Program-made: the position numbers and the translations under genes
Shown here: one piece after another, positions 1 through 64,000 of the stretch
Position numbering within the stretch: position 1 is the first letter of the stretch
Layout: each line of letters begins with the position of its first letter
The notes under the pieces: generated by a model
The model's input: the letters and a program-made list of their open reading frames with translations, nothing else
What the model was told of the DNA's origin: nothing
The model's database searches: none
DNA from: Cytophagaceae bacterium
Lineage (GTDB): Bacteria > Bacteroidota > Bacteroidia > Cytophagales > JAIYAX01
Direction of reading: 5' to 3'
NCBI GenBank assembly: GCA_027488815.1
Contig: JAIYAX010000001.1
Span: 62,001 to 126,000, forward strand
DNA: 64,000 nt

Positions 1-322
1 CTCTACCCAAATAATAGTAGGAATACACCTCACCCCCATCTTTGGCCTTTAACAATAGCGGCATCGCTTTCGAAGGCTGATTCAGGTTCATTAAGCATAT
101 CCCGGTTCTTAGCTGATAAAAAGTGTTTTCGGGATCGGTTTCAAGGAGTTTCTGATAATCCCTGAGCGCCTCAGGGAAATTGCCCTCTTCGAACATCGCC
201 TGCGCATCGGCTACAAGACGAGGATCGGATTTGCTTTTCTTTTTTTGATCCTGTGCCGAGCCGACTGAACAAAGAAATATCAAAAAGAAAAAGACCAGAT
301 AAAACAAACGATGAGTCAACAT
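1..322 (-). CDS. Partial TPR-repeat exported protein (N-terminal part)
   Basis: Reading leftward from an ATG at 320-322 gives an open frame that runs off the window edge. It starts with a clear signal peptide (hydrophobic FYLVFFFLIFLCSVGSAQ, cleavage after SAQ), a lysine-rich spacer, then TPR-type helices (ADAQAMFEEGNFPEALRDYQ and QLRTGICLMNLNQPSKA). This start of signal peptide plus TPR resembles Bacteroidota proteins that continue into PD40 propeller and OmpA domains (PorE-like), but only about 107 residues are visible, so the family beyond TPR is inference. It is transcribed away from the padR operon, with 246 bp between the two start codons. Confidence 0.75.
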   Translation of the reverse strand, partial: MLTHRLFYLVFFFLIFLCSVGSAQDQKKKSKSDPRLVADAQAMFEEGNFPEALRDYQKLLETDPENTFYQLRTGICLMNLNQPSKAMPLLLKAKDGGEVYSYYYLGR

Positions 323-481
323 ACGAAAGGGATGAAGGTCAGAATAATGCGTAATCAAGTAAGCGCAAATTCGAACAAATATAATTGAATAACATAAAAA
401 CAAACCCAGGAAGAGCAAAGGCTTTAACGCCAAAGATAAGAGCACTTGACAACAGCGCCAAGTAGTTATAAACTTTATATT

Positions 482-494
482 ATTGAATATCAAT
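482..494. promoter_or_regulatory. Small inverted repeat upstream of padR
   Basis: ATTGA and TCAAT are perfect complementary arms around a 3-nt centre in the AT-rich divergent region. Its position about 60-70 bp upstream of the padR promoter makes it a candidate PadR operator; this is inference, since short AT-rich palindromes also occur by chance. Confidence 0.35.
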
Positions 495-532
495 GCTTTA
501 CATATTATATATCATATTCTTATATATATTGT

Positions 533-564
533 TTTGATATATCATTTATTGATACATACCTTTG
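533..564 (+). promoter_or_regulatory. Bacteroidota-type promoter of padR operon with operator-like palindrome
   Basis: TTTG at 533-536 and TACCTTTG at 557-564 match the -33 TTTG and -7 TAnnTTTG boxes of Bacteroidota with a 20-bp spacer. The perfect palindrome TGATATATCA at 535-544 overlaps the -33 box, as expected for autorepression by PadR. The predicted start of transcription, about 5 nt after the -7 box, falls on the padR ATG at 569, so the transcript may be leaderless. Confidence 0.65.
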
Positions 565-568
565 AGCC

Positions 569-910
569 ATGATCTCACAAGAATTACTAAAGGGTTCTCT
601 GAAAACCATCATTCTGAGGCTCTTGGAAGAAAACGGAAGAATGTACGGCTACGACATTTCCAAACGAGTGGAAGAGTTAACCGAGGGTAAAATCGTGCTC
701 AACTATGGTGCGCTTTACCCTGTGCTTCACAGGCTTTTGGCTGAGGGCCAGATCAAAAGCGAAGAAGAGGCAATCGGTAAGCGGGTAAGGATTTATTATT
801 CCTTAACCGAGACAGGCAAAGAGGCCTCACTGCTAAGTCTTCAAGACTTCATCGACTATGTTGACACCATGAAGCTAATCATTAACCCACCTAAACCTGC
901 CATAGGCTGA
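569..910 (+). CDS. PadR-family transcriptional regulator
   Basis: A 113-residue winged-helix protein. The sequence has the PadR N-terminal pattern: KGSLKTIILRLLEENGRMYGYDIS (helices 1-2), LNYGALYPVLHRL (recognition helix with the family's typical G-x-LYP-x-LxRL), and RIYYSLTETGKE (wing). The C-terminal dimerisation helix is short, as in PadR subfamily 2. It heads an operon with a PIG-L deacetylase 5 nt downstream and a membrane protein overlapping that. PadR proteins usually repress their own operon and respond to lipophilic or envelope-active ligands; the ligand here cannot be told. Start chosen because it lies directly after a good promoter and fits the family start. Confidence 0.9.
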   Translation: MISQELLKGSLKTIILRLLEENGRMYGYDISKRVEELTEGKIVLNYGALYPVLHRLLAEGQIKSEEEAIGKRVRIYYSLTETGKEASLLSLQDFIDYVDTMKLIINPPKPAIG

Positions 911-915
911 AAAAC

Positions 916-1782
916 ATGAAGTATCTCTGTTCATTAATAATTCTTGGTTTAGGCCTCGTCACAGGCTGTCAAAAGACCCCCACTGATTTCAAGGCTATCG
1001 CTTCTATGCAGGATACCAATATCACTGCCTTGACAATTGAAAAAGGAGCTTATCGTAAGGCTTTGCTCATATTTCCCCATGCAGATGATGAAATAGTGGT
1101 GAATGGACTTAGTATGTATCTTAAAAGTAAGGGCGTAGAGTTGCATTTACTCACACTCTGCCGACATGATAGCCTGAGAATGGAAGAATGGGAATGCTCT
1201 CATCAAAAACAAGGCATGGAAGGCGCAGAAACGGCTGGTCTCCTAAACAACAGTTGGGAGCGGATCATGTCCGACGAAGTCATTTTTTGGTACGATCATA
1301 AGGATAGCATCTACTCAATTATTAAAAGCCAAATCACTGCTCTTTCGCCTGAGATACTCATCACTTATGACACTGAAATAGGTGCCTATGGTCATCCAGA
1401 GCATAGAATAGCAGCCGAGGTAGCTGAGCAGGTAGCGACGGATATGATCCTGGCTGGAGATACTTCTCTAAAACTTATTTTTCAGTCTACACTCACCAAG
1501 CCTTTGGAAACGTTTCTTTGCAGCCCTTCCCCTGGCTATGAGCTTGCTAAAAAACGGACAGGAAGTACCGGTTTACCGGCTCCAAATGTAGCCGTAGATA
1601 TCCGACCTTTTTGGCCGGGAAAGCGGGAAGCTGCTTCCTGCTATCAATCTCAGCTACACACCCTTAGTAAGTTCTACGTGTTTTACGAAGCTGAAGAAGC
1701 AAAAGAACACCATGATGCGTTTTCTCATGAATACTACGTGATGAAGACCCTCAGAGGAACATTCTCTGCTTCAAAACCATGA
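916..1782 (+). CDS. PIG-L (LmbE) family deacetylase, lipoprotein
   Basis: A 288-residue protein with a lipoprotein signal (LGLGLVTGC, lipidated Cys18), so it is likely envelope-anchored. The zinc-dependent N-deacetylase motifs of the PIG-L family are visible: PHADDE at 54-59 (the usual form is PHPDDE) and GHPEH at 159-163, which supply the metal-binding His/Asp/His and the catalytic Asp. The family removes N-acetyl groups from amino sugars in glycolipids, mycothiol or antibiotics. The substrate here is unknown. It sits between padR (5-nt gap) and the GldL/GldM-like gene, whose ATG overlaps its stop codon, so the three are one transcription unit. A lipid-anchored deacetylase controlled by PadR suggests an envelope or cell-surface glycan role (inference). 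Confidence 0.85.
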   Translation: MKYLCSLIILGLGLVTGCQKTPTDFKAIASMQDTNITALTIEKGAYRKALLIFPHADDEIVVNGLSMYLKSKGVELHLLTLCRHDSLRMEEWECSHQKQGMEGAETAGLLNNSWERIMSDEVIFWYDHKDSIYSIIKSQITALSPEILITYDTEIGAYGHPEHRIAAEVAEQVATDMILAGDTSLKLIFQSTLTKPLETFLCSPSPGYELAKKRTGSTGLPAPNVAVDIRPFWPGKREAASCYQSQLHTLSKFYVFYEAEEAKEHHDAFSHEYYVMKTLRGTFSASKP

Positions 1783-3059
1783 GAATGGAAAGCCTTCAAT
1801 TACAGGAGGATCAGGTTCTGCTCATTGCAAACTACCTCAATGAGCAAGGGCTTCAGGGAGCCTTGTTGTATGATGAGCTTCTTGACCACCTCTGCTGCGA
1901 TATTGAATCCCTAATGGCAGAGGGAAGCAGTTTTGATGAGGCCTGGCATCAACTTAAAACACATGTACCTGCTGAACAACTCCATTTCATCGAACATCAA
2001 ACTCAATTATCTCACAACAAACCATTTAACAACATGAAACGATTAATGCTGATTTCAGGCTCAATAGCTGCAGGTGGTCTACTATTTGGATCGACCTTCA
2101 AAGTCATGCATTGGCCAATGGCCAATATACTCACAGTACTGGGGGGATTCACCCTTACAACGCTGTTTCTCCCCTCCTATTTTATTTACCTTTATCGGAA
2201 GCAACAGGTTCAAAGGAACAAGTTGATGTTTCTATTTGCCTTTTTAGGTCCTTTTTGTGGCTCACTGGGGGTGATTGGCAAAACCATGCATTGGCCGGGA
2301 GCTACCTACGTGTCAATTGCAGGTTTGGTCTTCCTGGCCTTAGGCTTTATCCCCCTCTATCTTTATCGAAGCCTCAAATCCTCTGAGGACCGTGCCGGAA
2401 GCCTTGCTATGGTGATGATTTTGCTTATCTCAGTGCCTGTGATATTTATGGTCATCAACCCTAAACCTAGCAAAAGGCTACAGGACAGTATTGCAGAAAT
2501 AGCCAGAAGAGATGAGCAAATGGCAGGCATTTTTGGCAGGAAAAACAGCGAAGGATACTTTACCTTAACAGTCCTGGCTTCCGGTGACAGCAGCCTACTA
2601 ATGGCATCTGAGACTTTGTCAAGTGCCAGCGATGCGCTGGTGGATCATTTGGAAGGATTGAAGAAGAAGGTTATTGCCGACTCAGACGGTGGAAATGTGG
2701 TGTTGAACCTACAGAATTCGAACAATTTTATGACAATGGCGCAGACACGTACCTTGTTTTTTGATCAGCAAGGAGCCGCTTTGCTGAGAGAGAAATTCAA
2801 CAGCTATCAATTGTTGGTTTCGGGGCTGAATACACATGCTGGTAAGAAGCATCAGGCTCCAAGCTATATTAAAGTCATACTTGGTGAAGAAAAAGGCTGG
2901 GCTGATCGTCAGTTTACAGATAAAGCCTTGATCGATGTCGTAACTTACCTCTCTATGTTACAAACTGCCATAAGGGCTACTGAAGCTGAAACACTACAAC
3001 GCCTTATTTTAATGGTTAAGTACCAAGATCACCCACTGGCCAAAATGGCAGGTATATAA
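1779..3059 (+). CDS. Membrane protein joining GldL-like hairpins to a GldM-N-like domain
   Basis: 426 residues. Residues 1-85 are a soluble helical domain (LLYDELLDHLCCDIE) resembling the short domain that precedes many PadR-linked permeases. Then come two related transmembrane hairpins, each carrying the GldL signature: FKVMHWPMA at 107-115 and GKTMHWPGA at 167-175, exactly 60 residues apart, so an internal duplication. A fifth membrane helix at about 208-226 is followed by an exported domain (about 265-415) with the spacing of the GldM N-terminal domain: LSSASDALVDHLEGLKKKV, AALLREKFNSYQ, GWADRQF, and TYLSMLQTAIRATEAETLQRL. Neither hairpin shows the membrane Glu used by the GldL motor, and helix 5 lacks an Arg, so a non-energised relative is likely. 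Family assignment is by eye only. Confidence 0.6.
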   Translation: MRMESLQLQEDQVLLIANYLNEQGLQGALLYDELLDHLCCDIESLMAEGSSFDEAWHQLKTHVPAEQLHFIEHQTQLSHNKPFNNMKRLMLISGSIAAGGLLFGSTFKVMHWPMANILTVLGGFTLTTLFLPSYFIYLYRKQQVQRNKLMFLFAFLGPFCGSLGVIGKTMHWPGATYVSIAGLVFLALGFIPLYLYRSLKSSEDRAGSLAMVMILLISVPVIFMVINPKPSKRLQDSIAEIARRDEQMAGIFGRKNSEGYFTLTVLASGDSSLLMASETLSSASDALVDHLEGLKKKVIADSDGGNVVLNLQNSNNFMTMAQTRTLFFDQQGAALLREKFNSYQLLVSGLNTHAGKKHQAPSYIKVILGEEKGWADRQFTDKALIDVVTYLSMLQTAIRATEAETLQRLILMVKYQDHPLAKMAGI

Positions 3060-3082
3060 GCGCATACATTCAATTTTAAACC

Positions 3083-3116
3083 AAAGCCATCTTCTATTCC
3101 GGAGATGGCTTTTTTA
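3083..3116 (+). terminator. Rho-independent terminator of the padR operon
   Basis: Ten-base-pair perfect stem AAAGCCATCT / AGATGGCTTT (3083-3092 and 3103-3112) with a 10-nt loop, followed by a T run to 3115. It ends the padR operon and shows that the ATG at 3105, inside the stem, is not the start of the next gene. Confidence 0.9.
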
Positions 3117-3131
3117 ATGTTGATTTGCGCC

Positions 3132-4097
3132 ATGAAGCGCTTCATTGGCTACCTCAAGGAATATTCCCGGGAACATTTACGTCTCAGAAATATCATTCTT
3201 GTGGTTATCCTGAACACATTGTTGATCTCCATTAATTTTTACTTCGACTTTGAAAACAATGTTGTCGACCGGTTTTATGGGCAGACGGTTTACACCCTTT
3301 GGTACTTTTTGCTACAACTCATCCCATACCTGATTTGCCTAGGTCTTATCCTGCCTTCAAATGAACGGTATCGCTTAAAGAACAACTACCTCTGGATCAA
3401 GATATTCGCCGGGTTTTTCATACTTTCTTTGGACCGCTCTTTTTATGGAGAGCCATATCTTTTGGAAGGTTTGTCACCTGAGGTGTACCGATACATGCTA
3501 CGGCTTTTGAAACCATTGAGCGGAACCATCATTGTGTTTGGTTTACTTTTCATTTGGTATGTCCTGCTTGACCGCAGAAGGGGCATGGATCAGTTTTATG
3601 GATTAAAAATCAACAACAAAGACAAAGTTGCATACCTGTACTTGTTATTACTGATGATCCCATTGGTCGCTGCGGCCTCATTTCTGCCAGATTTTATCGC
3701 ATATTATCCCAAATACAAAAAGACAGGAGGAGCCCTGTTTGCCTCGATCATGAATTGGCCGGAGGTCATGGCGGTGATCCTGTATGAAGCATCCTATCTA
3801 AGTAGTTTTCTTACTGTGGAGCTGTTCTTCAGGGGCTTTCTTATCATGGGCCTGGCCCCACAGCTTGGAAAACATGTCGTGTTGCCAGCTGCCACAACTT
3901 ATGCTGTTCTACACTTCGGAAAACCTATAGGAGAATGCATCAGTTCACTTGCCGGAGGATATATTCTGGGTGTGATTGCCTTGTACAGCCGAAGCATTTG
4001 GGGCGGAATACTGGTACACATGGGCATCGCTGCCCTGATGGAGTGGTTTGCCTATCTGCAGCTCGTTTGGAGAGGGGAACTGCCCCCAATTCAATAA
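3132..4097 (+). CDS. CPBP-family (CAAX protease-like) membrane protein
   Basis: About 321 residues with roughly eight hydrophobic segments. The C-terminal third has the CPBP/Abi pattern: VELFFRGFL in one helix, VLHFGKP in the next and GGILVHMG in the last. Active members use EExxxR plus two His/Asn motifs as a glutamate metalloprotease site; here the first Glu is Val, so either the enzyme is inactive or only the second Glu is used. The start is taken at 3132 (MKRFIGYL) because the longer frame begins inside the terminator of the preceding operon. The gene stands alone, with its own likely promoter. CPBP proteins process prenylated proteins or act in peptide-toxin self-immunity; the role here is unknown. 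Confidence 0.7.
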   Translation: MKRFIGYLKEYSREHLRLRNIILVVILNTLLISINFYFDFENNVVDRFYGQTVYTLWYFLLQLIPYLICLGLILPSNERYRLKNNYLWIKIFAGFFILSLDRSFYGEPYLLEGLSPEVYRYMLRLLKPLSGTIIVFGLLFIWYVLLDRRRGMDQFYGLKINNKDKVAYLYLLLLMIPLVAAASFLPDFIAYYPKYKKTGGALFASIMNWPEVMAVILYEASYLSSFLTVELFFRGFLIMGLAPQLGKHVVLPAATTYAVLHFGKPIGECISSLAGGYILGVIALYSRSIWGGILVHMGIAALMEWFAYLQLVWRGELPPIQ

Positions 4098-4132
4098 TGA
4101 TGTGCTCATCTTCTAAATACCAAACATATCCT

Positions 4133-4140
4133 TAGCTTTG
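4133..4140 (+). promoter_or_regulatory. -7 promoter box upstream of pyrG
   Basis: TAGCTTTG matches TAnnTTTG, 28 bp before the pyrG start. A TTTG -33 box is not evident at the usual spacing, so confidence is moderate. Confidence 0.5.
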
Positions 4141-4150
4141 TGCCCCGTAA

Positions 4151-5788
<1,638 letters not shown>

Positions 5789-5801
5789 TCAAAAACCACA
5801 C

Positions 5802-7712
5802 ATGGATAGAAACCAGATCATAGGATTAGTATTGATTGCGGTCATCGTATTGACCTATTCGATTTTTTTTGCTCCAGATCCCCCTCCACCTGCTCCAAAA
5901 AGCAAATCTGCTGACAGCATCAAATCAGACCTGCCAGTACTCAATCCTGATGAGGCCGCTATCTCAGAAGCAAATCCTTTAGCGCAGAGCATAACAGCTG
6001 CAATAGCAAATGAAGATACTGTGGTGCTTGAAAACGATCAGGTGCGATATGTATTCAGCACAAAAGGTGGCTTGCTTCGCACGGTAAGGCTGAAAGAGTT
6101 ATACACCTTTGACAAAAAGGAGCTTTATCTGCTAACTCCAGAAACAGGTGATATGAACCTGAGCCTCAAGAGCAATACCGGATGGCTACCCTTGCGTTCG
6201 CTCTACTTTGAGCCTGCATTTAGCCGTGAGGTCAAAGGTGATAGTGCTTTTCAGGTACTTACCCTTCGTTTGCTTGATACCAGCGGCCGAAGTCTCAGTC
6301 ATACCTATCGGCTGGCAGAGAAAGGCTACACATTACGCCATACTTTGCAGGCAAAGGGAATGGGTGGCCTACTGAGTGGCAATCAGGCAAAACTCGACTG
6401 GAGTAGCAATTTGCCCCAGATGGAAAAAGACCTTCAGGCTTGTAGGATTAACTCAACGGTAAATACCTATACGCTTGAGTCAGAACTGGTGAACCTGGGT
6501 GAAAGTAAATTGGGTCTGGAAGAGGACAGTATCGTGACCCCGGCCTATTGGGTGAGCCATAAGCACAAATTCTTTTCTTGTGGGGTAATCGCAGCCAAGC
6601 CTTTCAGCAGCGTGGCCATGCGCTCACGTACCGATGAGCCAGACAAGAGCAATGTGAAGTACTTGTTCAGCTCTGCTACCTTTACGACTGAAGGCTTGGA
6701 AACTGATGGTCTCCATTTCACCTACTATTTTGGGCCCAATGATTATAAGATTCAGGAAGGGCTGGCACCCGGATTTGAACATAATGTCTACCTCGGCTGG
6801 ACCATTTTTGGCACCATCAACCGGTATACCATCATGCCATTGTTTCGGTTTTTGGAGCAATACATCGTTAACTACGGTATCATCATTATCATCCTGCTCA
6901 TTATCGTCAAGATCATTTTGAGCCCACTTAGCTACCGGAGCTATGTCTCGATGGCCAAAATGAGGCTGCTGAAGCCTGAGCTTGACCTGCTGAAGGAGAA
7001 ATACGGCGATGACATGACCGGTATGCAAGCTGAGCAGATGCAGATTTATCAAAAGGCAGGCGTGAACCCTGTCAGCGGATGTGTGCCTGTATTGCTCCAA
7101 ATGCCCATTTTCCTGGCTTTGTTTAACTTTTTTCCCAATGCTATCGAGCTTAGACAGGCTGGTTTCTTATGGGCGGATGACCTTTCCTCTTATGACAACA
7201 TCCTTGATCTGCCATTTACTATTCCTTTTTATGGAGACCATGTGAGTTTATTTACCCTGCTGATGACAGCCTCAACTTTGGTATATACCTGGTACAACAA
7301 CCAGATGAACCCAACAACAGTAACCGGGCCAATGAAAACCATCAGCTATGTCATGCCGATCACCTTTTTGTTTTTTCTGAACAGTTTCGCTTCCGGACTT
7401 ACCCTGTATTATTTTGTTTCCAACGTAGTCACTATTGGGCAACAGATGATCATTGCCAAGTTTGTGGATGAAGATAAACTGCGGAAGATTTTAGAGGATA
7501 ACAAAAAGAAAAATGTCAATAAACCCATGTCGAGGATGCAGCAGCGCCTACAAGAGGCGATGAAAAGCAAGGAAACAACGAAACCGGCCACTAAGCCCGC
7601 AAGCAAAACAGCAGCCAAGCCCGAAAGTAAAAAAACCGGTACCATTAAACCGGAAACAAAAGGCAAGACAAAACCCGGCAGCGATCCAAAAGGTAACGCA
7701 GGGAAAAAATAA
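5802..7712 (+). CDS. yidC: Membrane protein insertase YidC
   Basis: 636 residues. It inserts and folds inner-membrane proteins, alone or with SecYEG. The N-terminal membrane anchor (IGLVLIAVIVLTYSIFFAP) is followed by a proline-rich linker, the large periplasmic beta-supersandwich domain typical of Gram-negative YidC (about 70-330), then the conserved five-helix core starting at NYGIIIIILLIIVKIILSPLSYRSY, where the Arg of the hydrophilic groove is kept, and GCVPVLLQMPIFLALFNF. The C-terminal tail (about 50 residues) is low-complexity Lys/Pro/Thr, as in Bacteroidota YidC, and probably contacts the ribosome. It follows pyrG by 13 bp. Confidence 0.97.
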   Translation: MDRNQIIGLVLIAVIVLTYSIFFAPDPPPPAPKSKSADSIKSDLPVLNPDEAAISEANPLAQSITAAIANEDTVVLENDQVRYVFSTKGGLLRTVRLKELYTFDKKELYLLTPETGDMNLSLKSNTGWLPLRSLYFEPAFSREVKGDSAFQVLTLRLLDTSGRSLSHTYRLAEKGYTLRHTLQAKGMGGLLSGNQAKLDWSSNLPQMEKDLQACRINSTVNTYTLESELVNLGESKLGLEEDSIVTPAYWVSHKHKFFSCGVIAAKPFSSVAMRSRTDEPDKSNVKYLFSSATFTTEGLETDGLHFTYYFGPNDYKIQEGLAPGFEHNVYLGWTIFGTINRYTIMPLFRFLEQYIVNYGIIIIILLIIVKIILSPLSYRSYVSMAKMRLLKPELDLLKEKYGDDMTGMQAEQMQIYQKAGVNPVSGCVPVLLQMPIFLALFNFFPNAIELRQAGFLWADDLSSYDNILDLPFTIPFYGDHVSLFTLLMTASTLVYTWYNNQMNPTTVTGPMKTISYVMPITFLFFLNSFASGLTLYYFVSNVVTIGQQMIIAKFVDEDKLRKILEDNKKKNVNKPMSRMQQRLQEAMKSKETTKPATKPASKTAAKPESKKTGTIKPETKGKTKPGSDPKGNAGKK

Positions 7713-7732
7713 AATCCTAGCGCATGTAATCC

Positions 7733-7772
7733 CCCAACCTAGCACACGGTTTAAACCGTGTGCTAGGTTGGG
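7733..7772. repeat. Perfect 40-bp palindrome (REP-like)
   Basis: Left arm CCCAACCTAGCACACGGTTT is exactly complementary to the right arm, centred on TTTAAA at 7750-7755. It lies 20 bp after yidC and shares the core AAACCGTG with the repeats that follow and with the palindrome on the far side of the transposase gene. It could act as a terminator-like hairpin for yidC, but has no T tract; it is better read as one unit of the element formed with the neighbouring transposase gene. Confidence 0.9.
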
Positions 7773-7777
7773 AAATG

Positions 7778-7918
7778 GATATAAACCGTGGGATTGGATT
7801 TGGGCTTGGATATAAACCGTGGGCTAGGTTTGGAAATGGATATAAACGGTGGGATTGGATTTGGAATTGGAATAGGATATAAACCGTGGATTTGGTTTTA
7901 ACCGTGGGCTAGGTTTGG
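7778..7918 (+). repeat. Degenerate tandem repeats with GATATAAACCGTGGG core
   Basis: Units start near 7778, 7809, 7839 and 7876, plus a shorter one near 7898; the first intervals are about 30 bp. Each carries (G)ATATAAACCGTGGGnTnGG or a close variant. These are half-palindromes of the same family as 7733-7772 and 8539-8560. No coding potential is evident. The array directly abuts the 3' end of the IS200-like transposase gene. Confidence 0.85.
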
Positions 7919-7958
7919 TTTGGGTAAATTTCTATCTATAGGTTTGGGATTATTGAAT

Positions 7959-8396
7959 TTAACTTCCCGTATCAAGTCCGTTTGATGTTATCAGCTCATC
8001 ATACTCTTGCTGAAAAGTGTTAATTCGATGATGTTCCTTTTGATTTTTAATGTATTGAAATACCCGCTCTACGATTGATTCTGAAACTGAATAACCTGCA
8101 TATCCTGTTTGCCATGCAAACTTTTGAGAAATGATGTTATCATGATTTATAAAATGAGAGCTACTTCCTTTTACTTGCTTAATCACCTCAGAGAGAGATT
8201 TTTGTGGATTTAATAGAAACAGGCAATGGATATGATCAGGCATACCACTAACAATTCGTAAAGGGCATCCTAATTCTCTAAATTCGTCATAAATAAATGG
8301 ATAGATTTTGTTTTCAACCGAAAAATCAATCAATGGTTCCCGTTCTTTGGTAGACCAAATAGCATGTATCCAAACTTTATTTAATGAATGCGACAT
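7959..8396 (-). CDS. IS200-like HUH transposase, RAYT type
   Basis: 145 residues, the length of a single-domain Y1 transposase. The HUH metal motif is HIH at 55-57 (PDHIHCLF), and the catalytic tyrosine is Tyr115 in FQYIKNQKEHH, with the helper Gln119 four residues later, as in IS200/IS605 TnpA. The gene is intact, with no TnpB. It is flanked on both sides by palindromes sharing AAACCGTGGG, within 40-230 bp, which is the arrangement of REP-associated tyrosine transposases rather than a plain insertion sequence. These enzymes nick and rejoin single-stranded REP hairpins. No target-site duplication is expected for this family, so mobility cannot be judged from one copy. Confidence 0.88.
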   Translation of the reverse strand: MSHSLNKVWIHAIWSTKEREPLIDFSVENKIYPFIYDEFRELGCPLRIVSGMPDHIHCLFLLNPQKSLSEVIKQVKGSSSHFINHDNIISQKFAWQTGYAGYSVSESIVERVFQYIKNQKEHHRINTFQQEYDELITSNGLDTGS

Positions 8397-8538
8397 AATG
8401 GTGGATAAATCAATTTATATGCAATAGCTACAGCATTTTAGCAGCATTTTAGCACAAATCTAATTTACCACCTGATGTGGTTTGTCTAGACTCAGAAAAT
8501 TTGTGTTTTACGATCCACAATTCAATATATACATTCCG

Positions 8539-8602
8539 GCCCACGGTTTAAACCGTGGGCTGGATTGTATACCGTCGGCTGGAATATAAACCGTGGGCTG
8601 GC
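8539..8602. repeat. REP-like palindromes upstream of the transposase gene
   Basis: A 22-bp palindrome (8539-8560), arm GCCCACGGTTT, is perfect, and is followed by two half-copies (near 8568-8580 with ACCGTCGGCTGG and 8584-8600 with ATATAAACCGTGGGCTGG). The stretch 8397-8842 otherwise holds no convincing gene: the part 8603-8842 looks like ordinary intergenic sequence, probably with the promoter of the gene at 8843. Confidence 0.85.
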
Positions 8603-8842
8603 AATAGGGTATTCAAATGAATATTCATTTTCGTCCCAGGTTTGGGGCTTGGTTTAAGCGTTGGGTTGGGGTATCGTAAAGTCGGATTTAATAGGAAAGG
8701 CGTTTTTATTTGGGCATAAACCCAAGGTTACAGAACCATTACCCGAAACCCAGGATGAACAAAATATCATCACTAGCCAACTTATTCCTTTGTCTTTTCG
8801 CTTAAAAACAACGATTGTTGTGTATAAAAGGAAAAAACTCAG

Positions 8843-9445
8843 ATGATGAAACTATTTTTATTAAGCTGTTGCCTGATAGCACTCACTCTTATATCCTATT
8901 CTCAAGACAGCCTGTACTTGAGTTCAGGCGAATTGATTGTCTCCAAAGTGCTTGAGATTACTCCTGCTGAAATTAAATACAAAAGCTTTGACAATCAGGA
9001 GGGCCCAAGTTTTGTTTTACTTAAGTCTGAAGTAGCTCTTCTCAGGCTAGAAAACGGAACCAGGCTTTCGTTCCAAAACGAATCTGCAGCCAAGGTGGTA
9101 CCCCAAACCGCAGCTGCACCAGTTCAACCGGCTGAAGATATGTTTGTAAAAGGAAGAATAGACGCCTCAAGATTTTATCTGCATTATCAATCTGCTGGAA
9201 TGGGAGGTTTTATTTCTGGTTTCTTGTTTGGTCCTTTGATTGGCCTTATTCCTGCTGCCATTATATCTGCTACTCCTCCCAAAGAGCATAATCTTGGTTA
9301 TCTAAGTAGCAACTTAATGATGAATCCAGATTACCGAAGAGGATATACTCAGTTTGCTGCTCAAAGGAAAACCGGTAGAACCTGGACGAACTGGGCGATT
9401 GGCTCACTTATTTCAGTTATATTATTTATTGTTATCACCAACTAG
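8843..9445 (+). CDS. Exported hypothetical protein with glycine-rich membrane segment
   Basis: 200 residues, not recognised as a named family. A signal peptide (LFLLSCCLIALTLISYSQ) precedes a beta-rich domain of about 50 residues (DSLYLSSGELIVSKVLEITPAEIKYKSF), a pattern common in Bacteroidota proteins that begin by 'translating' a quantity or locus tag. Then comes an Ala/Pro spacer, a glycine-rich hydrophobic segment (GMGGFISGFLFGPLIGLIP) and a second hydrophobic C-terminal helix. It is likely an envelope protein with two membrane-inserted segments. Two adjacent ATGs (8843, 8846) are equally possible starts. It stands alone between the RAYT region and a convergent DUF1801 gene. Confidence 0.7.
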   Translation: MMKLFLLSCCLIALTLISYSQDSLYLSSGELIVSKVLEITPAEIKYKSFDNQEGPSFVLLKSEVALLRLENGTRLSFQNESAAKVVPQTAAAPVQPAEDMFVKGRIDASRFYLHYQSAGMGGFISGFLFGPLIGLIPAAIISATPPKEHNLGYLSSNLMMNPDYRRGYTQFAAQRKTGRTWTNWAIGSLISVILFIVITN

Positions 9446-9572
9446 ATATACGTCGCCTTTAATAGTGTTGCGGCATGGGTTACCGGACTAGCTTGATCAA
9501 CATGGTAAGTGGAAACCATACAAGTGAACAACAATCTGGTAGTCCAAAACACAAACAAGCACAATAAAAAAA

Positions 9573-9941
9573 CTAACCCTTCAATAAACTCAAACGGAAT
9601 CTGATCATCCTAATGATCAGGTCTTGGGGCAAGGGTTGGTCCAATGGAAACTGAACAGAGCCCTTTCCTCTTTTAAAACCGCTCAATTCTCTTTCAAAGT
9701 GCGCCATGGTAGTTGGATGCGGATAAAGCCCTATATGATGTTTATACCCAGCGATCATGATTTGCTGTTCTCGCTTTCCCCCTTTGACCAAGGTATAGGC
9801 AGGGATATTGTAATTCAAGAGCTCTTCTGCGTCTGGAGCAGCCTCCAATATGTATTCCCGTAATTCAAGTAAAGCAACCTTTACTTTTTCAGGTTGAGCA
9901 TTAAAGTAATCATCAACAGTTTCGGTTGCAACGTTCTTCAT
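9573..9941 (-). CDS. DUF1801 (YdhG-like) protein, copy 1
   Basis: 122 residues. The fold is that of DUF1801 proteins, related to the frataxin-like iron-binding YdhG group: VDDYFNAQPEKVKVALLELREYI, then LNYNIPAYTL, YKHHIGLYPHP and KRGKGSVQFPLDQPLP. Function in bacteria is poorly defined. A second gene at 42048-42419, on the same strand, encodes an almost identical protein (differences mostly at the two ends); over about 300 nt only some 17 differences were counted by eye. The two lie at opposite ends of the uronate island. Flanking sequence is not shared, so the similarity is confined to the gene. Confidence 0.9.
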   Translation of the reverse strand: MKNVATETVDDYFNAQPEKVKVALLELREYILEAAPDAEELLNYNIPAYTLVKGGKREQQIMIAGYKHHIGLYPHPTTMAHFERELSGFKRGKGSVQFPLDQPLPQDLIIRMIRFRLSLLKG

Positions 9942-10154
9942 TTTTAACAGGATTTTATAGGTTCAAAATGCTATACTTACAGGATATAATATATTTTAAT
10001 ATATATATTTAGATAGTTTACGATTTATAAAACGTATAATTACTAATTTAAGCTAAACTATGGCTAGAAGCCTTAATTTGAATTCCAGTACCAAATTTGC
10101 TTTCTGTGCGGCGTCTTCATTAGAATACTAAAAAAGCAAGCTTGATTTTTGCTT

Positions 10155-10182
10155 CAATGTCGAAGATTATTCTTTGACATTG
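10155..10182. promoter_or_regulatory. Operator-like inverted repeat upstream of the uronate operon
   Basis: Outer arms CAATGTC (10155-10161) and GACATTG (10176-10182) are perfect complements; inside them AAGA and TCTT pair again around TTAT. The inner AAGATTATTCTT (10163-10174) occurs a second time at 10194-10205, 31 bp (three helical turns) downstream. Together the two sites bracket the predicted promoter. Confidence 0.6.
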
Positions 10183-10212
10183 CATTTTAGCCAAAGATTA
10201 TTCTTAGTTTTG
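10180..10212 (+). promoter_or_regulatory. Promoter of the ECF sigma/uronate operon with second operator copy
   Basis: TAGTTTTG at 10205-10212 matches the -7 box TAnnTTTG, 20 bp before the sigma factor ATG; a TTG at 10180-10182 sits 22 bp upstream and may be the -33 element. AAGATTATTCTT at 10194-10205 abuts the -7 box, so a dimeric regulator bound here would block polymerase. Confidence 0.55.
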
Positions 10213-10231
10213 AACCCACTGCTCTTAGTTT

Positions 10232-10825
10232 ATGTTAGGAAAAAATACCGCTCCAATCCAATCATCTTCGATAGATCCAGATCATTTATTCGAATGTATC
10301 GCACAAAATGATGATTACAAAGCTTTGGAGCAGCTCTTCAAGCTGTATTACAAGCAGTTGTGTGTGTATGCCCTCAAATACATCCGTAAACCTGAACTTT
10401 GTGAAGAAGCTGTAAGTGATGTTTTTACCCGTATCTGGAGCAATCGCAAGACTATCCTTATTAGTTGCTCAATCAAATCGTACTTGTATATCTCTGTACG
10501 CAATCAGTGTATTGATCTGATACGCAAACGTGGTATGGACACTCATATACCACTTGAGGAACTACACTATGAAGCAGCAGATGCCAGTTATGCTGCCAAT
10601 GCTGGTTTAGAGACACAAGAGCTTGCAGAAGTGATCGAAACAGGCATAGACAAACTCTCCCCCCAATGCAAGATTATATTCAAGTTGAGCCGTGAGGAAG
10701 GAATGAAGTACAAAGACATTGCAAATAAACTTGACATCAGCATCAAAACTGTGGAAACACAGATGGGTAGAGCACTTAAGTCGCTCAGAGCTCATGTAAA
10801 CGGCAAGCTTCCCTTTCATTTGTAA
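10232..10825 (+). CDS. ECF-type RNA polymerase sigma factor
   Basis: 197 residues. Region 2 is visible as ALEQLFKLYYKQLCVYALKY and CEEAVSDVFTRIWSNR (the -10 binding and melting helix), and region 4 as LSPQCKIIFKLSREEGMKYKDIANKLDISIKTVETQM, with its helix-turn-helix. It belongs to the Bacteroidota FecI-like sigma factors that pair with FecR and an STN-domain TonB receptor; both partners follow downstream at 12533 and 13552. It would direct transcription of this locus when the receptor is occupied. The gene stands first in the operon, behind a promoter of the housekeeping type and a double operator, so control may be two-layered. Confidence 0.93.
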   Translation: MLGKNTAPIQSSSIDPDHLFECIAQNDDYKALEQLFKLYYKQLCVYALKYIRKPELCEEAVSDVFTRIWSNRKTILISCSIKSYLYISVRNQCIDLIRKRGMDTHIPLEELHYEAADASYAANAGLETQELAEVIETGIDKLSPQCKIIFKLSREEGMKYKDIANKLDISIKTVETQMGRALKSLRAHVNGKLPFHL

Positions 10826-10879
10826 GGGTACAGCAGCTGTGGCTGCGTCTAAAGGTGTATACCAACAGACGTAGGACGT

Positions 10880-12520
10880 ATGCGCAGCACTGCTCTTTCA
10901 TTTATTCTAGGTTTCGTAGTTGTTTCGGCACTCCTGCTTGCCTGCAACAGAGACGATGAGTTTAAGCCACAAGGGCCACGTACAAGTGTTATTGGTGGCT
11001 CAAGAACCTTAATAATCAGCCTGAATGATACTGCCGAGTTCAATATACTTGCAGAAGCGGTTCGTGGGATTCGCAACATTACAGTAGAACAATCCATTAA
11101 CAATGGCCTAAGACAGCGTTTAACCCAAATCAGCTATGGCCCTGATGCCTTTTCAGTCAACCTTCGTTATACCCTTTTAATTGACAGTTTACAATACTCA
11201 CAATTCGATGAGGTCACTTTGTATTTTACAGGCACTGACAATGAAGGCAACACCACCAATACTTCCACGACGAATTTTCAGATACTGTCGGTGTTTAGTA
11301 AAGTAACGGATACAACTTATTTCAATACTAATTTCAGGATGATCTCAGCCCCAACCGATGGTGCTAAAGGTCTGATACAAGGCGATACCTTTACTATGGA
11401 TGCTGCCACCAACTGGCTGATCAAAGGCACAGTTGAGGTCGATAGAGGTACCACATTGCTTATTGAACCGGGCACCAAAATTTACGGCTTGGTGGGAGAC
11501 CCTTTATCACCTGCTTATTTAAGTCTTTTAGCCGGATCAAAAATTATTGCCCTAGGCGAAAAAGACAATCCCATTGTGTTCACCAGTGACCGAACCTTGG
11601 GCCCTGGTGCAACACCAGGAGATTGGACAGGCGTAAAAATCGAAGGCGAGGCTTCTCTCAATCCTGCAAGCAATTCAGGTCAGATGCGCTATGTAAGGAT
11701 CGAATTTGGAGGTAAAAGTGTTGACTTCCCAAGTGTATTGACAGAAGTAGATGCTGGCCTTCGACTGGCTGAGGTTGGCAACGGTACCGACCTTTCGTAC
11801 CTTCAAGTGTTTCGTAGCAGAGGTCAAGGGTTTCGATTCAATGGAGGAACTGTAAATGCCCGCTATCTGGTTGCAATAGACTGTAACAACAATTGCTTCC
11901 GTATCGATGACGAAGAAGACGAAAACAATGTAAGAATATCGGCATGGACCGGAAAAGGGCAATTTTGGATAGGCTCTACCCCATCAGCGACAGGAGCCTC
12001 TGGCCTTGCAGATATGGATGTACGAGATGGCTCAAACAGTACTCTTGCTAATGTTTCACTCCTTGGCCCAGGTGCAGCGAATACCTCAATAGAAAAAGGC
12101 GGGATACGAATTCGAAATACAATCGGTGGCTATCGTTTTTACAAGTTTCTGGTAGCACATTATGGTTCGTTTAATGCCTGGGGCGTAAGGGCTGATGCGG
12201 CACCTAACCCCCCGACTGGCATCAATGGCTCTAAAGTAGTTGCCCATTCAAGAGTCTACGAAGTGGGCACAGGGCAGTTATTCAGAAACGATGCTGCTGT
12301 TTTTGCAAGTGATCCACAATATGTCAACAGTCAGACACCTATTTCCGGCTCAACTCCTAATCAATTTGTTTTTGCTAATACCTCCGACTTGTTTAACAAC
12401 TTTGATCTGACCACCATAGATCCATGGTTTGTCAATACAAACTATTTAGGTGCCGTCTTTAGCATTGACTGGACAGCAGATGGAAGCTGGTGTAAAAACG
12501 CAGACGGAAGTATTCGCTAA
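10880..12520 (+). CDS. Surface lipoprotein with beta-helix domain
   Basis: 546 residues with a lipoprotein signal ending in ALLLACN. An immunoglobulin-like N-terminal part (about 40-140) is followed by a right-handed beta-helix-like region with repeating GTTLLIEPGTKIYG, GSKIIALGEKDNPIVFTSD, GDWTGVKIEGEA and MRYVRIEFGG strands, typical of Bacteroidota surface proteins often misnamed multidrug transporters. No catalytic motif is seen. It lies between the sigma factor and FecR, where a SusD-like binding lipoprotein might be expected; no SusD is present in the window. A role in binding pectic oligosaccharides at the cell surface for the TonB receptor downstream is inference from position. Confidence 0.75.
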   Translation: MRSTALSFILGFVVVSALLLACNRDDEFKPQGPRTSVIGGSRTLIISLNDTAEFNILAEAVRGIRNITVEQSINNGLRQRLTQISYGPDAFSVNLRYTLLIDSLQYSQFDEVTLYFTGTDNEGNTTNTSTTNFQILSVFSKVTDTTYFNTNFRMISAPTDGAKGLIQGDTFTMDAATNWLIKGTVEVDRGTTLLIEPGTKIYGLVGDPLSPAYLSLLAGSKIIALGEKDNPIVFTSDRTLGPGATPGDWTGVKIEGEASLNPASNSGQMRYVRIEFGGKSVDFPSVLTEVDAGLRLAEVGNGTDLSYLQVFRSRGQGFRFNGGTVNARYLVAIDCNNNCFRIDDEEDENNVRISAWTGKGQFWIGSTPSATGASGLADMDVRDGSNSTLANVSLLGPGAANTSIEKGGIRIRNTIGGYRFYKFLVAHYGSFNAWGVRADAAPNPPTGINGSKVVAHSRVYEVGTGQLFRNDAAVFASDPQYVNSQTPISGSTPNQFVFANTSDLFNNFDLTTIDPWFVNTNYLGAVFSIDWTADGSWCKNADGSIR

Positions 12521-12532
12521 AAGAGATTCACA

Positions 12533-13537
12533 TTGAAAGAAAATGAAATAGACCACAGCCTGGTAGCAAGATACGTGGCCGGTGAGCTGCATGACGAAGA
12601 GCTGGAGTATTTTGAAAAACAGCTTCTAAGCAGACAAGAATATGTGCATGCTGTTTGGGAAGCAACCGTGCTTTTGCGAGGTCGCTCCATTGATCGATTG
12701 TTTGACACAGATAAAGGCCTGGAGAGGTTGAATGTTTCTATTCAGCAGACCCCAACCGAAAAAGGACATAGCAAAAGTGCTTCTCCAATATGGCATCGTA
12801 CGATCAAGTTTGCCGCTGTTTTGATTATAACCCTTATGGGTGTATGGCTTTTTATCACCTTGAATAATCCGGTTCAAAAACCTAAGCCTTCCGTCGCTAT
12901 AGTATCATACAGTACAAGTGATGAGCGTAAACGAATTGTCTTACCAGATAGCTCCTTAGTACAACTAAATTACAATAGTCAGATTTCATTTAGATCTGTC
13001 CAGTTTAGCAAGGATAGGATACTTCACCTGGAGGGAGAAGCCTACTTTGAAGTAAAACCGAGTAAATCTTACCCTTTCAGAGTGCAAACCACTTCGGGTG
13101 TTATATCAGTGTTAGGTACACGTTTTAAAGTAGTGTCATCTCCTCATACTCCTTTTGTCACAGAAGTTTTTCAAGGGAAAGTGGAAGTTAAACCCTATGG
13201 AGATAGTGATCAGACATTCAGCTTAATGGCAGGCCAAGCAATTAAATGGGAGACCGTAGGCCGCTTTTCGTTCTATAACACTGGACTTGATGCCCCAGAA
13301 TGGGTTAGTGGTGTTTTACATTTCGAACAGGCCCCTCTATCAGAAGTCTTTCTTAAGCTTGAAGCATACTACGGCGTCAAGGTGACAGTTAAAGCACCTG
13401 AGTTGTTAGAAAAACGCATCAATGGTACCTACAAACAAGTTCCACTGGAGATAGTACTAAACCAGATTTCAAAGGTATACCCCTTTCAATATGACCTTGA
13501 AAAGGAGTACTTAATCATTAACCCTATTCAGAAGTAA
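12533..13537 (+). CDS. FecR-family anti-sigma factor
   Basis: 334 residues, starting at a TTG (no in-frame ATG occurs in the N-terminal part; the ATG at 12543 is out of frame). The cytoplasmic anti-sigma segment (HSLVARYVAGELHDEELEYFEK) precedes a single membrane helix (FAAVLIITLMGVWLFITL), the FecR beta domain (RKRIVLPDSSLVQLNYNSQI, LEGEAYFEV, VLGTRFKV, FQGKVEV) and the C-terminal DUF4974 domain (APLSEVFLKLEAYYGVKV), which contacts the STN domain of the receptor. It holds the ECF sigma factor at 10232 and releases it when the TonB receptor is loaded. It sits 12 bp after the lipoprotein gene and 14 bp before the receptor gene. Confidence 0.95.
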   Translation: MKENEIDHSLVARYVAGELHDEELEYFEKQLLSRQEYVHAVWEATVLLRGRSIDRLFDTDKGLERLNVSIQQTPTEKGHSKSASPIWHRTIKFAAVLIITLMGVWLFITLNNPVQKPKPSVAIVSYSTSDERKRIVLPDSSLVQLNYNSQISFRSVQFSKDRILHLEGEAYFEVKPSKSYPFRVQTTSGVISVLGTRFKVVSSPHTPFVTEVFQGKVEVKPYGDSDQTFSLMAGQAIKWETVGRFSFYNTGLDAPEWVSGVLHFEQAPLSEVFLKLEAYYGVKVTVKAPELLEKRINGTYKQVPLEIVLNQISKVYPFQYDLEKEYLIINPIQK

Positions 13538-13551
13538 GCCAGAACTATACC

Positions 13552-16500
13552 ATGAAAACATGTCTACAAACAAGTATCGGAGGATTATTGGTTTTGCTGA
13601 TGACTAGCCTTTTGGCACAAGGCAGCCAGAAAAATGGCCTTTCAACAACCCTTATCAAGGTAAAATCCCAACAATACACGATTGCCGGGCTAATCAAAGA
13701 GATTGAAAATCAAACAGAATATGGATTAACCTATGCCGAGGACGAAACTTTTCTACAACGTTCTGTAAACCTAAGCTTCAACACCTATAGTTTGACAGAC
13801 CTTCTGGCTCTGATGTTAGAAGGTACCGGAATGAGTTACAACCATCGGGGCAATTCAATAAGCCTCTATAATTCAGCAATAGTAGCTGGTTCAGCCACTT
13901 TGAGAGGTAAAGTAACAGATGAAATCACAAAAGAAGCTCTTCCTGGAGCAGCTATCTTGATTGAGGGGAGTTCATTAGGTACTGCCACTGATCTTGCTGG
14001 CGATTTCCTATTGCGCTCTGTACCCGAGGACCAGGAAATCTCCCTAAAAGTAACCTACCTTGGATATCAGGAAAAGGTAGTAAAGGTGAGGCTACAGCCC
14101 AAAGAGGTCAAAATATTAAATATCGGTCTGTTGCAGTCTGACAGAATACTTAACGAGGTGGTGGTACAAGCTCAATCAGAAGGACAAGAAAAAGCCCTGA
14201 ACCAGCAAAGAACAGCAGACAACATTAAAAATGTAGTGTCAGCTGATTTGATTGGCCGCTTTCCTGACCTGAACGTGGCTGAAGCTTTGCAAAGAGTTCC
14301 CGGTGTTAACATACAACGATCAAGAGGAGAGGGATCACAAGTATCGCTCAGAGGAACTCCTCTCAACTTCACTACCCTCTCAATCAACGGAGAACAAATA
14401 CCCACCACCAACATCGGTGGTAGCCGGAATGAGGAACTGGACATGATACCCGTAGACCAGCTTTCTAGCATGGAAGTGACCAAATCGACTACTCCCGATA
14501 TGGATGGCGATGCTATTGGTGGAAACATTAACCTTAGAACACAACCTGCTGTGCGCTACAAGCCAAAAATCAAAGCTGAAATAGGCGGTGGCTACAACGA
14601 TATTTCCGGTAACTTCAATGGTATAGGTAAGTTGAGTTATGAACGAAGACTGCTCAAGTCAGAGCGATTTGAAAAGGGTAGAATGGGTGTTAAAGTAGGA
14701 GGCAGTTACTTCCGTACCAACAATGCCAGAGATAGAGTAGAAACGGATGGCCCTACGGGCTGGCAATTGCGCAACTTCAATGGTAATCAAAATGTGATCA
14801 ACGAGTTTGGCACTGATCAGGTTTATGTGTACACCTTATACCGATACCGTGATCTGTTGAATACCCGTACCCGCTCAGGACTTTCGGCAACTGTTGATTA
14901 TAAATTCAATGAAAAAAACGATATCATATTCAATGTGATGTATAGTCGTCGCTCAGACGATGAGCAGGAAGGCCGCACTAGATTTGAAACCCCGGATTTG
15001 AACAACTGGATATCTCCCACCCGCTATGTGAACAACGGCAGAATGCGTAAGGAACTTATCGATCGCTTTAAGCTTAAGCAGAACCTGACTACTAGTGTAG
15101 AAGGTATAAGCCAAGTCGGCAAGTATACACTTGACTATGGTGCTTTTTTCACTTTTACAGAAGACAGAACTGATATCATCCGTGCGCAATGGCGCACTAA
15201 CTCAAATCTTACATTTAACGTAAACAATTTCGGCTCCGACTTTGTCACTTTTTCTACTGAAGGTGCTGATATTCATGATCCTTTTTTATATCCCAACTTC
15301 GCTTCGGTAGCAGAAGATGTAGAACTGGCAATAGGTAAAAACTACCTGGCTCGAATCAACCTCACTAGGGATTACCGATGGAGACGTTTTAATGTACAAG
15401 TGAAAACAGGCGCTAAAGTGCGCTTACTCTCCAACGAAGTAATTCGAAACAACAGACCACAAACTCCAAATCCAGGTTTAGGAATTGGTTTTGTAAACTT
15501 CCTTTCTTCTTTCGAAGACAGCAAATTTATGGATGGAAAAATTCGCTTCGGGCCTACTCCTGATGCAGATAAACTGGGAGCCTGGTTTAGGGAAAACAAT
15601 GGTAATAGTAGTGTATTGGCACCAACTACGAATGATCAGTTTCAAACCGATCGGGATAACAGCACAAATACTTTCGGAACGTTTGAAGACGTTTACGCTG
15701 GCTATGCAATGGTTCGGATGAAGTCAAGTAGAAGCATGTATTTATTTGGTTTACGATTGGAAGCAACAAATGTGGGTTACAACGCTAATCTGATTGATGC
15801 AACAAGCGACCGGGTGAACAGTATTACACCCGTTACCGGAACCAGTACCTACATTATTCCCCTCCCAAATTTTCATTACAAATACTCAATCAATACACTC
15901 ACAAATGTCCGCTTCTCTCTCAACCGCTCCTTCGCTCGTCCGAATTTTATCGAAATAGTACCGAGGGAAATTATCAATCCACTGAATAATGAGATCGAGC
16001 AAGGCAACCCAAACCTTAAACCTCAGGTAGCCACTAACATAGACCTTCTGATTGAAAGATACCTGCCAAGTGTTGGGATTCTATCAGGAGGGATTTTTGC
16101 AAAGCAGATCGACGACTTTATATTCAGAAGTGCTTTACCGCAGGATAGGGTAATCGGCAAAGATGTAAATGGTAACGACAGTACTGAAAGATTTACAGTC
16201 TATCAACCACAAAACGGAAAAACAGCTTACCTATATGGTGCAGAGGTCAATTTGCAAGTACCGCTCACCTTCATGCCTGGCTTCATTAAACGTTTAGATT
16301 TGTTTTTCAACTATACATACACCAATTCAGTTGCAAGCACTCTGCCTTTTCAGATTCCCGGTGGTGTAATTCCTGCACGCACAGGTATACGTTTCCCTGG
16401 TCAGGCACCCCATACTTTCAATGCCGCACTATCCTACAGCCACAAAGGTTTTAGTGCTCGTGCATCTCTCAACTACAATGGAGAGTTTATCGCATTGCTG

Positions 16501-16713
16501 GGTGAGCGCCCGGAGGAAGATGTGTACCGAGCAGGTCGCTTTCAACTTGATCTAAACGCAGCGTATAGCTTTAAGAAACACTATCGTGTTTTTGGAGAAA
16601 TCATCAATCTCACTAATCAGTCTCAAGTTGACTTTTTAGGGCTTCGTAGTAGAATAACCAATGTGGAATTTTATGGCCTCATCGCCCGCTTTGGAGTGGG
16701 CCTTAATTTCTAA
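13552..16713 (+). CDS. STN-domain TonB-dependent outer membrane receptor
   Basis: 1053 residues. After a signal peptide come an STN signalling domain (about 35-105, TIAGLIKEIENQTEYGLTY), a carboxypeptidase-D-like domain (about 120-200, LRGKVTDEITKEALPGAAIL), the plug (about 210-330, LIGRFPDLNVAEALQRVPGV, EVTKSTTPDMDGDAIGGNIN) and a 22-strand barrel ending in ...ARFGVGLNF with the usual C-terminal aromatic. The plug is of the type named TonB-Xanth-Caul rather than SusC. The STN domain marks it as a transducing receptor for the FecR and sigma factor upstream. Likely ligand: pectin-derived oligo- or monouronates, from the genes that follow at 1 bp spacing. No TonB box could be assigned with certainty. 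Confidence 0.93.
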   Translation: MKTCLQTSIGGLLVLLMTSLLAQGSQKNGLSTTLIKVKSQQYTIAGLIKEIENQTEYGLTYAEDETFLQRSVNLSFNTYSLTDLLALMLEGTGMSYNHRGNSISLYNSAIVAGSATLRGKVTDEITKEALPGAAILIEGSSLGTATDLAGDFLLRSVPEDQEISLKVTYLGYQEKVVKVRLQPKEVKILNIGLLQSDRILNEVVVQAQSEGQEKALNQQRTADNIKNVVSADLIGRFPDLNVAEALQRVPGVNIQRSRGEGSQVSLRGTPLNFTTLSINGEQIPTTNIGGSRNEELDMIPVDQLSSMEVTKSTTPDMDGDAIGGNINLRTQPAVRYKPKIKAEIGGGYNDISGNFNGIGKLSYERRLLKSERFEKGRMGVKVGGSYFRTNNARDRVETDGPTGWQLRNFNGNQNVINEFGTDQVYVYTLYRYRDLLNTRTRSGLSATVDYKFNEKNDIIFNVMYSRRSDDEQEGRTRFETPDLNNWISPTRYVNNGRMRKELIDRFKLKQNLTTSVEGISQVGKYTLDYGAFFTFTEDRTDIIRAQWRTNSNLTFNVNNFGSDFVTFSTEGADIHDPFLYPNFASVAEDVELAIGKNYLARINLTRDYRWRRFNVQVKTGAKVRLLSNEVIRNNRPQTPNPGLGIGFVNFLSSFEDSKFMDGKIRFGPTPDADKLGAWFRENNGNSSVLAPTTNDQFQTDRDNSTNTFGTFEDVYAGYAMVRMKSSRSMYLFGLRLEATNVGYNANLIDATSDRVNSITPVTGTSTYIIPLPNFHYKYSINTLTNVRFSLNRSFARPNFIEIVPREIINPLNNEIEQGNPNLKPQVATNIDLLIERYLPSVGILSGGIFAKQIDDFIFRSALPQDRVIGKDVNGNDSTERFTVYQPQNGKTAYLYGAEVNLQVPLTFMPGFIKRLDLFFNYTYTNSVASTLPFQIPGGVIPARTGIRFPGQAPHTFNAALSYSHKGFSARASLNYNGEFIALLGERPEEDVYRAGRFQLDLNAAYSFKKHYRVFGEIINLTNQSQVDFLGLRSRITNVEFYGLIARFGVGLNF

Positions 16714-17520
16714 ATGATGACTTACAAGGAAGAGCTTGTAGTAGTGACAGGCGGTACAGGTGTATTAGGCAGTACGATGGCAGCTCATATGCTTGCTGGA
16801 GGTGCTAAAGTAGCCATATTGGGAAGAAACGAAGAAGTTGGACTATCTTTAGTAAGTGACTGGAAAGCAAAAGGATATATAGCTCGCTTTGAAAAAACTG
16901 ATGTATTGCAAGAAGCTGAAGTAGAAGCCTCGATCACAAACATTCAAAAAGACTGGGGTTCGATAAGTTTGCTTGTAAATGCTGCCGGCGGCAATAAACC
17001 CGGTGCGACCATTCAACCGGCTCAAGCGTTTTCAGATTTAGGTATTCAGGATTTTGATGAAGTGGTGCAATTGAACCTCAGCGGTACGGTAATTCCATCA
17101 AAAGTATGCTTGAGACACATGGTAGCTGCTGGGAAGGGACACATCATCAACATTTCCTCTATGGCAGCTGAGCGACCACTTACCAGGGTAGTAGGCTATG
17201 GGGCAGCAAAGGCTGCAATCAACAACTTTAGCCGTTGGCTTGCTGTTGAGTGTGCTCAAAAATATGGTGAGCAAATAAGGATTAATGCCATAGCCCCAGG
17301 TTTTTTTGTAACTGAGCAAAACAAAACATTGCTTCTGAACAGCGACGGCAGCCCTACCGCACGAGGCATGAAGATACTTGAACATACTCCCTTCAAACGA
17401 TTCGGCAGGCCGGAGGAGTTGCTTTCCACACTTGATTGGCTTTGCCACCCTGGTTCTTCTTTCATTACAGGTGTGGTAGTGCCGGTGGATGGCGGGTTTA
17501 GCGCCTTTGCAGGAGTATGA
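16714..17520 (+). CDS. SDR oxidoreductase, probable D-mannonate/fructuronate reductase
   Basis: 268 residues, classical short-chain dehydrogenase. NAD(P) site TGGTGVLG, NAAGG, catalytic Ser in NISSMAAE and YGAAK (Tyr-x3-Lys); C-terminal TGVVVPVDGGFSAF is standard. It directly follows the TonB receptor and precedes uxuA by 8 bp. The Gram-positive UxuB (YjmF) reduces fructuronate to mannonate and is an SDR; that substrate is expected here because UxuA needs mannonate and no long-chain UxuB is present. Function is therefore family plus context, not proven by residues. Two starting ATGs, 16714 and 16717. Confidence 0.85.
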   Translation: MMTYKEELVVVTGGTGVLGSTMAAHMLAGGAKVAILGRNEEVGLSLVSDWKAKGYIARFEKTDVLQEAEVEASITNIQKDWGSISLLVNAAGGNKPGATIQPAQAFSDLGIQDFDEVVQLNLSGTVIPSKVCLRHMVAAGKGHIINISSMAAERPLTRVVGYGAAKAAINNFSRWLAVECAQKYGEQIRINAIAPGFFVTEQNKTLLLNSDGSPTARGMKILEHTPFKRFGRPEELLSTLDWLCHPGSSFITGVVVPVDGGFSAFAGV

Positions 17521-17528
17521 TTTAACAA

Positions 17529-18734
17529 ATGAGCCGATTGCATATGAATCCTACTTCAGCCATTGCTTTACTTGAACAAACCTGGCGTTGGTTTGGCCCT
17601 GATGACCCTGTGCCTTTAAACCATATTCGTCAGGCGGGAGCGACTGGAATTGTCACTGCCTTGCATCATATACCCAATGGAGAGGTATGGACAGTTGAAG
17701 AAGTAAGAAAAAGAAGGAAGCTAATTGAAGCCGCAGGGCTGCAATGGAGTGTCGTCGAAAGTATACCAGTTCATGAGGCGATTAAGCAGGGCAAGCCAGA
17801 AGCAAGCCGTTACATTCATCAATACATACAATCACTACTAAATCTGGCATCTGAAGGTATCAAAATAGTTACTTACAACTTTATGCCGGTGCTTGACTGG
17901 ACCCGTACTAATCTGGCCTATGAACTTCCTGACGGTTCGCTTGCACTTCGTTTCGACCAGGTTGACTTCGTTTGCTTTGATGTATTCCTCCTCAAACGAA
18001 AAGGAGCAGAGGCTACCTATCCTGAAAATTTACTAGCCAAGGCCAGACAACAGTATGACCGGCTCACCAACCATGAAAAAGACCAGCTGATCATTACGGT
18101 ATTAGCTGGGTTACCTGGGGCAGAAGAGGGCTATACCTTAACCCAATTTAAAAACCTAATACAAGCTTACCAATCTGTTGGTGAGGAAGGGTTAAGAGAG
18201 CATTTGTACCAGTTTGTTAAAACCATAGCTGCGGTAGCTTCGGAGCAATCCATGCGGCTGGCTATTCATCCCGACGATCCCCCCTACCCTATCCTGGGCT
18301 TACCAAGAGTGGTAAGTACTGAAGAGGATGTAGTTCGGTTGTATAGTGCTACTACTGATCCTGCCAATGGTTTATGCTTTTGTACAGGCTCATTTGGAGT
18401 TAGGCCTGATAATGATCTTCCTGGTATGGTGAATAGATTGGGGCATCGCATCCATTTCGTCCACCTGCGAAATACAACTCTCGAGGCTGATGGGAGCTTT
18501 TTTGAAGCCGATCACTTGGGTGGTGATACCGATATGTTTGCGGTAATGAAGGCTTTGATAGAAACAGCAAAACAAAGAAAGGTAACCTTACCCTTTCGCC
18601 CTGACCATGGTCATCAAATGCTGGATGACCTGAATAAGAAGACCAATCCTGGGTATAGTGCCATTGGAAGGCTTAGGGGACTAGCTGAGCTAAGAGGCCT
18701 GGCTTTGGGCATAAGCAGATCTATCCAACAGTGA
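17529..18734 (+). CDS. uxuA: Mannonate dehydratase
   Basis: 401 residues, the family length. It removes water from D-mannonate to give 2-keto-3-deoxygluconate (KDG), in the cytosol. Family signatures are visible: LEQTWRWFGPDDPVPLNHIRQAGATGIVTALHH near the N-terminus, the metal-binding region LAIHPDDPPYPILGLPRVVST, CFCTGSFGVRPDNDLPGMV, and FVHLRN with HPDDP and PDHGH. The start could also be the ATG at 17544, which would remove five residues. It belongs to the glucuronate arm along with the SDR upstream. Confidence 0.96.
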   Translation: MSRLHMNPTSAIALLEQTWRWFGPDDPVPLNHIRQAGATGIVTALHHIPNGEVWTVEEVRKRRKLIEAAGLQWSVVESIPVHEAIKQGKPEASRYIHQYIQSLLNLASEGIKIVTYNFMPVLDWTRTNLAYELPDGSLALRFDQVDFVCFDVFLLKRKGAEATYPENLLAKARQQYDRLTNHEKDQLIITVLAGLPGAEEGYTLTQFKNLIQAYQSVGEEGLREHLYQFVKTIAAVASEQSMRLAIHPDDPPYPILGLPRVVSTEEDVVRLYSATTDPANGLCFCTGSFGVRPDNDLPGMVNRLGHRIHFVHLRNTTLEADGSFFEADHLGGDTDMFAVMKALIETAKQRKVTLPFRPDHGHQMLDDLNKKTNPGYSAIGRLRGLAELRGLALGISRSIQQ

Positions 18735-18735
18735 C

Positions 18736-19959
18736 ATGATGAATCGAAAAGATTTTCTTAAAAAAAGCTTGTTGGGTGCCAGTGCGCTTCCACTGCTAGG
18801 TAGTATGGCCTTGCCAGGGATTGCGACTACGCTTCCAGATAAGTATGGCTCAAATGCTCCTGTAAAAATCACAGCTGTGAAAGCGTATGTGATGAAAAAG
18901 GCATTGTATGTAAAAGTAGAAACCGATGCGGGTGTGTCGGGCTGGGGCGAAGGAAGCCATGACAACATCACTTTAACAGCACAGGCAATTGATCAATACA
19001 TTGCGCCCAAAGTAAAAGGTCGAGACCCTTTTCACTCCGAATACCTATGGCAATGGCTATACTTTAGCGAAGAAGATATTGGCCAGTCAGGATTATGGCC
19101 AGGAGCACTAGCAGGCTTTGACAATGCTCTATGGGATCTGAAAGGTAAATTACTTGGCCTTCCCGTACACAAGCTACTGGGAGGTGCCGGTATTGAAAAA
19201 GTAAAAGTGTATGGAAGTTTTGCCCGTGGTGAAGGTAAAAAGGTGCTTTCAGACCTTGAACTCGCCAAACAAGCCGAAACCTTCATTTCACAGGGGATCG
19301 ATACTCTAAAGCTGAGAATGCAAATAAGGCTTCTCAATGTGGATCCTGAGCCGGATCCAACATTTGAAACCATAAAGCAACTAAGGAAAGCCATAGGAGA
19401 CAATATCACTTTGTTTGTAGACTTTAACAATGGCTATCGGGCTTCAAAAGCAATCACATTAGCCAATAAACTGTATGAGTACTGCAACATAGCTGCAGTT
19501 GAAGAACCTGTAAGCTATCAGACTTATGATGACCTTGCCCAGGTAGTAGATGCTGTATCGATACCTGTAATGGCGGGTGAGCATGAATACAACCGCTGGC
19601 AATTTCGTGACCTGATTATAAGAGGAAAAGCGGATGTTCTAAACGTAGACCTTATCAAAGCAGGCGGGCTGTCAGAAAGTCTTAAAATAGCTCATATGGC
19701 TTCCGCTTTTGATAGGCCAGTGATGGTTCACAATGCAAGACCGACCTATTGCACTGCCACATCACTACAGTTGATAGCTGCTATTAGCAATTTAGCACGT
19801 GTACAAGAGTACACAGGCAGTCGTCCTGAATTAGAGCTTGGCAACCTCTTTCAAAACAGCATTGACTTTGCCAATGGCTACTTGAGCGTGCCACAGATAC
19901 CCGGCATGGGTCTCATTCCTGATGAACAAGCTATGGAAAAAAACAAACTCAATAAATAG
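18736..19959 (+). CDS. Enolase-superfamily (mandelate racemase group) dehydratase, exported
   Basis: 407 residues. A signal-type N-terminus (RKDFLKKSLLGASALPLLGS) precedes the enolase-superfamily capping domain and TIM barrel. Visible active-site residues: Lys in DTLKLRMQ (K-x-R rather than the usual K-x-K), metal ligands Asp in LFVDFNNG, Glu in VEEPVSY and Glu in AGEHEYN, and the His of VMVHNARP. The pattern is nearest to galactonate dehydratase-like members of the MR subgroup, which remove water from sugar acids. A twin-arginine pair is not present (RK), so the export route is uncertain. Substrate unknown, but uronic or aldonic acids are expected from the neighbours. Confidence 0.8.
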   Translation: MMNRKDFLKKSLLGASALPLLGSMALPGIATTLPDKYGSNAPVKITAVKAYVMKKALYVKVETDAGVSGWGEGSHDNITLTAQAIDQYIAPKVKGRDPFHSEYLWQWLYFSEEDIGQSGLWPGALAGFDNALWDLKGKLLGLPVHKLLGGAGIEKVKVYGSFARGEGKKVLSDLELAKQAETFISQGIDTLKLRMQIRLLNVDPEPDPTFETIKQLRKAIGDNITLFVDFNNGYRASKAITLANKLYEYCNIAAVEEPVSYQTYDDLAQVVDAVSIPVMAGEHEYNRWQFRDLIIRGKADVLNVDLIKAGGLSESLKIAHMASAFDRPVMVHNARPTYCTATSLQLIAAISNLARVQEYTGSRPELELGNLFQNSIDFANGYLSVPQIPGMGLIPDEQAMEKNKLNK

Positions 19960-19962
19960 CTC

Positions 19963-21360
19963 ATGCACTTCATACATGACCAATTTTTGCTGCCCAATGC
20001 AACTTCTCAACAGCTATACCACCGCTATGCTGCCTTAAGTCCAATTATCGATTACCATTGTCACCTCTCACCTAAAGACATAGCCGAAGACAGAAGATTT
20101 AATAACCTGACAGAAGCCTGGCTGGAGGGTGATCACTACAAATGGAGGGCAATGCGCACCTATGGCATCAGTGCGGATTACATCACTGGTAGCCGAAGTT
20201 CCTTTGAAAAATTCGAAAAGTGGGCTGAAGTAGTGCCCCATACGTTGCGTAATCCACTTTACCACTGGACACACCTTGAGCTAGCTCGCTATTTCGGCAT
20301 TTACGACCTGCTCAATATGGAAAATGCCAAGTACATTTATGATACAGCAAACGCCATTCTTCAAACACCTGCATACTCTGTAAGGGGTTTACTCAAGAAA
20401 ATGGGGGTACAGGTAGTGTGTACTACCGATGATCCTACTGATGATCTTTCTTACCACAGGTCGATTGCATCTTCAGATTTTGAGATTAAAGTATTGCCTG
20501 CTTTCAGGCCTGACAAAGTGCTTGCAACTGATCAGCCAGAATTGTTCAACGGCTGGGTAAACCGGCTCTATACCCTTTGTGAGCTCTCCATAAGCACCTT
20601 ATCGGACCTTATGGAATGCCTTGAAAAGCGAGTGTTGTTTTTCCATCAGCAGGGTTGCCGACTCAGTGATCATGGTCTGGAGTATGCCTATGCTTATTAT
20701 CCTCCTCAGCAAGACTGGGATCGCTTGGTGCTAGCCTTACGAAATGGTAGTAGCCTTAGCAAGTTGGAAAGTGAAGCTCTGAGAAGTGAAATTCTCTTTA
20801 GACTGTGTAAGCTATATCATAAGTATGGCTGGGTGCAGCAGTTCCATTTAGGAGCACTTCGAAACAACAACACCAGAATGCTGGAAACGCATGGGCCAGA
20901 CACAGGCTTTGACAGCATTGGAGACTTCGATCAAGCCACATCCCTAAGTGCATTGCTCAACCGACTTGATAAAGACAACGCTCTGGCGCCAAGCATTCTT
21001 TATAACCTAAACCCAGCTGACAATGAAGTATTTGCAACTATGACGGGCAACTTCAACGATGGCAGCATCAAAGGGAAGATACAGTACGGTTCTGGCTGGT
21101 GGTTTCTGGATCAAAAGGACGGAATGACCAAACAACTTAATGCACTCTCTAACATGGGGCTGCTTTCCTGCTTTGTAGGTATGCTTACTGATAGCCGCAG
21201 TTTTCTCTCCTATCCAAGGCATGAATACTTCCGTAGAGTACTCTGCCGTCTGCTGGGCGAGGAAATAGAAGCCGGAGAACTACCTCGTGATATAGACTTA
21301 ATCGGCAACATGGTTCAAGACATCTGCTTTCGTAATGCGAAAGCTTATTTTAAATTCTAA
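19963..21360 (+). CDS. uxaC: Uronate isomerase
   Basis: 465 residues, normal length. It converts D-galacturonate to tagaturonate and D-glucuronate to fructuronate, the entry step for both arms. Motifs of the family are intact: IDYHCHLSPKDIAEDRRFNNL with the metal-binding His-x-His, VCTTDDPTDDL, KVLPAFRPD, FHLGALRNNNTRM, and LSYPRHEYFRRVLCRLLGEE near the end. It starts 3 nt after the preceding stop. Confidence 0.98.
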   Translation: MHFIHDQFLLPNATSQQLYHRYAALSPIIDYHCHLSPKDIAEDRRFNNLTEAWLEGDHYKWRAMRTYGISADYITGSRSSFEKFEKWAEVVPHTLRNPLYHWTHLELARYFGIYDLLNMENAKYIYDTANAILQTPAYSVRGLLKKMGVQVVCTTDDPTDDLSYHRSIASSDFEIKVLPAFRPDKVLATDQPELFNGWVNRLYTLCELSISTLSDLMECLEKRVLFFHQQGCRLSDHGLEYAYAYYPPQQDWDRLVLALRNGSSLSKLESEALRSEILFRLCKLYHKYGWVQQFHLGALRNNNTRMLETHGPDTGFDSIGDFDQATSLSALLNRLDKDNALAPSILYNLNPADNEVFATMTGNFNDGSIKGKIQYGSGWWFLDQKDGMTKQLNALSNMGLLSCFVGMLTDSRSFLSYPRHEYFRRVLCRLLGEEIEAGELPRDIDLIGNMVQDICFRNAKAYFKF

Positions 21361-21390
21361 TTCATTGTATCCCAAACGAAACATTTATAC

Positions 21391-22434
21391 ATGACCCAAG
21401 GAAAAACAGTAGTCACATTCGGAGAAATCATGTTAAGGCTTTCTACGCCTGGTTTTCAACGCATTCAACAGGCCAATCACTTCAATGTGCATTTTGGAGG
21501 GGGTGAAGCCAATGTTGCGGTATCACTTGCCAACTATGGAGTAAATACTCAATTTGTTACCCGCCTTCCAGACAATGATGTTGGAGCTTATGCAAGGAAA
21601 ACTCTTCATTTCTACGGTGTTGGTACACAGCACGTTCAAATCGGAGGTGAAAGACTAGGCATATATTTTCTCGAGACAGGAGCTGTTGCACGAGCCAGTA
21701 AAGTGATTTATGACAGGGCTTATTCAGCCATCTCAACTATAAAACCTGGAATGGTACCCTGGAAGGAAGTTTTCAAAAATGCTTCATGGTTTCACTGGAC
21801 AGGTATCACACCTGCTCTTTCCCAAAGTGCAGCTGATGCTTGTCTGGAAGCCATTCAGGTAGCCAATGAAATGGGTGTTACCGTGAGTTGTGATCTCAAC
21901 TTCCGGAAAAATTTGTGGAAATACGGTAAAAAAGCAGGTGAGGTAATGCCTGAACTTGTAGCCGGATGCGACATTATTCTGGGTAACGAAGAAGATGCTG
22001 AGACTGTATTTGACATTAAACCAGAAGGATATGATGTTACCAAGGGTCATGCTTCAGCTGATGAGTTTCGTTCGGTATGCGCTCAGTTGATGCAGAAATT
22101 TTCCCGAGCTAAAAAAGTGATCATCACACTAAGAGGATCAGTAAGTGCATCGCATAACACATGGAGTGGTGTGTTATTCAATGGTAACCAATTGTATGAA
22201 ACAGCCACTTATCCTATAACGCATATTGTAGATAGGGTTGGTGGGGGCGACAGCTTTATGGGTGGGCTTATTTATGGACTTATGCAATATCCAGGTGATG
22301 ATCAAAAAGCACTTGATTTTGCAGTTGCAGCCAGTTGTCTCAAGCACACCATTGAGGGTGACTTCAATCAGGTAACTACGGATGAAGTAGTCAAGCTGAT
22401 GAGCGGAGACGCCTCAGGCAGAGTATCCAGATGA
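21391..22434 (+). CDS. kdgK: 2-keto-3-deoxygluconate kinase (PfkB family)
   Basis: 347 residues. It phosphorylates KDG to 2-keto-3-deoxy-6-phosphogluconate. The N-terminal FGEIMLRLSTPGFQRI and GGGEANVAVSLANYG are typical of KDG kinases; the C-terminal PfkB signature DRVGGGDSFMGGLIYG carries the anion hole and the catalytic Asp. It is in the middle of the operon and feeds the aldolase gene 17 bp downstream. Confidence 0.95.
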   Translation: MTQGKTVVTFGEIMLRLSTPGFQRIQQANHFNVHFGGGEANVAVSLANYGVNTQFVTRLPDNDVGAYARKTLHFYGVGTQHVQIGGERLGIYFLETGAVARASKVIYDRAYSAISTIKPGMVPWKEVFKNASWFHWTGITPALSQSAADACLEAIQVANEMGVTVSCDLNFRKNLWKYGKKAGEVMPELVAGCDIILGNEEDAETVFDIKPEGYDVTKGHASADEFRSVCAQLMQKFSRAKKVIITLRGSVSASHNTWSGVLFNGNQLYETATYPITHIVDRVGGGDSFMGGLIYGLMQYPGDDQKALDFAVAASCLKHTIEGDFNQVTTDEVVKLMSGDASGRVSR

Positions 22435-22451
22435 CCAAGAACTAAACAGAT

Positions 22452-23129
22452 ATGGCTAGATTTTCACGCATTCAAACCGCTCTTGCAATGGCGGATACTG
22501 GGTTAGTTCCAGTGTTTTACCATACCGACTATTCTGTGTGCCTTGATGTAGTTCGTGCCTGCTACAAAGGTGGAGTGAGGGTATTTGAGTTCACCAATAG
22601 AGGTGATTTTGCACATGAATTATTTGGCAGGCTTATCAAAGAAGCACAATCAGAAATGCCGGAGCTGCTACTTGGTGTAGGAAGCATACAGGATGAAGGT
22701 ACAGCAGCACTTTATATTCAATGCGGTGCACAATTCATCGTAGCCCCTTCCTTAAATCCTGCTGTAGCCAGAGTATGCAATAGGCGAAAAGTACTTTGGG
22801 TACCCGGATGTGGCAGCGTGAGTGAAATAGGGCAGGCTGAAGAACTGGGGGCAGAAATTGTAAAGATCTTCCCAGGGGCACAAGTTGGAGGACCAAAGTT
22901 TGTTGAGGCAGTAAAAGGTCCAATGCCTTGGACGAGCATCATGCCAACAGGTGGAGTAGAACCCAATGAGGCCAGTTTAAAGCCCTGGTTTTTGGCAGGT
23001 GTCACATGTGTAGGGATCGGTAGTCAGCTCATAACCAAAGAGGTCATTGCCCGCAATGATTGGAATGGCCTCAGCAATTCAGTAAAAGAGTGCCTTAACC
23101 TGATCAGTAGTTTTCAAAATAAGGCTTGA
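22452..23129 (+). CDS. eda: KDPG aldolase
   Basis: 225 residues. It cleaves 2-keto-3-deoxy-6-phosphogluconate into pyruvate and glyceraldehyde-3-phosphate. The class-I aldolase Lys is in EIVKIFPGAQVGGPKFV; the Glu of the site is in GGVRVFEFTNRG, and SIMPTGGVEPNEA holds the phosphate. It ends the Ashwell route. Five bases separate it from the next gene. Confidence 0.96.
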   Translation: MARFSRIQTALAMADTGLVPVFYHTDYSVCLDVVRACYKGGVRVFEFTNRGDFAHELFGRLIKEAQSEMPELLLGVGSIQDEGTAALYIQCGAQFIVAPSLNPAVARVCNRRKVLWVPGCGSVSEIGQAEELGAEIVKIFPGAQVGGPKFVEAVKGPMPWTSIMPTGGVEPNEASLKPWFLAGVTCVGIGSQLITKEVIARNDWNGLSNSVKECLNLISSFQNKA

Positions 23130-23133
23130 AACC

Positions 23134-24396
23134 ATGTCTTCGAGCAGAAGAAACTTTATTCAAACGTGTAGCTTAGCAGGTATTTCCACCATTTTACCTT
23201 GGTCCGCTTACGGCAAGCCGACAGAGGAATTAAGTGAACGATATAAGCGGCTTGATGAGGCATTGGTGAAACCGGTTCTGCTTCTTCAAGACTTTAAAAG
23301 TCCTGTTATCATCGAGTCGGTAGATCTGCTCAGGTTCAAAGAAAGTTTCATTTGCAGAGTACGCTCAAAAGAAGGTGCAGAAGGTATATGCATTTGCAAC
23401 AATGATCAGATGCTTAGCCTTTATGCCTTTTTCGTGCATAGGGTTGCTCCCTTTTTTATCGGAAAAGATGCTCTTATGCTTGAGCAACTTATCGAGGAAG
23501 TATATGTGCATGAAAGCAATTACAAATTCCAAAGCCCCGCCCTGTGGTTGCCGGTGGCCACCTTGGAGTTCGCTGTGTTGGATTTATTGGGGAAAATTGC
23601 TCAAAAGCCTATTTGGGCACTGCTGGGGGCACTCGAGCGTAAGTCGGTTCATGTATATAGAGCTACCAATTATAGGGGGTTGAGTGCAGAAAGCTCCATA
23701 GAAAAGATAAAAAACGTAGTGGCTGAGACAGATGCAAAAGCCGTAAAGTTCAAAATAGGTGGTCGTATGAGTCAGAACAGGGACTTTCCAGCAGACCGCA
23801 CTGAAAAACTCATACCGCTCATGCGTGAGACCTTTGGAAATGAGATGGTCATCTATGCAGACAGTAATGGCTCTTACGATGTATCTGAAGCTGTTCGAAT
23901 TGGCAGGCTATTGGAAGAATACAATATCGCATTCTATGAAGAACCGGTACCTTTTGATTGGTACCAGGAAACAAAAGAAGTCAAAAGAAACTTGCGGATA
24001 CCCGTTGCAGGAGGTGAGCAGGAAGGTAGCTTACGCAATTTTCGCTGGTTGATCGCTGAAAATGCACTTGATGTTTTGCAGCCTGACCTATTTTATTTTG
24101 GAGGAATGGTTCGATCCATGAAAGTGGCACGAATGGCATCTGCTTTGGGGAAAGTATGTACCCCACATATCAGCGGAAATGGAGTTGGCTACCTCTATAT
24201 GTTACATTTCGTTGCTGCATGCCCCAATGCAGGCCCCTTTCATGAATTCAAGGGCTTTTCAAAAGACCTCCCATTGGAAGCACCCGAAGAGGTAACTAGT
24301 ACTATCAAGGGCGAAGTACAAGTACCAAAGGGCTCCGGACTGGGGGTAAATTTGGACAAAGACTTTTTAGCAAAACATACAGTGATAAAGCCGTAG
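23134..24396 (+). CDS. Second enolase-superfamily enzyme, Tat-type signal
   Basis: 420 residues. The N-terminus SSSRRNFIQTCSLAG is a good twin-arginine motif, so it is probably moved folded to the periplasm. The barrel has a complete MR-subgroup site: KFK (AVKFKIGG), Asp in IYADSNGSYD, Glu in YEEPVPF, Glu in AGGEQEG and His in TPHISGNG. Glucarate-type members lack this His position; this set fits acid-sugar dehydratases or racemases/epimerases. It differs strongly from the enzyme at 18736, so it is a separate activity rather than a recent duplicate. It is the last catabolic gene before the inserted RloA/RloB pair. Substrate unknown. Confidence 0.8.
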   Translation: MSSSRRNFIQTCSLAGISTILPWSAYGKPTEELSERYKRLDEALVKPVLLLQDFKSPVIIESVDLLRFKESFICRVRSKEGAEGICICNNDQMLSLYAFFVHRVAPFFIGKDALMLEQLIEEVYVHESNYKFQSPALWLPVATLEFAVLDLLGKIAQKPIWALLGALERKSVHVYRATNYRGLSAESSIEKIKNVVAETDAKAVKFKIGGRMSQNRDFPADRTEKLIPLMRETFGNEMVIYADSNGSYDVSEAVRIGRLLEEYNIAFYEEPVPFDWYQETKEVKRNLRIPVAGGEQEGSLRNFRWLIAENALDVLQPDLFYFGGMVRSMKVARMASALGKVCTPHISGNGVGYLYMLHFVAACPNAGPFHEFKGFSKDLPLEAPEEVTSTIKGEVQVPKGSGLGVNLDKDFLAKHTVIKP

Positions 24397-24486
24397 TTAT
24401 TGGTTCAATTAGGTCATTTTTACATGTTCTTATTGTTTTAGATGTGATTTATTCACAATATTGCACAACATTTTAGGGTTCACAAT

Positions 24487-25869
24487 ATGCTCCTTCGATT
24501 TGGAATTGAGAATTTTTTGTCTTTCAAAGGCAAGCAAATCTTTTCGTTGCTCCCGGGTAAGTCAACCCTAAAAGCTGAACATAAGTCAACAAGTATAAAT
24601 GGAGTATCTGCACTCAAGATTGCCGCAGTATATGGTGCTAACGCCTCAGGCAAGTCAAATCTGATCAAAGCGATTGACTTTGGTCGGGAGAAAGTACTAA
24701 AAGGTACTGGACCTGAGCAACTGATCACCTCCGATTTTTTTAAACTTGATGTAGGATATAATGGGAAACCTGTTGTCATCGAGTATGAATTCGCTCATAA
24801 AGGACATAATTACGCTTACGGATTTAAGGCAAGTAGTAGAGAAGTACTTAGCGAATGGTTGTACTTGCTTCGAAAGACATCACAAACTAAAGTTTTTGAA
24901 CGCAGCAACACGATTGATTTTGACTTGAGTTATCTGCTCAAAAAAAATAAACATAAAAAACAAGCTCAGTACATCGAATTTGTTTCCAAGAGTACTCCAA
25001 GAAATCAACTTTTTTTGACACAAATTATAAATACGAATATGAATGATCATGTCTCGGATATATCTGAGCTGCATGATGCTTTAGATTGGTTTCGAAATGC
25101 ACTTACAGTTGTTTATCCTGGTTCAAAAAACGTTCACAAACATTTTGAACTCAATGACAATACAGACCTCAAACAGGTATTCCTTGAGATGTTAGATTAT
25201 TTCGACACAGGTATTGACGGAATTGAGTTTGAAGAAGTAGATTTCGATAAATCAGACATTCCTGACACAGTTAAGAATGAACTAATGCAGATATTATTAA
25301 ATGATAAATCTGAAAAAACAAGTACTTTTTTAGCTAATCCAAATGAAGACAAGTATTACATTGTTTCAAAAGGAACGAACCAATTACTCACTGCAAAAAT
25401 ATTAAAAACAATACACAAAGTTTCGGGTGGAACATCAGAATTGTTTGATTTGGCACATGAGTCTGATGGCACTCGTCGAATGATGGATTTGATCCCTTTG
25501 GTGATTGATTTTTACAAAGGAGGAAATGTATTTGTTGTAGATGAAATAGAGCGTAGCCTTCACCCTAATTTGGTAAAAGATCTTTTGGATTTTATATTGG
25601 AAAGGTGTTCAAATATTAACAGTCAACTCATTTTTTCAACTCATGAGGCTACACTTATGACTCAGAAAGTATTGAGAAAAGATGAAATTTGGTTTTCGGT
25701 AAAAAATGAAGAAGGAGCTACTCAACTGCATTCGCTTGAAGACTACACCGTTCGATTTGACAAGGAACTTATGAAAGACTATTTACTTGGTCGGTACAAA
25801 GGAGTCCCAAGATTAGGAAACAGACGTAATTTGTCTGTTTTGCCTAAAATTCAAGAGGATTATGCCTAG
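24487..25869 (+). CDS. RloA-like AAA ATPase (AAA15/OLD-type ABC ATPase)
   Basis: 460 residues. Walker A is GANASGKS at 50-57, preceded by RFGIENFLSFKGKQ, the typical start of AAA15 proteins; Walker B is FVVDEIERSLHP, and the sensor His follows in FSTHEATLM. Such ATPases pair with a TOPRIM-type nuclease in defence systems (AbiL, and related to PARIS AriA/AriB). The next gene, overlapping at the end, is a RloB remnant. The ATPase itself is intact. The segment is visibly more AT-rich than its neighbours and splits the uronate operon between the second enolase-type gene and the transporter, so it is probably a recent insertion (inference). Confidence 0.88.
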   Translation: MLLRFGIENFLSFKGKQIFSLLPGKSTLKAEHKSTSINGVSALKIAAVYGANASGKSNLIKAIDFGREKVLKGTGPEQLITSDFFKLDVGYNGKPVVIEYEFAHKGHNYAYGFKASSREVLSEWLYLLRKTSQTKVFERSNTIDFDLSYLLKKNKHKKQAQYIEFVSKSTPRNQLFLTQIINTNMNDHVSDISELHDALDWFRNALTVVYPGSKNVHKHFELNDNTDLKQVFLEMLDYFDTGIDGIEFEEVDFDKSDIPDTVKNELMQILLNDKSEKTSTFLANPNEDKYYIVSKGTNQLLTAKILKTIHKVSGGTSELFDLAHESDGTRRMMDLIPLVIDFYKGGNVFVVDEIERSLHPNLVKDLLDFILERCSNINSQLIFSTHEATLMTQKVLRKDEIWFSVKNEEGATQLHSLEDYTVRFDKELMKDYLLGRYKGVPRLGNRRNLSVLPKIQEDYA

Positions 25870-26530
25870 AGAGTTTATCCCGCTTGTAAGAAAAGGCGGT
25901 TTTTTGGAGGCCGAAAAACTCTATGTATTATCGTATGAAGGTACTCTTACAGAGAAGAAATACTTTGAAGATTTTTGAAAATCACCCTATTTCAATTCCA
26001 TCGGTTTGATAGAATTCATTTCCTTAAAAAGACCAAAGAACAGATGATCAGACCCAATTAGCGTAAAGAGACTTTTAAAGGAAGCGAAAGAAGATTATCC
26101 ATTTAGACAAACAGATGAGTTTTGGCTGATCATTGATAGGGATCATTGGGAGAAAGATCATCATCATGATTTTAATTAATTGGTTATAGATTGTAACAAA
26201 GAAGGAAACTTTTTCCTTGCAGTTAGCAATCCATGTTTTGAAATTTGGCTACTGTTGCACAGGACGTCTTTGAAGAAATGTTCTGAAGAAGAGATATCCG
26301 ATCTATTGATTAATAGAAAAATCTCGATCAGAAAACATTTTATTGATTTAGTTCTAGCCAAAGCGATTGGAAAAGACTACAACAAAGTAGCTAACCCCAA
26401 TGATTTTTTACCCTTTCTGCAGGATGCTATTACATATGCCAAGGAATTGGATGTTAATCAAGAGGATTACCCCGGTTCAATTGGCTCTCATGTATACAAG
26501 CTCATGGAGAAGCTGGCAGTAAGCCGATAA
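25862..26530 (+). pseudogene. RloB-like TOPRIM nuclease, three in-frame stop codons
   Basis: A single frame of 222 codons starts with MPREFIPLVRKGG and overlaps the end of the ATPase gene by 8 nt. It is broken at codon 39 (TGA, 25976-25978), codon 62 (TGA, 26045-26047) and codon 106 (TAA, 26177-26179), but no frameshift is needed to reach the natural end. RloB features persist across the stops: YEGTLTEKKYF (TOPRIM Glu), FWLIIDRDHW (DxD), and FFLAVSNPCFEIWLLLH. The last part could restart at a TTG at 26180. The most likely reading is a dying partner gene; sequencing error or recoding at the stops is less likely but not excluded. Confidence 0.8.
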
Positions 26531-26594
26531 GATCCCTGATTTACCGTAAGGGGACAGGCTCTGTTCTGCGTCTTTGAAATCATACACCTTCTTC

Positions 26595-27929
26595 ATGGCC
26601 AATATACCTGCATCTATTCATAACAACATACCCCGTTTTCGCTGGCGTATTTGTGCCTTACTCTTTTTTGCAACCACGATCAACTATATCGATCGCAATG
26701 TACTGTCTTTCATCATGTTGGATATGCGTTTCAAAGCAGAGATGTTGGGATTGGAAGTAGGCAGCATACTTAGCCCTGCACATGAGGCTGAATTCAAAGC
26801 CAATATGGGGTATATAGATGCAGCATTTAAGGGTGCTTATGCACTTGGGTTTCTTATGATGGGTTGGTTCATTGATAAAGTGGGTACCCGAATAGGGTAT
26901 GCAATTTCAATTGGAGTATGGGTACTTTCCGCCATTTCACACGCTTTTGTCTCAGGGTTTGCAGGATTAAGAAACGCCCGAATGATGTTGGGGATTGGTG
27001 AGTCTGGTAATTTCCCCTCTGCAATCAAAACAGTAGCCGAATGGTTTCCTCAAAAAGAACGTTCTCTTGCCGTAGGCATTTTCAATGCAGGGGCTAACAT
27101 CGGAATTATTGCAACCGCCTTTTCAGTACCTCTTCTCTTTAATGCTTTTGGCTGGAGAACTACTTTTTTAGTCACAAGTTCTTTAGGATTTCTATTGTTA
27201 CTGCTTTGGCTTAAGATTTACCGCAAACCGGAAGAACACCCCTTACTTAGTAATACTGAGCTTGAGTACATAAAGGAGGGAAGAGCAATGTCAAGTGCTC
27301 GAATTCCCTGGTTACAACTTCTCCCATACCGTCAGACCTGGGCATTTGCCACAGCTAAATTTTGTACCGATTGCATTTGGTGGTTCTATGTATTTTGGTT
27401 GCCCAGCTTTTTTGCAGACAATGCGTACTTTAGACTTGATCTCAAAACAATCGGCATTCCATTTCTGGTCATTTATCTGGTTTCGGATGGAGGCAGTATC
27501 CTTTTTGGTTGGGTTTCCAGCAACCTGATCAGCAGAGGCTGGTCAGTAAACAGTGCTCGTAAAACAACAATGCTGCTTTGTGCGCTATGCGTTACCCCTA
27601 TCTTTTTTGCATCCTATACTTCCAATCTGGTAGTTGCAGTTGCGTTGATAGCCCTCGCCGCAGCGGCTCATCAGGGTTGGTCAGCGAATCTGTTTACAAC
27701 AGTATCTGATATGTTTCCCGGGCATGCTGTAGGCTCTGTAGTTGGTATTGGAGGTATGTTTGGTGCAATTGGAGGCATGCTGTTTTCAGCAGGTTCCGGC
27801 CTTATCATAGGTTCTGAGAAAAACTACCTGCCTCTTTTTCTAATTGCCTCAGTTGCTTATCTCTTTGCCCTTATCCTGATGCACCTTTGGGTACCCAATA
27901 TCGACCGATTCAAGGTGAAAGAAGTTTAA
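26595..27929 (+). CDS. exuT: MFS hexuronate transporter (ExuT-like)
   Basis: About 444 residues with 12 predicted membrane helices. The N-terminal RWRICALLFFATTINYIDRNVLSF is the signature of the anion:cation/ExuT branch of the major facilitator superfamily, and GESGNFPSAIKTVAEWFPQKERS after helix 4 is equally typical. A stretch of about 35 residues between helices 1 and 2 is longer than in E. coli ExuT. It probably imports galacturonate and glucuronate with protons. The start at 26595 (MANIPAS) is preferred; a TTG at 26574 in frame would add seven residues. It precedes the GH28 gene by 2 nt, and belongs to the operon despite the RloA/RloB insertion. Confidence 0.9.
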   Translation: MANIPASIHNNIPRFRWRICALLFFATTINYIDRNVLSFIMLDMRFKAEMLGLEVGSILSPAHEAEFKANMGYIDAAFKGAYALGFLMMGWFIDKVGTRIGYAISIGVWVLSAISHAFVSGFAGLRNARMMLGIGESGNFPSAIKTVAEWFPQKERSLAVGIFNAGANIGIIATAFSVPLLFNAFGWRTTFLVTSSLGFLLLLLWLKIYRKPEEHPLLSNTELEYIKEGRAMSSARIPWLQLLPYRQTWAFATAKFCTDCIWWFYVFWLPSFFADNAYFRLDLKTIGIPFLVIYLVSDGGSILFGWVSSNLISRGWSVNSARKTTMLLCALCVTPIFFASYTSNLVVAVALIALAAAAHQGWSANLFTTVSDMFPGHAVGSVVGIGGMFGAIGGMLFSAGSGLIIGSEKNYLPLFLIASVAYLFALILMHLWVPNIDRFKVKEV

Positions 27930-27931
27930 GG

Positions 27932-29413
27932 ATGAACAGGTTCCTGACCCTAATCTTACTCCTTAAATTCGTCCTATTTCACAGTCTGAATGCCCAGGAC
28001 CAACCTGTAGTGATAAATCTCAGAGATTTAGGTGCCTCGGGTCTGAAAACTGAACTTGTTACGACACTATTTCAACAAGCCTTGGACAGTCTCAGAAACA
28101 CTGGCGGGGGTACTGTTTTATTGGACAGTGGCACTTTCCTTACAGGTAGCGTTCGAATGTATAGTCGTAGCCATATTGAAATTAGAAAAGAAGCCATATG
28201 GCTTGGTTCGGCATCCATAACTGATTACTCAATGGGTAGTCTACTGATAGCAGATAGTTGTGAGCAATGTGCATTGATTGGAGATGGTATGATAAATGGA
28301 AATGGTCAATTTTTCTATACTAGTGACTTCCAACCTCTCCCACGCCCTCAGCCCTGGATTCTATTTAAGGATTGTAAAAACTTACTCCTGAAGGGCATCA
28401 CTTTTCAAAACTCTCCTTCACATACCCTTTCATTAAACAAATGCAATGAGGTCACAATAAGCCACATAAACATCCAAAACCCTGTACGGTCACCCAATAC
28501 TGATGGGATTGATCTATATGATTGCAACAAGGTTCAAATCAGGTCTTGTACCATAGCTACCGGAGATGATGCCATTTGTCTTAAATCTAAACTAGGCCAA
28601 ATGAGTGAAGTCCATGTTGAAGATTGTCTGCTTGAAAGCGACGATGCAGCCTGGAAAATTGGCACCGGCTCAAAAGGTGTCATCCGTGATTGCAGCTTCC
28701 GCAACAGTACCATTCGCAACAGCCGCTATGGTATCGCCGTCTTTATGCTGGAAGGGGGACTGGTCGAGCAAATTAGCTTTAATGATCTGGATATTCATAC
28801 TGCTTCTAGACATGGTGCTGAATACCCTATCTTTCTGGATATTGATCGGAAACGCCCGGAAGACCGTTTTGGGCAAATCAAACAAATCCGATTTGACTCT
28901 TTGAGAATCGAGACTAATGGTAAAATTCTAATCGCCGGTCAGCCTGGGTCACCCATTGAAGGGATTACATTCAATCATTTAGACCTTTCTATTCCACAAC
29001 CTGGTGATTTTAGTGGCAAACATAAGCCCCGTGGAAACAAGCTTTTCCCTTTGCTACCTGGTAGCGTAGATTATGCTGATGTACCTTCTACATTTACACT
29101 AGCCCACCTTAATGACATAAGATTAAGTAATTTGAAACTCAACACACCTGAAAACAATAGACGACAATACACTTTCCATTTGAAAGATGTAACCCATTTA
29201 GAGTTGAATTGGAAACCTGGTCAGAATGAAATATGCAATCAATCCATCATGATCCTTAATTCTAGCCACATAACAATTAAAAATAACCCTTGTAAAGGCC
29301 GCTTACTCACTGACCGACAATCGATGAAAGTAACTTTAGACCAGTCAAGCGGACTAATTCAAGAGGTTGTAAAATCGAACACAGAAAAGAAAAATGTCAA
29401 TCGAAGAGAATAG
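27932..29413 (+). CDS. GH28-family polygalacturonase-like hydrolase, exported
   Basis: About 493 residues with signal peptide (FLTLILLLKFVLFHSLNAQ). Right-handed beta-helix enzyme of family GH28, which hydrolyses galacturonan or rhamnogalacturonan. The catalytic Asp region is kept: PNTDGIDLYDC and TGDDAICLKS, giving Asp/Asp-Asp. The next GH28 motif, with a His, is replaced by ESDDAAWKIGT, in which Asp stands where the second GH28 here has His, and the RIK motif is not seen. So the enzyme is GH28 but divergent. The start is taken at 27932, giving a signal peptide; a longer frame would overlap the transporter. It overlaps uxaA by 20 bp. Confidence 0.88.
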   Translation: MNRFLTLILLLKFVLFHSLNAQDQPVVINLRDLGASGLKTELVTTLFQQALDSLRNTGGGTVLLDSGTFLTGSVRMYSRSHIEIRKEAIWLGSASITDYSMGSLLIADSCEQCALIGDGMINGNGQFFYTSDFQPLPRPQPWILFKDCKNLLLKGITFQNSPSHTLSLNKCNEVTISHINIQNPVRSPNTDGIDLYDCNKVQIRSCTIATGDDAICLKSKLGQMSEVHVEDCLLESDDAAWKIGTGSKGVIRDCSFRNSTIRNSRYGIAVFMLEGGLVEQISFNDLDIHTASRHGAEYPIFLDIDRKRPEDRFGQIKQIRFDSLRIETNGKILIAGQPGSPIEGITFNHLDLSIPQPGDFSGKHKPRGNKLFPLLPGSVDYADVPSTFTLAHLNDIRLSNLKLNTPENNRRQYTFHLKDVTHLELNWKPGQNEICNQSIMILNSSHITIKNNPCKGRLLTDRQSMKVTLDQSSGLIQEVVKSNTEKKNVNRRE

Positions 29414-31037
29414 ATCAATACAAATTCATGCAAGCGACAATGTAGCTGTTGCCTTACATCCTTTGTCTTCAGGTACAACGGTAAGCGTTGGAAACCTACA
29501 GGTTGTGTTGGTTGAAGATATTCCTCAGAAGCATAAGTTTGCCCTAAAGCCGATCGCTGAAGGAGGCTCTGTGCAGATGTATGGCACCCTTATAGGAAGA
29601 GCTACTGTACCCATACCTGCCGGAGGGCTTTTACATCTCTACAATGTGAAGCATGCTGTAAGTAAGCCTGTACTACGGCAAACAGACTTTGTTTGGCAAC
29701 CACCTGATACCTCAAAGTGGAGAGACAGATCGTTTATGGGTTTTCACCGGACAAACGGTAAAGTAGGAACCCGAAACAACTGGCTGGTTATCCCATTGGT
29801 GTTTTGTGAAAACCGAAACATCAGAGTAATGCAGGAAGCATTGGAAAAGGTATTAGGTTATGGTGCGAGTGCACATTATGAAGCATTTGCACAACATTGG
29901 TTGTCTTCCCAGCAATCAACAGGTGGGCATTATGAAACAGTGATTGAGGATACTCCGGTTATCAAAAGACCCTTTCCTATGGTCGACGGGGTGCGCTTCC
30001 TGACACATGATGGCGGCTGTGGAGGTACCAGGGCTGACTCCGAAGCTTTGTGTGCTTTACTTGCAGGTTATATTACCCATCCAAATACTGCAGGGGCAAC
30101 TGTACTAAGCCTAGGTTGTCAAAATGCGCAAGTGCCTTTGCTTGAAGCAGCCATTCGTATGGCTGACCCGTCGTATGACAGACCTCTGTATATACTAGAG
30201 CAGCAGCAAAGCCAATCCGAAAAGGCATTCATGGAAGAGGCAATTACCCTCACGCTTGAAGGCATTGCTCAAGCCGATACGATTATCCGCCAACCTGCTC
30301 CCTTAAGCAAACTTGTATTAGGTCTTGAATGCGGTGGATCTGACGGTTTTTCCGGTATATCTGCCAATCCATTGCTTGGAAGGGTAAGCGACATCCTGGC
30401 GGCACTAGGAGGCAGTCCGGTACTCTCTGAGTTTCCTGAATTAGAAGGTGTGGAGCAAAACCTCATTGACCGCAGCAGGTCTTTAGAAATAGCTACCCGT
30501 TTCATGTTTCTCATGGACCGCTACAGGACCAGAGCAGCAGAGGTGGGAGCTTCTTTTGATATGAACCCTTCACCAGGAAATATAAAGGACGGGCTCATTA
30601 CCGACGCCATGAAATCAGCTGGAGCTGCCCGCAAAGGGGGTTCCTCTCATGTTTCTGCTGTATTGGATTATACGGAGCAGGTAAGTCTGCCTGGCCTGAA
30701 TCTACTTTGTACCCCAGGAAATGATGTAGAAAGCACCACTGCCTTGGCCGGCTCCGGATGCAACCTGATCCTTTTTACCACCGGATTGGGCACGCCTACT
30801 GGCAACCCCATAGCTCCGGTAATCAAAGTAAGTAGCAACACAGCCTTGTTTCAGAAAATGCCGGACCTGATCGATTTCGATGCAGGCAGTATTATTTCTG
30901 GACAGGGTAAGCCTGATAAACTTGTTGAAGCAATGATGGAGTATATCATCGAAGTAGCCTCAGGAGCCACGTTAACAGCAGCCGAATGCCTCGGACAAAA
31001 CGACTTTATCCCCTGGAAAAGAGGTATTTCGCTTTAG
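29394..31037 (+). CDS. uxaA: Altronate dehydratase
   Basis: 547 residues. It dehydrates D-altronate to KDG in the galacturonate arm. N-terminal SAF-like domain (IQIHASDNVAVALHPL) and the large C-terminal domain with GVGTRNNWLVIPLVFCENRN, HDGGCGGTRAD, LGCQNAQVP, LECGGSDGFSGI and the Cys-rich metal site of the family. The start overlaps the GH28 gene by 20 bp; it is the last gene of the rightward operon, and its stop overlaps that of uxaB on the other strand. Confidence 0.96.
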   Translation: MSIEENRSIQIHASDNVAVALHPLSSGTTVSVGNLQVVLVEDIPQKHKFALKPIAEGGSVQMYGTLIGRATVPIPAGGLLHLYNVKHAVSKPVLRQTDFVWQPPDTSKWRDRSFMGFHRTNGKVGTRNNWLVIPLVFCENRNIRVMQEALEKVLGYGASAHYEAFAQHWLSSQQSTGGHYETVIEDTPVIKRPFPMVDGVRFLTHDGGCGGTRADSEALCALLAGYITHPNTAGATVLSLGCQNAQVPLLEAAIRMADPSYDRPLYILEQQQSQSEKAFMEEAITLTLEGIAQADTIIRQPAPLSKLVLGLECGGSDGFSGISANPLLGRVSDILAALGGSPVLSEFPELEGVEQNLIDRSRSLEIATRFMFLMDRYRTRAAEVGASFDMNPSPGNIKDGLITDAMKSAGAARKGGSSHVSAVLDYTEQVSLPGLNLLCTPGNDVESTTALAGSGCNLILFTTGLGTPTGNPIAPVIKVSSNTALFQKMPDLIDFDAGSIISGQGKPDKLVEAMMEYIIEVASGATLTAAECLGQNDFIPWKRGISL

Positions 31038-32464
31038 CTTCTTTCAGATAGCCAATCTTCAAATCCTGATTGATCCAAAGCTTCCAACTCAATTGCAATC
31101 GACAGGAGATGACCCTCTGAAAGGGTAGTTCCAAGCACTTTCTGAAAGAATCCCAAGACCAGTTGTTTGTAATCGGGTTCTGCTTCAGCGTGCCATGATA
31201 TACGGTACTCCTGTAAGTCAGCCCGATGTGCATCATCTACCATGTGCTCCATGGATTGAGCAGATATCAGCAAGTAAACCCAAGCTGCCAGCGATTGATA
31301 CAATCGTGTAGGACGTATAGCAGAGGAGCCTGCTAATGCATCAAAAACAGGAAGTAATCTGGTCTTGATCTTTGCCGTGCTGTTCAGCGCTATACTGTCT
31401 AGCTTGTGATTCAGAAAAGGATTAGCAAAACGATCCAGAACATCAGCCATAAACTGCACTGCATAAGGCTTAGGAAGAGAAGGAATTAGTAGCAGTTCTT
31501 TTTGCATGAGTTGCTCAATGATCAGGCCTATACGTAGGTCAGTCATACACTGCCGAACTGTACTAAGCCCAGCCAGCATTCCAAACGGCACCATAGCAGT
31601 ATGAGGGGCATTCAATAGCCTAAGCTTGCATTCACGGTAAGGCTCTATCTCTTCTGTAAGCACCACTTTTTTGCTCGAATGTGTAAGCCAATCAAGACTT
31701 CTATCACTAGCAGGAGCTTCTATCACCCATGAGAAAAACGGCTCAGCTACTACCAACAACCTGTCCTCATAGCCCAGCGATTTCCAAATCATTTCATATT
31801 GATCTTCCGGAAAACCTGATACAATACGATCAACGAGGGTATTATAAAACCTACATGCTTCAAGCCAATCGATAAAATCCTGGGATAATTGCCATTGCAG
31901 AGCTAATTGCCGGCAAAGTGACTTGAGCAATTTTCCATTGTCAGGCAGGAGTTCAAGAGGCAAAACTGTAATGCAAGCACCTTTTGAACCCTCAAAAAAA
32001 ACATAACGAGCATATAACCAACGGGTAAGTTTGGCAGGAAAGGAGCCTTTACATGCATTGTTGAAGGTGTCTCTCTCACCCAAACTAAGCCCTGCCTCTG
32101 TTGTGTTGCTTAAAACCAAGCTTAAATCGATCAAGGAGGCAGTTGCTAAAAATCGATCAGACTCGGTTTCCGGCTGCAAAGGCTGTTCATAAAGTTTGAT
32201 TATATGCGGAGTATCTATTTTTTTACCACTGGAAAAGCCTCGCTCAAGCACTGTAAACCAATTTTGCTGGTTCTGATAGGCCGAAGCCGGGCTACCGGAT
32301 CGTGCTTTCACAGGAATGATACTTCCTTCAAAGTTGCCCTCTGCTTGCAGTGTCTGAAACAAGTGTCCAATAAACGCCCGAATAAAAACACCATCCCCAA
32401 ATTGTAAAATTCGGGCTGGACCGATCGGGTTAGCTTTGTCGGGCCTGAGTGTAGGAAGCATCAT
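31034..32464 (-). CDS. uxaB: Tagaturonate reductase
   Basis: 476 residues, about the length of E. coli UxaB. NADH-dependent reduction of tagaturonate to altronate, joining UxaC to UxaA. N-terminal Rossmann region IGPARILQFGDGVFIRAFIGHLFQ and C-terminal mannitol-dehydrogenase-like domain with RLLNAPHTAMVPFGMLAGL and LDRFANPFLNHKLDSI, which carries the Lys of the catalytic site in the HKL. It lies on the opposite strand from the main operon, downstream of the exported protein at 32467 (2-nt gap), so control differs from uxaA. Tail-to-tail stops with uxaA overlap by 4 nt. Confidence 0.95.
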   Translation of the reverse strand: MMLPTLRPDKANPIGPARILQFGDGVFIRAFIGHLFQTLQAEGNFEGSIIPVKARSGSPASAYQNQQNWFTVLERGFSSGKKIDTPHIIKLYEQPLQPETESDRFLATASLIDLSLVLSNTTEAGLSLGERDTFNNACKGSFPAKLTRWLYARYVFFEGSKGACITVLPLELLPDNGKLLKSLCRQLALQWQLSQDFIDWLEACRFYNTLVDRIVSGFPEDQYEMIWKSLGYEDRLLVVAEPFFSWVIEAPASDRSLDWLTHSSKKVVLTEEIEPYRECKLRLLNAPHTAMVPFGMLAGLSTVRQCMTDLRIGLIIEQLMQKELLLIPSLPKPYAVQFMADVLDRFANPFLNHKLDSIALNSTAKIKTRLLPVFDALAGSSAIRPTRLYQSLAAWVYLLISAQSMEHMVDDAHRADLQEYRISWHAEAEPDYKQLVLGFFQKVLGTTLSEGHLLSIAIELEALDQSGFEDWLSERS

Positions 32465-32466
32465 GA

Positions 32467-33723
32467 TTATCGCTTGGTTGTTGACAAAAACTGAACATAA
32501 GCTGCCATAAATCGCAGCCCAAAGAGTGTTGCAATATCACGCACATACACTTTAGGAATATCTCCCCCTCTATTCCAATACTCTCTGTAGGCTCCTCTAA
32601 GATTAGGATCTGAATGCACAGCACTATGTTGAGTATGAATGAGCCACTGCGCTGTTTGGTGTAGATATGGTAAAAACTCCTGGTAGCCTTCAGCATGGAG
32701 TTCAAGCCACAACAATGCTGCAAATGCCATAGCTGATCCACAAGGACTGGATGTCTCCGGAGGTTTTGCCAACCAATTGTTGTAATAAATAACTTCGTCT
32801 GTATGGCGCAACCTTACCAATGCATGTGCAGTACGTAATGCTGACTCTAAGTAACGTTTATCCTTCGTGAAGCGATAAGCTCGTAAAAGTGCTTCAGCAT
32901 TCCATGTATTAAAGCGAGGATGAATTTTGCCTTTCACATGATCATTTGGCTCGAAATCAAGCCAAAAACCACTTGAATGCTGGGTAACCAACAAGACACT
33001 GCATTGCGCTAAAAAGAACTTTAAGTAGGCACTATCACCTGTAAATGTAAACATGTCAAGGTACAGGTAGCCCTCAGCATTCGGCCTGGCCACTTGAAAC
33101 AAACCGGGAACAATACCTGAATGCTGCTTATGTGGACTCCTATCTTTCCATACTTCCGCTGATTGTGGATCTACAAAATTGTAAAGCATGCCTCCCTCAG
33201 GAACCACCATGTTTTGCAACATCCATTTGCCAGCTTGGGTTGCTGCCTGGGCATAAAGTGGGTTGCCTGTAAGGCGGCTTAGCTCAAATAGTCCTGGTGT
33301 GCCATCGGTGATGGTCGTGACATTGACCAACTCTCCCAATTCGCCACCATGCTGGGCCAAAATCATACCTTTGAGAGGCCCTTGCTGTATTTGCAGGCCT
33401 GCCCAAGCATTACCGCCTCGCTGAGCAGCCAAAAGTAAAGACGTGTCACCTAGCACTTCATAGCTTTTGAGCAAAGCCAGCACCAATTGGCCGGTATGCC
33501 AGGCTTGCTCATACATATTCCACTGTTTACTTAAAGTGTCATAGTCACAACGACTAAGGCCAGCCTCAGTTGGTAACACCTTAGCTGCATACTGGGATGC
33601 CTGATGCATGCTACGCAGCACATCGGCTGCATTCGGTATTTCAGCTGATGATTGGGCAATCAGCCGAAAGGAAAAACAAAAAGGTAAAAGCCAAAACCAC
33701 CTATGGAATATCGAATACATCAC
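32467..33723 (-). CDS. Exported protein with (alpha/alpha) toroid-type repeats, unclassified
   Basis: 418 residues. Signal peptide (WFWLLPFCFSFRLIAQ) followed by a chain of paired helices with the periodicity of (alpha/alpha)6-toroid glycosidases, epimerases and lyases: TLSKQWNMYEQAWHTGQLVLALLKSY, GTPGLFELSRLTG, FNTWNAEALLRAYRFTKDKRYLE, and GSAMAFAALLWLELH. Trp/Tyr/His/Asp residues line several helix ends, but I could not match it to GH88, GH105, GH127 or the epimerase families with certainty. It begins a leftward unit with uxaB and is divergent from the GntP gene. A role in removing side groups or uronyl residues of pectin is suggested by context only. Confidence 0.6.
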   Translation of the reverse strand: MMYSIFHRWFWLLPFCFSFRLIAQSSAEIPNAADVLRSMHQASQYAAKVLPTEAGLSRCDYDTLSKQWNMYEQAWHTGQLVLALLKSYEVLGDTSLLLAAQRGGNAWAGLQIQQGPLKGMILAQHGGELGELVNVTTITDGTPGLFELSRLTGNPLYAQAATQAGKWMLQNMVVPEGGMLYNFVDPQSAEVWKDRSPHKQHSGIVPGLFQVARPNAEGYLYLDMFTFTGDSAYLKFFLAQCSVLLVTQHSSGFWLDFEPNDHVKGKIHPRFNTWNAEALLRAYRFTKDKRYLESALRTAHALVRLRHTDEVIYYNNWLAKPPETSSPCGSAMAFAALLWLELHAEGYQEFLPYLHQTAQWLIHTQHSAVHSDPNLRGAYREYWNRGGDIPKVYVRDIATLFGLRFMAAYVQFLSTTKR

Positions 33724-33752
33724 AGAGTATAAGACGAAGGCTTAGAGAAATA

Positions 33753-33768
33753 CCCTTATTCGTAAGGG
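33753..33768. promoter_or_regulatory. Perfect 6-bp hairpin in the divergent promoter region
   Basis: CCCTTA and TAAGGG flank TTCG, forming a compact hairpin or a 16-bp palindrome, between the starts of the toroid-type protein gene (33723) and the GntP gene (33816). Its place makes a shared operator plausible; function is unknown. Confidence 0.35.
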
Positions 33769-33815
33769 AAAAGCATCTTTCTTCCGTCATTGATAAAAAC
33801 TACTTTCGCCTCCAC

Positions 33816-35144
33816 ATGCTTTTTTATGTTCTTATTGCCTTAGTGGTCATCGTGGGGCTTACTTACAAAAAGTGGCTACACCCCATATTTGCCATTTTAC
33901 TTGGTTGTTTTATAGTAGGTATTCCTTGTGGAGCTTCTCCTTCCAAGATCATTGCCTGGATCAGTACGGGCTTTGGGGAAATGCTGGGGAGTATTGGCCT
34001 CATTGTTCTATTAGGCTCAATGGTAGGTATTTTACTGGAACGGTCTGGTGCGGCAGCATCAATGGCTGCATTTCTGGTAGGCATTTCCGGCAAGAAAAAC
34101 GCCCAGTTGGCTCTGATGCTTACTGGAAGTGCGGTAGGTATACCTGTTTTTTGTGATAGTGGTTTTATACTTTTAGCTCCCCTTGCTAAACGGGTCGCTC
34201 ATACTGCCAAACAACCTGCATTTAAGATGCTGCTTGGATTGGCAGGTGGACTTTATACCACACACAATCTGATCCCTCCTACACCCGGGCCAGTAGCCGC
34301 CATTGCCAATTTAGGTGTACAAGAAGTATGGAGTTCCATTTTCTTGCTTGGCATACCTGTTTCACTAGCTAGTATTGGAGCAGTGTATGTCTTGTTGAAA
34401 GTGCTCCCAAGTAAAAATCTTGTTGCAGAAGACCATCTTGTAGTGGTAGATCAAGAGGGCTTGCAAATGCCTCCCTGGAAAGCTTGCATTCCGATTGTCT
34501 TACCTATCATGTTGATCGCAATGGGCAATGTGACCATAGTTAGTTTAGATACGCAAAAAGGCTTGCTATATGAAAGCATGGCCTTCTTTTCTAAGCCATT
34601 GGCGGCCTTGGGCGTGAGCTATTTTGTTTCACTGCTCTTGTTTGCTCCGGCCCTTAAAGATGGTCTTGTAAGAATTATACCGGATTCCATGCATCAGGCA
34701 GCACCGGTTTTATTTCTCACGGGTGCCGGAGGTGCCTTAGGGTACGTGATCAAATCATGTGGTTTGGAGCAAAGCATCAGCAATCTGGCCGATATTGGGT
34801 TAGCAAAGGGGCCCCTGCTTCTCATCTTTGCGTTTTTACTTACTGCTATGCTTAAGACTGCCCAAGGTTCCTCTACCGCTGCAATCATTATTTCTTCAGC
34901 TATTCTTCAGCCTTTTTTAATCCTGGCAGGCTACTCCTCCCCTATTCAGGTATCATTGCTGGTACTTGCTCTTGGTGCCGGAGCGATGGTAGTGAGTCAT
35001 ACGAATGACTCCTATTACTGGGTAATCAAAGAGTTCTCAGGGCTTCGAAAGTCTTCTGACACGTATGAATTTACCTGGATTTCATTGGTACAAGGCCTGG
35101 CTTCTTTGTTTGCAGTCCTCATTCTGTATGCCATATTGATCTGA
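33816..35144 (+). CDS. GntP-family sugar-acid permease
   Basis: 442 residues from the chosen ATG at 33816, which matches the length of GntP permeases; the longer frame from 33597 would run into the divergent gene's start. About 12-14 membrane helices. Family signatures include PSKIIAWISTGFGEMLGSIGLIVLLGSMVG, GIPVFCDSGFILLAPLAKR and HNLIPPTPGPVAAIANLG. GntP members carry gluconate, and others glycerate or related acids. The glycerate kinase gene starts 9 nt after it, so D-glycerate is a fair candidate substrate, alongside aldonates or uronates. Confidence 0.9.
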   Translation: MLFYVLIALVVIVGLTYKKWLHPIFAILLGCFIVGIPCGASPSKIIAWISTGFGEMLGSIGLIVLLGSMVGILLERSGAAASMAAFLVGISGKKNAQLALMLTGSAVGIPVFCDSGFILLAPLAKRVAHTAKQPAFKMLLGLAGGLYTTHNLIPPTPGPVAAIANLGVQEVWSSIFLLGIPVSLASIGAVYVLLKVLPSKNLVAEDHLVVVDQEGLQMPPWKACIPIVLPIMLIAMGNVTIVSLDTQKGLLYESMAFFSKPLAALGVSYFVSLLLFAPALKDGLVRIIPDSMHQAAPVLFLTGAGGALGYVIKSCGLEQSISNLADIGLAKGPLLLIFAFLLTAMLKTAQGSSTAAIIISSAILQPFLILAGYSSPIQVSLLVLALGAGAMVVSHTNDSYYWVIKEFSGLRKSSDTYEFTWISLVQGLASLFAVLILYAILI

Positions 35145-35153
35145 ACCACTGCT

Positions 35154-36272
35154 TTGAAAGTCATAATAGCTCCTGATAAGCTTCGTGGCTCCTTAACATC
35201 AAAGGAAGCAGCACATGTCATTTCTCAGGCAGTGTTGAGTGTACACCCTGATGCACAAATTATGCAGTTGCCTTTGGCAGACGGAGGGGAAGGTACACTG
35301 GACAGTATCAGCGCACATTTGCCTACAAGTGAAATACAGACTATAGCCAGTGATCCTCTTTTTCAGCCTGTTTCATGTGTTTACAGGATCAGTCGGGCAA
35401 CGGCCTATATAGAAATGGCGCAGGCTTCAGGCTTATGGCGTGTCCTAGACCCCTATCGTAATCCAAAGTATACCACTAGTCTGGGAACAGGTGAACTGGT
35501 GAAGCATGCCATTGAGCATGGTTGCAACGAAATCTACCTTGGTATTGGCGGCAGTGCTACCAATGATGCTGGAATGGGCTTTGCCAAAGCGATAGGTTAT
35601 CGATTTCTGAACAGGAACGCTCTAGAGCTTAAACCCATTGGTGACTCATTGGCGCATGTAGAACACATCGAACCTCCCAAAGAAAATTTGCTAAGGAATG
35701 TGAAGCTTTGGATTGCATCTGATGTAAACAATCCGCTTACAGGGGTAAAAGGCGCCACCAATGTGTATGGACCTCAAAAAGGAGCCTCAATGGAGATTGC
35801 CTCTGAACTGGAAAGTGGAATGATCCGTTTTGCAAATGTGGTAAAAGCTTTCGCCGGTGCAGACTTTAGTACCTTACCTGGAGCTGGTGCTGCAGGAGGA
35901 CTCGGATTTGGTGCAATGGTCTTTGGAGGTGGCACACTTCTTTCCGGCATTGAGTTCGTTTTACAAGTTAGCGATATCGATCGTCACTTAGCTTCGAGCG
36001 ACTTAGTGATAACAGCGGAAGGTAAAGTTGACACCCAGTCTTTCAGTGGTAAAGTACTGGAAGGATTACTTAAACGTTGTACCCACTATCGGGTGCCTCT
36101 GTGGAGTTTTGCAGGCAAAGTTGACTATTCTGACTCACATCCTTTTCTAAGCCTGCACTCGTTTGGCTCAAAGGCACTTAACATGGCCGACAGCATGCAG
36201 AATGCAGCAGACTACTTGTTTGCCACTGTACAACAGGCTCTTGAAGAGAGTCGCTCAGAAAAGCAGGTATAA
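35154..36272 (+). CDS. glxK: Glycerate kinase
   Basis: 372 residues, starting at TTG (MKVIIAPDKLRGSLTSKEAAH is exactly the family N-terminus, and no ATG lies nearer). It phosphorylates D-glycerate, most likely at the 2-position as in the GlxK/GarK family (PF02595). Other signatures: PLADGGEGTLDSI, LGIGGSATNDAGMGF, ASDVNNPLTG, GAGAAGGLGFG and VDTQSFSGKVLEG. Paired with the GntP permease by 9-nt spacing. It has no obvious place in the hexuronate route, which makes no glycerate unless an aldolase acting on keto-deoxy-glucarate is present elsewhere. Confidence 0.95.
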   Translation: MKVIIAPDKLRGSLTSKEAAHVISQAVLSVHPDAQIMQLPLADGGEGTLDSISAHLPTSEIQTIASDPLFQPVSCVYRISRATAYIEMAQASGLWRVLDPYRNPKYTTSLGTGELVKHAIEHGCNEIYLGIGGSATNDAGMGFAKAIGYRFLNRNALELKPIGDSLAHVEHIEPPKENLLRNVKLWIASDVNNPLTGVKGATNVYGPQKGASMEIASELESGMIRFANVVKAFAGADFSTLPGAGAAGGLGFGAMVFGGGTLLSGIEFVLQVSDIDRHLASSDLVITAEGKVDTQSFSGKVLEGLLKRCTHYRVPLWSFAGKVDYSDSHPFLSLHSFGSKALNMADSMQNAADYLFATVQQALEESRSEKQV

Positions 36273-36296
36273 AAAAACCCCGGTTAGGTACCGGGG
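36271..36296 (-). terminator. Rho-independent terminator of the leftward GH2-GH28 operon
   Basis: On the minus strand CCCCGGT / ACCGGGG form a 7-bp GC-rich stem around a 5-nt loop, directly followed by seven T. It lies 30 bp after the stop of the T9SS protein gene. The same hairpin on the plus strand lacks a T tract, so it serves the leftward operon. Confidence 0.88.
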
Positions 36297-36325
36297 CCTT
36301 ACTTAGCATAAAAAACAAAGAAAAT

Positions 36326-37654
36326 TTACTCCTTTACGATCCTACCAGTGTAGACACGGTCTGATCCTTGGATTGTGATCATGTACATTCCTGTACTAAG
36401 GTCTGAAATATCGATTTGTACCTCATCAGCCTCTTGTACTGTGGCTGATTTCTGAATGATGGACTTTCCGGTCATATCAGAGAGGGTAAGTTGGTATGGC
36501 TCTTTGCTTCCTGCAAGTCCATTGATACGGCACAGGCCTTGTGTGGGGTTCGGATATACCTTGATCTGTTCTGATCTAGTTGCTACTAAAGAAGGTAAAC
36601 CCAAGATCTGATTTGACCTAAGTAAAATGCCGCCTTCTGAAGCAAACCATACAATGCCATTTGGTGATATTGTTACATCGTTAATGTCTACCAATGGATT
36701 GGGTGAAGGGTTAGCTAGTGAGTCCCAGGTTTGTCCGGAGTTGGAAGTATAAAGAATTTTGCCGCCTCTTGATGATATAACACCTTCTGAACCTCTGAAG
36801 GCAATGTTTGTTAACCTAGGATTGTCTGTTCCTCCACGAAATAAAGGAGAGTTAACTTGTTGCCACCTTGCCATAACCAAAAGTGAGTCTCTTTCGAACA
36901 AATTGGAACCTGTATAGCGTAGTATGGTTCCGCCCTGAGTACTACCACCTGGAGAACCTACAGTGAACAAAGTATTGTTGTGAATTCTGAGATTGGTGAG
37001 CCTTGGATTGGAAGGTGAATACCGCTCTGCATCCCAGTTTCCTGCTGAACTATCTGTGGCGAAAATCCTTCCAGACTGTGCCACAGCTAATCCTACCGAA
37101 TCATTTATGAACATGATATCAAATAGGTTCTCAGTAGGACGGTTATCAGCATTCTGAAAAGTCCAGGTTGCACCTCCATTGGTGGTTTTTTGTAAAATAC
37201 CAGACTGTCCACACACATATCCTGTAGTACTGCTCGTAAAGAAAAGCCCATAGAGCTCAAACGAAGCAGGAAATGCTGTACTCGGGTAATATGTCGTATC
37301 CAAAGTTTGCTGTGTCCAGGTGTTTCCGGCATTGGTCGTTTTATAGATTCTACCATTAAACGTACCTGCTGATCCACCTGTAGCATAACCTGTCACAGAG
37401 TCTGTAAAAAACAAGTCTCTGACTGCCATTCCATAACCAATATTCAAGGAATCCCAAGTGACTCCACTGTTGTTGGAACGGTAAACTGTACCACTGTTGC
37501 TGCCAATAAACATACGCTGTGGAGTTGCAAATACTACTTTCCTCATCGGATTGGCAGTATTAAGATTTACCACCGAAAAGGTTGGTTGTGCAAAGGCTGC
37601 AGATTGTATCACCAGAAGTAAGCCTCCGGTGAGGTATTGTAAAGATTTTCTCAT
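36326..37654 (-). CDS. YCF48/BNR-repeat protein with type A T9SS sorting domain
   Basis: 442 residues. Signal peptide, then a beta-propeller with Asp-box-like repeats (SNNSGVTWDS, TTNAGNTWTQ, TTNGGATWTF, TSNSGQTWDS) across residues 60-340, and a C-terminal T9SS type A domain (about 370-442, starting IKVYPNPTQGLCRI and ending YTGRIVKE). It would be secreted and attached at the cell surface. It is the third gene of the GH2-GH28 operon (47-bp gap) and ends at a strong terminator. No sialidase-type catalytic set is visible, so it may be a surface scaffold or binding protein for the pectin locus. Confidence 0.9.
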   Translation of the reverse strand: MRKSLQYLTGGLLLVIQSAAFAQPTFSVVNLNTANPMRKVVFATPQRMFIGSNSGTVYRSNNSGVTWDSLNIGYGMAVRDLFFTDSVTGYATGGSAGTFNGRIYKTTNAGNTWTQQTLDTTYYPSTAFPASFELYGLFFTSSTTGYVCGQSGILQKTTNGGATWTFQNADNRPTENLFDIMFINDSVGLAVAQSGRIFATDSSAGNWDAERYSPSNPRLTNLRIHNNTLFTVGSPGGSTQGGTILRYTGSNLFERDSLLVMARWQQVNSPLFRGGTDNPRLTNIAFRGSEGVISSRGGKILYTSNSGQTWDSLANPSPNPLVDINDVTISPNGIVWFASEGGILLRSNQILGLPSLVATRSEQIKVYPNPTQGLCRINGLAGSKEPYQLTLSDMTGKSIIQKSATVQEADEVQIDISDLSTGMYMITIQGSDRVYTGRIVKE

Positions 37655-37701
37655 GGATAAAGGGTTTAAGTCCTTGTCTATTGCTTAGGACGAAGAAGCT
37701 A

Positions 37702-39132
37702 TTATCTACCCTTACATGCCGGCCAAAGCTTAGCGTCAAGTAACTTCCCTTGACCATATAGCTTCTTTATCGATCGAAAACTGGTTTGAAAGTAGACAAT
37801 AGGTTTACGTTGCTCCATGACTTTGCCTGTTGTGCTAAAGCGGCAATTTCGAAGACTTAACTGATCGACTTTATGAACATACAAGCCAAAAGCTGGCAGT
37901 GATCCATGCATTTTCCCTTCTGGATAAGCCGTCGACTTTTCTTCCTCTATGCACTCAACTGCTGCGCTCCCTGGGCGTATTTCTTGCTCAAAGTGATTGA
38001 TCTCAATGTCATTGATGCGCCCTTGCTCTGTTGCCATGATGTAGCTTCCCAGACTATCATATGAAACCGCTTTTATCCGTTTTAATCGTATCTGCTCGAT
38101 GCTACCTTGCTGTGGTGAGGGTTGAGATGCACTATAAGGTCTCGCCCTATTTCCCAGGCGGACAGACAATGGAGATCGAGGCCCTTTGATATTGAAATCA
38201 TGCAGTCTGATATCACGCATTATTCCTCCATCTACAATTTGTAAAGCAATACCTCCATCTCCATTACGACTTCCAAAATGAGGTATCGTATCTCTTGAAG
38301 GTTTGATTTCAACTTTTCGCACGTTGAAATTCAAAAAACCGCCGGTGCTCTCTGTCCCAAGTTTAAATGCATTGCAATGGCTGCTTAAAGTAACACGACG
38401 CACTCTGATATGCTTACATGGAGATGGGGAAAGGCTTTTGAAGCACAGAGCATCATCATCGCTGTCAATTTCCACATCACGGATGAGTACATCTTCACAA
38501 CCATCTACATCCAGTCCATCGTTGTTCTGATTGGCGTGGTTATACACATGAATGCCTTCTATTCGCAAACGACTGCAAGCCATGTAATGCTGCATCCAAT
38601 AGGCAGAGTTACGTAACCTGATGTCTTTGACAGTTACCTGCTTGCATTCCACAAGAAATAACACATACGGCCTGTTGAAATATCGATCCGGTTTTTGATC
38701 AGTTGAAGGCCAGAAAAAGTGTCCTCTTCCATCAATAGTTCCTAAACCGGTTATTGAAATGTTGCTCTGTTTCTGTGCGAAAATCAATGCTTTGTTCTTC
38801 CACTCTTTCCCATAAAAATCTCTGGTGATTTGTTGTGGTGGATAATCGTCAAGTGAACTGCTCCCTAAAAGCAAAGCTCCTTTTTCTAGATGCAGTTCTA
38901 CGCCTGATTTAAGTATCAAAGTACCCGTAACAAAGGTGCCTTGGGGTACAAGTACACGGCCACCGTTCTTTGAAGCTTCATCTATGGCTTGTTGAATGAA
39001 CCGTGTATTTACCGTAAAACTATCTGCTACAGCTCCATAGTTTCGAATGTCGTAAACCTTGCCTTTCTGTGCTAAAACATGAGGCAAAGACATGGTCATC
39101 AGCAGCCCTACCAGTATGAAAAGACATCTCAT
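37702..39132 (-). CDS. GH28-family glycoside hydrolase (rhamnogalacturonase-like)
   Basis: 476 residues with a signal peptide (LFILVGLLMTMSLPHVLAQ). A GH28 beta-helix enzyme: KVYDIRNYGAVADSFTVNTRFIQQAID is the family N-terminus, and the active-site motifs read NNDGLDVDGC and SDDDALCFKS, with SSHCNAFKLGTES as the His motif. This set differs from plain polygalacturonase (NTDG, GDD, GHG, RIK) and resembles enzymes acting on branched pectin such as rhamnogalacturonan. RIK is not evident. It starts directly after the stop of the GH2 gene with zero gap, so the two are coupled and probably act on the same polymer. Confidence 0.9.
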   Translation of the reverse strand: MRCLFILVGLLMTMSLPHVLAQKGKVYDIRNYGAVADSFTVNTRFIQQAIDEASKNGGRVLVPQGTFVTGTLILKSGVELHLEKGALLLGSSSLDDYPPQQITRDFYGKEWKNKALIFAQKQSNISITGLGTIDGRGHFFWPSTDQKPDRYFNRPYVLFLVECKQVTVKDIRLRNSAYWMQHYMACSRLRIEGIHVYNHANQNNDGLDVDGCEDVLIRDVEIDSDDDALCFKSLSPSPCKHIRVRRVTLSSHCNAFKLGTESTGGFLNFNVRKVEIKPSRDTIPHFGSRNGDGGIALQIVDGGIMRDIRLHDFNIKGPRSPLSVRLGNRARPYSASQPSPQQGSIEQIRLKRIKAVSYDSLGSYIMATEQGRINDIEINHFEQEIRPGSAAVECIEEEKSTAYPEGKMHGSLPAFGLYVHKVDQLSLRNCRFSTTGKVMEQRKPIVYFQTSFRSIKKLYGQGKLLDAKLWPACKGR

Positions 39133-41808
39133 CTAGTCACTGTCGCTTCCTTGCAAAGCCTTTTTACGTTCATCTTCAGTTTCGGTGCGGGAATATGTAA
39201 AGAGTATTCTTTGGTCTTTTACTACCTCACCGATTTCGCTCAGCCCTACTGCTTGTAGGTTATGGCGGCCGGGTGATAAAACGACCTGCCACAAATGGCT
39301 GCTTCCATGTTTTTGAGCTGTTCCCTGTAATGTGCCATCTACATAAAGCTTTACTTCCTTGCAATTAGAGAACACTTCAATTGGTACAGGCTCATGGTTG
39401 AATATTGCCAAAGAAGGCTGAGTATTGGGATAGAGGTACACCATTGGTTTGTTGCTCCAATGGCTTTGATAAAAGTAATATAGGCTCTTTGGTTTTCTGT
39501 CGTAGGTCATCGTACCTTTTTGATTGATATGAGGCACATTCCCAATTTTAGCCCAGGAGGCAAAATCAAACATATTCCACAGATAACCTCCTGCTACCCA
39601 AGGAAGACTGTCGATTACTTGCCAATAGTACTTATGAAACAATATCTGGTAAGATTCACTATGATCAAATCGACGGGGGTAGCGCACATGATACCCATAC
39701 TTACCTTCTGCCCCGTACTCACTAACGACCAGCTTCCATTCAGGATGTTGGGCCTTATCTAGCAAGAGAGCATCCAGTATTTTGGTGTAGGAAGTGGAGT
39801 GAAGGTACTTTGCTCCTCCTGAATACCAACCGAAATATCTGTTTCTACCATGAACATCAGTTAACTGCATAATTCTGTCGTCTGCAAGTTCATTCTGTGC
39901 TTGTATCGTAGGCCTTGTTGGATCCATTGCCTTGCATACTGCCGCTACTTTTCGGGTGCATTCCAGTGCATAGGCTACTTCTTCAGGAGTAAAGTAATCT
40001 CTGTAGTATTCATTGCCTACTCCCCAAACCATCACAGAGGGATGTGAACGGTCCCGGAGGATCAACTCTTCCATCGTTTTAGCTGCCTGCCGGGCAAAAG
40101 AAGTATCACCTACTGAATTTACCACAGGGATTTCGGCCCACACCAATAAGCCAAGACTATCACAAAGGTGCATTACATACGAATGGTGCGGATAGTGAGA
40201 AAGACGAACACTGTTTGCCCCCATGGCTTTTATGAGTAAAAAATCACTTCGCTTGGTGCTGCTATCTACCGCCCAGCTTTTGTTCAGAAAGTCCTGATGC
40301 ACATTCACCCCCTTGAGCTTCAGTCGCCTGCCATTGAGCATAAAGCCACTATCAGTGCTGAATTGATACCAACGAAAACCAAGAGGAACCTCATATTGAT
40401 CAATTGCTTTGCCGGATGTAGGGTATAAAGTGGCTTGTATGCGATAGAGGTGTGGGTGATCTACGTCCCAAAGCCAGGGGTTAGCCAGTGAAAGCACAGG
40501 CGTTTCAAACAACTCTTTCGATTGAGCAGGTAGTGACACTGTTTGCAAATGACTTTGGGCAATTTCGCCAAGTGGATTAATCAGATTGACCACTAGCCTA
40601 CCATTTATCGGCTCATTGTGCATGTTCTTAAGGGTAACAAAACCCTTCCATGTCGCTGTATCTGCCCTTACTGATGGACTGCGCCAATACAGGTCTTTCA
40701 CAAAACCTGGATCATGCATGCTTAAATACACCTCCCTGTAGAGCCCACCCGGAAAGTTGTAGTCAGCCGTATGTGGGGGTATGTCCTTATGGTATCGGTT
40801 ATCCACTTTAACGGTCAGACTGTTGGTCTTGCCCCATTGAACTATGGAACTGATACCAAAATGAAAAGGTGTATAACCCCCTACATGTTTACCCAGGTAC
40901 TTACCGTTCAGCCAAACCTCTGCAATACTGTTGGCCGCACCAAACTCCAACTTCAAATGCCTTGATTTCCACTCTGGCGATGCTACAAATGTTGTACGGT
41001 ACCAACCTTCTCCCCGATGGTAGAGTGGACGGTTATCAAGGGAGTCGATGTAATTTCGATAATCAAACTGATCTGTAATATTCCAGGTATGAGGAATCTC
41101 AATCTGATCCCATTCGGTATCAGAAAAAGCCACTTTCTCTGCCCCGGGCTGCTTTCCTAAAGCAAATTTCCAATTCTTCAAGGGAATGCTTTGTCTGGCA
41201 GTAGGTTCGGAAAGCCAGGTGACTTCTGTATGCTCTTTTGCAGGTAAAACAAGATGTACAAAGCGGGCCTCATTTGCTTTAAGAGGATAAGATAAAACCC
41301 GATCAACCCCACCCATAAGATCAGCTGGTATCTTGACTTGGGCTGTAAGGGCTACAGGGGAATAGAGAAAAACAAAAAACTCATGCTCTACCATAAATTT
41401 TCTCACCAAAGCCACATGGTACACATTGGAAGCGACCTGCTTGGTAATATCCTGATCCAGCCCACGCTTACGGCCTGATGTTTTCATAGAGACCATCGTA
41501 CCTACCCAGCTATCGTAGAAAAAGAAATTAGCTTTCTGATTGCCAAACGGATAATTCCAGACCGCCATAAAGTTCTCATGGGCTTTTAGTTGAGGTCTAA
41601 AGGAGATTTCCTCATTCTTAATCTCCAGACCTGCAAGGCGCATATCGGTAATGCTTCGACTGAAATGCCCCTTACCAGCACTTACCATAAGCAGGGTATC
41701 ACCTGCAAGGCCACCTGCTTGTAAGAGGGACTGAGCATGCAATTCAGCCACATGAAACATGATGCAAATACAAGTGGCAATAACGTAAAGCGATTTTTGA
41801 ATCATCAC
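39133..41808 (-). CDS. GH2-family glycoside hydrolase, probable beta-galactosidase
   Basis: 891 residues with a signal peptide. Residues 22-205 form a beta-rich N-terminal extension of unclear family; then the GH2 sugar-binding (PLKNWKFALGKQ, HRGEGWYRTTF, HVGGYTPFHF), immunoglobulin-like and TIM-barrel domains follow. The acid/base is Glu600 (WGVGNEYYRD) and the nucleophile Glu697 (VVSEYGAEG), both present. The family hydrolyses beta-galactosides and beta-glucuronides. Next to GH28 enzymes, trimming of galactan or arabinogalactan side chains of pectin is a reasonable guess. First gene of the leftward operon; its promoter must lie in 41809-42047, in which nothing else was identified. Confidence 0.92.
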   Translation of the reverse strand: MMIQKSLYVIATCICIMFHVAELHAQSLLQAGGLAGDTLLMVSAGKGHFSRSITDMRLAGLEIKNEEISFRPQLKAHENFMAVWNYPFGNQKANFFFYDSWVGTMVSMKTSGRKRGLDQDITKQVASNVYHVALVRKFMVEHEFFVFLYSPVALTAQVKIPADLMGGVDRVLSYPLKANEARFVHLVLPAKEHTEVTWLSEPTARQSIPLKNWKFALGKQPGAEKVAFSDTEWDQIEIPHTWNITDQFDYRNYIDSLDNRPLYHRGEGWYRTTFVASPEWKSRHLKLEFGAANSIAEVWLNGKYLGKHVGGYTPFHFGISSIVQWGKTNSLTVKVDNRYHKDIPPHTADYNFPGGLYREVYLSMHDPGFVKDLYWRSPSVRADTATWKGFVTLKNMHNEPINGRLVVNLINPLGEIAQSHLQTVSLPAQSKELFETPVLSLANPWLWDVDHPHLYRIQATLYPTSGKAIDQYEVPLGFRWYQFSTDSGFMLNGRRLKLKGVNVHQDFLNKSWAVDSSTKRSDFLLIKAMGANSVRLSHYPHHSYVMHLCDSLGLLVWAEIPVVNSVGDTSFARQAAKTMEELILRDRSHPSVMVWGVGNEYYRDYFTPEEVAYALECTRKVAAVCKAMDPTRPTIQAQNELADDRIMQLTDVHGRNRYFGWYSGGAKYLHSTSYTKILDALLLDKAQHPEWKLVVSEYGAEGKYGYHVRYPRRFDHSESYQILFHKYYWQVIDSLPWVAGGYLWNMFDFASWAKIGNVPHINQKGTMTYDRKPKSLYYFYQSHWSNKPMVYLYPNTQPSLAIFNHEPVPIEVFSNCKEVKLYVDGTLQGTAQKHGSSHLWQVVLSPGRHNLQAVGLSEIGEVVKDQRILFTYSRTETEDERKKALQGSDSD

Positions 41809-42047
41809 TTTACAGGACGAATGAAGTCGTGTTTACCCTTACCAACTGATTAAAACAATGCATCTATTAGGTTCAAATGATCGTACTCTTTATGAAAGCG
41901 ATCAACAATTTTTCATGTAGTGCCTGGTCTTATACACAACCCATCAAATCCTTCCTGACCATGCGGCTCTATGTTAAACAGCAAAGCAATACCATCCTGG
42001 AGAACAACACTCTGGCTGCCTTAATACCCTCTAAAGTAATCCTAACA

Positions 42048-42419
42048 CTAGACCTTCAACAGGTGCATACGATAGTTAATCATCCTAACGATCAGGTCTT
42101 TGGGCAAGGGTAAGTCCAATGGAAACTGAACAGAGCCCTTTCCTCTTTTAAAACCGCTCAATTCTCTTTCAAAGTGCGCAATGGTAGTTGGATGCGGATA
42201 AAGCCCTACATGTTGTTTATACCCGGCGATCATGATTTGCTGTTCTCGCTTTCCACCTTTGACTAAGGTATAGGCAGGGATATTGTAATTCAGGAGCTCT
42301 TCTGCATCCGGAGCAGCCTCCAATATGTATTCCCGTAATTCAAGCAAGGCATTCTTGACTTTTTCAGGTTGAGCATTAAAGTAGTCTGATATGGTGTTGG
42401 CTACTATGGTCATTTCCAT
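42048..42419 (-). CDS. DUF1801 (YdhG-like) protein, copy 2
   Basis: 123 residues, almost identical to the protein at 9573-9941 (same strand): SDYFNAQPEKVKNALLELREYI, LNYNIPAYTLVKGGKREQQ, KQHVGLYPHP and KRGKGSVQFPLDLPLPKD. Only the N- and C-terminal ends and a few internal residues differ. The start at MEMTIVANTI is ATG, with a second ATG two codons on. It lies between the GH2 operon and the AT-rich accessory region. The pair could have arisen by duplication around the island, or be kept alike by gene conversion. Confidence 0.9.
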   Translation of the reverse strand: MEMTIVANTISDYFNAQPEKVKNALLELREYILEAAPDAEELLNYNIPAYTLVKGGKREQQIMIAGYKQHVGLYPHPTTIAHFERELSGFKRGKGSVQFPLDLPLPKDLIVRMINYRMHLLKV

Positions 42420-42464
42420 TATTACATTTTGGTATGAGAGGTAAGCGTAGAGCAGAAGAGATTA

Positions 42465-43022
42465 TCAATTACTTAAATTAATATGAATGGTATCATTTTT
42501 AAAAAGCTTTTGGTCTCTTAAAATATCTGAAGTTGTAAATTCTACCCTAGATTTCAGAAATCTGTTTAGCCCTTTTAAATTCAATCGATTATTATATTTA
42601 AGTTCTATGTTTAATTTAAATACTGGAGGAATTTTCTTTGAAAAATAGTTTCCAATGAAATATACTTTGGGCTCACTAATTTCTATATGGTTAAACAAAG
42701 TTGTATCCCTAACAATTATGGTAGAATAGCCTGTTATGAATTCCAACGATAAAACCCTGTATCGTCCTAATGGCACATTTTCAATTACAATAAATGAATG
42801 AAAACCATTTCTAACTATACTTGAATAGGTGCTGAGCGTACTCTGATTCATTATTGTCAATGCTCCTCCAAAACCAAACATACCAAACGAAGCATACTTA
42901 GAGCAAACTACTACAGTAGCCTGGCTCTGCTGAGCGCTTATTTCAAAATAAGTCAATAATAAAACGAAATACATCAATACAGTTAGATTCGGCTTTATTT
43001 TATTAACTAATTGTTCCACCAT
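42465..43022 (-). CDS. Exported hypothetical protein
   Basis: About 185 residues from the ATG at 43022 (MVEQLVNKIKPNLTV); an upstream ATG at 43169 would add 49 residues with no recognisable sense. A signal peptide (LTVLMYFVLLLTYFEISAQ) is followed by a beta-rich domain (QSQATVVVCSKYASFGMFGFGGALTIMNQST, GFHSFIVIENVPLGRYRVLSLEF), resembling small periplasmic or surface beta-sandwich proteins in which a phrase like LGRYRV makes a carboxypeptidase-D-like strand. Not recognised as a family. AT-rich, as are the genes to its right. Confidence 0.6.
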   Translation of the reverse strand: MVEQLVNKIKPNLTVLMYFVLLLTYFEISAQQSQATVVVCSKYASFGMFGFGGALTIMNQSTLSTYSSIVRNGFHSFIVIENVPLGRYRVLSLEFITGYSTIIVRDTTLFNHIEISEPKVYFIGNYFSKKIPPVFKLNIELKYNNRLNLKGLNRFLKSRVEFTTSDILRDQKLFKNDTIHINLSN

Positions 43023-43210
43023 AATAACGCAACTTGAAGAAACCGAATTATCTGTCCTAGAAAATAACTCATTGCTACAGATGCTCAATGGATTAACGTC
43101 GTTATTTGAGTAAAAATGAGAGGTAGAACACTTTAGTCCTAATACCAAAATGAATCTAGTTGAATTCATTCGTTTAAAGAGATATACACGCTACATATGG
43201 CCTACATCAC

Positions 43211-43459
43211 CTACTCAAGGTTGCGTTTTTTCAATTCCTCCTGCAACGCTTTATATTTCTTTGGCTTTTTTAAGAATACATAAATTAAGTACAAGGGAAT
43301 TAAGGTAAACAAGCCCCAAGCACTGGCAGCTACACTAAAAAGAATTATCCCAACCAAAAACCCAATAAAAAAGGCATCGATTAAGGGGGAAGGCTTGTTA
43401 TTCTTTGCAAATTCGAGCAACTCCTCGTTGCTTAACTGAGCCAGTTCATTCGTGTCCAT
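43211..43459 (-). CDS. Small membrane protein
   Basis: 82 residues. A charged N-terminal helix (MDTNELAQLSNEELLEFAKNN) precedes two membrane helices (IDAFFIGFLVGIILFSVAASAW and LFTLIPLYLIYVFLK) and a basic C-terminal helix (KKPKKYKALQEELKKRNLE). The hairpin of two helices joined by a short loop is common in small Bacteroidota proteins of unknown function. It overlaps nothing and has normal codon structure, so it is likely a real gene. Role unknown; its position beside MazF suggests the accessory nature of the region. Confidence 0.65.
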   Translation of the reverse strand: MDTNELAQLSNEELLEFAKNNKPSPLIDAFFIGFLVGIILFSVAASAWGLFTLIPLYLIYVFLKKPKKYKALQEELKKRNLE

Positions 43460-43627
43460 GTGGTTACACCTGAGCGAGTTTTGACAAATTTAACTAAATT
43501 AAAAATCCAACTTTCTTGATAGCTAACATTATCTGTCGAGAGTGATCGGGTCAATATTTCATTCATAACACCTGGTTGGAAAAACTTGAGCCGAGGGAAA
43601 CATGGACTGTTGATGTAGTTCTCTTTA

Positions 43628-43963
43628 TCAAATGTCCAACACAATTCTAAGATTAGACTTCAACCGAACTTTCTGATCTTTAGTCAGTTGCCCAAGTTTC
43701 TTAACCAATCGTTTATTGTCAATTGCACGAATTTGATCAACGAGTATGTCACTTAGGTGATCAAGTTGTCCAGCCTTTAAGTGAACCCTCAGAAGTTCTA
43801 TTTCCTTGTTTACATTAGTCGTGATTGGGCAAATGATGGTCGATAGATGACTTTCATTCAATAGATCAGTTTGAATGATAACTACAGGCCTTGTTTTCCC
43901 TGGCTCTGTCCCTTTGCGAGGATTTAGGTCTGCCAGCCAAATATCATACTGCTTAATCTTCAT
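43628..43963 (-). CDS. mazF: MazF/PemK-family endoribonuclease toxin
   Basis: 111 residues, the usual MazF size. The fold signature is complete: KQYDIWLADLNPRKGTEPGKTRPVVIIQ at the start (with the Arg of the RNA-cutting site), STIICPITTN, and DILVDQIRAIDNKRLVKKLG at the dimer interface. MazF toxins cut single-stranded mRNA at short motifs. It overlaps the antitoxin gene by 11 bp, so the antitoxin is translated first. Intact. Confidence 0.95.
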   Translation of the reverse strand: MKIKQYDIWLADLNPRKGTEPGKTRPVVIIQTDLLNESHLSTIICPITTNVNKEIELLRVHLKAGQLDHLSDILVDQIRAIDNKRLVKKLGQLTKDQKVRLKSNLRIVLDI

Positions 43964-44183
43964 CCATTAGTTTTTCAAATTCACGCAGAACTTCTCTAGA
44001 GTCAGTCATAGTCAGTTTTGACTCTTTTTCCAACTGCATCTTGAGAAGTTTGCGCTTGTTGTATTGATTGTAAATAGCAACCGCTTCGTTGATATAGCGA
44101 TTTCTGGCCAATTTTAGCTTGGAAGTGAGTTCTTCGGCTTCTTTAAAAATCTCATCGTCAAGTTTTAGGGATAGCGTTTTCAT
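43953..44183 (-). CDS. Antitoxin of the MazF pair, ribbon-helix-helix type
   Basis: 76 residues from the ATG at 44183 (MKTLSLKLDDEIFKEAEELTSKLKLARNRYINEAV), which is a classic ribbon-helix-helix DNA-binding start; a longer frame from 44228 would begin in the promoter and operator and is unlikely. The charged C-terminal tail (KESKLTMTDSREVLREFEKLMDED) would bind and block MazF. An operator-like palindrome overlaps the promoter just upstream, consistent with autorepression of the pair. Confidence 0.9.
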   Translation of the reverse strand: MKTLSLKLDDEIFKEAEELTSKLKLARNRYINEAVAIYNQYNKRKLLKMQLEKESKLTMTDSREVLREFEKLMDED

Positions 44184-44197
44184 GTTGCCTCTTTTTA

Positions 44198-44224
44198 CAA
44201 AAGTATATATATGTAGTATATACT
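44198..44224 (-). promoter_or_regulatory. Promoter and operator of the MazF toxin-antitoxin pair
   Basis: On the minus strand TACTTTTG (44198-44205) matches the -7 box TAnnTTTG, 14 bp before the antitoxin ATG. AGTATATA (44202-44209) and TATATACT (44217-44224) are exact inverted repeats around 7 nt, overlapping that box. This fits binding by the ribbon-helix-helix antitoxin. Confidence 0.7.
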
Positions 44225-44443
44225 GCAAGGTGTTTTAATCCTACCATTTGACATGTGCAATGCTGATCAAGCTCGAGAGTAGGACTTGCGTACCTAAACG
44301 ACTACAATTGGCCTAAGGCTTTTGTTTACGCCATTTATGATCAGAATTTGAAATATCTCGGAGTGTCATAATGAGTAGACTAAAAGAAGAGAATACGATA
44401 GAATAAGCACTTAACTCGAACTAGCATTAGTGCCGAAATATGA

Positions 44444-44466
44444 GGTATGTGCTGCAAGCTTACACC
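44444..44466. repeat. Degenerate 10-3-10 palindrome, same loop as the 48969 copy
   Basis: GGTATGTGCT, GCA, AGCTTACACC: seven of ten arm positions still pair, and the central GCT-GCA-AGC is that of the perfect copy at 48969-48991. It lies in the 260-bp gap between the antitoxin promoter and the FRG-domain gene. I read it as a decayed copy of that repeat. Confidence 0.5.
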
Positions 44467-44488
44467 AATATGGGGACATTATCCAAGG

Positions 44489-45169
44489 TTACTTAAAGTA
44501 ACTTCTGTAACTTAATTTATGAACTTCAAGAATGTCGTGTGATAGGCTATCAAGTCCCGGATAGATGAATGATTTTGAGATTCCCATTCGTCTTAACTTC
44601 CATCGTATGATTTTCTTCACCTCTTTCGAAATGATAAACCTAGTCGATATTTTTGAGTCGTCAGATTTTGTTGGGTTAGACTGAAGGGTAAAAAGACTCT
44701 CTTGATTAACATATCGCTGATGTGATAAGTTGGGAATTATTGGAGAGAACTCAACTTTACTGAATATGTCATCGAACTTTGAAGGGTTTCGCAACCCGGA
44801 AAATAAAAAGGACATGTAAACAGAGCAGTCAGTATCTTTTTCATTCTCCACCGCAAAGAACAATGCTACTAGTGGATTAAAAGACCAGTCCAATAAACGA
44901 GTTGGTAATCCATGATGTTGAGCCAATATCATCCAATCCAAGTCATTAGAAGGAGAACTCTGCAGATAAATTGGTGCCTTTCTGATAAAGTCAAAAAGTA
45001 GATGTTTCTCAAATTCAATTTGTGTCTGATCATCTTTAATTCCAAATCTGCCAGCAGACGGTATTAAGTCGTACTTAATATCACTAACCCCACGATAAAA
45101 GAAAACGTCTGAGAAACCAGTGATTTCCGTTATGAATTGCTCTAGGGACAAAATATTAACGTCTTTCAT
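44489..45169 (-). CDS. FRG-domain protein
   Basis: 226 residues. FYRG at 24-27 and AQHHGLPTRLLDWSFNPLVALFFAV (about 90-115) are the two hallmarks of the FRG domain (PF08867), named after this FxRG sequence. The C-terminal part (KEVKKIIRWKLRRMGISKSFIYPGLDSLSHDI) is also typical. The domain is found in phage-linked and accessory genes; its activity is not established, though an ADP-ribosyl-related or nucleic-acid role has been proposed for relatives. Lone gene, AT-rich, between the toxin pair and a HEPN-motif protein. A 252-bp gap upstream shows no gene. Confidence 0.85.
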   Translation of the reverse strand: MKDVNILSLEQFITEITGFSDVFFYRGVSDIKYDLIPSAGRFGIKDDQTQIEFEKHLLFDFIRKAPIYLQSSPSNDLDWMILAQHHGLPTRLLDWSFNPLVALFFAVENEKDTDCSVYMSFLFSGLRNPSKFDDIFSKVEFSPIIPNLSHQRYVNQESLFTLQSNPTKSDDSKISTRFIISKEVKKIIRWKLRRMGISKSFIYPGLDSLSHDILEVHKLSYRSYFK

Positions 45170-45421
45170 TTTTTTAATCTTAGTCTCAAGACAGCTGACA
45201 CTATACTAATTTCGTCGTCACTATACAGAGCCAATCCAATTGCTTATAATGGTTTGAAGAATAGCGATTAGCGTGGTTTTTATTACAAATATTGATTCGG
45301 CGAAATGAGCTTTCGGCCACCACAAAACTGCCTTCGGAGAACATCACCACGCCTATCGTAAATGTGTTTTTAGCGGTTCTTTCTTTCTTCTCTCCCAAGT
45401 AATGTAGATAATGTTCCATAG

Positions 45422-46534
45422 TTACTCAGTCGCAAAAATCAATTTGTCTGAAAGATTGAAGAAATTTGGGTCACCAACATTATCCTTTAATGAATAGTCG
45501 CAGTTGTAGCATTTAAACCAACTGATAAACTTGCGGTCCGCCCAAGGAATATCAATCGACTTACGGTAAACAACCATTGATTTAGCTCCGCAACACAAGC
45601 ATTCTCTTAAGTTGTAAAAATCTCTGTTCTTTCTTTCTGCTTCGGCAAATCTTTCAACTCGTCCGTTTGGATTATCATAATACGGTTCGTAATATGAAAT
45701 ATTATTGCGTATATTAATGTTGAAAGTAGTTCTGCCAATTTCCTTTAGATGCCCGAGTCTGAGCAAACTAATTGCTAATTTTCTTGACTTACTCTTTTCT
45801 TCAAAGTCGCTGAACTCAAATTTTACTGCTAAAAATTCGTCAATGAGTTTGATTCCAGTTGCAGTTCGAAAAAAGTGAGGGAGATAATTTTGCAAATACT
45901 TTTTCTCTGCCTTAATAATTTTGTCAATTAATGGAATCAATCGTTGAGAAATCAAATACTCAAACGCCAATAGATTAAGTAATGTCATACCATTGTGCAT
46001 TATTCTGTTTCTCCATTCAGTAAGGTAGTTGAGAGTTTCAATGCTTCGTTGGCTCAAAAGAAATTCATAGTCTTTTAGATGTTGAGAGAAAACATCAGAA
46101 TTCTTGTCATAATATTTGAATGCTTGCTTAAATCTTTTAAATGCTTCGTTATACTCAATTGTCTTGATTTCGTCCGCCCTTAGTTTACTGTCAAAATAAA
46201 GGAATAAATCTTCTTCATTTTCAAGAAATTTAACTGCTAAGTATGGATTAATTCGTCTTAGAATGTCCTTCAAAAGAAGTTCTATGAAACGATGAAAACC
46301 GAGAATTGAAAAAACAATATTGTCGTTTGCTCCAGTGAAGTTGAATGCAAGCGTTTCACGTGTCCAACTTTGGATGTCTAAGATGAAATGAAAAGTATCC
46401 TTCTTATCTCTAAAGGTCAGAAAGTAATTATGAAACGCATCATTAAGTGATGAATAGTAAACAGGTGGATTCGTTGTGAAGTCCTTACTAATTCTTACAT
46501 CATTATTCTTAAAAAAATTTCTGAGCTTGTTCAT
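45422..46534 (-). CDS. HEPN-motif protein with C-terminal zinc ribbon
   Basis: 370 residues, not assigned to a named family. The helical N-terminal two-thirds contain WRNRIMHNG at 174-182, whose R175-x4-H180 is the RxxxxH ribonuclease motif of HEPN domains. The helices before it (IVFSILGFHRFIELLLKDILRRINPYL) fit the HEPN four-helix fold. The C-terminus has CLCCGAKS and FKCYNCDYSL, two CxxC pairs about 35 residues apart, forming a zinc ribbon. HEPN nucleases serve in toxin-antitoxin and antiviral systems. No antitoxin such as MNT lies beside it. Base composition is AT-rich like its neighbours, suggesting transfer. Confidence 0.65.
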   Translation of the reverse strand: MNKLRNFFKNNDVRISKDFTTNPPVYYSSLNDAFHNYFLTFRDKKDTFHFILDIQSWTRETLAFNFTGANDNIVFSILGFHRFIELLLKDILRRINPYLAVKFLENEEDLFLYFDSKLRADEIKTIEYNEAFKRFKQAFKYYDKNSDVFSQHLKDYEFLLSQRSIETLNYLTEWRNRIMHNGMTLLNLLAFEYLISQRLIPLIDKIIKAEKKYLQNYLPHFFRTATGIKLIDEFLAVKFEFSDFEEKSKSRKLAISLLRLGHLKEIGRTTFNINIRNNISYYEPYYDNPNGRVERFAEAERKNRDFYNLRECLCCGAKSMVVYRKSIDIPWADRKFISWFKCYNCDYSLKDNVGDPNFFNLSDKLIFATE

Positions 46535-46814
46535 TTCTTTCCATTGTAATCATAGAATGACCTCTAACTCGCCTAATGCCACACTAATTCGCCATCATAT
46601 CCTATTGCCACAACAGCATATAATCCGAGAAAATGAACCAAAATTTAGCAAATAGCAGTACTGCAACCATTTAACAAACTTACCCTTTTCCCAAACACCA
46701 ATCAAGCAGCCCGCTTAAACAGATGTTCGGTATTTATCAACATTAACCCTGCTGCAGGGATTCAAACTCCGCTTCCCTACCATCTCATCCATGTTTTCCC
46801 TACCTTCGCTGCCT

Positions 46815-47177
46815 ATGTCCATCCTCAGCCAAATCCTCATCGCACTGGTAGCCCTGGAGCACCTGTACTTCTTATACATCGAGATGCTCGCCTGGGAGAC
46901 CGTCGGCAAGCGCACTTTTAAGTCTATGCCTCCGGAGCTTTTCAAGCCCACCAAAGGCATGGCGGCTAACCAGGGCTTGTACAATGGTTTTCTCGCAGCG
47001 GGGCTGGTCTGGAGCCTGCTCATCAGCGACCCTGTTTGGAGCGTAAATGTGGCCACCTTTTTTCTGGCTTGTGTGTTTGTCGCCGGCAGCTTTGGGGCCT
47101 ACAGCATCTCCAAACGCATTTTTTATATTCAGGCTCTTCCTGCCTTGCTGGCGGGTATATGTGTATGGCTTTTCTAA
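46815..47177 (+). CDS. DUF1304 family membrane protein
   Basis: About 120 residues from the ATG at 46815 (MSILSQILIALVALEHLYFLYIEMLAWET), which is the family's start; a longer frame from 46791 would add eight residues. Four membrane helices. The LEHLYFLYIEM and GMAANQGLYNGFLAAGL motifs match DUF1304. The function is not known. The next gene starts 13 bp after. Confidence 0.88.
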   Translation: MSILSQILIALVALEHLYFLYIEMLAWETVGKRTFKSMPPELFKPTKGMAANQGLYNGFLAAGLVWSLLISDPVWSVNVATFFLACVFVAGSFGAYSISKRIFYIQALPALLAGICVWLF

Positions 47178-47190
47178 TTTATTGTTTTTA

Positions 47191-47847
47191 ATGAGCCCTC
47201 AAACGATCAAAGGATTTGTGAGCAGACTGATCCACAGGGCTGGTAAGCTGGCTTTTCCTCTTCAAGTCGTTGGGTTGCTCAGCATACTGTGCATATGCTG
47301 CCCCCGGCTTCATGCTCAGTCGGAGGTAAATTGGGACGAGCAGTATACCCTGGAGCTTTCAGACTTCAAATCTGACCTTACTAAAATCGGCGAAACGAAC
47401 TTCATCAGCCTGCAAACTGCGGCAACTCTCTATTTTTCTTTTCAGATGTCAACGGCTGAATTTATGTTCACCAAAAACTTTAACTCCAAAGTGAGTTGCT
47501 ACTTCCTGCCCGGGTCGGCCTACCTCGTGGCACCCGATAGCAATACTGCACGCTCCATGGTAGAGTACGCCAATTTTGAGTTTGACCTTGCAGAGCTCTA
47601 TGCCCGACGACTAAGGCAAAGGTTGTATGAGGAGAAAGGCGCCTTTTCAGATGTGAACTTTTTCAAGCCTGAGTATGATGAAGTGTTCCGACAACTCAAC
47701 GAACGAAAGACCCATGCCATAGGCCTGGCTGACTTCGGCAGAAACAAAGAAAAACTAAAGGAACTGCATGATGAGGTGCTTAAGGAATTAACATTATTGG
47801 CTGATTTCTGCAAGAGCTGTAAGGTCAAGAAAAAGAAAAATCCTTGA
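47191..47847 (+). CDS. Exported hypothetical protein
   Basis: 218 residues from the ATG at 47191; the longer open frame overlaps DUF1304 in another frame and is not credible. The N-terminus has a long basic segment, then a signal-type helix (LQVVGLLSILCICCPRLHAQ). The mature part (SEVNWDEQYTLELSDFKSDLTKIG) begins like many Bacteroidota exported proteins that refer to DUF922-type protease folds, but no HExxH is seen, so this is not a peptidase by that test. The C-terminal half is a charged helix ending in KVKKKKNP. Unknown function. Confidence 0.65.
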   Translation: MSPQTIKGFVSRLIHRAGKLAFPLQVVGLLSILCICCPRLHAQSEVNWDEQYTLELSDFKSDLTKIGETNFISLQTAATLYFSFQMSTAEFMFTKNFNSKVSCYFLPGSAYLVAPDSNTARSMVEYANFEFDLAELYARRLRQRLYEEKGAFSDVNFFKPEYDEVFRQLNERKTHAIGLADFGRNKEKLKELHDEVLKELTLLADFCKSCKVKKKKNP

Positions 47848-47886
47848 GATAGGCATTAGCCGAGATGGCTGTATCGGTAGAGCTGA

Positions 47887-48423
47887 TCATTGCTGCCTCT
47901 CCCACTCTTCCTTGCTGAGGGCGTACACAAAATTCAGGTTGTCCTTCTCCCCAAAGTAAGCGATCGACTGCTCGGCCACCTTGGTCACCCCAAGCCGGCT
48001 GATGGCGACCTGTGAGCGTACATTGACGGCTCCGATATGGAAATACACCTTGCCGACATACTGAAATATATAGTCCAGCATCAGCTTCTTCACCGATAGG
48101 TTATAGCCCTTGCCCCAATAGTCTTTGCCAAAAAAGGTATAGCCGATCAGGATGCTGTTATCTGCTTCATCAAAGTCATAGTACCGGCTGCTGCCGATGG
48201 CCTTTCCGGTTTGCCGCTCCGTGATTTTGAAGGCCCCTTTGCTTTCCATCGCTCCCTTGAAAAAGTTCTCAAAAACCTCTCGTTTCCAGCGCTCTTTGTT
48301 CGGGTGCTGCTCCCATACCAGTGGGTCAGAGGCTAGGGCATAAAGCTCTTCGAAATCGGAGGCTTGAAGGGGTTGCAGGAGGACGAGGGAATTGCTGAGG
48401 AGGGGCTGTATGGGGATTGACAT
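47887..48423 (-). CDS. GNAT-family acetyltransferase (RimJ/RimL type)
   Basis: 178 residues. The acetyl-CoA binding signature reads GYTFFGKDYWGKGYNLSVKKLMLDYIF, with the loop Q/R-x-x-G-x-G/A replaced here by YWGKGYN; LRPLQASDFEELY-like start (LLQPLQASDFEELYAL) and HIGAVNVRSQVAISRLG (the partner-recognition Asn) are typical of ribosomal-protein and aminoglycoside-like RimJ/L acetyltransferases. Substrate unknown. It faces the palindrome cluster at 48.5-49.0 kb with its 5' end. Confidence 0.93.
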   Translation of the reverse strand: MSIPIQPLLSNSLVLLQPLQASDFEELYALASDPLVWEQHPNKERWKREVFENFFKGAMESKGAFKITERQTGKAIGSSRYYDFDEADNSILIGYTFFGKDYWGKGYNLSVKKLMLDYIFQYVGKVYFHIGAVNVRSQVAISRLGVTKVAEQSIAYFGEKDNLNFVYALSKEEWERQQ

Positions 48424-48492
48424 ATCAGAGGGCGTTCAGGACCGAAGATAGCTATTGTCCTCAAATTTCATGAAAACATCGCCTGTCCATCC

Positions 48493-48562
48493 CTTGCCGT
48501 GGTTCGTGTCACACGAACCACCATTAAAAATCGGTCTTTAAACCCGTATTGGATATTGCTCT
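48493..48562 (+). repeat. First 70-nt unit of the palindrome-containing repeat
   Basis: A 70-nt unit holds a hairpin (48499-48521; arms GTGGTTCGTG and its complement around TCA), then TTAAAAATCGG and a GGATATTGCTC end. It recurs at 48568-48637 and 48748-48817 with one to two differences. Confidence 0.9.
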
Positions 48563-48567
48563 TTGCC

Positions 48568-48716
48568 CTTGCCGTGGTTCGTGTCACACGAACCACCATT
48601 AAAAATCGGGCTTTAAACCCGTGTTGGATATTGCTCCCTTGCCTTGATTCATGTCACACAATCTTGTGGTTCGTGGGACACGAACCACAGCGGGGGGTGG
48701 TGATGGTGATTTTCTT
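48568..48716 (+). repeat. 180-bp tandem repeat, copy 1
   Basis: Unit A (as at 48493) joined to unit B with a second palindrome (48666-48688; arms GTGGTTCGTG and complement, loop GGA). The 149-nt block recurs exactly 180 bp downstream with a single difference seen (A/G at 48651/48831), then the copies diverge at 48717. The stretch 48424-49052 contains no convincing gene. Confidence 0.9.
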
Positions 48717-48747
48717 ATCTTGTGGTTCGTGGGACACCCACACCACC

Positions 48748-48896
48748 CTTGCCGTGGTTCGTGTCACACGAACCACCATTAAAAATCGGGCTTTAAACCC
48801 GTGTTGGATATTGCTCCCTTGCCTTGATTCGTGTCACACAATCTTGTGGTTCGTGGGACACGAACCACAGCGGGGGGTGGTGATGGTGATTTTCTT
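48748..48896 (+). repeat. 180-bp tandem repeat, copy 2
   Basis: Same as copy 1: hairpins at 48757-48779 region and 48846-48868, followed by AGCGGGGGGTGG and TGATGGTGATTTTC. A further GGA-loop palindrome follows at 48914-48934. Confidence 0.9.
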
Positions 48897-48968
48897 TTTC
48901 TACTCCTTAGCCATGGTTCGTGGGACACGAACCACGGCGGAGGAACCAGTATCACTGCAGAAGCATAA

Positions 48969-48991
48969 GGTACGAGCTGCAAGCTCGTACC
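48969..48991. repeat. 23-bp palindrome of a different family, 10-3-10
   Basis: Arms GGTACGAGCT and AGCTCGTACC are exact complements around the loop GCA. The stem sequence differs from the GTGGTTCGTG family next to it, but the 10-3-10 architecture is the same. A degenerate copy occurs at 44444-44466. Confidence 0.85.
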
Positions 48992-49052
48992 AGCAGGGGC
49001 AATACTTTCACGGGTTTTAGTAATTGGGCTAATCACCCGGTCTTTACAAAAC

Positions 49053-49496
49053 TTACCCCAACATCCACTCCACCCTTTTCATCGTCTCGCTCAGGCTCTG
49101 TCCGTTTTGGATATTGCTCTTGACCGACTCGATCAGTTCCTCCACTCTGCTGCGTTCATAGCCAAACTTGACCGCAAACAGATTGCAAAGTTTCCACTCT
49201 TCCTCATGTACCTGATCGTCCACCGACATCATATGTACCAGGTCAAACAACTGAGAAAACTTCTCCTGCTTACCGGTGGGAATTTCAAACTTGATGGCGC
49301 CGGGGTTTTTACGGATTTCCTGTAAGCGGCTATCCGAAATCCCATGTCTTTTGGCGATGGTCTTCAGCAGATTCATCTCCACATCTAAAAATTGCCCGTC
49401 TACGGCAGCCACCTCGATCAGGTTCTTCATATGGCTGCTGGCTGAACCATTGCCCTGGCTTACAAGACCTAGAATATCCTTAAGTTTGATCATCAT
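49053..49496 (-). CDS. TerB-like (tellurite resistance fold) protein
   Basis: 147 residues. The all-helical TerB fold shows in two repeated segments, each with acidic loops: IEVAAVDGQFLDVEMNLLKTIAKRHGIS and VHMMSVDDQVHEEEWKLCNLFAVKFGY. Such domains bind metal or act as adaptors in stress-response complexes. No other Ter gene is present in the window. Starts at two ATGs (49496, 49493). Confidence 0.8.
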   Translation of the reverse strand: MMIKLKDILGLVSQGNGSASSHMKNLIEVAAVDGQFLDVEMNLLKTIAKRHGISDSRLQEIRKNPGAIKFEIPTGKQEKFSQLFDLVHMMSVDDQVHEEEWKLCNLFAVKFGYERSRVEELIESVKSNIQNGQSLSETMKRVEWMLG

Positions 49497-49557
49497 TTAG
49501 GTTAAGATTTAAGGATGCAAAATAGGAAATATACCTTGTATGCCTTAGGCTTAACCC

Positions 49558-50085
49558 ATGAATATTCGAATTATTGTGCATTTACGATCAAGCAAGTCGG
49601 ATCAGGAATTCAAGCCTTTATTGAGTGGGAAATTTGTTTTGGAAAAATTCCCTGGCAAAGGCGGCTGGACCTATGCCAGGCTGCCCTGGGTAAGTCCAGA
49701 CCGCAGCCAGCCCTTTGGTTGGCGGATTGTGAGTGGCTCCATCGATGAGCATCCCTTGGTCCACTATAAGTTGATGCCTATGGGCGATGGCAGCTTGTTT
49801 TTGCCGGTAAAAGCATCCATCCGCAAGAAAATACAAAAAGAAGCAGGGGATTGGGTGCAGGTTGTGCTTTACGAAGTTGAACCTCCTCATTCACTTTGTG
49901 CTGAACTGATGGAATGTTTGGCGATGTTTCCAGGCTCAAAGGAAATGTTTGAGTCATTGCCGGAGGCGGAGCAAAAGGGTATGGTCATGAAGGTTTTTTA
50001 TGCAGCAAATGAAGACGAAAAAGCCGCCCTTATTTCTGGACTTATTGATAAGCTGCTGACCCTTAGGGAAGACTCAGGTAAATGA
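49558..50085 (+). CDS. DUF1905 and YdeI-type protein
   Basis: 175 residues. An N-terminal DUF1905 beta-barrel (FVLEKFPGKGGWTYARLPWV, KLMPMGDGSLFLPVKASIRKKIQKEAGDWVQV) with its typical GKGGW and LPVK motifs, followed by a helical C-terminal segment with bacteriocin-protection (YdeI/OmpD-associated) character (EMFESLPEAEQKGMVMKVFYAANEDEKAALISGLIDKL). The domains are often linked in Bacteroidota. The function is poorly defined. The gene's tail overlaps, by 23 nt, the 3' end of the convergent gene at 50063. Confidence 0.8.
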   Translation: MNIRIIVHLRSSKSDQEFKPLLSGKFVLEKFPGKGGWTYARLPWVSPDRSQPFGWRIVSGSIDEHPLVHYKLMPMGDGSLFLPVKASIRKKIQKEAGDWVQVVLYEVEPPHSLCAELMECLAMFPGSKEMFESLPEAEQKGMVMKVFYAANEDEKAALISGLIDKLLTLREDSGK

Positions 50086-51076
50086 CCAGGCCTTTGTTGC
50101 CTGCCAGGTATAGCCCCCGGCCATTGGGTTGGGCTTTGAGCACATGCAATCCCGAAGGGACACCTGCCACAGGCTGCCAGGTTTTACCGCCATCCTGTGT
50201 CCAATCTAGGCCTCCGGGTCCGATGGCAAAGGCATTTTCATTATCGAGCCATTGCACACACTCACGATAGCCTCCTGTTGAGGTAGAGGGTTTCTGCCAA
50301 TTCTTTCCCCCATCGGGGGTCAGCCAGACGTGGTCCTGTCTGAGGGTATCCTGCAAATAGTCTCCACCTACAACAATCCCCTGCATTTCGTTTTTAAAAG
50401 CCAGACTAAATGCTCCTCTGGAGGCTTTGCCTTGAAGCATAGGTAACGAACTCAGGCTCCAGTTTTTTGCACCATCCTTGCTTTCAAATAAACGGGAAAC
50501 CATACCTCCACTCACCATTCTGACCAAACCCGTATGGTAACACTCCATGCTGGTGCCGCTGGCTGCAAAGAAGGCTTCACCAGCTTGCATGTCAGGCATT
50601 TGTTTGTGGCTGACCCGTTGCCAGGAATTACCTGAATCAATGCTTTTCAATAAGAAGAGGCGACCATCAACCGGATCACCCAAGGCATAGCCCACTTTAT
50701 CGGTGCAGAAACACAGGGCGTCCAAAAAAGCAAGGCTATCGTTTAGCTCATAGCTCAGGCTCCAGCTTTTTCCTCCATCCAGAGTGCGGTAAATCCGGGC
50801 AGGGCTGCCGGCAGAGGCTACCAAAGCGTTCAAACTGTCAAAGGCATGGATGCTTCTGAAATCCAGACGGTCGGGAGAGATACTTTGCCACTCAGTAGAC
50901 TTTGAGGCTTTTCGATATACCGCTCCTTTGCTTCCACTTACCCATAAGCTGCCATCGGGAGCAAGGCTCAACCCACGAAATGATGAGCTGGGGGATAAGG
51001 TGTCGATGCTTAGCTGAAACTGAGCAGTTGCCATCAAACTGTTCAATAAAAAAGCCAGACCAAATAGCCTTTTCAT
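50063..51076 (-). CDS. YCF48-like beta-propeller, exported
   Basis: 337 residues with a signal peptide (LFGLAFLLNSLMATAQ). Repeated blades with Asp-box-like strings (RTLDGGKSWSLSYELND, KSIDSGNSWQRVS, ESKDGAKNWSLSS, LTPDGGKNWQKPS, WTQDGGKTWQPVA) run through the whole protein. Similar to the plant/cyanobacterial YCF48 photosystem assembly fold, common in Bacteroidota as secreted 'oxidoreductase'-named proteins. No T9SS tail is seen, unlike the one at 36326. Its start overlaps by 4 nt the stop of the giant T9SS protein upstream, so the two are translationally coupled. Confidence 0.88.
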   Translation of the reverse strand: MKRLFGLAFLLNSLMATAQFQLSIDTLSPSSSFRGLSLAPDGSLWVSGSKGAVYRKASKSTEWQSISPDRLDFRSIHAFDSLNALVASAGSPARIYRTLDGGKSWSLSYELNDSLAFLDALCFCTDKVGYALGDPVDGRLFLLKSIDSGNSWQRVSHKQMPDMQAGEAFFAASGTSMECYHTGLVRMVSGGMVSRLFESKDGAKNWSLSSLPMLQGKASRGAFSLAFKNEMQGIVVGGDYLQDTLRQDHVWLTPDGGKNWQKPSTSTGGYRECVQWLDNENAFAIGPGGLDWTQDGGKTWQPVAGVPSGLHVLKAQPNGRGLYLAGNKGLVIYLSLP

Positions 51077-54000
51077 CTCATCAGCATGATAAATCCATTG
51101 ACTGTTTTTTCTTCAAATTCAAGGAAATAAAAATACTGCCCGCCTGTCAACCCGTCACCAGTCCATCTGAACTCCGGGTCCTTGCTGAAATAAACCTGCC
51201 TGCCCCATCGATCCATGATTTTCAATGACTTGAACCGGCAACTCCAATACGCCGAATTGATCTCAAATACTTCATTCAGGCCATCGCCATTAGGGGTTAT
51301 AAAATTCGGCAAAGAGTTGAGGGCTTGTTCACGTTCACGGAAAACCAACTTAACAGCAATGCTATCTTGTTTTCGTCCGCAGCTCTTGTTGACTGCTTTA
51401 ACAAATACCATCGGATTAGTTCCAGGCTTCTGCCTACAAGTTGGTACAAATGACCCAAGCACTATGAGTATACCAGGTGTACCTAACCCGCTTTCGACCT
51501 CTACAGGAAAATTCACTCCAACTGGTGTAAAAGACCACGTAACGGTATCAGAAGACAATATTCTTACTCCCAATACATTTACGGTGTCATAAATAGCCGT
51601 AAATTCATAGAGATCAGGCCCCAGTTCTTTAAGGCTCGTGAAAATGACCGGTGGATTTTCCGCTGAGTTGTACACCAATTGCAATCTTACGCTATCTCGT
51701 TTTGTCTGACATCCAACTGCCTCAGCAACTACCCAAAGACTGATGTTCCCAATAACTGCCGCATCACAATTGAAAGGCAGGGTGATGGAGGTGATCAAAC
51801 TTCCAACGGCAGTAGTTGGCCCAACTATAGGGCTTGCAATGCTTAAATGCCATGAAGGATCGGTTCTCAGGATCAGGTTGATACGGCTGCTATCCCCCGC
51901 AATTATTTCAGTAGGCAGATTAACAACTCCACCTGGGTTTAGTGTAAACAGTTGTCCATTTGTCAACCCTGAAATAATGGAGCTTGGCTCGCTAATGCGA
52001 GAGTATCGGAAATGCAAAATGACAGTATCGGGTTTAGAGGTGCAACCTGTATCCTGATAAATCATCCTCACCCTCAGTATACTATCTGCTCCGGGAATGC
52101 AATTGGCCAAACGCAAAGCCAGGCTGACTGTATCATTGGCTGAACTGGTATTGCTCGTACCGGTGGATTGAAGAACCTGTAGGTTTGAACCTGAAAAATT
52201 GAGTGGAAAAAAAGTAGCACTGATCCTGCTCAGCGTGTCGGTATCTACTACACGCAGATTAACTCTCCTGAAGTAAGGAGGCAAGGTAAGGGTGTCTGTC
52301 CCTGTCAACAACACCGACTGCAGACTGTCAGTCATGAATACCTTTGGCCTTTTGTTAGGGGGATTGGGCGATCTAAACGTGAAAATGAGAGTATCAGCTG
52401 ATAAAGTAGGGCAGCGTTGGTCTCGTGCAATAATTCTAAACCTGAACATGGTGTCCATAGGTGTACAAACTGGTAAACAAATCTGACGTGTGGCACTACT
52501 GCCAAAGGGGCCATTGTTCATCAAAACAACGGAGGAGAATGGAGAAATAAACGAAGAGGGAAAGTTAAGCGCTGTCACACTGAGATTAAGCTGTGTGAAG
52601 GTATCCGGGTCTGATAGGTGCAGAACATAACACCGCTCCGCTGGCATCGAGAATAAGGTGTCCCCTGAATCCCACACACTATCAATGGAAGATCTAGCAG
52701 AAGTGAAAGTTGTCGTTCCAGGTGCTCCTATTAACCTGACCCTTATGTTAATGGTATCGCTAAAATTTCGATGGCAGGCGCTATCTGTCATTACAGCTCT
52801 CAAATTGACAAAGGTTGTCGTACAGGGCCAGCTGAAGGGAGGAAAACATACCTGAAAGAGAGCAGTATCAAGGTCATTTACTGTGTTTACATTATTGCTT
52901 AGGGTATGATTAAAACCGAGGTTTGGGCCAACCGGATTGGGCAGAAATCTTAAATACAATTGAGTAAGGGTATCCGGGTCAAAGCCTTTAATGGTAAAAC
53001 AGTTTGCAGACCGACTTAAATCCAAAGTATCGGTCGACCCTAAGGGAGATTGAGTAGCAGGGTTAATGACCTGTATGCCGGGAGAGTTGTCCGGAGGGTT
53101 TCTCGTCTGCACCCAAATCACTGCGCTATCCAGGCCGTTTTTCTTGCAAGCACGATCATCTATTCTGATTTTGACAGAAGCATAGGCTCCTTGATTGGGA
53201 TTACAATTTACAAAGCAAGCTGTGGCAATGGTGGTATCTTTATCATTGACTGTATTCACTTGAACCAGCGGAGAAAACGATTGCAAAACCGGTTGTGATG
53301 GACTCAGCAACTGAACAGCAACATCAAGTGTGGTCAGGGTATCTGTGTCTACTACATAAAACTGCAAACAGTTATTTGTGGTGGAACCTATTTGTAAGGT
53401 ATCATTGACACTAACAATGGCTTTAAAAGGGTCTTTATTATCAAAAAACACCAGTTTTGGCTTTGAGTTAATCGTATCTAAAATTCGGAGAATGATCATG
53501 ATACTGTCTCCTTTAGTACCACCGCAACCTGTATCTATCAAAACAAGTCTAAGTCTCAGCAAACTATCAGCACAGGTCCACAAACGATCCAGACATACTG
53601 AAAACTCTGTGGTATCGCTTGGATTAGATGGTGAATTCACAAAACCAAAATTGGTAAAACCCTGAAGATAACTAAGAGGAAAGTTAAGAGGCCTTGGTCT
53701 GAATACCAGTTTACTCAAGGTGTCACGGTCTATTCCAAATACCCCTATACATAAGTTGCTCGGAGTAATCACGAGCGTGTCCAGCGACTGTAAAATCTGG
53801 CCCGTAGCAGGGTTAAATGCCCGGATAGTAGGTTTGTTGTTAACCAGATTAAGTGGTTTGACCTGAAACAACTTGTTGTTCAGCAAAGGAGCTGGACAAC
53901 TTATATCTGATAACTGTGCCTGAATCTGCCAAATCCCTTGTGATTGGCTTGGGAGCAGGCAAGTTTCAAAACATACATCAACAAATACTGTATCTCCCAG

Positions 54001-55833
54001 ACCCCCATAATTGGTGTTGATTTGTTGTTGATATGGTTTTAACAGAGCCCCGGAAAAATTAACCGGGGTCAAACTTAAATTAAGTGAGGCACTGGTATCG
54101 TAATCGACAACCCCTAAGGTTATGCATCCTGATAGTGTATCTATTTTAATGGTGTCCTGAATACTATAAGGCAAGCCGGTTGACTTGTTTAGCACAAAAA
54201 TATTGGGTGGGTTGTTACCTATACTCGTTACCCTTACATTTAGTAGCATGGAGTCAACTAGCCTTGGAACACAGGACTGATCGTTCAACAATAACCTCAT
54301 CCTGTATAGGCTGTTTGAAAGAGGGCTACACTCAGGCAAACAAAAGGACAAGATGATGGTGTCATTGGAATTTGTGGTATTGACAAAACCACTATTTTGA
54401 ATCTGGGTGATCAGATTTAGATTGAAATTTAATGCAAATACTTCTAGTGTCAACTTGGTTAAGGTATCCACATCAACACAATAAAAACTCAAACACCGGT
54501 TGTTTTGATCGATCACAGTGGTGTCAGTAGGAGGAATAATCTGACCGGTTGCGGGATTGAAATGATGAAGTTTAGGCGGCTTATTGGGCTTGATGCCTGC
54601 TTTTACCCAAAAAATGATGGTATCCACCCTGGGAAAGGGGCAGCTGTTGTCCTTCAATAAAACCCTCACCTGATACAAACTGTCTGGCCTTGTGCCGCAA
54701 GAGCTCTTTAGGCAAAAACTAAAATTAGCAGTATCGCTTGCGGATGTGTTATTTGTACTTGCTATCGAAACCTGAGGAATGATGTTGGAGGTGGAAAAGT
54801 TAACCCCCTGAAAATCAATGAGCAATTGTGAATTGGTGTCAGCATCAACTCCTTTTAGATTTACACAAAACTGATTTGGAGGTAACACAATGGTATCTGA
54901 GCGGGTAAGAGTAAATCCATCTTCCTCAACAGCATATACCTTGGGAGTAACTACTCCTCCTTGACATGGCAAGACAAAAATCTGAAAATCACGAATCAGC
55001 TCTCCTATCTTTTTTCCATTTCGGTATTCTTCAATTTTCACCCCAAACAAATACAATCCAAGTGTACTTGATGTAAAAGAAAGGGTGCCGGAAGGTGTGA
55101 TTTGTAAAGGCTGAGGCCCGGGTATCATGTTGGTAACACTTATGCCAGGAGCCCAATTCACTAAACTATACGGAGGTGCCGCCCCAAAGATCGAGTTTCC
55201 GGGAGTAGTTAAGGAGTAAACCAAGGAGTCATTATCAGGATCAATGCCCGCATAATTGATGGAGAACGCCTGCCCAACACAGGCATAATTACCTACTATG
55301 GGTAAATTCGTTGGTGAAGAATTGCTTACCGGTTGCCCGCCGGCATTAAAAAGAGAAGGAAATTCAGTGTAAAAAACCTGCCCGGTTGACCCCGGGGAGA
55401 TGATGTTTGTAATGGAAAGATTGCGTGCAAAACCATACCACAAAAGATAATAGCCATTGGTATCCGAATAAAGCAGCGGGTTGAGTTGAACAAATGCTGA
55501 GTATGTAAGCTTCACAGTGCCCAACCCTCCTATTGCACAAAAAGGACTACCATAAGGCACGGTAGACTGCCCAACTTTTAAAACTTCTATTGACTGAATA
55601 AATTGATGATTTGATTTGGCATGTACAGTGACAGTGTAACTGGGTTTATTGATGAAGGAGGGTGTAGTGCTACCAAATTGATCCAGGTACAAATTCAACT
55701 GAACTCTATAGACATTAGGTGATAAATTAGCCATTTCAAGCTCCCCCCCAACGATATGATTAGCCTCAGCGAACTGAATGGAGACAAAGAAAGTCATCAA
55801 AAAAGCCCTAGACCAAATAACGAGCAGTTTCAT
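51073..55833 (-). CDS. Large repetitive surface protein with type B T9SS (gliding-motility) C-terminal domain
   Basis: 1586 residues. A signal peptide (about 1-24) precedes a first module (25-290; HIVGGELEMANLSP..., a start often seen in such proteins), then eight recognisable repeats of about 125 residues, plus one or two divergent ones. Each repeat contains an [A-Z]DxDT motif (VDADTNS, VDVDTLT, VDYDTSA, IDRDTLS, VDTDTLT, FDPDTLT, SDPDTFT, VDTDTLS) and a Cys pair. The C-terminus is the type B CHU-type domain: NFITPNGDGLNEVFEI, KIMDRWGRQVYFSK, GLTGGQYFYFLEFEEKTVNGFIMLMR. It is therefore exported by T9SS. Similar proteins act as adhesins or filament-forming surface proteins; function not proven. 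Confidence 0.9.
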   Translation of the reverse strand: MKLLVIWSRAFLMTFFVSIQFAEANHIVGGELEMANLSPNVYRVQLNLYLDQFGSTTPSFINKPSYTVTVHAKSNHQFIQSIEVLKVGQSTVPYGSPFCAIGGLGTVKLTYSAFVQLNPLLYSDTNGYYLLWYGFARNLSITNIISPGSTGQVFYTEFPSLFNAGGQPVSNSSPTNLPIVGNYACVGQAFSINYAGIDPDNDSLVYSLTTPGNSIFGAAPPYSLVNWAPGISVTNMIPGPQPLQITPSGTLSFTSSTLGLYLFGVKIEEYRNGKKIGELIRDFQIFVLPCQGGVVTPKVYAVEEDGFTLTRSDTIVLPPNQFCVNLKGVDADTNSQLLIDFQGVNFSTSNIIPQVSIASTNNTSASDTANFSFCLKSSCGTRPDSLYQVRVLLKDNSCPFPRVDTIIFWVKAGIKPNKPPKLHHFNPATGQIIPPTDTTVIDQNNRCLSFYCVDVDTLTKLTLEVFALNFNLNLITQIQNSGFVNTTNSNDTIILSFCLPECSPLSNSLYRMRLLLNDQSCVPRLVDSMLLNVRVTSIGNNPPNIFVLNKSTGLPYSIQDTIKIDTLSGCITLGVVDYDTSASLNLSLTPVNFSGALLKPYQQQINTNYGGLGDTVFVDVCFETCLLPSQSQGIWQIQAQLSDISCPAPLLNNKLFQVKPLNLVNNKPTIRAFNPATGQILQSLDTLVITPSNLCIGVFGIDRDTLSKLVFRPRPLNFPLSYLQGFTNFGFVNSPSNPSDTTEFSVCLDRLWTCADSLLRLRLVLIDTGCGGTKGDSIMIILRILDTINSKPKLVFFDNKDPFKAIVSVNDTLQIGSTTNNCLQFYVVDTDTLTTLDVAVQLLSPSQPVLQSFSPLVQVNTVNDKDTTIATACFVNCNPNQGAYASVKIRIDDRACKKNGLDSAVIWVQTRNPPDNSPGIQVINPATQSPLGSTDTLDLSRSANCFTIKGFDPDTLTQLYLRFLPNPVGPNLGFNHTLSNNVNTVNDLDTALFQVCFPPFSWPCTTTFVNLRAVMTDSACHRNFSDTINIRVRLIGAPGTTTFTSARSSIDSVWDSGDTLFSMPAERCYVLHLSDPDTFTQLNLSVTALNFPSSFISPFSSVVLMNNGPFGSSATRQICLPVCTPMDTMFRFRIIARDQRCPTLSADTLIFTFRSPNPPNKRPKVFMTDSLQSVLLTGTDTLTLPPYFRRVNLRVVDTDTLSRISATFFPLNFSGSNLQVLQSTGTSNTSSANDTVSLALRLANCIPGADSILRVRMIYQDTGCTSKPDTVILHFRYSRISEPSSIISGLTNGQLFTLNPGGVVNLPTEIIAGDSSRINLILRTDPSWHLSIASPIVGPTTAVGSLITSITLPFNCDAAVIGNISLWVVAEAVGCQTKRDSVRLQLVYNSAENPPVIFTSLKELGPDLYEFTAIYDTVNVLGVRILSSDTVTWSFTPVGVNFPVEVESGLGTPGILIVLGSFVPTCRQKPGTNPMVFVKAVNKSCGRKQDSIAVKLVFREREQALNSLPNFITPNGDGLNEVFEINSAYWSCRFKSLKIMDRWGRQVYFSKDPEFRWTGDGLTGGQYFYFLEFEEKTVNGFIMLMR

Positions 55834-55976
55834 GTTTTTATACGTTGTTTTTTGATCATATGTGTAAGATATGGCAAGGCTAAAATGTCATTTAAATCCT
55901 AAACTTCAAAAAGAATACTCAAAACTAGCTCAATCTCTCCAATAATTTTGCACATTTTAGCCTATCTTTACATGAT

Positions 55977-57416
55977 ATGAAACGTGTTTTTATCCTTTCG
56001 CTCTGCCTCTTGTGGGCTCATTTGTCGTCTCAGGCGCAGTACTCACTTTCAAATGCATTTCCCAATCTGCCTACCTTTTCGCTACCTATTGAGGTACTGC
56101 AAGTGCCTGATGGACGTTGGTTCTTTGTGCAGCAACGTGGGCTCATTTTTGTCGTAGCAAATGACAGCACCACCAACCAACGTAAAACATTCTTAAACCT
56201 CAGCAGCATCGTTTCCCAGTCAGGAAGCGAGACCGGCCTTTTGGGACTGGCATTCCACCCCAATTACAGCAGCAATCGGTTCTTTTATGTCAGTTACACC
56301 CGTAATATCAGTGGTCAGTTGACTTCAATTGTTTCCCGATTCACGACCAGCAGCACCAACCCTGACTCAGCATTACCCAATACTGAACTGGTCTTAATCT
56401 CCGAAAGTCAACCTTTTTCTAATCATAACGGTGGTCAAATCCTTTTTGGTCCTGATGGTTTTCTATACATTTCTCTTGGGGATGGAGGAAGCGGCGGAGA
56501 CCCGGGCAACAGGGCGCAAAACAGAGCCCTCGTTTTGGGTAAGCTGTTACGGATTAATGTGGACTTGACCTCCCCTGGGTTGAACTATGCTATTCCGGCA
56601 TCCAATCCTTACTTTCAAAACAGCAGCGGATGGAGGCAGGAGATTTTTGCCTGGGGTCTTCGCAATGTTTGGAAATTCAACTTCGATTTACCCACAGGCC
56701 GTATCTGGGCAGCTGATGTAGGTCAAAACCTCTGGGAGGAAATTAGTATCATTCGCTCAGGTGAAAATTATGGCTGGCGGCTCATGGAGGGCAACGCCTG
56801 CTTCAACCCCACTTCTAATTGCAACAATGGCACCCTAACTCTACCCGTGTGGGTCTATAACCATAGCAATAACGATGTGTCCATCACTGGAGGCTTCGTT
56901 TATCGGGGCAGTGCCATCCCGGCACTAATCGGCAGGTATGTTTATGGTGACTTTGCTTCAGGAAGAGTTTGGGCACTTCAATACGACAGCATTAACCCCA
57001 CCACAAATTCTCTTTTGATTAGCTCAAATAAGAACATATCCGGCTTTGCTCAGGGGAATAATGGAGAACTATACCTCATTTCGTATAGCGAAGGTCGACT
57101 CTTCAGGATCAATGGCCCGGCAGGTGTAAGCGGCATCAAACCTTTAAACTCTGAGATCGGGTCCCTTGATATTTTCCCCAATCCGGCCAAGGATCAAATT
57201 CAAATCCGATTTGACCTGATCAAAGCTCAAAAAATCAAACTCAGCCTTCTGGATCTTCAAGGCAGAGAGGTGCAACAACATTCCGAACAATTCCGGCAGG
57301 CAGGAAAACAACAAATCCCCTGGGCGCTGGACAGCACTCTCCGACCCGGTGTTTATTACCTTCGCTTTTCAGCAGGTAAAGAAAAAGTTATCCGCAAAAT
57401 CTGGATTGAGCCTTGA
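55977..57416 (+). CDS. PQQ-dependent sugar dehydrogenase-like protein with T9SS tail
   Basis: 479 residues. Signal peptide, then the six-bladed propeller of soluble aldose/glucose dehydrogenases: LPIEVLQVPDGRWFFVQQRG, GLLGLAFHPNYSSNRFFYVSYT, HNGGQILFGPDGFLYISLGDGG (a key Ca/PQQ-near motif), GLRNVWKFNFDLPTGRIWAADVGQN and FVYRGSAIPALIGRYVYGDFASG. The C-terminal part (LDIFPNPAKDQIQIRFDL ... IWIEP) is a T9SS type A sorting domain, so the enzyme is surface-located. Sugar oxidation with PQQ is known of the family; the substrate is unknown. Confidence 0.9.
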   Translation: MKRVFILSLCLLWAHLSSQAQYSLSNAFPNLPTFSLPIEVLQVPDGRWFFVQQRGLIFVVANDSTTNQRKTFLNLSSIVSQSGSETGLLGLAFHPNYSSNRFFYVSYTRNISGQLTSIVSRFTTSSTNPDSALPNTELVLISESQPFSNHNGGQILFGPDGFLYISLGDGGSGGDPGNRAQNRALVLGKLLRINVDLTSPGLNYAIPASNPYFQNSSGWRQEIFAWGLRNVWKFNFDLPTGRIWAADVGQNLWEEISIIRSGENYGWRLMEGNACFNPTSNCNNGTLTLPVWVYNHSNNDVSITGGFVYRGSAIPALIGRYVYGDFASGRVWALQYDSINPTTNSLLISSNKNISGFAQGNNGELYLISYSEGRLFRINGPAGVSGIKPLNSEIGSLDIFPNPAKDQIQIRFDLIKAQKIKLSLLDLQGREVQQHSEQFRQAGKQQIPWALDSTLRPGVYYLRFSAGKEKVIRKIWIEP

Positions 57417-57424
57417 AAGGCACT

Positions 57425-59083
57425 CTAATCCACTTTTCTGACTTGCTCCAACTGTAAGGTATTCATAGGATTGGGCTCAAGTCCTTGTACTTCTTTTCTG
57501 ATCATTCGTACCACCTCGTCGTAAAACAGGGGAACCACAGGGGCCTCTGCCATCAGCAGGCTATCCATCTGCCGGTAAAGCCTAAATCTGGCTTTTTTGT
57601 CAGGTAAGCTAAGGGCTTCCTCATACCAGGCATCATACTGTTTGTTGTAAAACCTCATTTTGTTTGGTCCTGCCGGAGAAAAATGCTTGCCATAGCAGAC
57701 CGCAAAGTAATTTTCAGCATCCGGATAGTCGCCCAGCCAACTGGCTCTGAAGAATTGTACTTTCCCCTGATCCACCAGCTCACGGATGGTGGCTGTGGTG
57801 CCTGTCTCAATCTTCACTTTGATCCCCAAAAGGCTCCATTGCTTTTGAACGTATTCGGCGATCTCTTTGTAGGGATACAATGCCGTTGTGTACAACCCCA
57901 GTGCCGGAATGCCTTTGCCTCCCGGGTAGCCGGCTTCAGATAGCAGTGCAGCCGCCTTTTTTGGGTCATAGCTGTAGCCATAGTTCGCTTGCCCTTCCAT
58001 CAAGACAGGTGGAGCAAAGCCCTGATTGCCAGCGATCCCTTTGTTGTACAATACATAGGACATCATGTTTTTGCGGTCAAGCCCATAGTTCAGTGCCTGT
58101 CTTACCCTTCGGTCAAGTAAGGGGTGAGACTGATCATTGTAAAATGCGGGATCTGTTTGTATCCCTAAATACTCAGTGTTCAGGTACGGGCCTTTGACTA
58201 CTTTGATATCTTCCTGATAGTCCTCCCGCAATCTGCCATCCGGAAAAAAGAGCATTTCCCTTGCACTTTCATTCAGATCAGAGACAAAATCAATTTTACC
58301 TTGAAGCAATGTCAGAAAGGCCTGGTTACGGTCAGTGATAAAACTGATCTGTACAGCATCGAGATAGGGTAACCGCTGTCCGGCACTATCAAACCTCCAA
58401 TACTGATCATGGCGCAGCATGCTTAGGTGAACCCCTTCTTCCCATTCTTTAAATCGAAAAGGGCCTGTGCCAACCGGGTTGCTTCGGAACTCTTTGCCAT
58501 AAATGCGAATGGCTTCATGGGGAACTATATAGCCATAAGGCATGGCCAATAATTCCGGCAAGGCCGGGAAGGGTTTTTTCAAATAAATCCTCAAACTAAG
58601 GCTATCCAGTACCTGAAAGCAGGTGTCGGAAGGTTTTCCATTGGTGTCACTGATCACCTTGTCAAGAAATATCCATGCCCCGGGGCTGGCTGTTGCCGGG
58701 TCAATGATCCTTTTGAAACTATATACCACATCCTCTGCGGTAAGTGCCCGGCTGCGGGAAGGATAAAAGCAGGCATCCTCATGAAAACAAACATGGTCTT
58801 GCAGGAAAAAGGTGTAGTCAAGTCCATCTTCACTTACCGTCCATGATTTTGCAAGACAAGGCTGAACCATAAGGTTGTTGCTAAGGCTGGTTAATCCATT
58901 GAACAATTGACCCACTGCCCAAATGTTGCTTTGGCTTCTGGCAAAGGCCGGATCGAGGCTGGTAACCCCTTCAGGCTGGTTATACCTGAAAATACGCATA
59001 CGGTGTGCCCGCTCTGCCTCAGGCTCACAAGAGAGCAGTAGCAGCAAAAGCAGTGGAAAAAGGTGGACAACACGGTGGATCAT
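57425..59083 (-). CDS. ABC transporter substrate-binding lipoprotein, peptide family 5
   Basis: 552 residues from the ATG at 59083 (MIHRVVHLFPLLLLLLLSCE), which yields a lipobox directly; a further ATG at 59125 would place 14 extra residues before it. SBP_bac_5 features: TSLDPAFARSQSNIWAVGQLFNGL, LTAEDVVYSFKRIIDP, PVGTGPFRFKEW, ALNYGLDRKNMM and APVVPLFYDEVVRMIRKE. It binds peptides or similar solutes in the periplasm or on a membrane. No permease or ATPase gene is next to it here, so its transporter is elsewhere. Convergent with the PQQ gene (8-bp gap). Confidence 0.93.
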   Translation of the reverse strand: MIHRVVHLFPLLLLLLLSCEPEAERAHRMRIFRYNQPEGVTSLDPAFARSQSNIWAVGQLFNGLTSLSNNLMVQPCLAKSWTVSEDGLDYTFFLQDHVCFHEDACFYPSRSRALTAEDVVYSFKRIIDPATASPGAWIFLDKVISDTNGKPSDTCFQVLDSLSLRIYLKKPFPALPELLAMPYGYIVPHEAIRIYGKEFRSNPVGTGPFRFKEWEEGVHLSMLRHDQYWRFDSAGQRLPYLDAVQISFITDRNQAFLTLLQGKIDFVSDLNESAREMLFFPDGRLREDYQEDIKVVKGPYLNTEYLGIQTDPAFYNDQSHPLLDRRVRQALNYGLDRKNMMSYVLYNKGIAGNQGFAPPVLMEGQANYGYSYDPKKAAALLSEAGYPGGKGIPALGLYTTALYPYKEIAEYVQKQWSLLGIKVKIETGTTATIRELVDQGKVQFFRASWLGDYPDAENYFAVCYGKHFSPAGPNKMRFYNKQYDAWYEEALSLPDKKARFRLYRQMDSLLMAEAPVVPLFYDEVVRMIRKEVQGLEPNPMNTLQLEQVRKVD

Positions 59084-59168
59084 GCGCCGGAGGAGACTGA
59101 ATTTATCCTGTATATTTGCAGGCAATTTGTATTTTTTTCAAACGCCCGGCTAAAGTATTCCATTACAC

Positions 59169-59852
59169 ATGCGCATCCAATACCTTGGTCATTCCTGCTT
59201 TCTGGTCGAAACAGGAGGATTTAGAGTCATTTTTGATCCATTCATCAGCCCCAATCCCCTTGCTGAGGGCATCAAGGTAGAAGACCTTGAGGTCGATTAT
59301 GTGATCCTGAGCCATGCCCATGAGGACCATGTCTTTGATGCGGAAGCTATTTTGAAAAAATGTGAAGCAACTCTTATTAGCAACTGGGAAATCTGTACCT
59401 ATTACAGTAAAAAAGGCATCGAAAAAGTTCATCCCATGAACCAGGGCGGAAAGTGGTCTTTTGATTTCGGTACAGTCAAAGCAGTCGGGGCCTGGCATAG
59501 TTCCTCCTTTGCCGATGGCACTTACGGTGGCAACCCCATGGGGTTTGTGATCGAAACCGGAGATAAATGTTTTTATTTCGCCGGAGATACCGCTTTATCC
59601 TATGACATGAGGCTGATCTCAGACCAGTACCACCTTGATTTTGCTTTCCTGCCTATTGGTGACAATTTTACCATGGACATAAGAGACGCAGTGGTGGCGG
59701 CAAATTATGTGGGTACAAAAAAAGTAATCGGGATGCACTACGACACCTTCCCATACATAGAAATTGATCAGATTGAGGCTGACATGGTCGCTCGAAGGGC
59801 TGAAATTGATCTCATCCTAATGCAAGTCAAACAAACCATAGAAATCAAATAA
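59169..59852 (+). CDS. MBL-fold metal-dependent hydrolase (UPF0173 type)
   Basis: 227 residues. MBL metal motif HAHEDH ([15 protein letters not shown]) with later ligands in [20 protein letters not shown] and [11 protein letters not shown]. It resembles the UPF0173/UlaG-like lactonase group, whose physiological substrates are mostly unknown. It is 4 bp before parA and may be cotranscribed with the parA-parB block. Confidence 0.9.
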
Positions 59853-59856
59853 AAAA

Positions 59857-60642
59857 ATGGGTAAAATCATCGCCATTGCCAATCAAAAAGGTGGAGTTGG
59901 CAAAACCACCACAGCCATCAACCTATCAGCATCTCTGGCAGCCCTGGAGTTCAAAACGCTGATCGTTGACGCCGACCCTCAGGCAAATTCAACTTCCGGC
60001 CTGGGAATGGACCCCAACAGTGTTTCCCTCAGCATTTATGAGTGTATGGTGAATGGCACTCCCGCAAAAGAAGCGATCGTTAAAACAGAGATCAATTATC
60101 TTGAGATTTTACCTTCCAATATCAACCTGGTGGGTGCTGAACTTGAACTGATCCACCTGGAAGAAGGTCGTGATGAAAAAATGAAGGAAGCCCTGCTTCC
60201 CATTAAGGACGACTATGATTTTGTCATCATTGATTGCTCACCTTCTTTAGGTGTTGTTACGGTCAATGCACTTACAGCCGCTAACTCAGTGATTATTCCT
60301 GTTCAATGCGAGTTTTTTGCTCTTGAAGGTCTGGGTAAATTGCTTAACACCATTCGCATTATCCAAAGCAGGCTTAACACAGCCCTGGCCATCGAAGGCA
60401 TTTTGCTGACCATGTACGACAACCGTCTGCGCCTTTCCAATCAAGTGGTGGAAGAAATCAACATGCACTTCAAAGAATTGACCTTTCAGACCATGATACC
60501 CCGCAACATCAAGCTTAGCGAAGCCCCTTCCTTTGGAGTGCCTGCCATCTTGCATGATGCTGAGAGCAAAGGCTCCATTAGTTACCTCAATCTTGCCAGA
60601 GAGATACTGGAGAAAAATGGCTACGAAGTAGCTGCCGGCTAA
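59857..60642 (+). CDS. parA: Chromosome partitioning ATPase ParA
   Basis: 261 residues. Deviant Walker [21 protein letters not shown], Walker [17 protein letters not shown] and the [13 protein letters not shown] motif, as in chromosomal ParA/Soj. It moves the origin region by ATP-driven interaction with ParB. It starts 4 bp after the MBL gene and precedes parB by 3 nt. No parS site was recognised in the window. Confidence 0.97.
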
Positions 60643-60645
60643 GGA

Positions 60646-61548
60646 ATGACACAAGCAAAGAAGAATACAGGACTTGGTAAAGGGCTGAGCGCCCTGCTTA
60701 GTGATAACAATAGTTTAAGGTCAGGCAACCCGACAACTTCTACAATGCCCGGGCCCGGTAACATCAGTGAGTTGCCATTAGAGGCCATAGAGACCAACCC
60801 ATTCCAACCTCGAACTGAATTTGATCGTGTAGCGCTGGAAGAGTTGGCTGAAAGCATACGGGTGCAAGGCATCATTCAACCCATAACGGTTAGAAGGCTT
60901 GCCGAAGGACAGTACCAGCTCATTTCAGGTGAGCGTCGTTATCAGGCCTCCAAACTTGCAGGCAAAACCAGCATACCGGCGTATATCCGTACAGCTGACG
61001 ACCAGCAAATGCTGGAAATGGCGCTGATTGAAAATATTCAGCGTGAGGACCTTAATCCAATTGAAATTGCACTTTCCTACCAAAGGCTGATCTCTGAAAT
61101 CAATCTTAAGCAAGAAGAGTTGGGCGAGCGTGTCGGCAAAGACCGAAGTACGGTGACCAATTACCTTCGCCTGTTGCGCCTTCCTCCTGACCTTCAGGCT
61201 TCCCTTAAAGAAAAAAAGATCAGCATGGGCCATGCACGTGCCCTGGTCAATCTTGAAAATGTTGAACAACAACTGGAAGCTCACCGCCTTATCTTAAAAA
61301 ATGGACTTTCTGTTCGAAAAGTAGAGGAACTCGTTCAATCCCTGAGAGCAGGCAATACAGAAAAAACAGCACCTATACGGCCGGGTAAGCTACCTTTGGA
61401 ATATCAGGTCGTTCAAAACAAACTCTCTTCTCACCTCGGCACGAAAGTGGTTGTGAAAACTGACAAAGACACCGACAAAGGAACCATCAGCATTGCCTTT
61501 TATTCCAAAGACGATATCAACCGCATTCTCGAGGCACTTGCACTTTAA
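60646..61548 (+). CDS. parB: Chromosome partitioning protein ParB
   Basis: 300 residues. N-terminal KNTGLGKGLSALL motif for ParA contact, then the CTPase domain with GERRYQASKLAGKTSIPAYIR, the helix-turn-helix region (QEELGERVGKDRSTVTNYLRLLRLP) and the C-terminal dimerisation domain. It binds parS near the chromosome origin. Its presence suggests the window could lie close to the origin, though no oriC is visible. Confidence 0.97.
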   Translation: MTQAKKNTGLGKGLSALLSDNNSLRSGNPTTSTMPGPGNISELPLEAIETNPFQPRTEFDRVALEELAESIRVQGIIQPITVRRLAEGQYQLISGERRYQASKLAGKTSIPAYIRTADDQQMLEMALIENIQREDLNPIEIALSYQRLISEINLKQEELGERVGKDRSTVTNYLRLLRLPPDLQASLKEKKISMGHARALVNLENVEQQLEAHRLILKNGLSVRKVEELVQSLRAGNTEKTAPIRPGKLPLEYQVVQNKLSSHLGTKVVVKTDKDTDKGTISIAFYSKDDINRILEALAL

Positions 61549-61555
61549 ATGGTTA

Positions 61556-62101
61556 ATGCTCCTAATTCTGGTGTTGATGACAGCAGGCTCTTATGCACAG
61601 GATAGCGTCAGCGTTACCAAAAAACCAGATACCTCTTCCGTAAAATCGGTACACAACCCAATCAAAGCGGCATGGCTAGCAGCTGTCCTTCCCGGGGCCG
61701 GACAGATCTACAATAAAAAATTTTGGAAACTTCCCATTTTGTACGGAGCAGCGGGTGCTTGTGGCTTTTTCATTATTAACAATCACAGGGAGTACGTCGT
61801 CTATCGTGATATTCTCCGAAACCGCAAAGCAGATACCACTTTCAGGGATCAGTTCTTTGGCCTTTACTCCAATGACCAGGTACGGATTCTCAGGGATTTC
61901 TACTTGAGAAACAGGGATTTTACAGTGATCCTGAGCGTACTGTTGTACATCGTTCAGATTGTGGATGCCCACGTGGATGCCCACCTCATAACCTTTGATG
62001 TAAGTGAAAAACTAACGATCATAAGCACTCCTTATCTCAGTCCTCCTGCCCCTGGTATGGGGTTAAATGCGGGTCTTACCTTAAGTTTGCATTTCAGATG
62101 A
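61556..62101 (+). CDS. DUF5683 membrane protein
   Basis: 181 residues from the ATG at 61556, 8 nt after parB; a longer frame into parB is not credible. A signal peptide (MLLILVLMTAGSYAQ) is followed by AAWLAAVLPGAGQIYNKKFWKLPILYGA, the DUF5683 signature, and about three membrane helices. The family always sits in the parA-parB-dapB context of Bacteroidota. Its function is unknown. Confidence 0.92.
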   Translation: MLLILVLMTAGSYAQDSVSVTKKPDTSSVKSVHNPIKAAWLAAVLPGAGQIYNKKFWKLPILYGAAGACGFFIINNHREYVVYRDILRNRKADTTFRDQFFGLYSNDQVRILRDFYLRNRDFTVILSVLLYIVQIVDAHVDAHLITFDVSEKLTIISTPYLSPPAPGMGLNAGLTLSLHFR

Positions 62102-62805
62102 AGATATTGCTGCTGGGTTATGGCAAAATGGGAAAGACCATTGAGCAAAGAGCTATCCATAAAGGACATGAAATCGTTGGCCGTATCAACTCTGCCGGAG
62201 AGCGGGAGGCGTTTGCTCTACAAGCGGATGTAGCCATCGAATTTTCTGAGCCCTCAGCGGCCCCGGATAACCTGCGTTGGTGCCTCAAAAACCAACTACC
62301 TGTTGTGTGCGGAACTACAGGTTGGCTCGATCAAAAACCTATGATCGATCAAGAATTTGCTGCTCAGGGAGGGGCCTTGTTTTATGCTGCCAATTACAGT
62401 CTAGGAGTAAACCTGTTTTTCAAACTGAACGAAGCCCTTGCACGGCTCATGAACCATGCAAGCCAGTATCAATTTAGCATAGAGGAAATCCACCATACCG
62501 AAAAGAAGGACTCCCCCAGTGGCACAGCTCTCGCTTTGGCAAGACAAGTGATCGCAATCCATGAAGGCTATCAACAGTGGCAAGAGGGATTAACCGCAGA
62601 AACAGGAATTCTACCAATCCATTCAGTAAGGCTGCCCGGCGTACCGGGAACCCATATCTTGCGCTATCAATCTGAAATGGACGAAATCGAAATCAAACAT
62701 ACCGCTCACAGCCGGGAAGGATTTGCAGACGGGGCAGTGATGGCTGCTGAATGGCTGCAAGGCCGTCAAGGGCTCTTTTCCATGGAGGATTTACTCTCTT
62801 TTTAA
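62098..62805 (+). CDS. dapB: 4-Hydroxy-tetrahydrodipicolinate reductase
   Basis: 235 residues. It reduces the lysine/diaminopimelate pathway intermediate with NAD(P)H. Rossmann motif LLLGYGKMGKTIEQ, CGTTGW, NYSLGVNLFF, the DapB catalytic region IEEIHHTEKKDSPSGTALALA (catalytic His and Lys). It overlaps the preceding gene by 4 nt (ATGA). Confidence 0.97.
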   Translation: MKILLLGYGKMGKTIEQRAIHKGHEIVGRINSAGEREAFALQADVAIEFSEPSAAPDNLRWCLKNQLPVVCGTTGWLDQKPMIDQEFAAQGGALFYAANYSLGVNLFFKLNEALARLMNHASQYQFSIEEIHHTEKKDSPSGTALALARQVIAIHEGYQQWQEGLTAETGILPIHSVRLPGVPGTHILRYQSEMDEIEIKHTAHSREGFADGAVMAAEWLQGRQGLFSMEDLLSF

Positions 62806-62839
62806 CTCATTCATTAAACAGCATACAATCAGAATTCCG

Positions 62840-63949
62840 ATGATCTGGGAAAAAATCAAACAGTACCGACAAAAACAAAAAGAGAAAAAAGCCAAGGCCC
62901 CTAAAAAAACAGTTTGGCAGGAATGGAGAGACACCATCGTATTTGCTGTTGTGGTGGCGACCCTGATTCGTTGGGCAGCTTTTGAGGCCTTTACCATCCC
63001 TACGCCCTCCATGGAAAAATCACTGCTGGTGGGAGATTTTTTGTTTGTAAGCAAACTACACTATGGACCACGCACTCCAAAGACACCTTTGCAATTGCCG
63101 CTCACGCATCAGAAAATATGGGGCACAGAGCTTCCCTCCTATTCAGATATCATTCAACTGCCTCAGTGGAGGTTGCCCGGCTTTACGAAGGTGAAAAACA
63201 ATGACGTGGTGGTGTTTAACTACCCTATCGAAAAAGAGTACCCTTCAGATCTGAGAACCAATTACATCAAGCGATGTGTGGGGATACCGGGTGACAAGCT
63301 GGAAGTGAAAGATATGCAGGTGTTTGTGAACGGGAAAGAGCTTAGCTCTCCGGGATTGATGCAAAACAGGTATTACCTGATCACTTCCCAAACTTTGAAT
63401 GACAAGTTTTTTGAAAAATACGATATCACCGAAGCGGGTCCCATGCCTGGTGGCTACTGGATGATGGCCACACCGGAAATAGCGAAAAAACTGGCTACCA
63501 TGCCTTTTGTTCAGGAACTTGTGGTGGAAAAAAGGCAAAGGGGAGAAAGCGGCCCACACAATTACCCCAATAACCCACTTTTTACCTGGAATGAAGACTG
63601 GTTTGGCCCCATCTACATCCCTCGTGCCGGTGATGAAATCGTACTAAACGACAGCAATCTGGCCATTTACAAGACCGCCATTCTCGATTATGAAGACAAT
63701 GAAGGTATCGAAGAAAAAGATGGGAAGTTGTATCAGAATGGTGCCCTTCTGAGCCGATACACCTTCAAGCAAAACTATTACTTCATGATGGGTGACAATC
63801 GCCACAATTCTTTTGACTCACGTTTCTGGGGTTTTGTACCTGAGGATCATATCGTGGGTAAAGCCTTTGTGATCTGGATGTCACTCGATCCCAACAAAGG
63901 GTTGTTAAGTAAAATTAGGTTTGGCAGGTTGCTGGATTTGATTGAGTAG
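62840..63949 (+). CDS. lepB: Signal peptidase I
   Basis: 369 residues. N-terminal basic segment and membrane anchor (TIVFAVVVATLIRWAAFEAF), catalytic Ser in TIPTPSMEKSLLVGDFL and Lys in NYIKRCVGIPGDKL, with the Gly-Asp-Asn-Arg motif MMGDNRHNSFDSRFWG near the end. The insertion between the Lys and C-terminal motif is longer than in E. coli, as is usual for Bacteroidota. It cleaves signal peptides, including those of the many exported proteins in this window. It begins 34 bp after dapB; the final 51 bp to the window end show nothing further. Confidence 0.97.
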   Translation: MIWEKIKQYRQKQKEKKAKAPKKTVWQEWRDTIVFAVVVATLIRWAAFEAFTIPTPSMEKSLLVGDFLFVSKLHYGPRTPKTPLQLPLTHQKIWGTELPSYSDIIQLPQWRLPGFTKVKNNDVVVFNYPIEKEYPSDLRTNYIKRCVGIPGDKLEVKDMQVFVNGKELSSPGLMQNRYYLITSQTLNDKFFEKYDITEAGPMPGGYWMMATPEIAKKLATMPFVQELVVEKRQRGESGPHNYPNNPLFTWNEDWFGPIYIPRAGDEIVLNDSNLAIYKTAILDYEDNEGIEEKDGKLYQNGALLSRYTFKQNYYFMMGDNRHNSFDSRFWGFVPEDHIVGKAFVIWMSLDPNKGLLSKIRFGRLLDLIE

Positions 63950-64000
63950 GGTTCAAGTCTTTAATTTTCACAACTAAGGAAATTAACTCACACAACTATA

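Follow-up and report, generated by a model that had tools for sequence, protein, structure and literature searches.

We found that a 426-residue membrane protein encoded in the window (the whole 64,000-nucleotide stretch of DNA analysed) is a predicted fusion of the T9SS motor proteins GldL and GldM, in which ring hairpins, axle helix and the first periplasmic domain (D1) of GldM are joined in one chain. We regard it as likely, with some reserve, that this protein acts as the membrane-bound sensor in a dyad of the PadR/HAAS type and that its sensing part derives from the GldLM proton motor as an inactive copy.

The gene for the protein (1779-3059, + strand) is an intact open reading frame whose ATG overlaps the stop codon of the upstream PIG-L gene by four bases, and it follows padR and the PIG-L gene in a tight row on the same strand (Table 1). 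The identities of padR and the PIG-L gene, which had been proposed by a previous sequence-only reading of this region, were confirmed by the Pfam profiles given in the table; the best NCBIfam match of the PadR protein was padR_acidobact (1.3e-17, under the cut-off of that model). A gene for a CPBP/Rce1-type membrane protease lies directly downstream (3105-4097, +; PF02517, 2.7e-8), and further along, a product encoded at 7959-8396 (-) resembles by eye a small IS200/REP-type (Y1) transposase.

Table 1. Predicted features of the padR locus in the window, and one example of a SpoIIE fusion from a related locus
Feature	Position (strand)	Basis or detail
Candidate PadR operator	507..542 (+)	Two overlapping sites, 507-527 ATATATCATATTCTTATATAT and 522-542; degenerate
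Predicted -7 promoter box TACCTTTG (TAnnTTTG)	557..564 (+)	12 nt upstream of padR start
padR, winged-helix regulator, 113 aa	569..910 (+)	PF03551, 3.9e-18
PIG-L-type deacetylase, likely lipoprotein (lipobox VTGC)	916..1782 (+)	PF02585, 3.1e-9; alignment with relatives
HAAS-like helical domain, residues 1-80, presumed cytoplasmic	1779..2018 (+)	Family HMM, hhalign, AF2 model
GldL-like hairpin 1 (TM1-TM2), MHWP, residues 86-140	2034..2198 (+)	PF22827; hhalign 97.9%, P 4e-13
GldL-like hairpin 2 (TM3-TM4), MHWP, residues 142-198	2202..2372 (+)	hhalign 97.1%, P 5.8e-11
TM5, equivalent of the GldM transmembrane helix, residues 203-228	2385..2462 (+)	Structural alignment to 6ys8
GldM first periplasmic domain (D1), residues 229-411	2463..3011 (+)	PF12081, 3.8e-11; hhalign 97.6%; VIA-align
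SpoIIE fusion: GldL hairpins, GldM D1, extra TM helix, SpoIIE-type phosphatase	L101:3985-6123

The GldL-GldM fusion and its motor-related features

Two Pfam profiles matched the 426-residue protein above their curated cut-offs, GldL_N (PF22827) in two stretches (9.1e-7) and GldM_1st (PF12081) at residues 276-409, and the NCBIfam models for GldM (9.2e-9) and GldL (0.0033) matched it under their equivalog cut-offs. Among 33 proteins of the same architecture, the window protein included, GldL_N matched 32 and GldM_1st matched 15 (best 8.9e-20). In profile-profile comparisons (hhalign) with true GldM and GldL proteins from the gld loci of related genomes, the C-terminus was aligned with 29 GldM sequences (P 4.7e-12) and each of the two hairpins with 30 GldL sequences at the values in Table 1, and the reversed controls gave 0.1% in both cases, which rules out a chance resemblance of hydrophobic hairpins. 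A fusion produced by a frameshift or an assembly error in this one genome was likewise ruled out, by about 60 relatives of the same architecture.

Structure comparison was consistent with these results: with VIA-align, the seven best matches of the AF2 model were all GldM/PorM (Z 9.8-12.1, the next, unrelated match having 8.5), the full-length model being of low confidence (pLDDT 59) and made from shallow alignments of the window and related-locus sequences. The alignment to 6ys8 begins at model residue 209, within TM5, and the relative at L104:4813-6249 retains the GldM-like transmembrane sequence VVLTALLAMNVSKD. The sequence-only reading had described two MHWP hairpins 60 residues apart, a fifth membrane helix and a soluble domain similar to the N-terminal part of GldM; the hairpins were found with their histidines at positions 111 and 171, the fifth helix corresponds to TM5, and the soluble domain was recognised as GldM D1 by Pfam, profile-profile and structure comparison, all of which agree. 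In a tree of 75 rows, one branch (SH-aLRT 99) separated all true GldM domains from the fused and stand-alone GldM-type domains, which fits a single origin of the module; the window row sits on a long branch, which makes its position within the tree uncertain.

The residues connected with motor function were examined in the same sets of proteins. The proton-path glutamate in TM2 is present in all 30 true GldL sequences and in none of the 33 fused proteins at either hairpin; acidic residues are almost absent from the counted hairpin columns of the fused proteins and never occur within the helices. In F. johnsoniae, motor function depends on this glutamate (GldL E49; PMC8986121). Position 205, where helix 5 begins, is Arg in the window protein and K or R in 33/33 sequences, and by spacing it is about six residues out of register with the arginine of GldM. 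The chain stops after D1, so that GldM D2-D4 are absent, and whereas true GldL has a long C-terminal region and a gene of its own next to gldM, the window protein is fused. The absence of the membrane glutamate had already been noted by the sequence-only reading. A covalent link between ring and axle should block rotation, and because of this link and the loss of the glutamate, the fused protein is probably not a motor, in agreement with its previous description as GldLM-derived and probably non-energised. A dimer would form a locked ring-axle assembly of four hairpins around two helices, replacing the 5:2 motor.

The N-terminal domain and the adjoining padR gene

The first 80 residues or so make up a helical domain of their own, conserved and with a DHxCC core, which the sequence-only reading had not reported. 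Its AF2 model contains four helices (pLDDT 73), and a PDB fold search with this model gave no significant match and no evidence of a new fold. The Pfam HAAS profiles (PF08006 and PF22564) did not match the N-terminus directly; the HMM of the N-terminal family matched two Bacillota proteins of the perm_prefix_1 family (NF038403) with 25.2 and 19.7 bits and left a third candidate unmatched, and hhalign gave 77-84% for the comparison of the family with perm_prefix_1 proteins against 0.1-0.2% for reversed controls. At the GxP place of the third helix, relatives have FGPNGL or APNGL and the window protein has HVPAEQL. Judged by the HMM and hhalign results, the domain may well be remotely related to HAAS, the signalling domain that has PadR as its partner.

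In 70 of 77 family genes, padR was located at most 100 nt upstream, often overlapping, with a few loci counted twice; the seven exceptions include two copies of the window locus, where the PIG-L gene intervenes, and one locus (L049) where a hydrolase-like gene intervenes. Among the loci retrieved, those whose GldLM proteins all lack the HAAS-like domain showed no padR. Since the N-terminus is HAAS-like and padR lies directly upstream in so many cases, the conserved unit is a two-gene dyad of padR and the membrane-protein gene.

A palindrome upstream of padR, ATACATAA-N5-TTATGTAT, occurs with three or fewer mismatches in 47 of 53 loci (mean in shuffled sequences, 5.1) and with two or fewer in 32 of 53 (0.7 in shuffles); only mononucleotide shuffling was used, and the same loci had served to define the motif. 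The candidate sites in the window have three (507-527) and four (522-542) mismatches and are individually weak because the region is very AT-rich. In many loci the palindrome runs into a TAnnTTTG box, the -7 promoter consensus of Bacteroidota, placed 12 nt before the padR start codon, and therefore the mRNA would be nearly leaderless. The conserved palindrome supports a predicted autoregulation by PadR.

Autoregulation alone could keep the two genes together, and the membrane protein might then be mainly a PadR-controlled effector, a membrane scaffold or stabiliser that senses nothing itself. Cases of PadR repressors that control transmembrane proteins have been described (Hauf et al. 2019, as cited in PMC11237479). 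However, the N-terminal domain is constant while its partner varies, as would be the case for a signalling adaptor: besides GldL and GldLM, it is carried by a MacB/FtsX permease (L142, L143) and an M23 peptidase (L144, L145, L147), each after padR, and by a thioredoxin-like part (L059, L064; no padR within those short loci). We thus consider the effector reading quite unlikely and prefer that of a sensor paired with PadR. The GldM-type domain may dimerise in the periplasm and sense the envelope's condition, mechanical or chemical; the hairpins may transmit the change to the HAAS-like domain in the cytoplasm, this domain would hold or free PadR, and PadR would then alter the repression of its own operon, here including the periplasm-facing deacetylase. 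The envelope-sensing role proposed previously is plausible.

Neighbouring hydrolases and the spread of the GldLM module

The HxDD motif and a downstream histidine motif have a role in PIG-L deacetylases, and both are kept in the window protein as PHADDE and GHPEH. A search of the genomes of the order found relatives of the 426-residue protein in 31 of 291, mostly as proteins of about 205 residues with the N-terminal domain, two GldL hairpins and no GldM part. These 31 genomes contain 97 PIG-L matches, three of which adjoin the pair (in the window, L016/G055 and L024/G279; a PIG-L search at 1e-20 missed two linked copies, recovered by a locus scan and the Pfam profile). Three linkages in three families compare with about 0.06 expected (P about 4e-5, if each genome has about 4500 genes and the genomes are independent), which favours the view that the three genes are a dedicated surface-modification system serving the PIG-L deacetylase. 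Against this, 28 of the 31 genomes have no such linkage, and the window PIG-L protein shares no more than 23% identity with the two linked copies elsewhere, where the gene order differs; we judge this view very unlikely. The three-gene unit put forward by the sequence-only reading, which had suggested a survey of gene neighbourhoods, thus stands in part: the genes occur together in two other genomes of the order, above chance, but rarely and in a different order, and the core consists of two genes. Among 28 neighbouring genes scanned, eight encode PF00144 serine hydrolases, several of them from one genus, and an Ntn-hydrolase-like gene was present in two loci, one with a weak AAT match. Hydrolases recur as neighbours, mostly with signal-peptide-like starts, and no single one belongs to the core.

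A class-wide search with a profile built from five fused members gave matches in 106 of 395 genomes, and in about 60 of the 395, as counted by eye from match ranges, the proteins combined the N-terminal domain with two hairpins and, in most cases, a GldM-type region at the C-terminus. The presence of true motor proteins in genomes with these fusions raises the alternative that the fusion works with the real T9SS motor as its partner or inhibitor, inserting into GldL rings or pairing with GldM D1 and so tuning secretion or gliding. Indeed, of 42 genomes that encode fused proteins, 39 contain a GldM_1st match at E<=1e-15 as well, the genome of the window encodes a separate true GldL and GldM pair elsewhere (contig C22), and the fused protein keeps D1. 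However, a near-complete genome (G591, locus L042) has a fused HAAS-GldLM protein and no GldM_1st match at that threshold, the common 205-residue members lack any GldM domain, and the linked neighbour is padR rather than gld genes. A role as motor partner therefore appears unlikely, and we retain the reading of a PadR-paired sensor.

The module also occurs outside this pairing. Stand-alone GldLM proteins were found in seven loci (L103, L105, L107, L112-L115), and in seven others (L100, L101, L102, L106, L108, L110, L111) GldL hairpins, GldM D1, a sixth helix and a SpoIIE-type phosphatase are combined in one chain. Pfam matches confirmed SpoIIE and GldM_1st in L101 and L108, SpoIIE and GldL_N in L117:5583-6941, and GldM_1st and GldL_N in L103, L104, L107 and L112. 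In one locus (L104:3828-6249, -), a second, stand-alone GldLM protein adjoins a HAAS-like protein that has three GldL hairpins as well as a TM motif resembling that of GldM. Judged by domain content, the phosphatase on the same module is a separate predicted link to signalling. We incline slightly to the broader reading that fusion and loss of energisation turned a rotary motor into a general module for envelope sensing, used across Bacteroidota with at least two outputs, PadR/HAAS-type and SpoIIE-type phosphatase. If true, parts of an ion-driven motor can become a signalling device, and Bacteroidota would have a candidate route of envelope sensing. A naturally occurring fusion of ring and axle, which is not expected to rotate, also offers a clean test case, and annotation of GldL or GldM by domain match alone takes in non-motor proteins.

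Comparison with known systems

The fused protein shares with the GldL and GldM of the T9SS motor the GldL hairpins with their MHWPGA turn, the GldM transmembrane helix and D1. It differs in being one chain instead of two proteins, in having two hairpins per chain, in the loss of the glutamate, in lacking the cytoplasmic region of GldL and D2-D4 of GldM, and in its tie to padR. Our literature search found no published description of a GldL/GldM module with PadR or SpoIIE.

HAAS-PadR pairs were proposed as an alternative to two-component systems by Ravi et al. 2024 (PMC11237479), so that the class to which the two-gene unit would belong is already described, whereas the sequence-only reading had suggested that its three-gene unit may be an undescribed system. 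As in these dyads (DUF1700, NCBIfam perm_prefix_1), a short helical N-terminal domain is fused to varied membrane sensor parts and a stand-alone padR adjoins across the family, with one intervening gene in the window. The Bacteroidota version differs in its DHxCC core, which existing HAAS profiles do not match, and PMC11237479, in the part consulted, does not name GldL or GldLM as a sensor part. The HAAS-VanZ protein of Priestia (L131) and the perm_prefix_1 protein of Paraclostridium (L132) show the same arrangement, padR followed directly by a membrane-protein gene with this N-terminal domain, and differ in having other sensor domains. The GldLM-derived sensor thus probably belongs to a known regulatory class, with an unexpected source for its sensor part.

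Follow-up and report, generated by a model that had tools for sequence, protein, structure and literature searches.

Several described outer-membrane systems encode a TonB-dependent receptor together with a surface lipoprotein. SusCD pairs, found in glycan loci, combine a SusC/RagA-type receptor (TIGR04056) with an adjoining SusD-family lipoprotein. In BtuB–BtuG of Bacteroides, the receptor's partner is a non-SusD surface lipoprotein, a seven-bladed β-propeller that binds vitamin B12, and capped transporters of this kind are said to seem exclusive to Bacteroidetes (PMC10404256). Caulobacter crescentus ElpS (CC0170) is an extracellular outer-membrane lipoprotein, encoded beside the TonB-dependent receptor CC0171, that belongs to the phosphate-starvation response, undergoes cleavage and T2SS-dependent release and has no phosphatase activity of its own (PMC2996285). 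In Flavobacterium johnsoniae, the lipoproteins FI (Fjoh_3856) and FII (Fjoh_0546), members of the phosphate regulon, adjoin the receptors Fjoh_3857 and Fjoh_0545; Lidbury et al. found both to be polygalacturonase-like by modelling, with FII listed under IPR011050, and FI to exceed all other exoproteins in abundance when phosphate is limiting (PMC8115612). Finally, the FecI–FecR–FecA system, which serves iron uptake, consists of an ECF sigma factor, FecR and an STN receptor, and its FecA/FecR signalling route has been described (PMC11658791).

Here we analyse a locus within a 64,000-nt stretch of DNA from a Cytophagaceae bacterium (the window). We propose, with a probability of roughly 0.6 and on the basis of sequence and structure models, that it encodes a FecIR-regulated importer of oligo-uronides in which a β-helix lipoprotein, instead of SusD, is the candidate substrate-capture protein.

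A regulated uptake unit in a uronate operon

As the first-pass annotation had it, positions 10232–16713 carry genes for a sigma factor, a lipoprotein, a FecR regulator and an STN/TonB receptor, in that order. They lie head to tail on the + strand with intergenic gaps of 54, 12 and 14 nt, and profile searches support these identities. The ECF sigma factor (10232–10825, 197 aa) matches Sig70_bacteroi1 (TIGR02985) at 162.2 bits, above the cut-off of 126.4, as well as Sigma70_r2 and r4_2. After the lipoprotein gene (10880–12520, 546 aa) comes that of the FecR-type anti-sigma regulator (12533–13537, 334 aa, with a TTG start as listed), which exceeds the cut-offs of both PF04773 (66.7 bits) and PF16344 (53.2 bits). 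The short gaps suggest that sigma factor and FecR are co-transcribed in one unit.

The stop codon of the receptor gene (13552–16713, 1053 aa) directly abuts the uronate-catabolism genes, with a gap of zero, and the operon runs on. On the + strand, profile matches identify a D-mannonate oxidoreductase-type SDR, UxuA, an MR_MLE enzyme, UxaC, KDG kinase and KDPG aldolase (16714–23129), then a second MR_MLE-family enzyme (23134–24396, PF13378) and an MFS permease with a GH28 polygalacturonase-family enzyme (26574–29413; PF07690, PF00295). Further along lie an altronate/galactarate dehydratase-type gene on the + strand and a mannitol-dehydrogenase-type, tagaturonate-reductase-like gene on the − strand (29394–32464; PF20629, PF08125), a GntP permease with a glycerate kinase (33597–36272, + strand; PF02447, PF02595) and, identified by profile scan, a second GH28 enzyme with a GH2 enzyme (37702–41808, − strand). 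The substrate is probably oligogalacturonides or other uronate-containing oligosaccharides.

The receptor and lipoprotein are not a SusCD pair

That the usual SusCD pair is replaced at this locus is borne out for both partners. The receptor matches TIGR01782 at 466.2 bits (cut-off 310), against 77.6 bits for the SusC model TIGR04056 (cut-off 368.25), and comprises an STN domain (residues about 34–106), CarbopepD_reg_2 (118–205), a plug (221–324) and a β-barrel (about 339–1052). In its AlphaFold model (pLDDT 78.9), the barrel resembles FecA (Z 39.5) and BtuB, the closest solved barrels among tied rows of the matches listed; the BtuB matches include B. thetaiotaomicron BtuB1, solved with its lipoprotein BtuG1 (Z 37.8). 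SusC structures are absent from the matches listed for this model, which by itself excludes nothing. A SusD homologue beyond the window edge would have changed this picture, and we looked for one in the upstream flank and in the whole genome, finding none near the locus: PF07980 and PF14322 each match once in the genome, in the same open reading frame, which lies on contig C29 beside a Plug-domain receptor. The locus thus resembles SusCD in placing a surface lipoprotein with a CarbopepD_reg_2-carrying receptor in a glycan locus, and differs in the type of both proteins.

The lipoprotein begins with the lipobox LLAC, its Cys22 being followed by NRDDE, an acidic stretch that, under published surface-exposure rules for lipoproteins (PMC6222051 covers such motifs), suggests a position on the outer face of the membrane. 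It continues with an Ig-like domain (29–137), a right-handed β-helix (143–490) and a C-terminal GA...DWT...W signature; AlphaFold models the two folds with confidence (pLDDT 89.0 and pTM 0.80 for the protein). As in BtuB–BtuG, then, a putatively exposed non-SusD lipoprotein is encoded with a receptor of similar barrel fold, although a β-helix takes the place of the propeller.

The lipoprotein family is paired with TonB-dependent receptors

We compared 47 distinct loci encoding the lipoprotein family: 31 genome-search matches, 14 named loci and 2 own loci. A peptide-pattern scan of contigs, which used one pattern only and is not a full survey, gave 23 loci, 9 of which were taken as duplicates of loci already in the set and counted once. 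In this set, where most loci were picked as best matches and not at random, a same-strand TonB-dependent receptor lies beside the lipoprotein gene in 44 of the 47, within 300 nt in 39, and upstream of it in 41. The three loci lacking a receptor are L059 (a 3 kb contig), L065 and L067. All 46 other paired lipoproteins are matched by that of the window in blastp (weakest E 1.2e-14), whereas none of 177,635 PDB sequences is at E ≤ 1, so the similarity goes beyond that of generic β-helices; the C-terminal signature is common to 43 of the 47. Receptor and lipoprotein tree distances are correlated across 47 pairs (r 0.905; permutation maximum 0.23), though at only 0.44 within the 10 uronate-type pairs. 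Left out of the trees were L059, L065 and L087, which lack a full receptor, together with L067 and regions L055 and L056.

This tight one-to-one gene pairing across phyla bears on an unlikely though still credible alternative, in which the lipoprotein is an accessory glycan-binding or released scavenging protein that is co-regulated with the receptor and never contacts it. Such a role would suit the release of ElpS into the medium (PMC2996285) and the standing of FI as top exoprotein under phosphate limitation (PMC8115612); the consistent pairing argues against it. We tentatively place ElpS and FI in the family of the window lipoprotein by gene layout and these reports. In both cases, as in the window, a lipoprotein is encoded together with a TonB-dependent receptor, and FI and FII show this for Bacteroidota. 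The settings differ: FI and FII belong to the phosphate regulon and the window lipoprotein to a uronate locus, and the sections on ElpS mention no FecIR or uronate genes. No pho genes occur among the scanned neighbours of the four-gene unit, these being uronate genes.

The locus was originally flagged as an unusual architecture for Bacteroidota, which holds in part. Pairs of receptor and β-helix lipoprotein are common and partly in print (PMC8115612, PMC2996285): homologues of the lipoprotein are present in 206 of 291 genomes from the same order and in a large share of the Bacteroidota genomes sampled. The unusual features here are confined to the order of the genes and their connection to a uronate operon. 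Close relatives of the window's lipoprotein type turn up in just 11 of 390 genomes from this order, including its own; a search within the same family returned only the window's own genome. We recognised no FecIR-linked β-helix lipoprotein in a uronate locus in the open-licence literature, which is weak evidence. GH28 or uronate-catabolism genes accompany 8 of the 10 loci of the window's type (the window among them), whereas the wider family is not uronate-specific, with relatives beside purple-acid-phosphatase, melibiase-like and GH2 genes.

A predicted β-helix related in fold to uronate-polymer enzymes

Neither Pfam nor NCBIfam profiles match the lipoprotein, and three relatives likewise have no match in Pfam. 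Foldseek gave weak hits to its model (best E 3.6e-4), mostly short matches to the Ig domain; a second-look structure aligner supplied the β-helix matches, the best of which are the uronate-polymer enzymes AlgE4 (Z 23.6, rmsd 3.6 over 285 residues, for residues 143–490) and AlgG. As enzymes make up most of its fold neighbours (AlgE4, AlgG, alginate lyase, GH28, pectate lyase), the lipoprotein could be a surface-tethered enzyme that acts on uronate polymers as a lyase, hydrolase or epimerase, and not a binding protein, as the polygalacturonase-based modelling of the F. johnsoniae relatives would also suggest (PMC8115612). We consider this improbable: no enzyme family profile matches the lipoprotein, many relatives have unrelated genes as neighbours, and ElpS showed no phosphatase activity of its own (PMC2996285). 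A GH28 identity in particular was rejected, there being no PF00295 match at E ≤ 0.01, which leaves room for other β-helix catalysis. GH28 enzymes carry the motif set NTD, DD, G-H/S-G and RIK; its absence as a set from the lipoprotein says little, as the pattern is also incomplete in the window's two true GH28 enzymes.

Predicted signalling follows the receptor

The STN match of the receptor (25.1 bits) falls just below the Pfam cut-off of 28.4, and those of L068, from the cultured Thermoflexibacter ruber, and L071 also score below it; the AlphaFold model of the window's receptor places a separate α/β domain at about residues 34–100. All five receptors with a FecR gene have an STN domain, compared with none of five receptors of the same type without one. 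As in FecI–FecR–FecA, an ECF sigma factor and FecR thus accompany an STN receptor; the window differs in having a lipoprotein gene inside the regulatory unit and a sugar-acid operon in place of iron uptake. Judged by sequence, signalling tracks the STN domain of the receptor, not the lipoprotein, since lipoprotein–receptor pairs occur with or without sigma/FecR genes and most lack a FecR match. The earlier suggestion that the lipoprotein both binds substrate and takes part in sigma/anti-sigma signalling, which drew on its gene lying between those of sigma factor and FecR, is the least probable reading and was discarded on gene order: in all four other FecR-containing loci (four of five overall) the lipoprotein gene follows the receptor gene, marking its position here as a local rearrangement. 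Moreover, the lipoprotein is predicted to lie on the outer face, whereas the periplasm and inner membrane are where FecR works.

A candidate mechanism and a wider class

In the FecIR-regulated importer that we favour, the lipoprotein would be a partner of the receptor, not a signalling component, binding substrate along its β-helix and passing it on, either as a BtuG-like lid or as a tethered binding protein. That it does the binding job of SusD, as first suggested, is reasonable for the partner of a receptor in a uronate/pectin locus. Import would be powered by TonB, and the STN domain of the loaded receptor would contact FecR, freeing the sigma factor to transcribe the operon with its uronate enzymes. 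Oligosaccharides may be trimmed by the GH28 and GH2 enzymes, with the products carried inward by the MFS or GntP permease. Because one subtype is tied to uronate genes and so has a candidate substrate, the question of whether the lipoprotein partners the receptor becomes directly testable. Homologues of the lipoprotein are widespread, yet our scans matched it to neither a Pfam nor an NCBIfam model and its printed relatives have no defined mechanism.

More tentatively, and at somewhat less than even odds, β-helix lipoproteins with a C-terminal GA...DWT..GW signature may serve as dedicated caps for TonB-dependent transporters of a widespread class that differs from both SusCD and BtuBG and spans Bacteroidota and Proteobacteria, of which the window would hold the oligo-uronide, FecIR-regulated form. 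Lid-based capture by lipoproteins would then be limited neither to SusD-like proteins nor to Bacteroidota, contradicting the statement that capped transporters seem exclusive to Bacteroidetes (PMC10404256). The release of ElpS from the cell is ill-suited to a permanent lid (PMC2996285). The gene layout of ElpS recurs in Indioceanicola (L094), where a relative matching the window lipoprotein at E 7e-19 is encoded with a receptor and a T2SS.

A receptor–lipoprotein pair under predicted FecIR-type control

The first-pass annotation had described a signal-transducing uptake system of four genes, and all four were found on the forward strand: an ECF sigma factor (10232–10825), a lipoprotein (10880–12520), FecR (12533–13537) and a TIGR01782 TonB-dependent receptor (13552–16713), separated by gaps of 54, 12 and 14 nt. 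The gene after the receptor starts without any gap, and the genes downstream constitute a hexuronate pathway, with a D-mannonate oxidoreductase-type SDR, UxuA, UxaC, KDG kinase and KDPG aldolase, accompanied by two MR_MLE enzymes, an MFS permease and GH28. Further along come an altronate-type dehydratase, a mannitol-dehydrogenase-type enzyme, GntP and glycerate kinase, and a second GH28 and a GH2 end the run, within which also lies an AAA_21 ATPase-type gene (24487–25869). The 3.37-Mb genome, in which the window lies on contig C10, has 23 plug-domain matches (22 above the cut-off), two FecR genes and only one SusD ORF, on contig C29.

Conservation of the pair

We compared 47 distinct loci, mainly best matches rather than a random sample: 31 from genome searches, 14 further loci, the own-genome paralogue and the window. 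In 44 a receptor gene shares the lipoprotein's strand; 39 loci have it at most 300 nt away, and it precedes the lipoprotein in 41 and follows it in three (L051, L062 and the window). No receptor was seen in L059 (a 3-kb contig), L065 or L067. In the paralogue pair on contig C8 (L004:9161–13718), a beta-helix lipoprotein directly follows the receptor, and no FecR was found beside it. Plasmid records from Alteromonas, Pseudoalteromonas and Indioceanicola also contain a lipoprotein relative, located there before a TonB-dependent receptor; in a Parabacteroides record it comes after one. In Alteromonas and Pseudoalteromonas (L091:5127–9197 and L095:7900–11988) the protein before the receptor has about 1,360 residues; the Alteromonas relative is downstream of phoB/phoR, and a TonB/ExbBD-type set follows its receptor.

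The window lipoprotein has a match to each of the other 46 proteins in the set, and 43 of the 47 have a common C-terminal signature (GA...DWT...W), the exceptions being L047, L052, L054 and L061. By eye, the ends of three proteins (L052:9470–11155, L054:9929–11611 and L061:3189–4787) instead resemble type IX secretion tails. Receptor and lipoprotein tree distances correlate at 0.905 (47 pairs) and 0.858 (23 pairs), values inflated by shared ancestry, and at only 0.44 for ten uronate-type pairs. Of 291 genomes of the order, 206 carry a homologue (E ≤ 1e-6), and 252 of 395 in a class sample give a profile match (E ≤ 1e-25). At E ≤ 1e-60, close window-type relatives turn up less often, in 11 of 390 genomes of the order and in 4 of 395 of a phylum sample, the window's own included in each.

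Predicted fold and proposed mechanism

The window lipoprotein has no match in Pfam, NCBIfam or PDB sequences. Its lipobox ends at Cys22, and it is predicted to be surface-exposed because the NRDDE that follows resembles the Bacteroidota export motifs K-(D/E)2 and CS(D/E)2, as described in PMC6222051. In its AlphaFold model (34 input sequences; pLDDT 89.0, pTM 0.80), residues 143–490 match right-handed beta-helix proteins, among them AlgE4 (Z 23.6, r.m.s.d. 3.6, 285 aligned), AlgG (21.8, 2.9, 262), an alginate lyase (19.9, 3.8, 257) and a GH28 exopolygalacturonase (14.3, 3.3, 272), and residues 29–137 match an Ig-like domain (9kvu; 11.4, 2.1, 93). The third-ranked match is a phage tailspike; a fold in common does not establish function.

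We propose that the lipoprotein would capture oligo-uronides at the cell surface, as either a lid or a tethered binder, and hand them over to the receptor for TonB-driven import; signalling from STN through FecR to sigma would then induce the operon, by analogy with FecA (PMC11658791). Among tied rows, the modelled receptor barrel is closest to FecA (Z 39.5) and BtuB, and its matches include BtuB1 solved with the lipoprotein BtuG1 (Z 37.8).

Receptors with such lipoproteins are a kind already published, without a defined mechanism. Caulobacter ElpS (CC0170), produced under phosphate starvation, is encoded beside the TonB-dependent receptor CC0171 and ahead of T2SS genes (PMC2996285); Flavobacterium johnsoniae FI and FII adjoin TBDTs, are strongly induced on phosphate depletion and are reported as homologous to a low-phosphate-inducible Caulobacter lipoprotein (PMC8115612). 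Gene layout and these published descriptions suggest that ElpS and FI are related to the window lipoprotein. ElpS is reportedly released from cells, which speaks against a permanent lid in its lineage. In our search of open-licence papers, we found no description of a uronate-linked version under FecIR control in which sigma and fecR flank the lipoprotein gene.

Signalling and substrate

FecR lies near the lipoprotein in five distinct loci: the window, L035 (=L068), L038 (=L071; FecR here on the opposite strand), L073 and L076. In all but the window, the lipoprotein follows the receptor. Every one of these five receptors has an STN match (three scoring below the Pfam cut-off), but five receptors of the same type that lack FecR (L069, L070, L072, L074 and L081) gave none, and FecR-associated receptors are scattered in the receptor tree; FecIR control has thus been gained and lost along with the STN domain, the lipoprotein remaining with the receptor. 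At the genome's second FecR locus (L055:5633–12807, contig C4), the sigma and FecR genes are accompanied by genes for a 647-aa protein whose STN domain stands alone, a receptor in which no STN was called, and a DUF4249 protein; here the signalling domain may have split off onto a separate protein.

A uronate substrate is assigned to the window-type pair from gene context. With phmmer, GH28 or uronate-catabolism genes were found in eight of the ten uronate-type loci (the window, L068–L074, L076 and L081) and not in L071 (a 7-kb contig) or L073; Pfam confirmed GH28 in the two checked, L068 and L076. Two lipoproteins in tandem are found in a sister group (Capnocytophaga, Tannerella, Proteiniphilum, Belliella, Sphingobacterium and others), whose neighbours in the three loci scanned (L079, L084 and L085) include a hybrid two-component regulator as well as GH2 proteins and others resembling purple acid phosphatases and melibiases. 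Given these differing neighbours, the substrate probably differs between the groups. The cluster of two tandem beta-helix lipoproteins after a receptor recurs in L075, L077–L080, L082–L086 and L088–L090.
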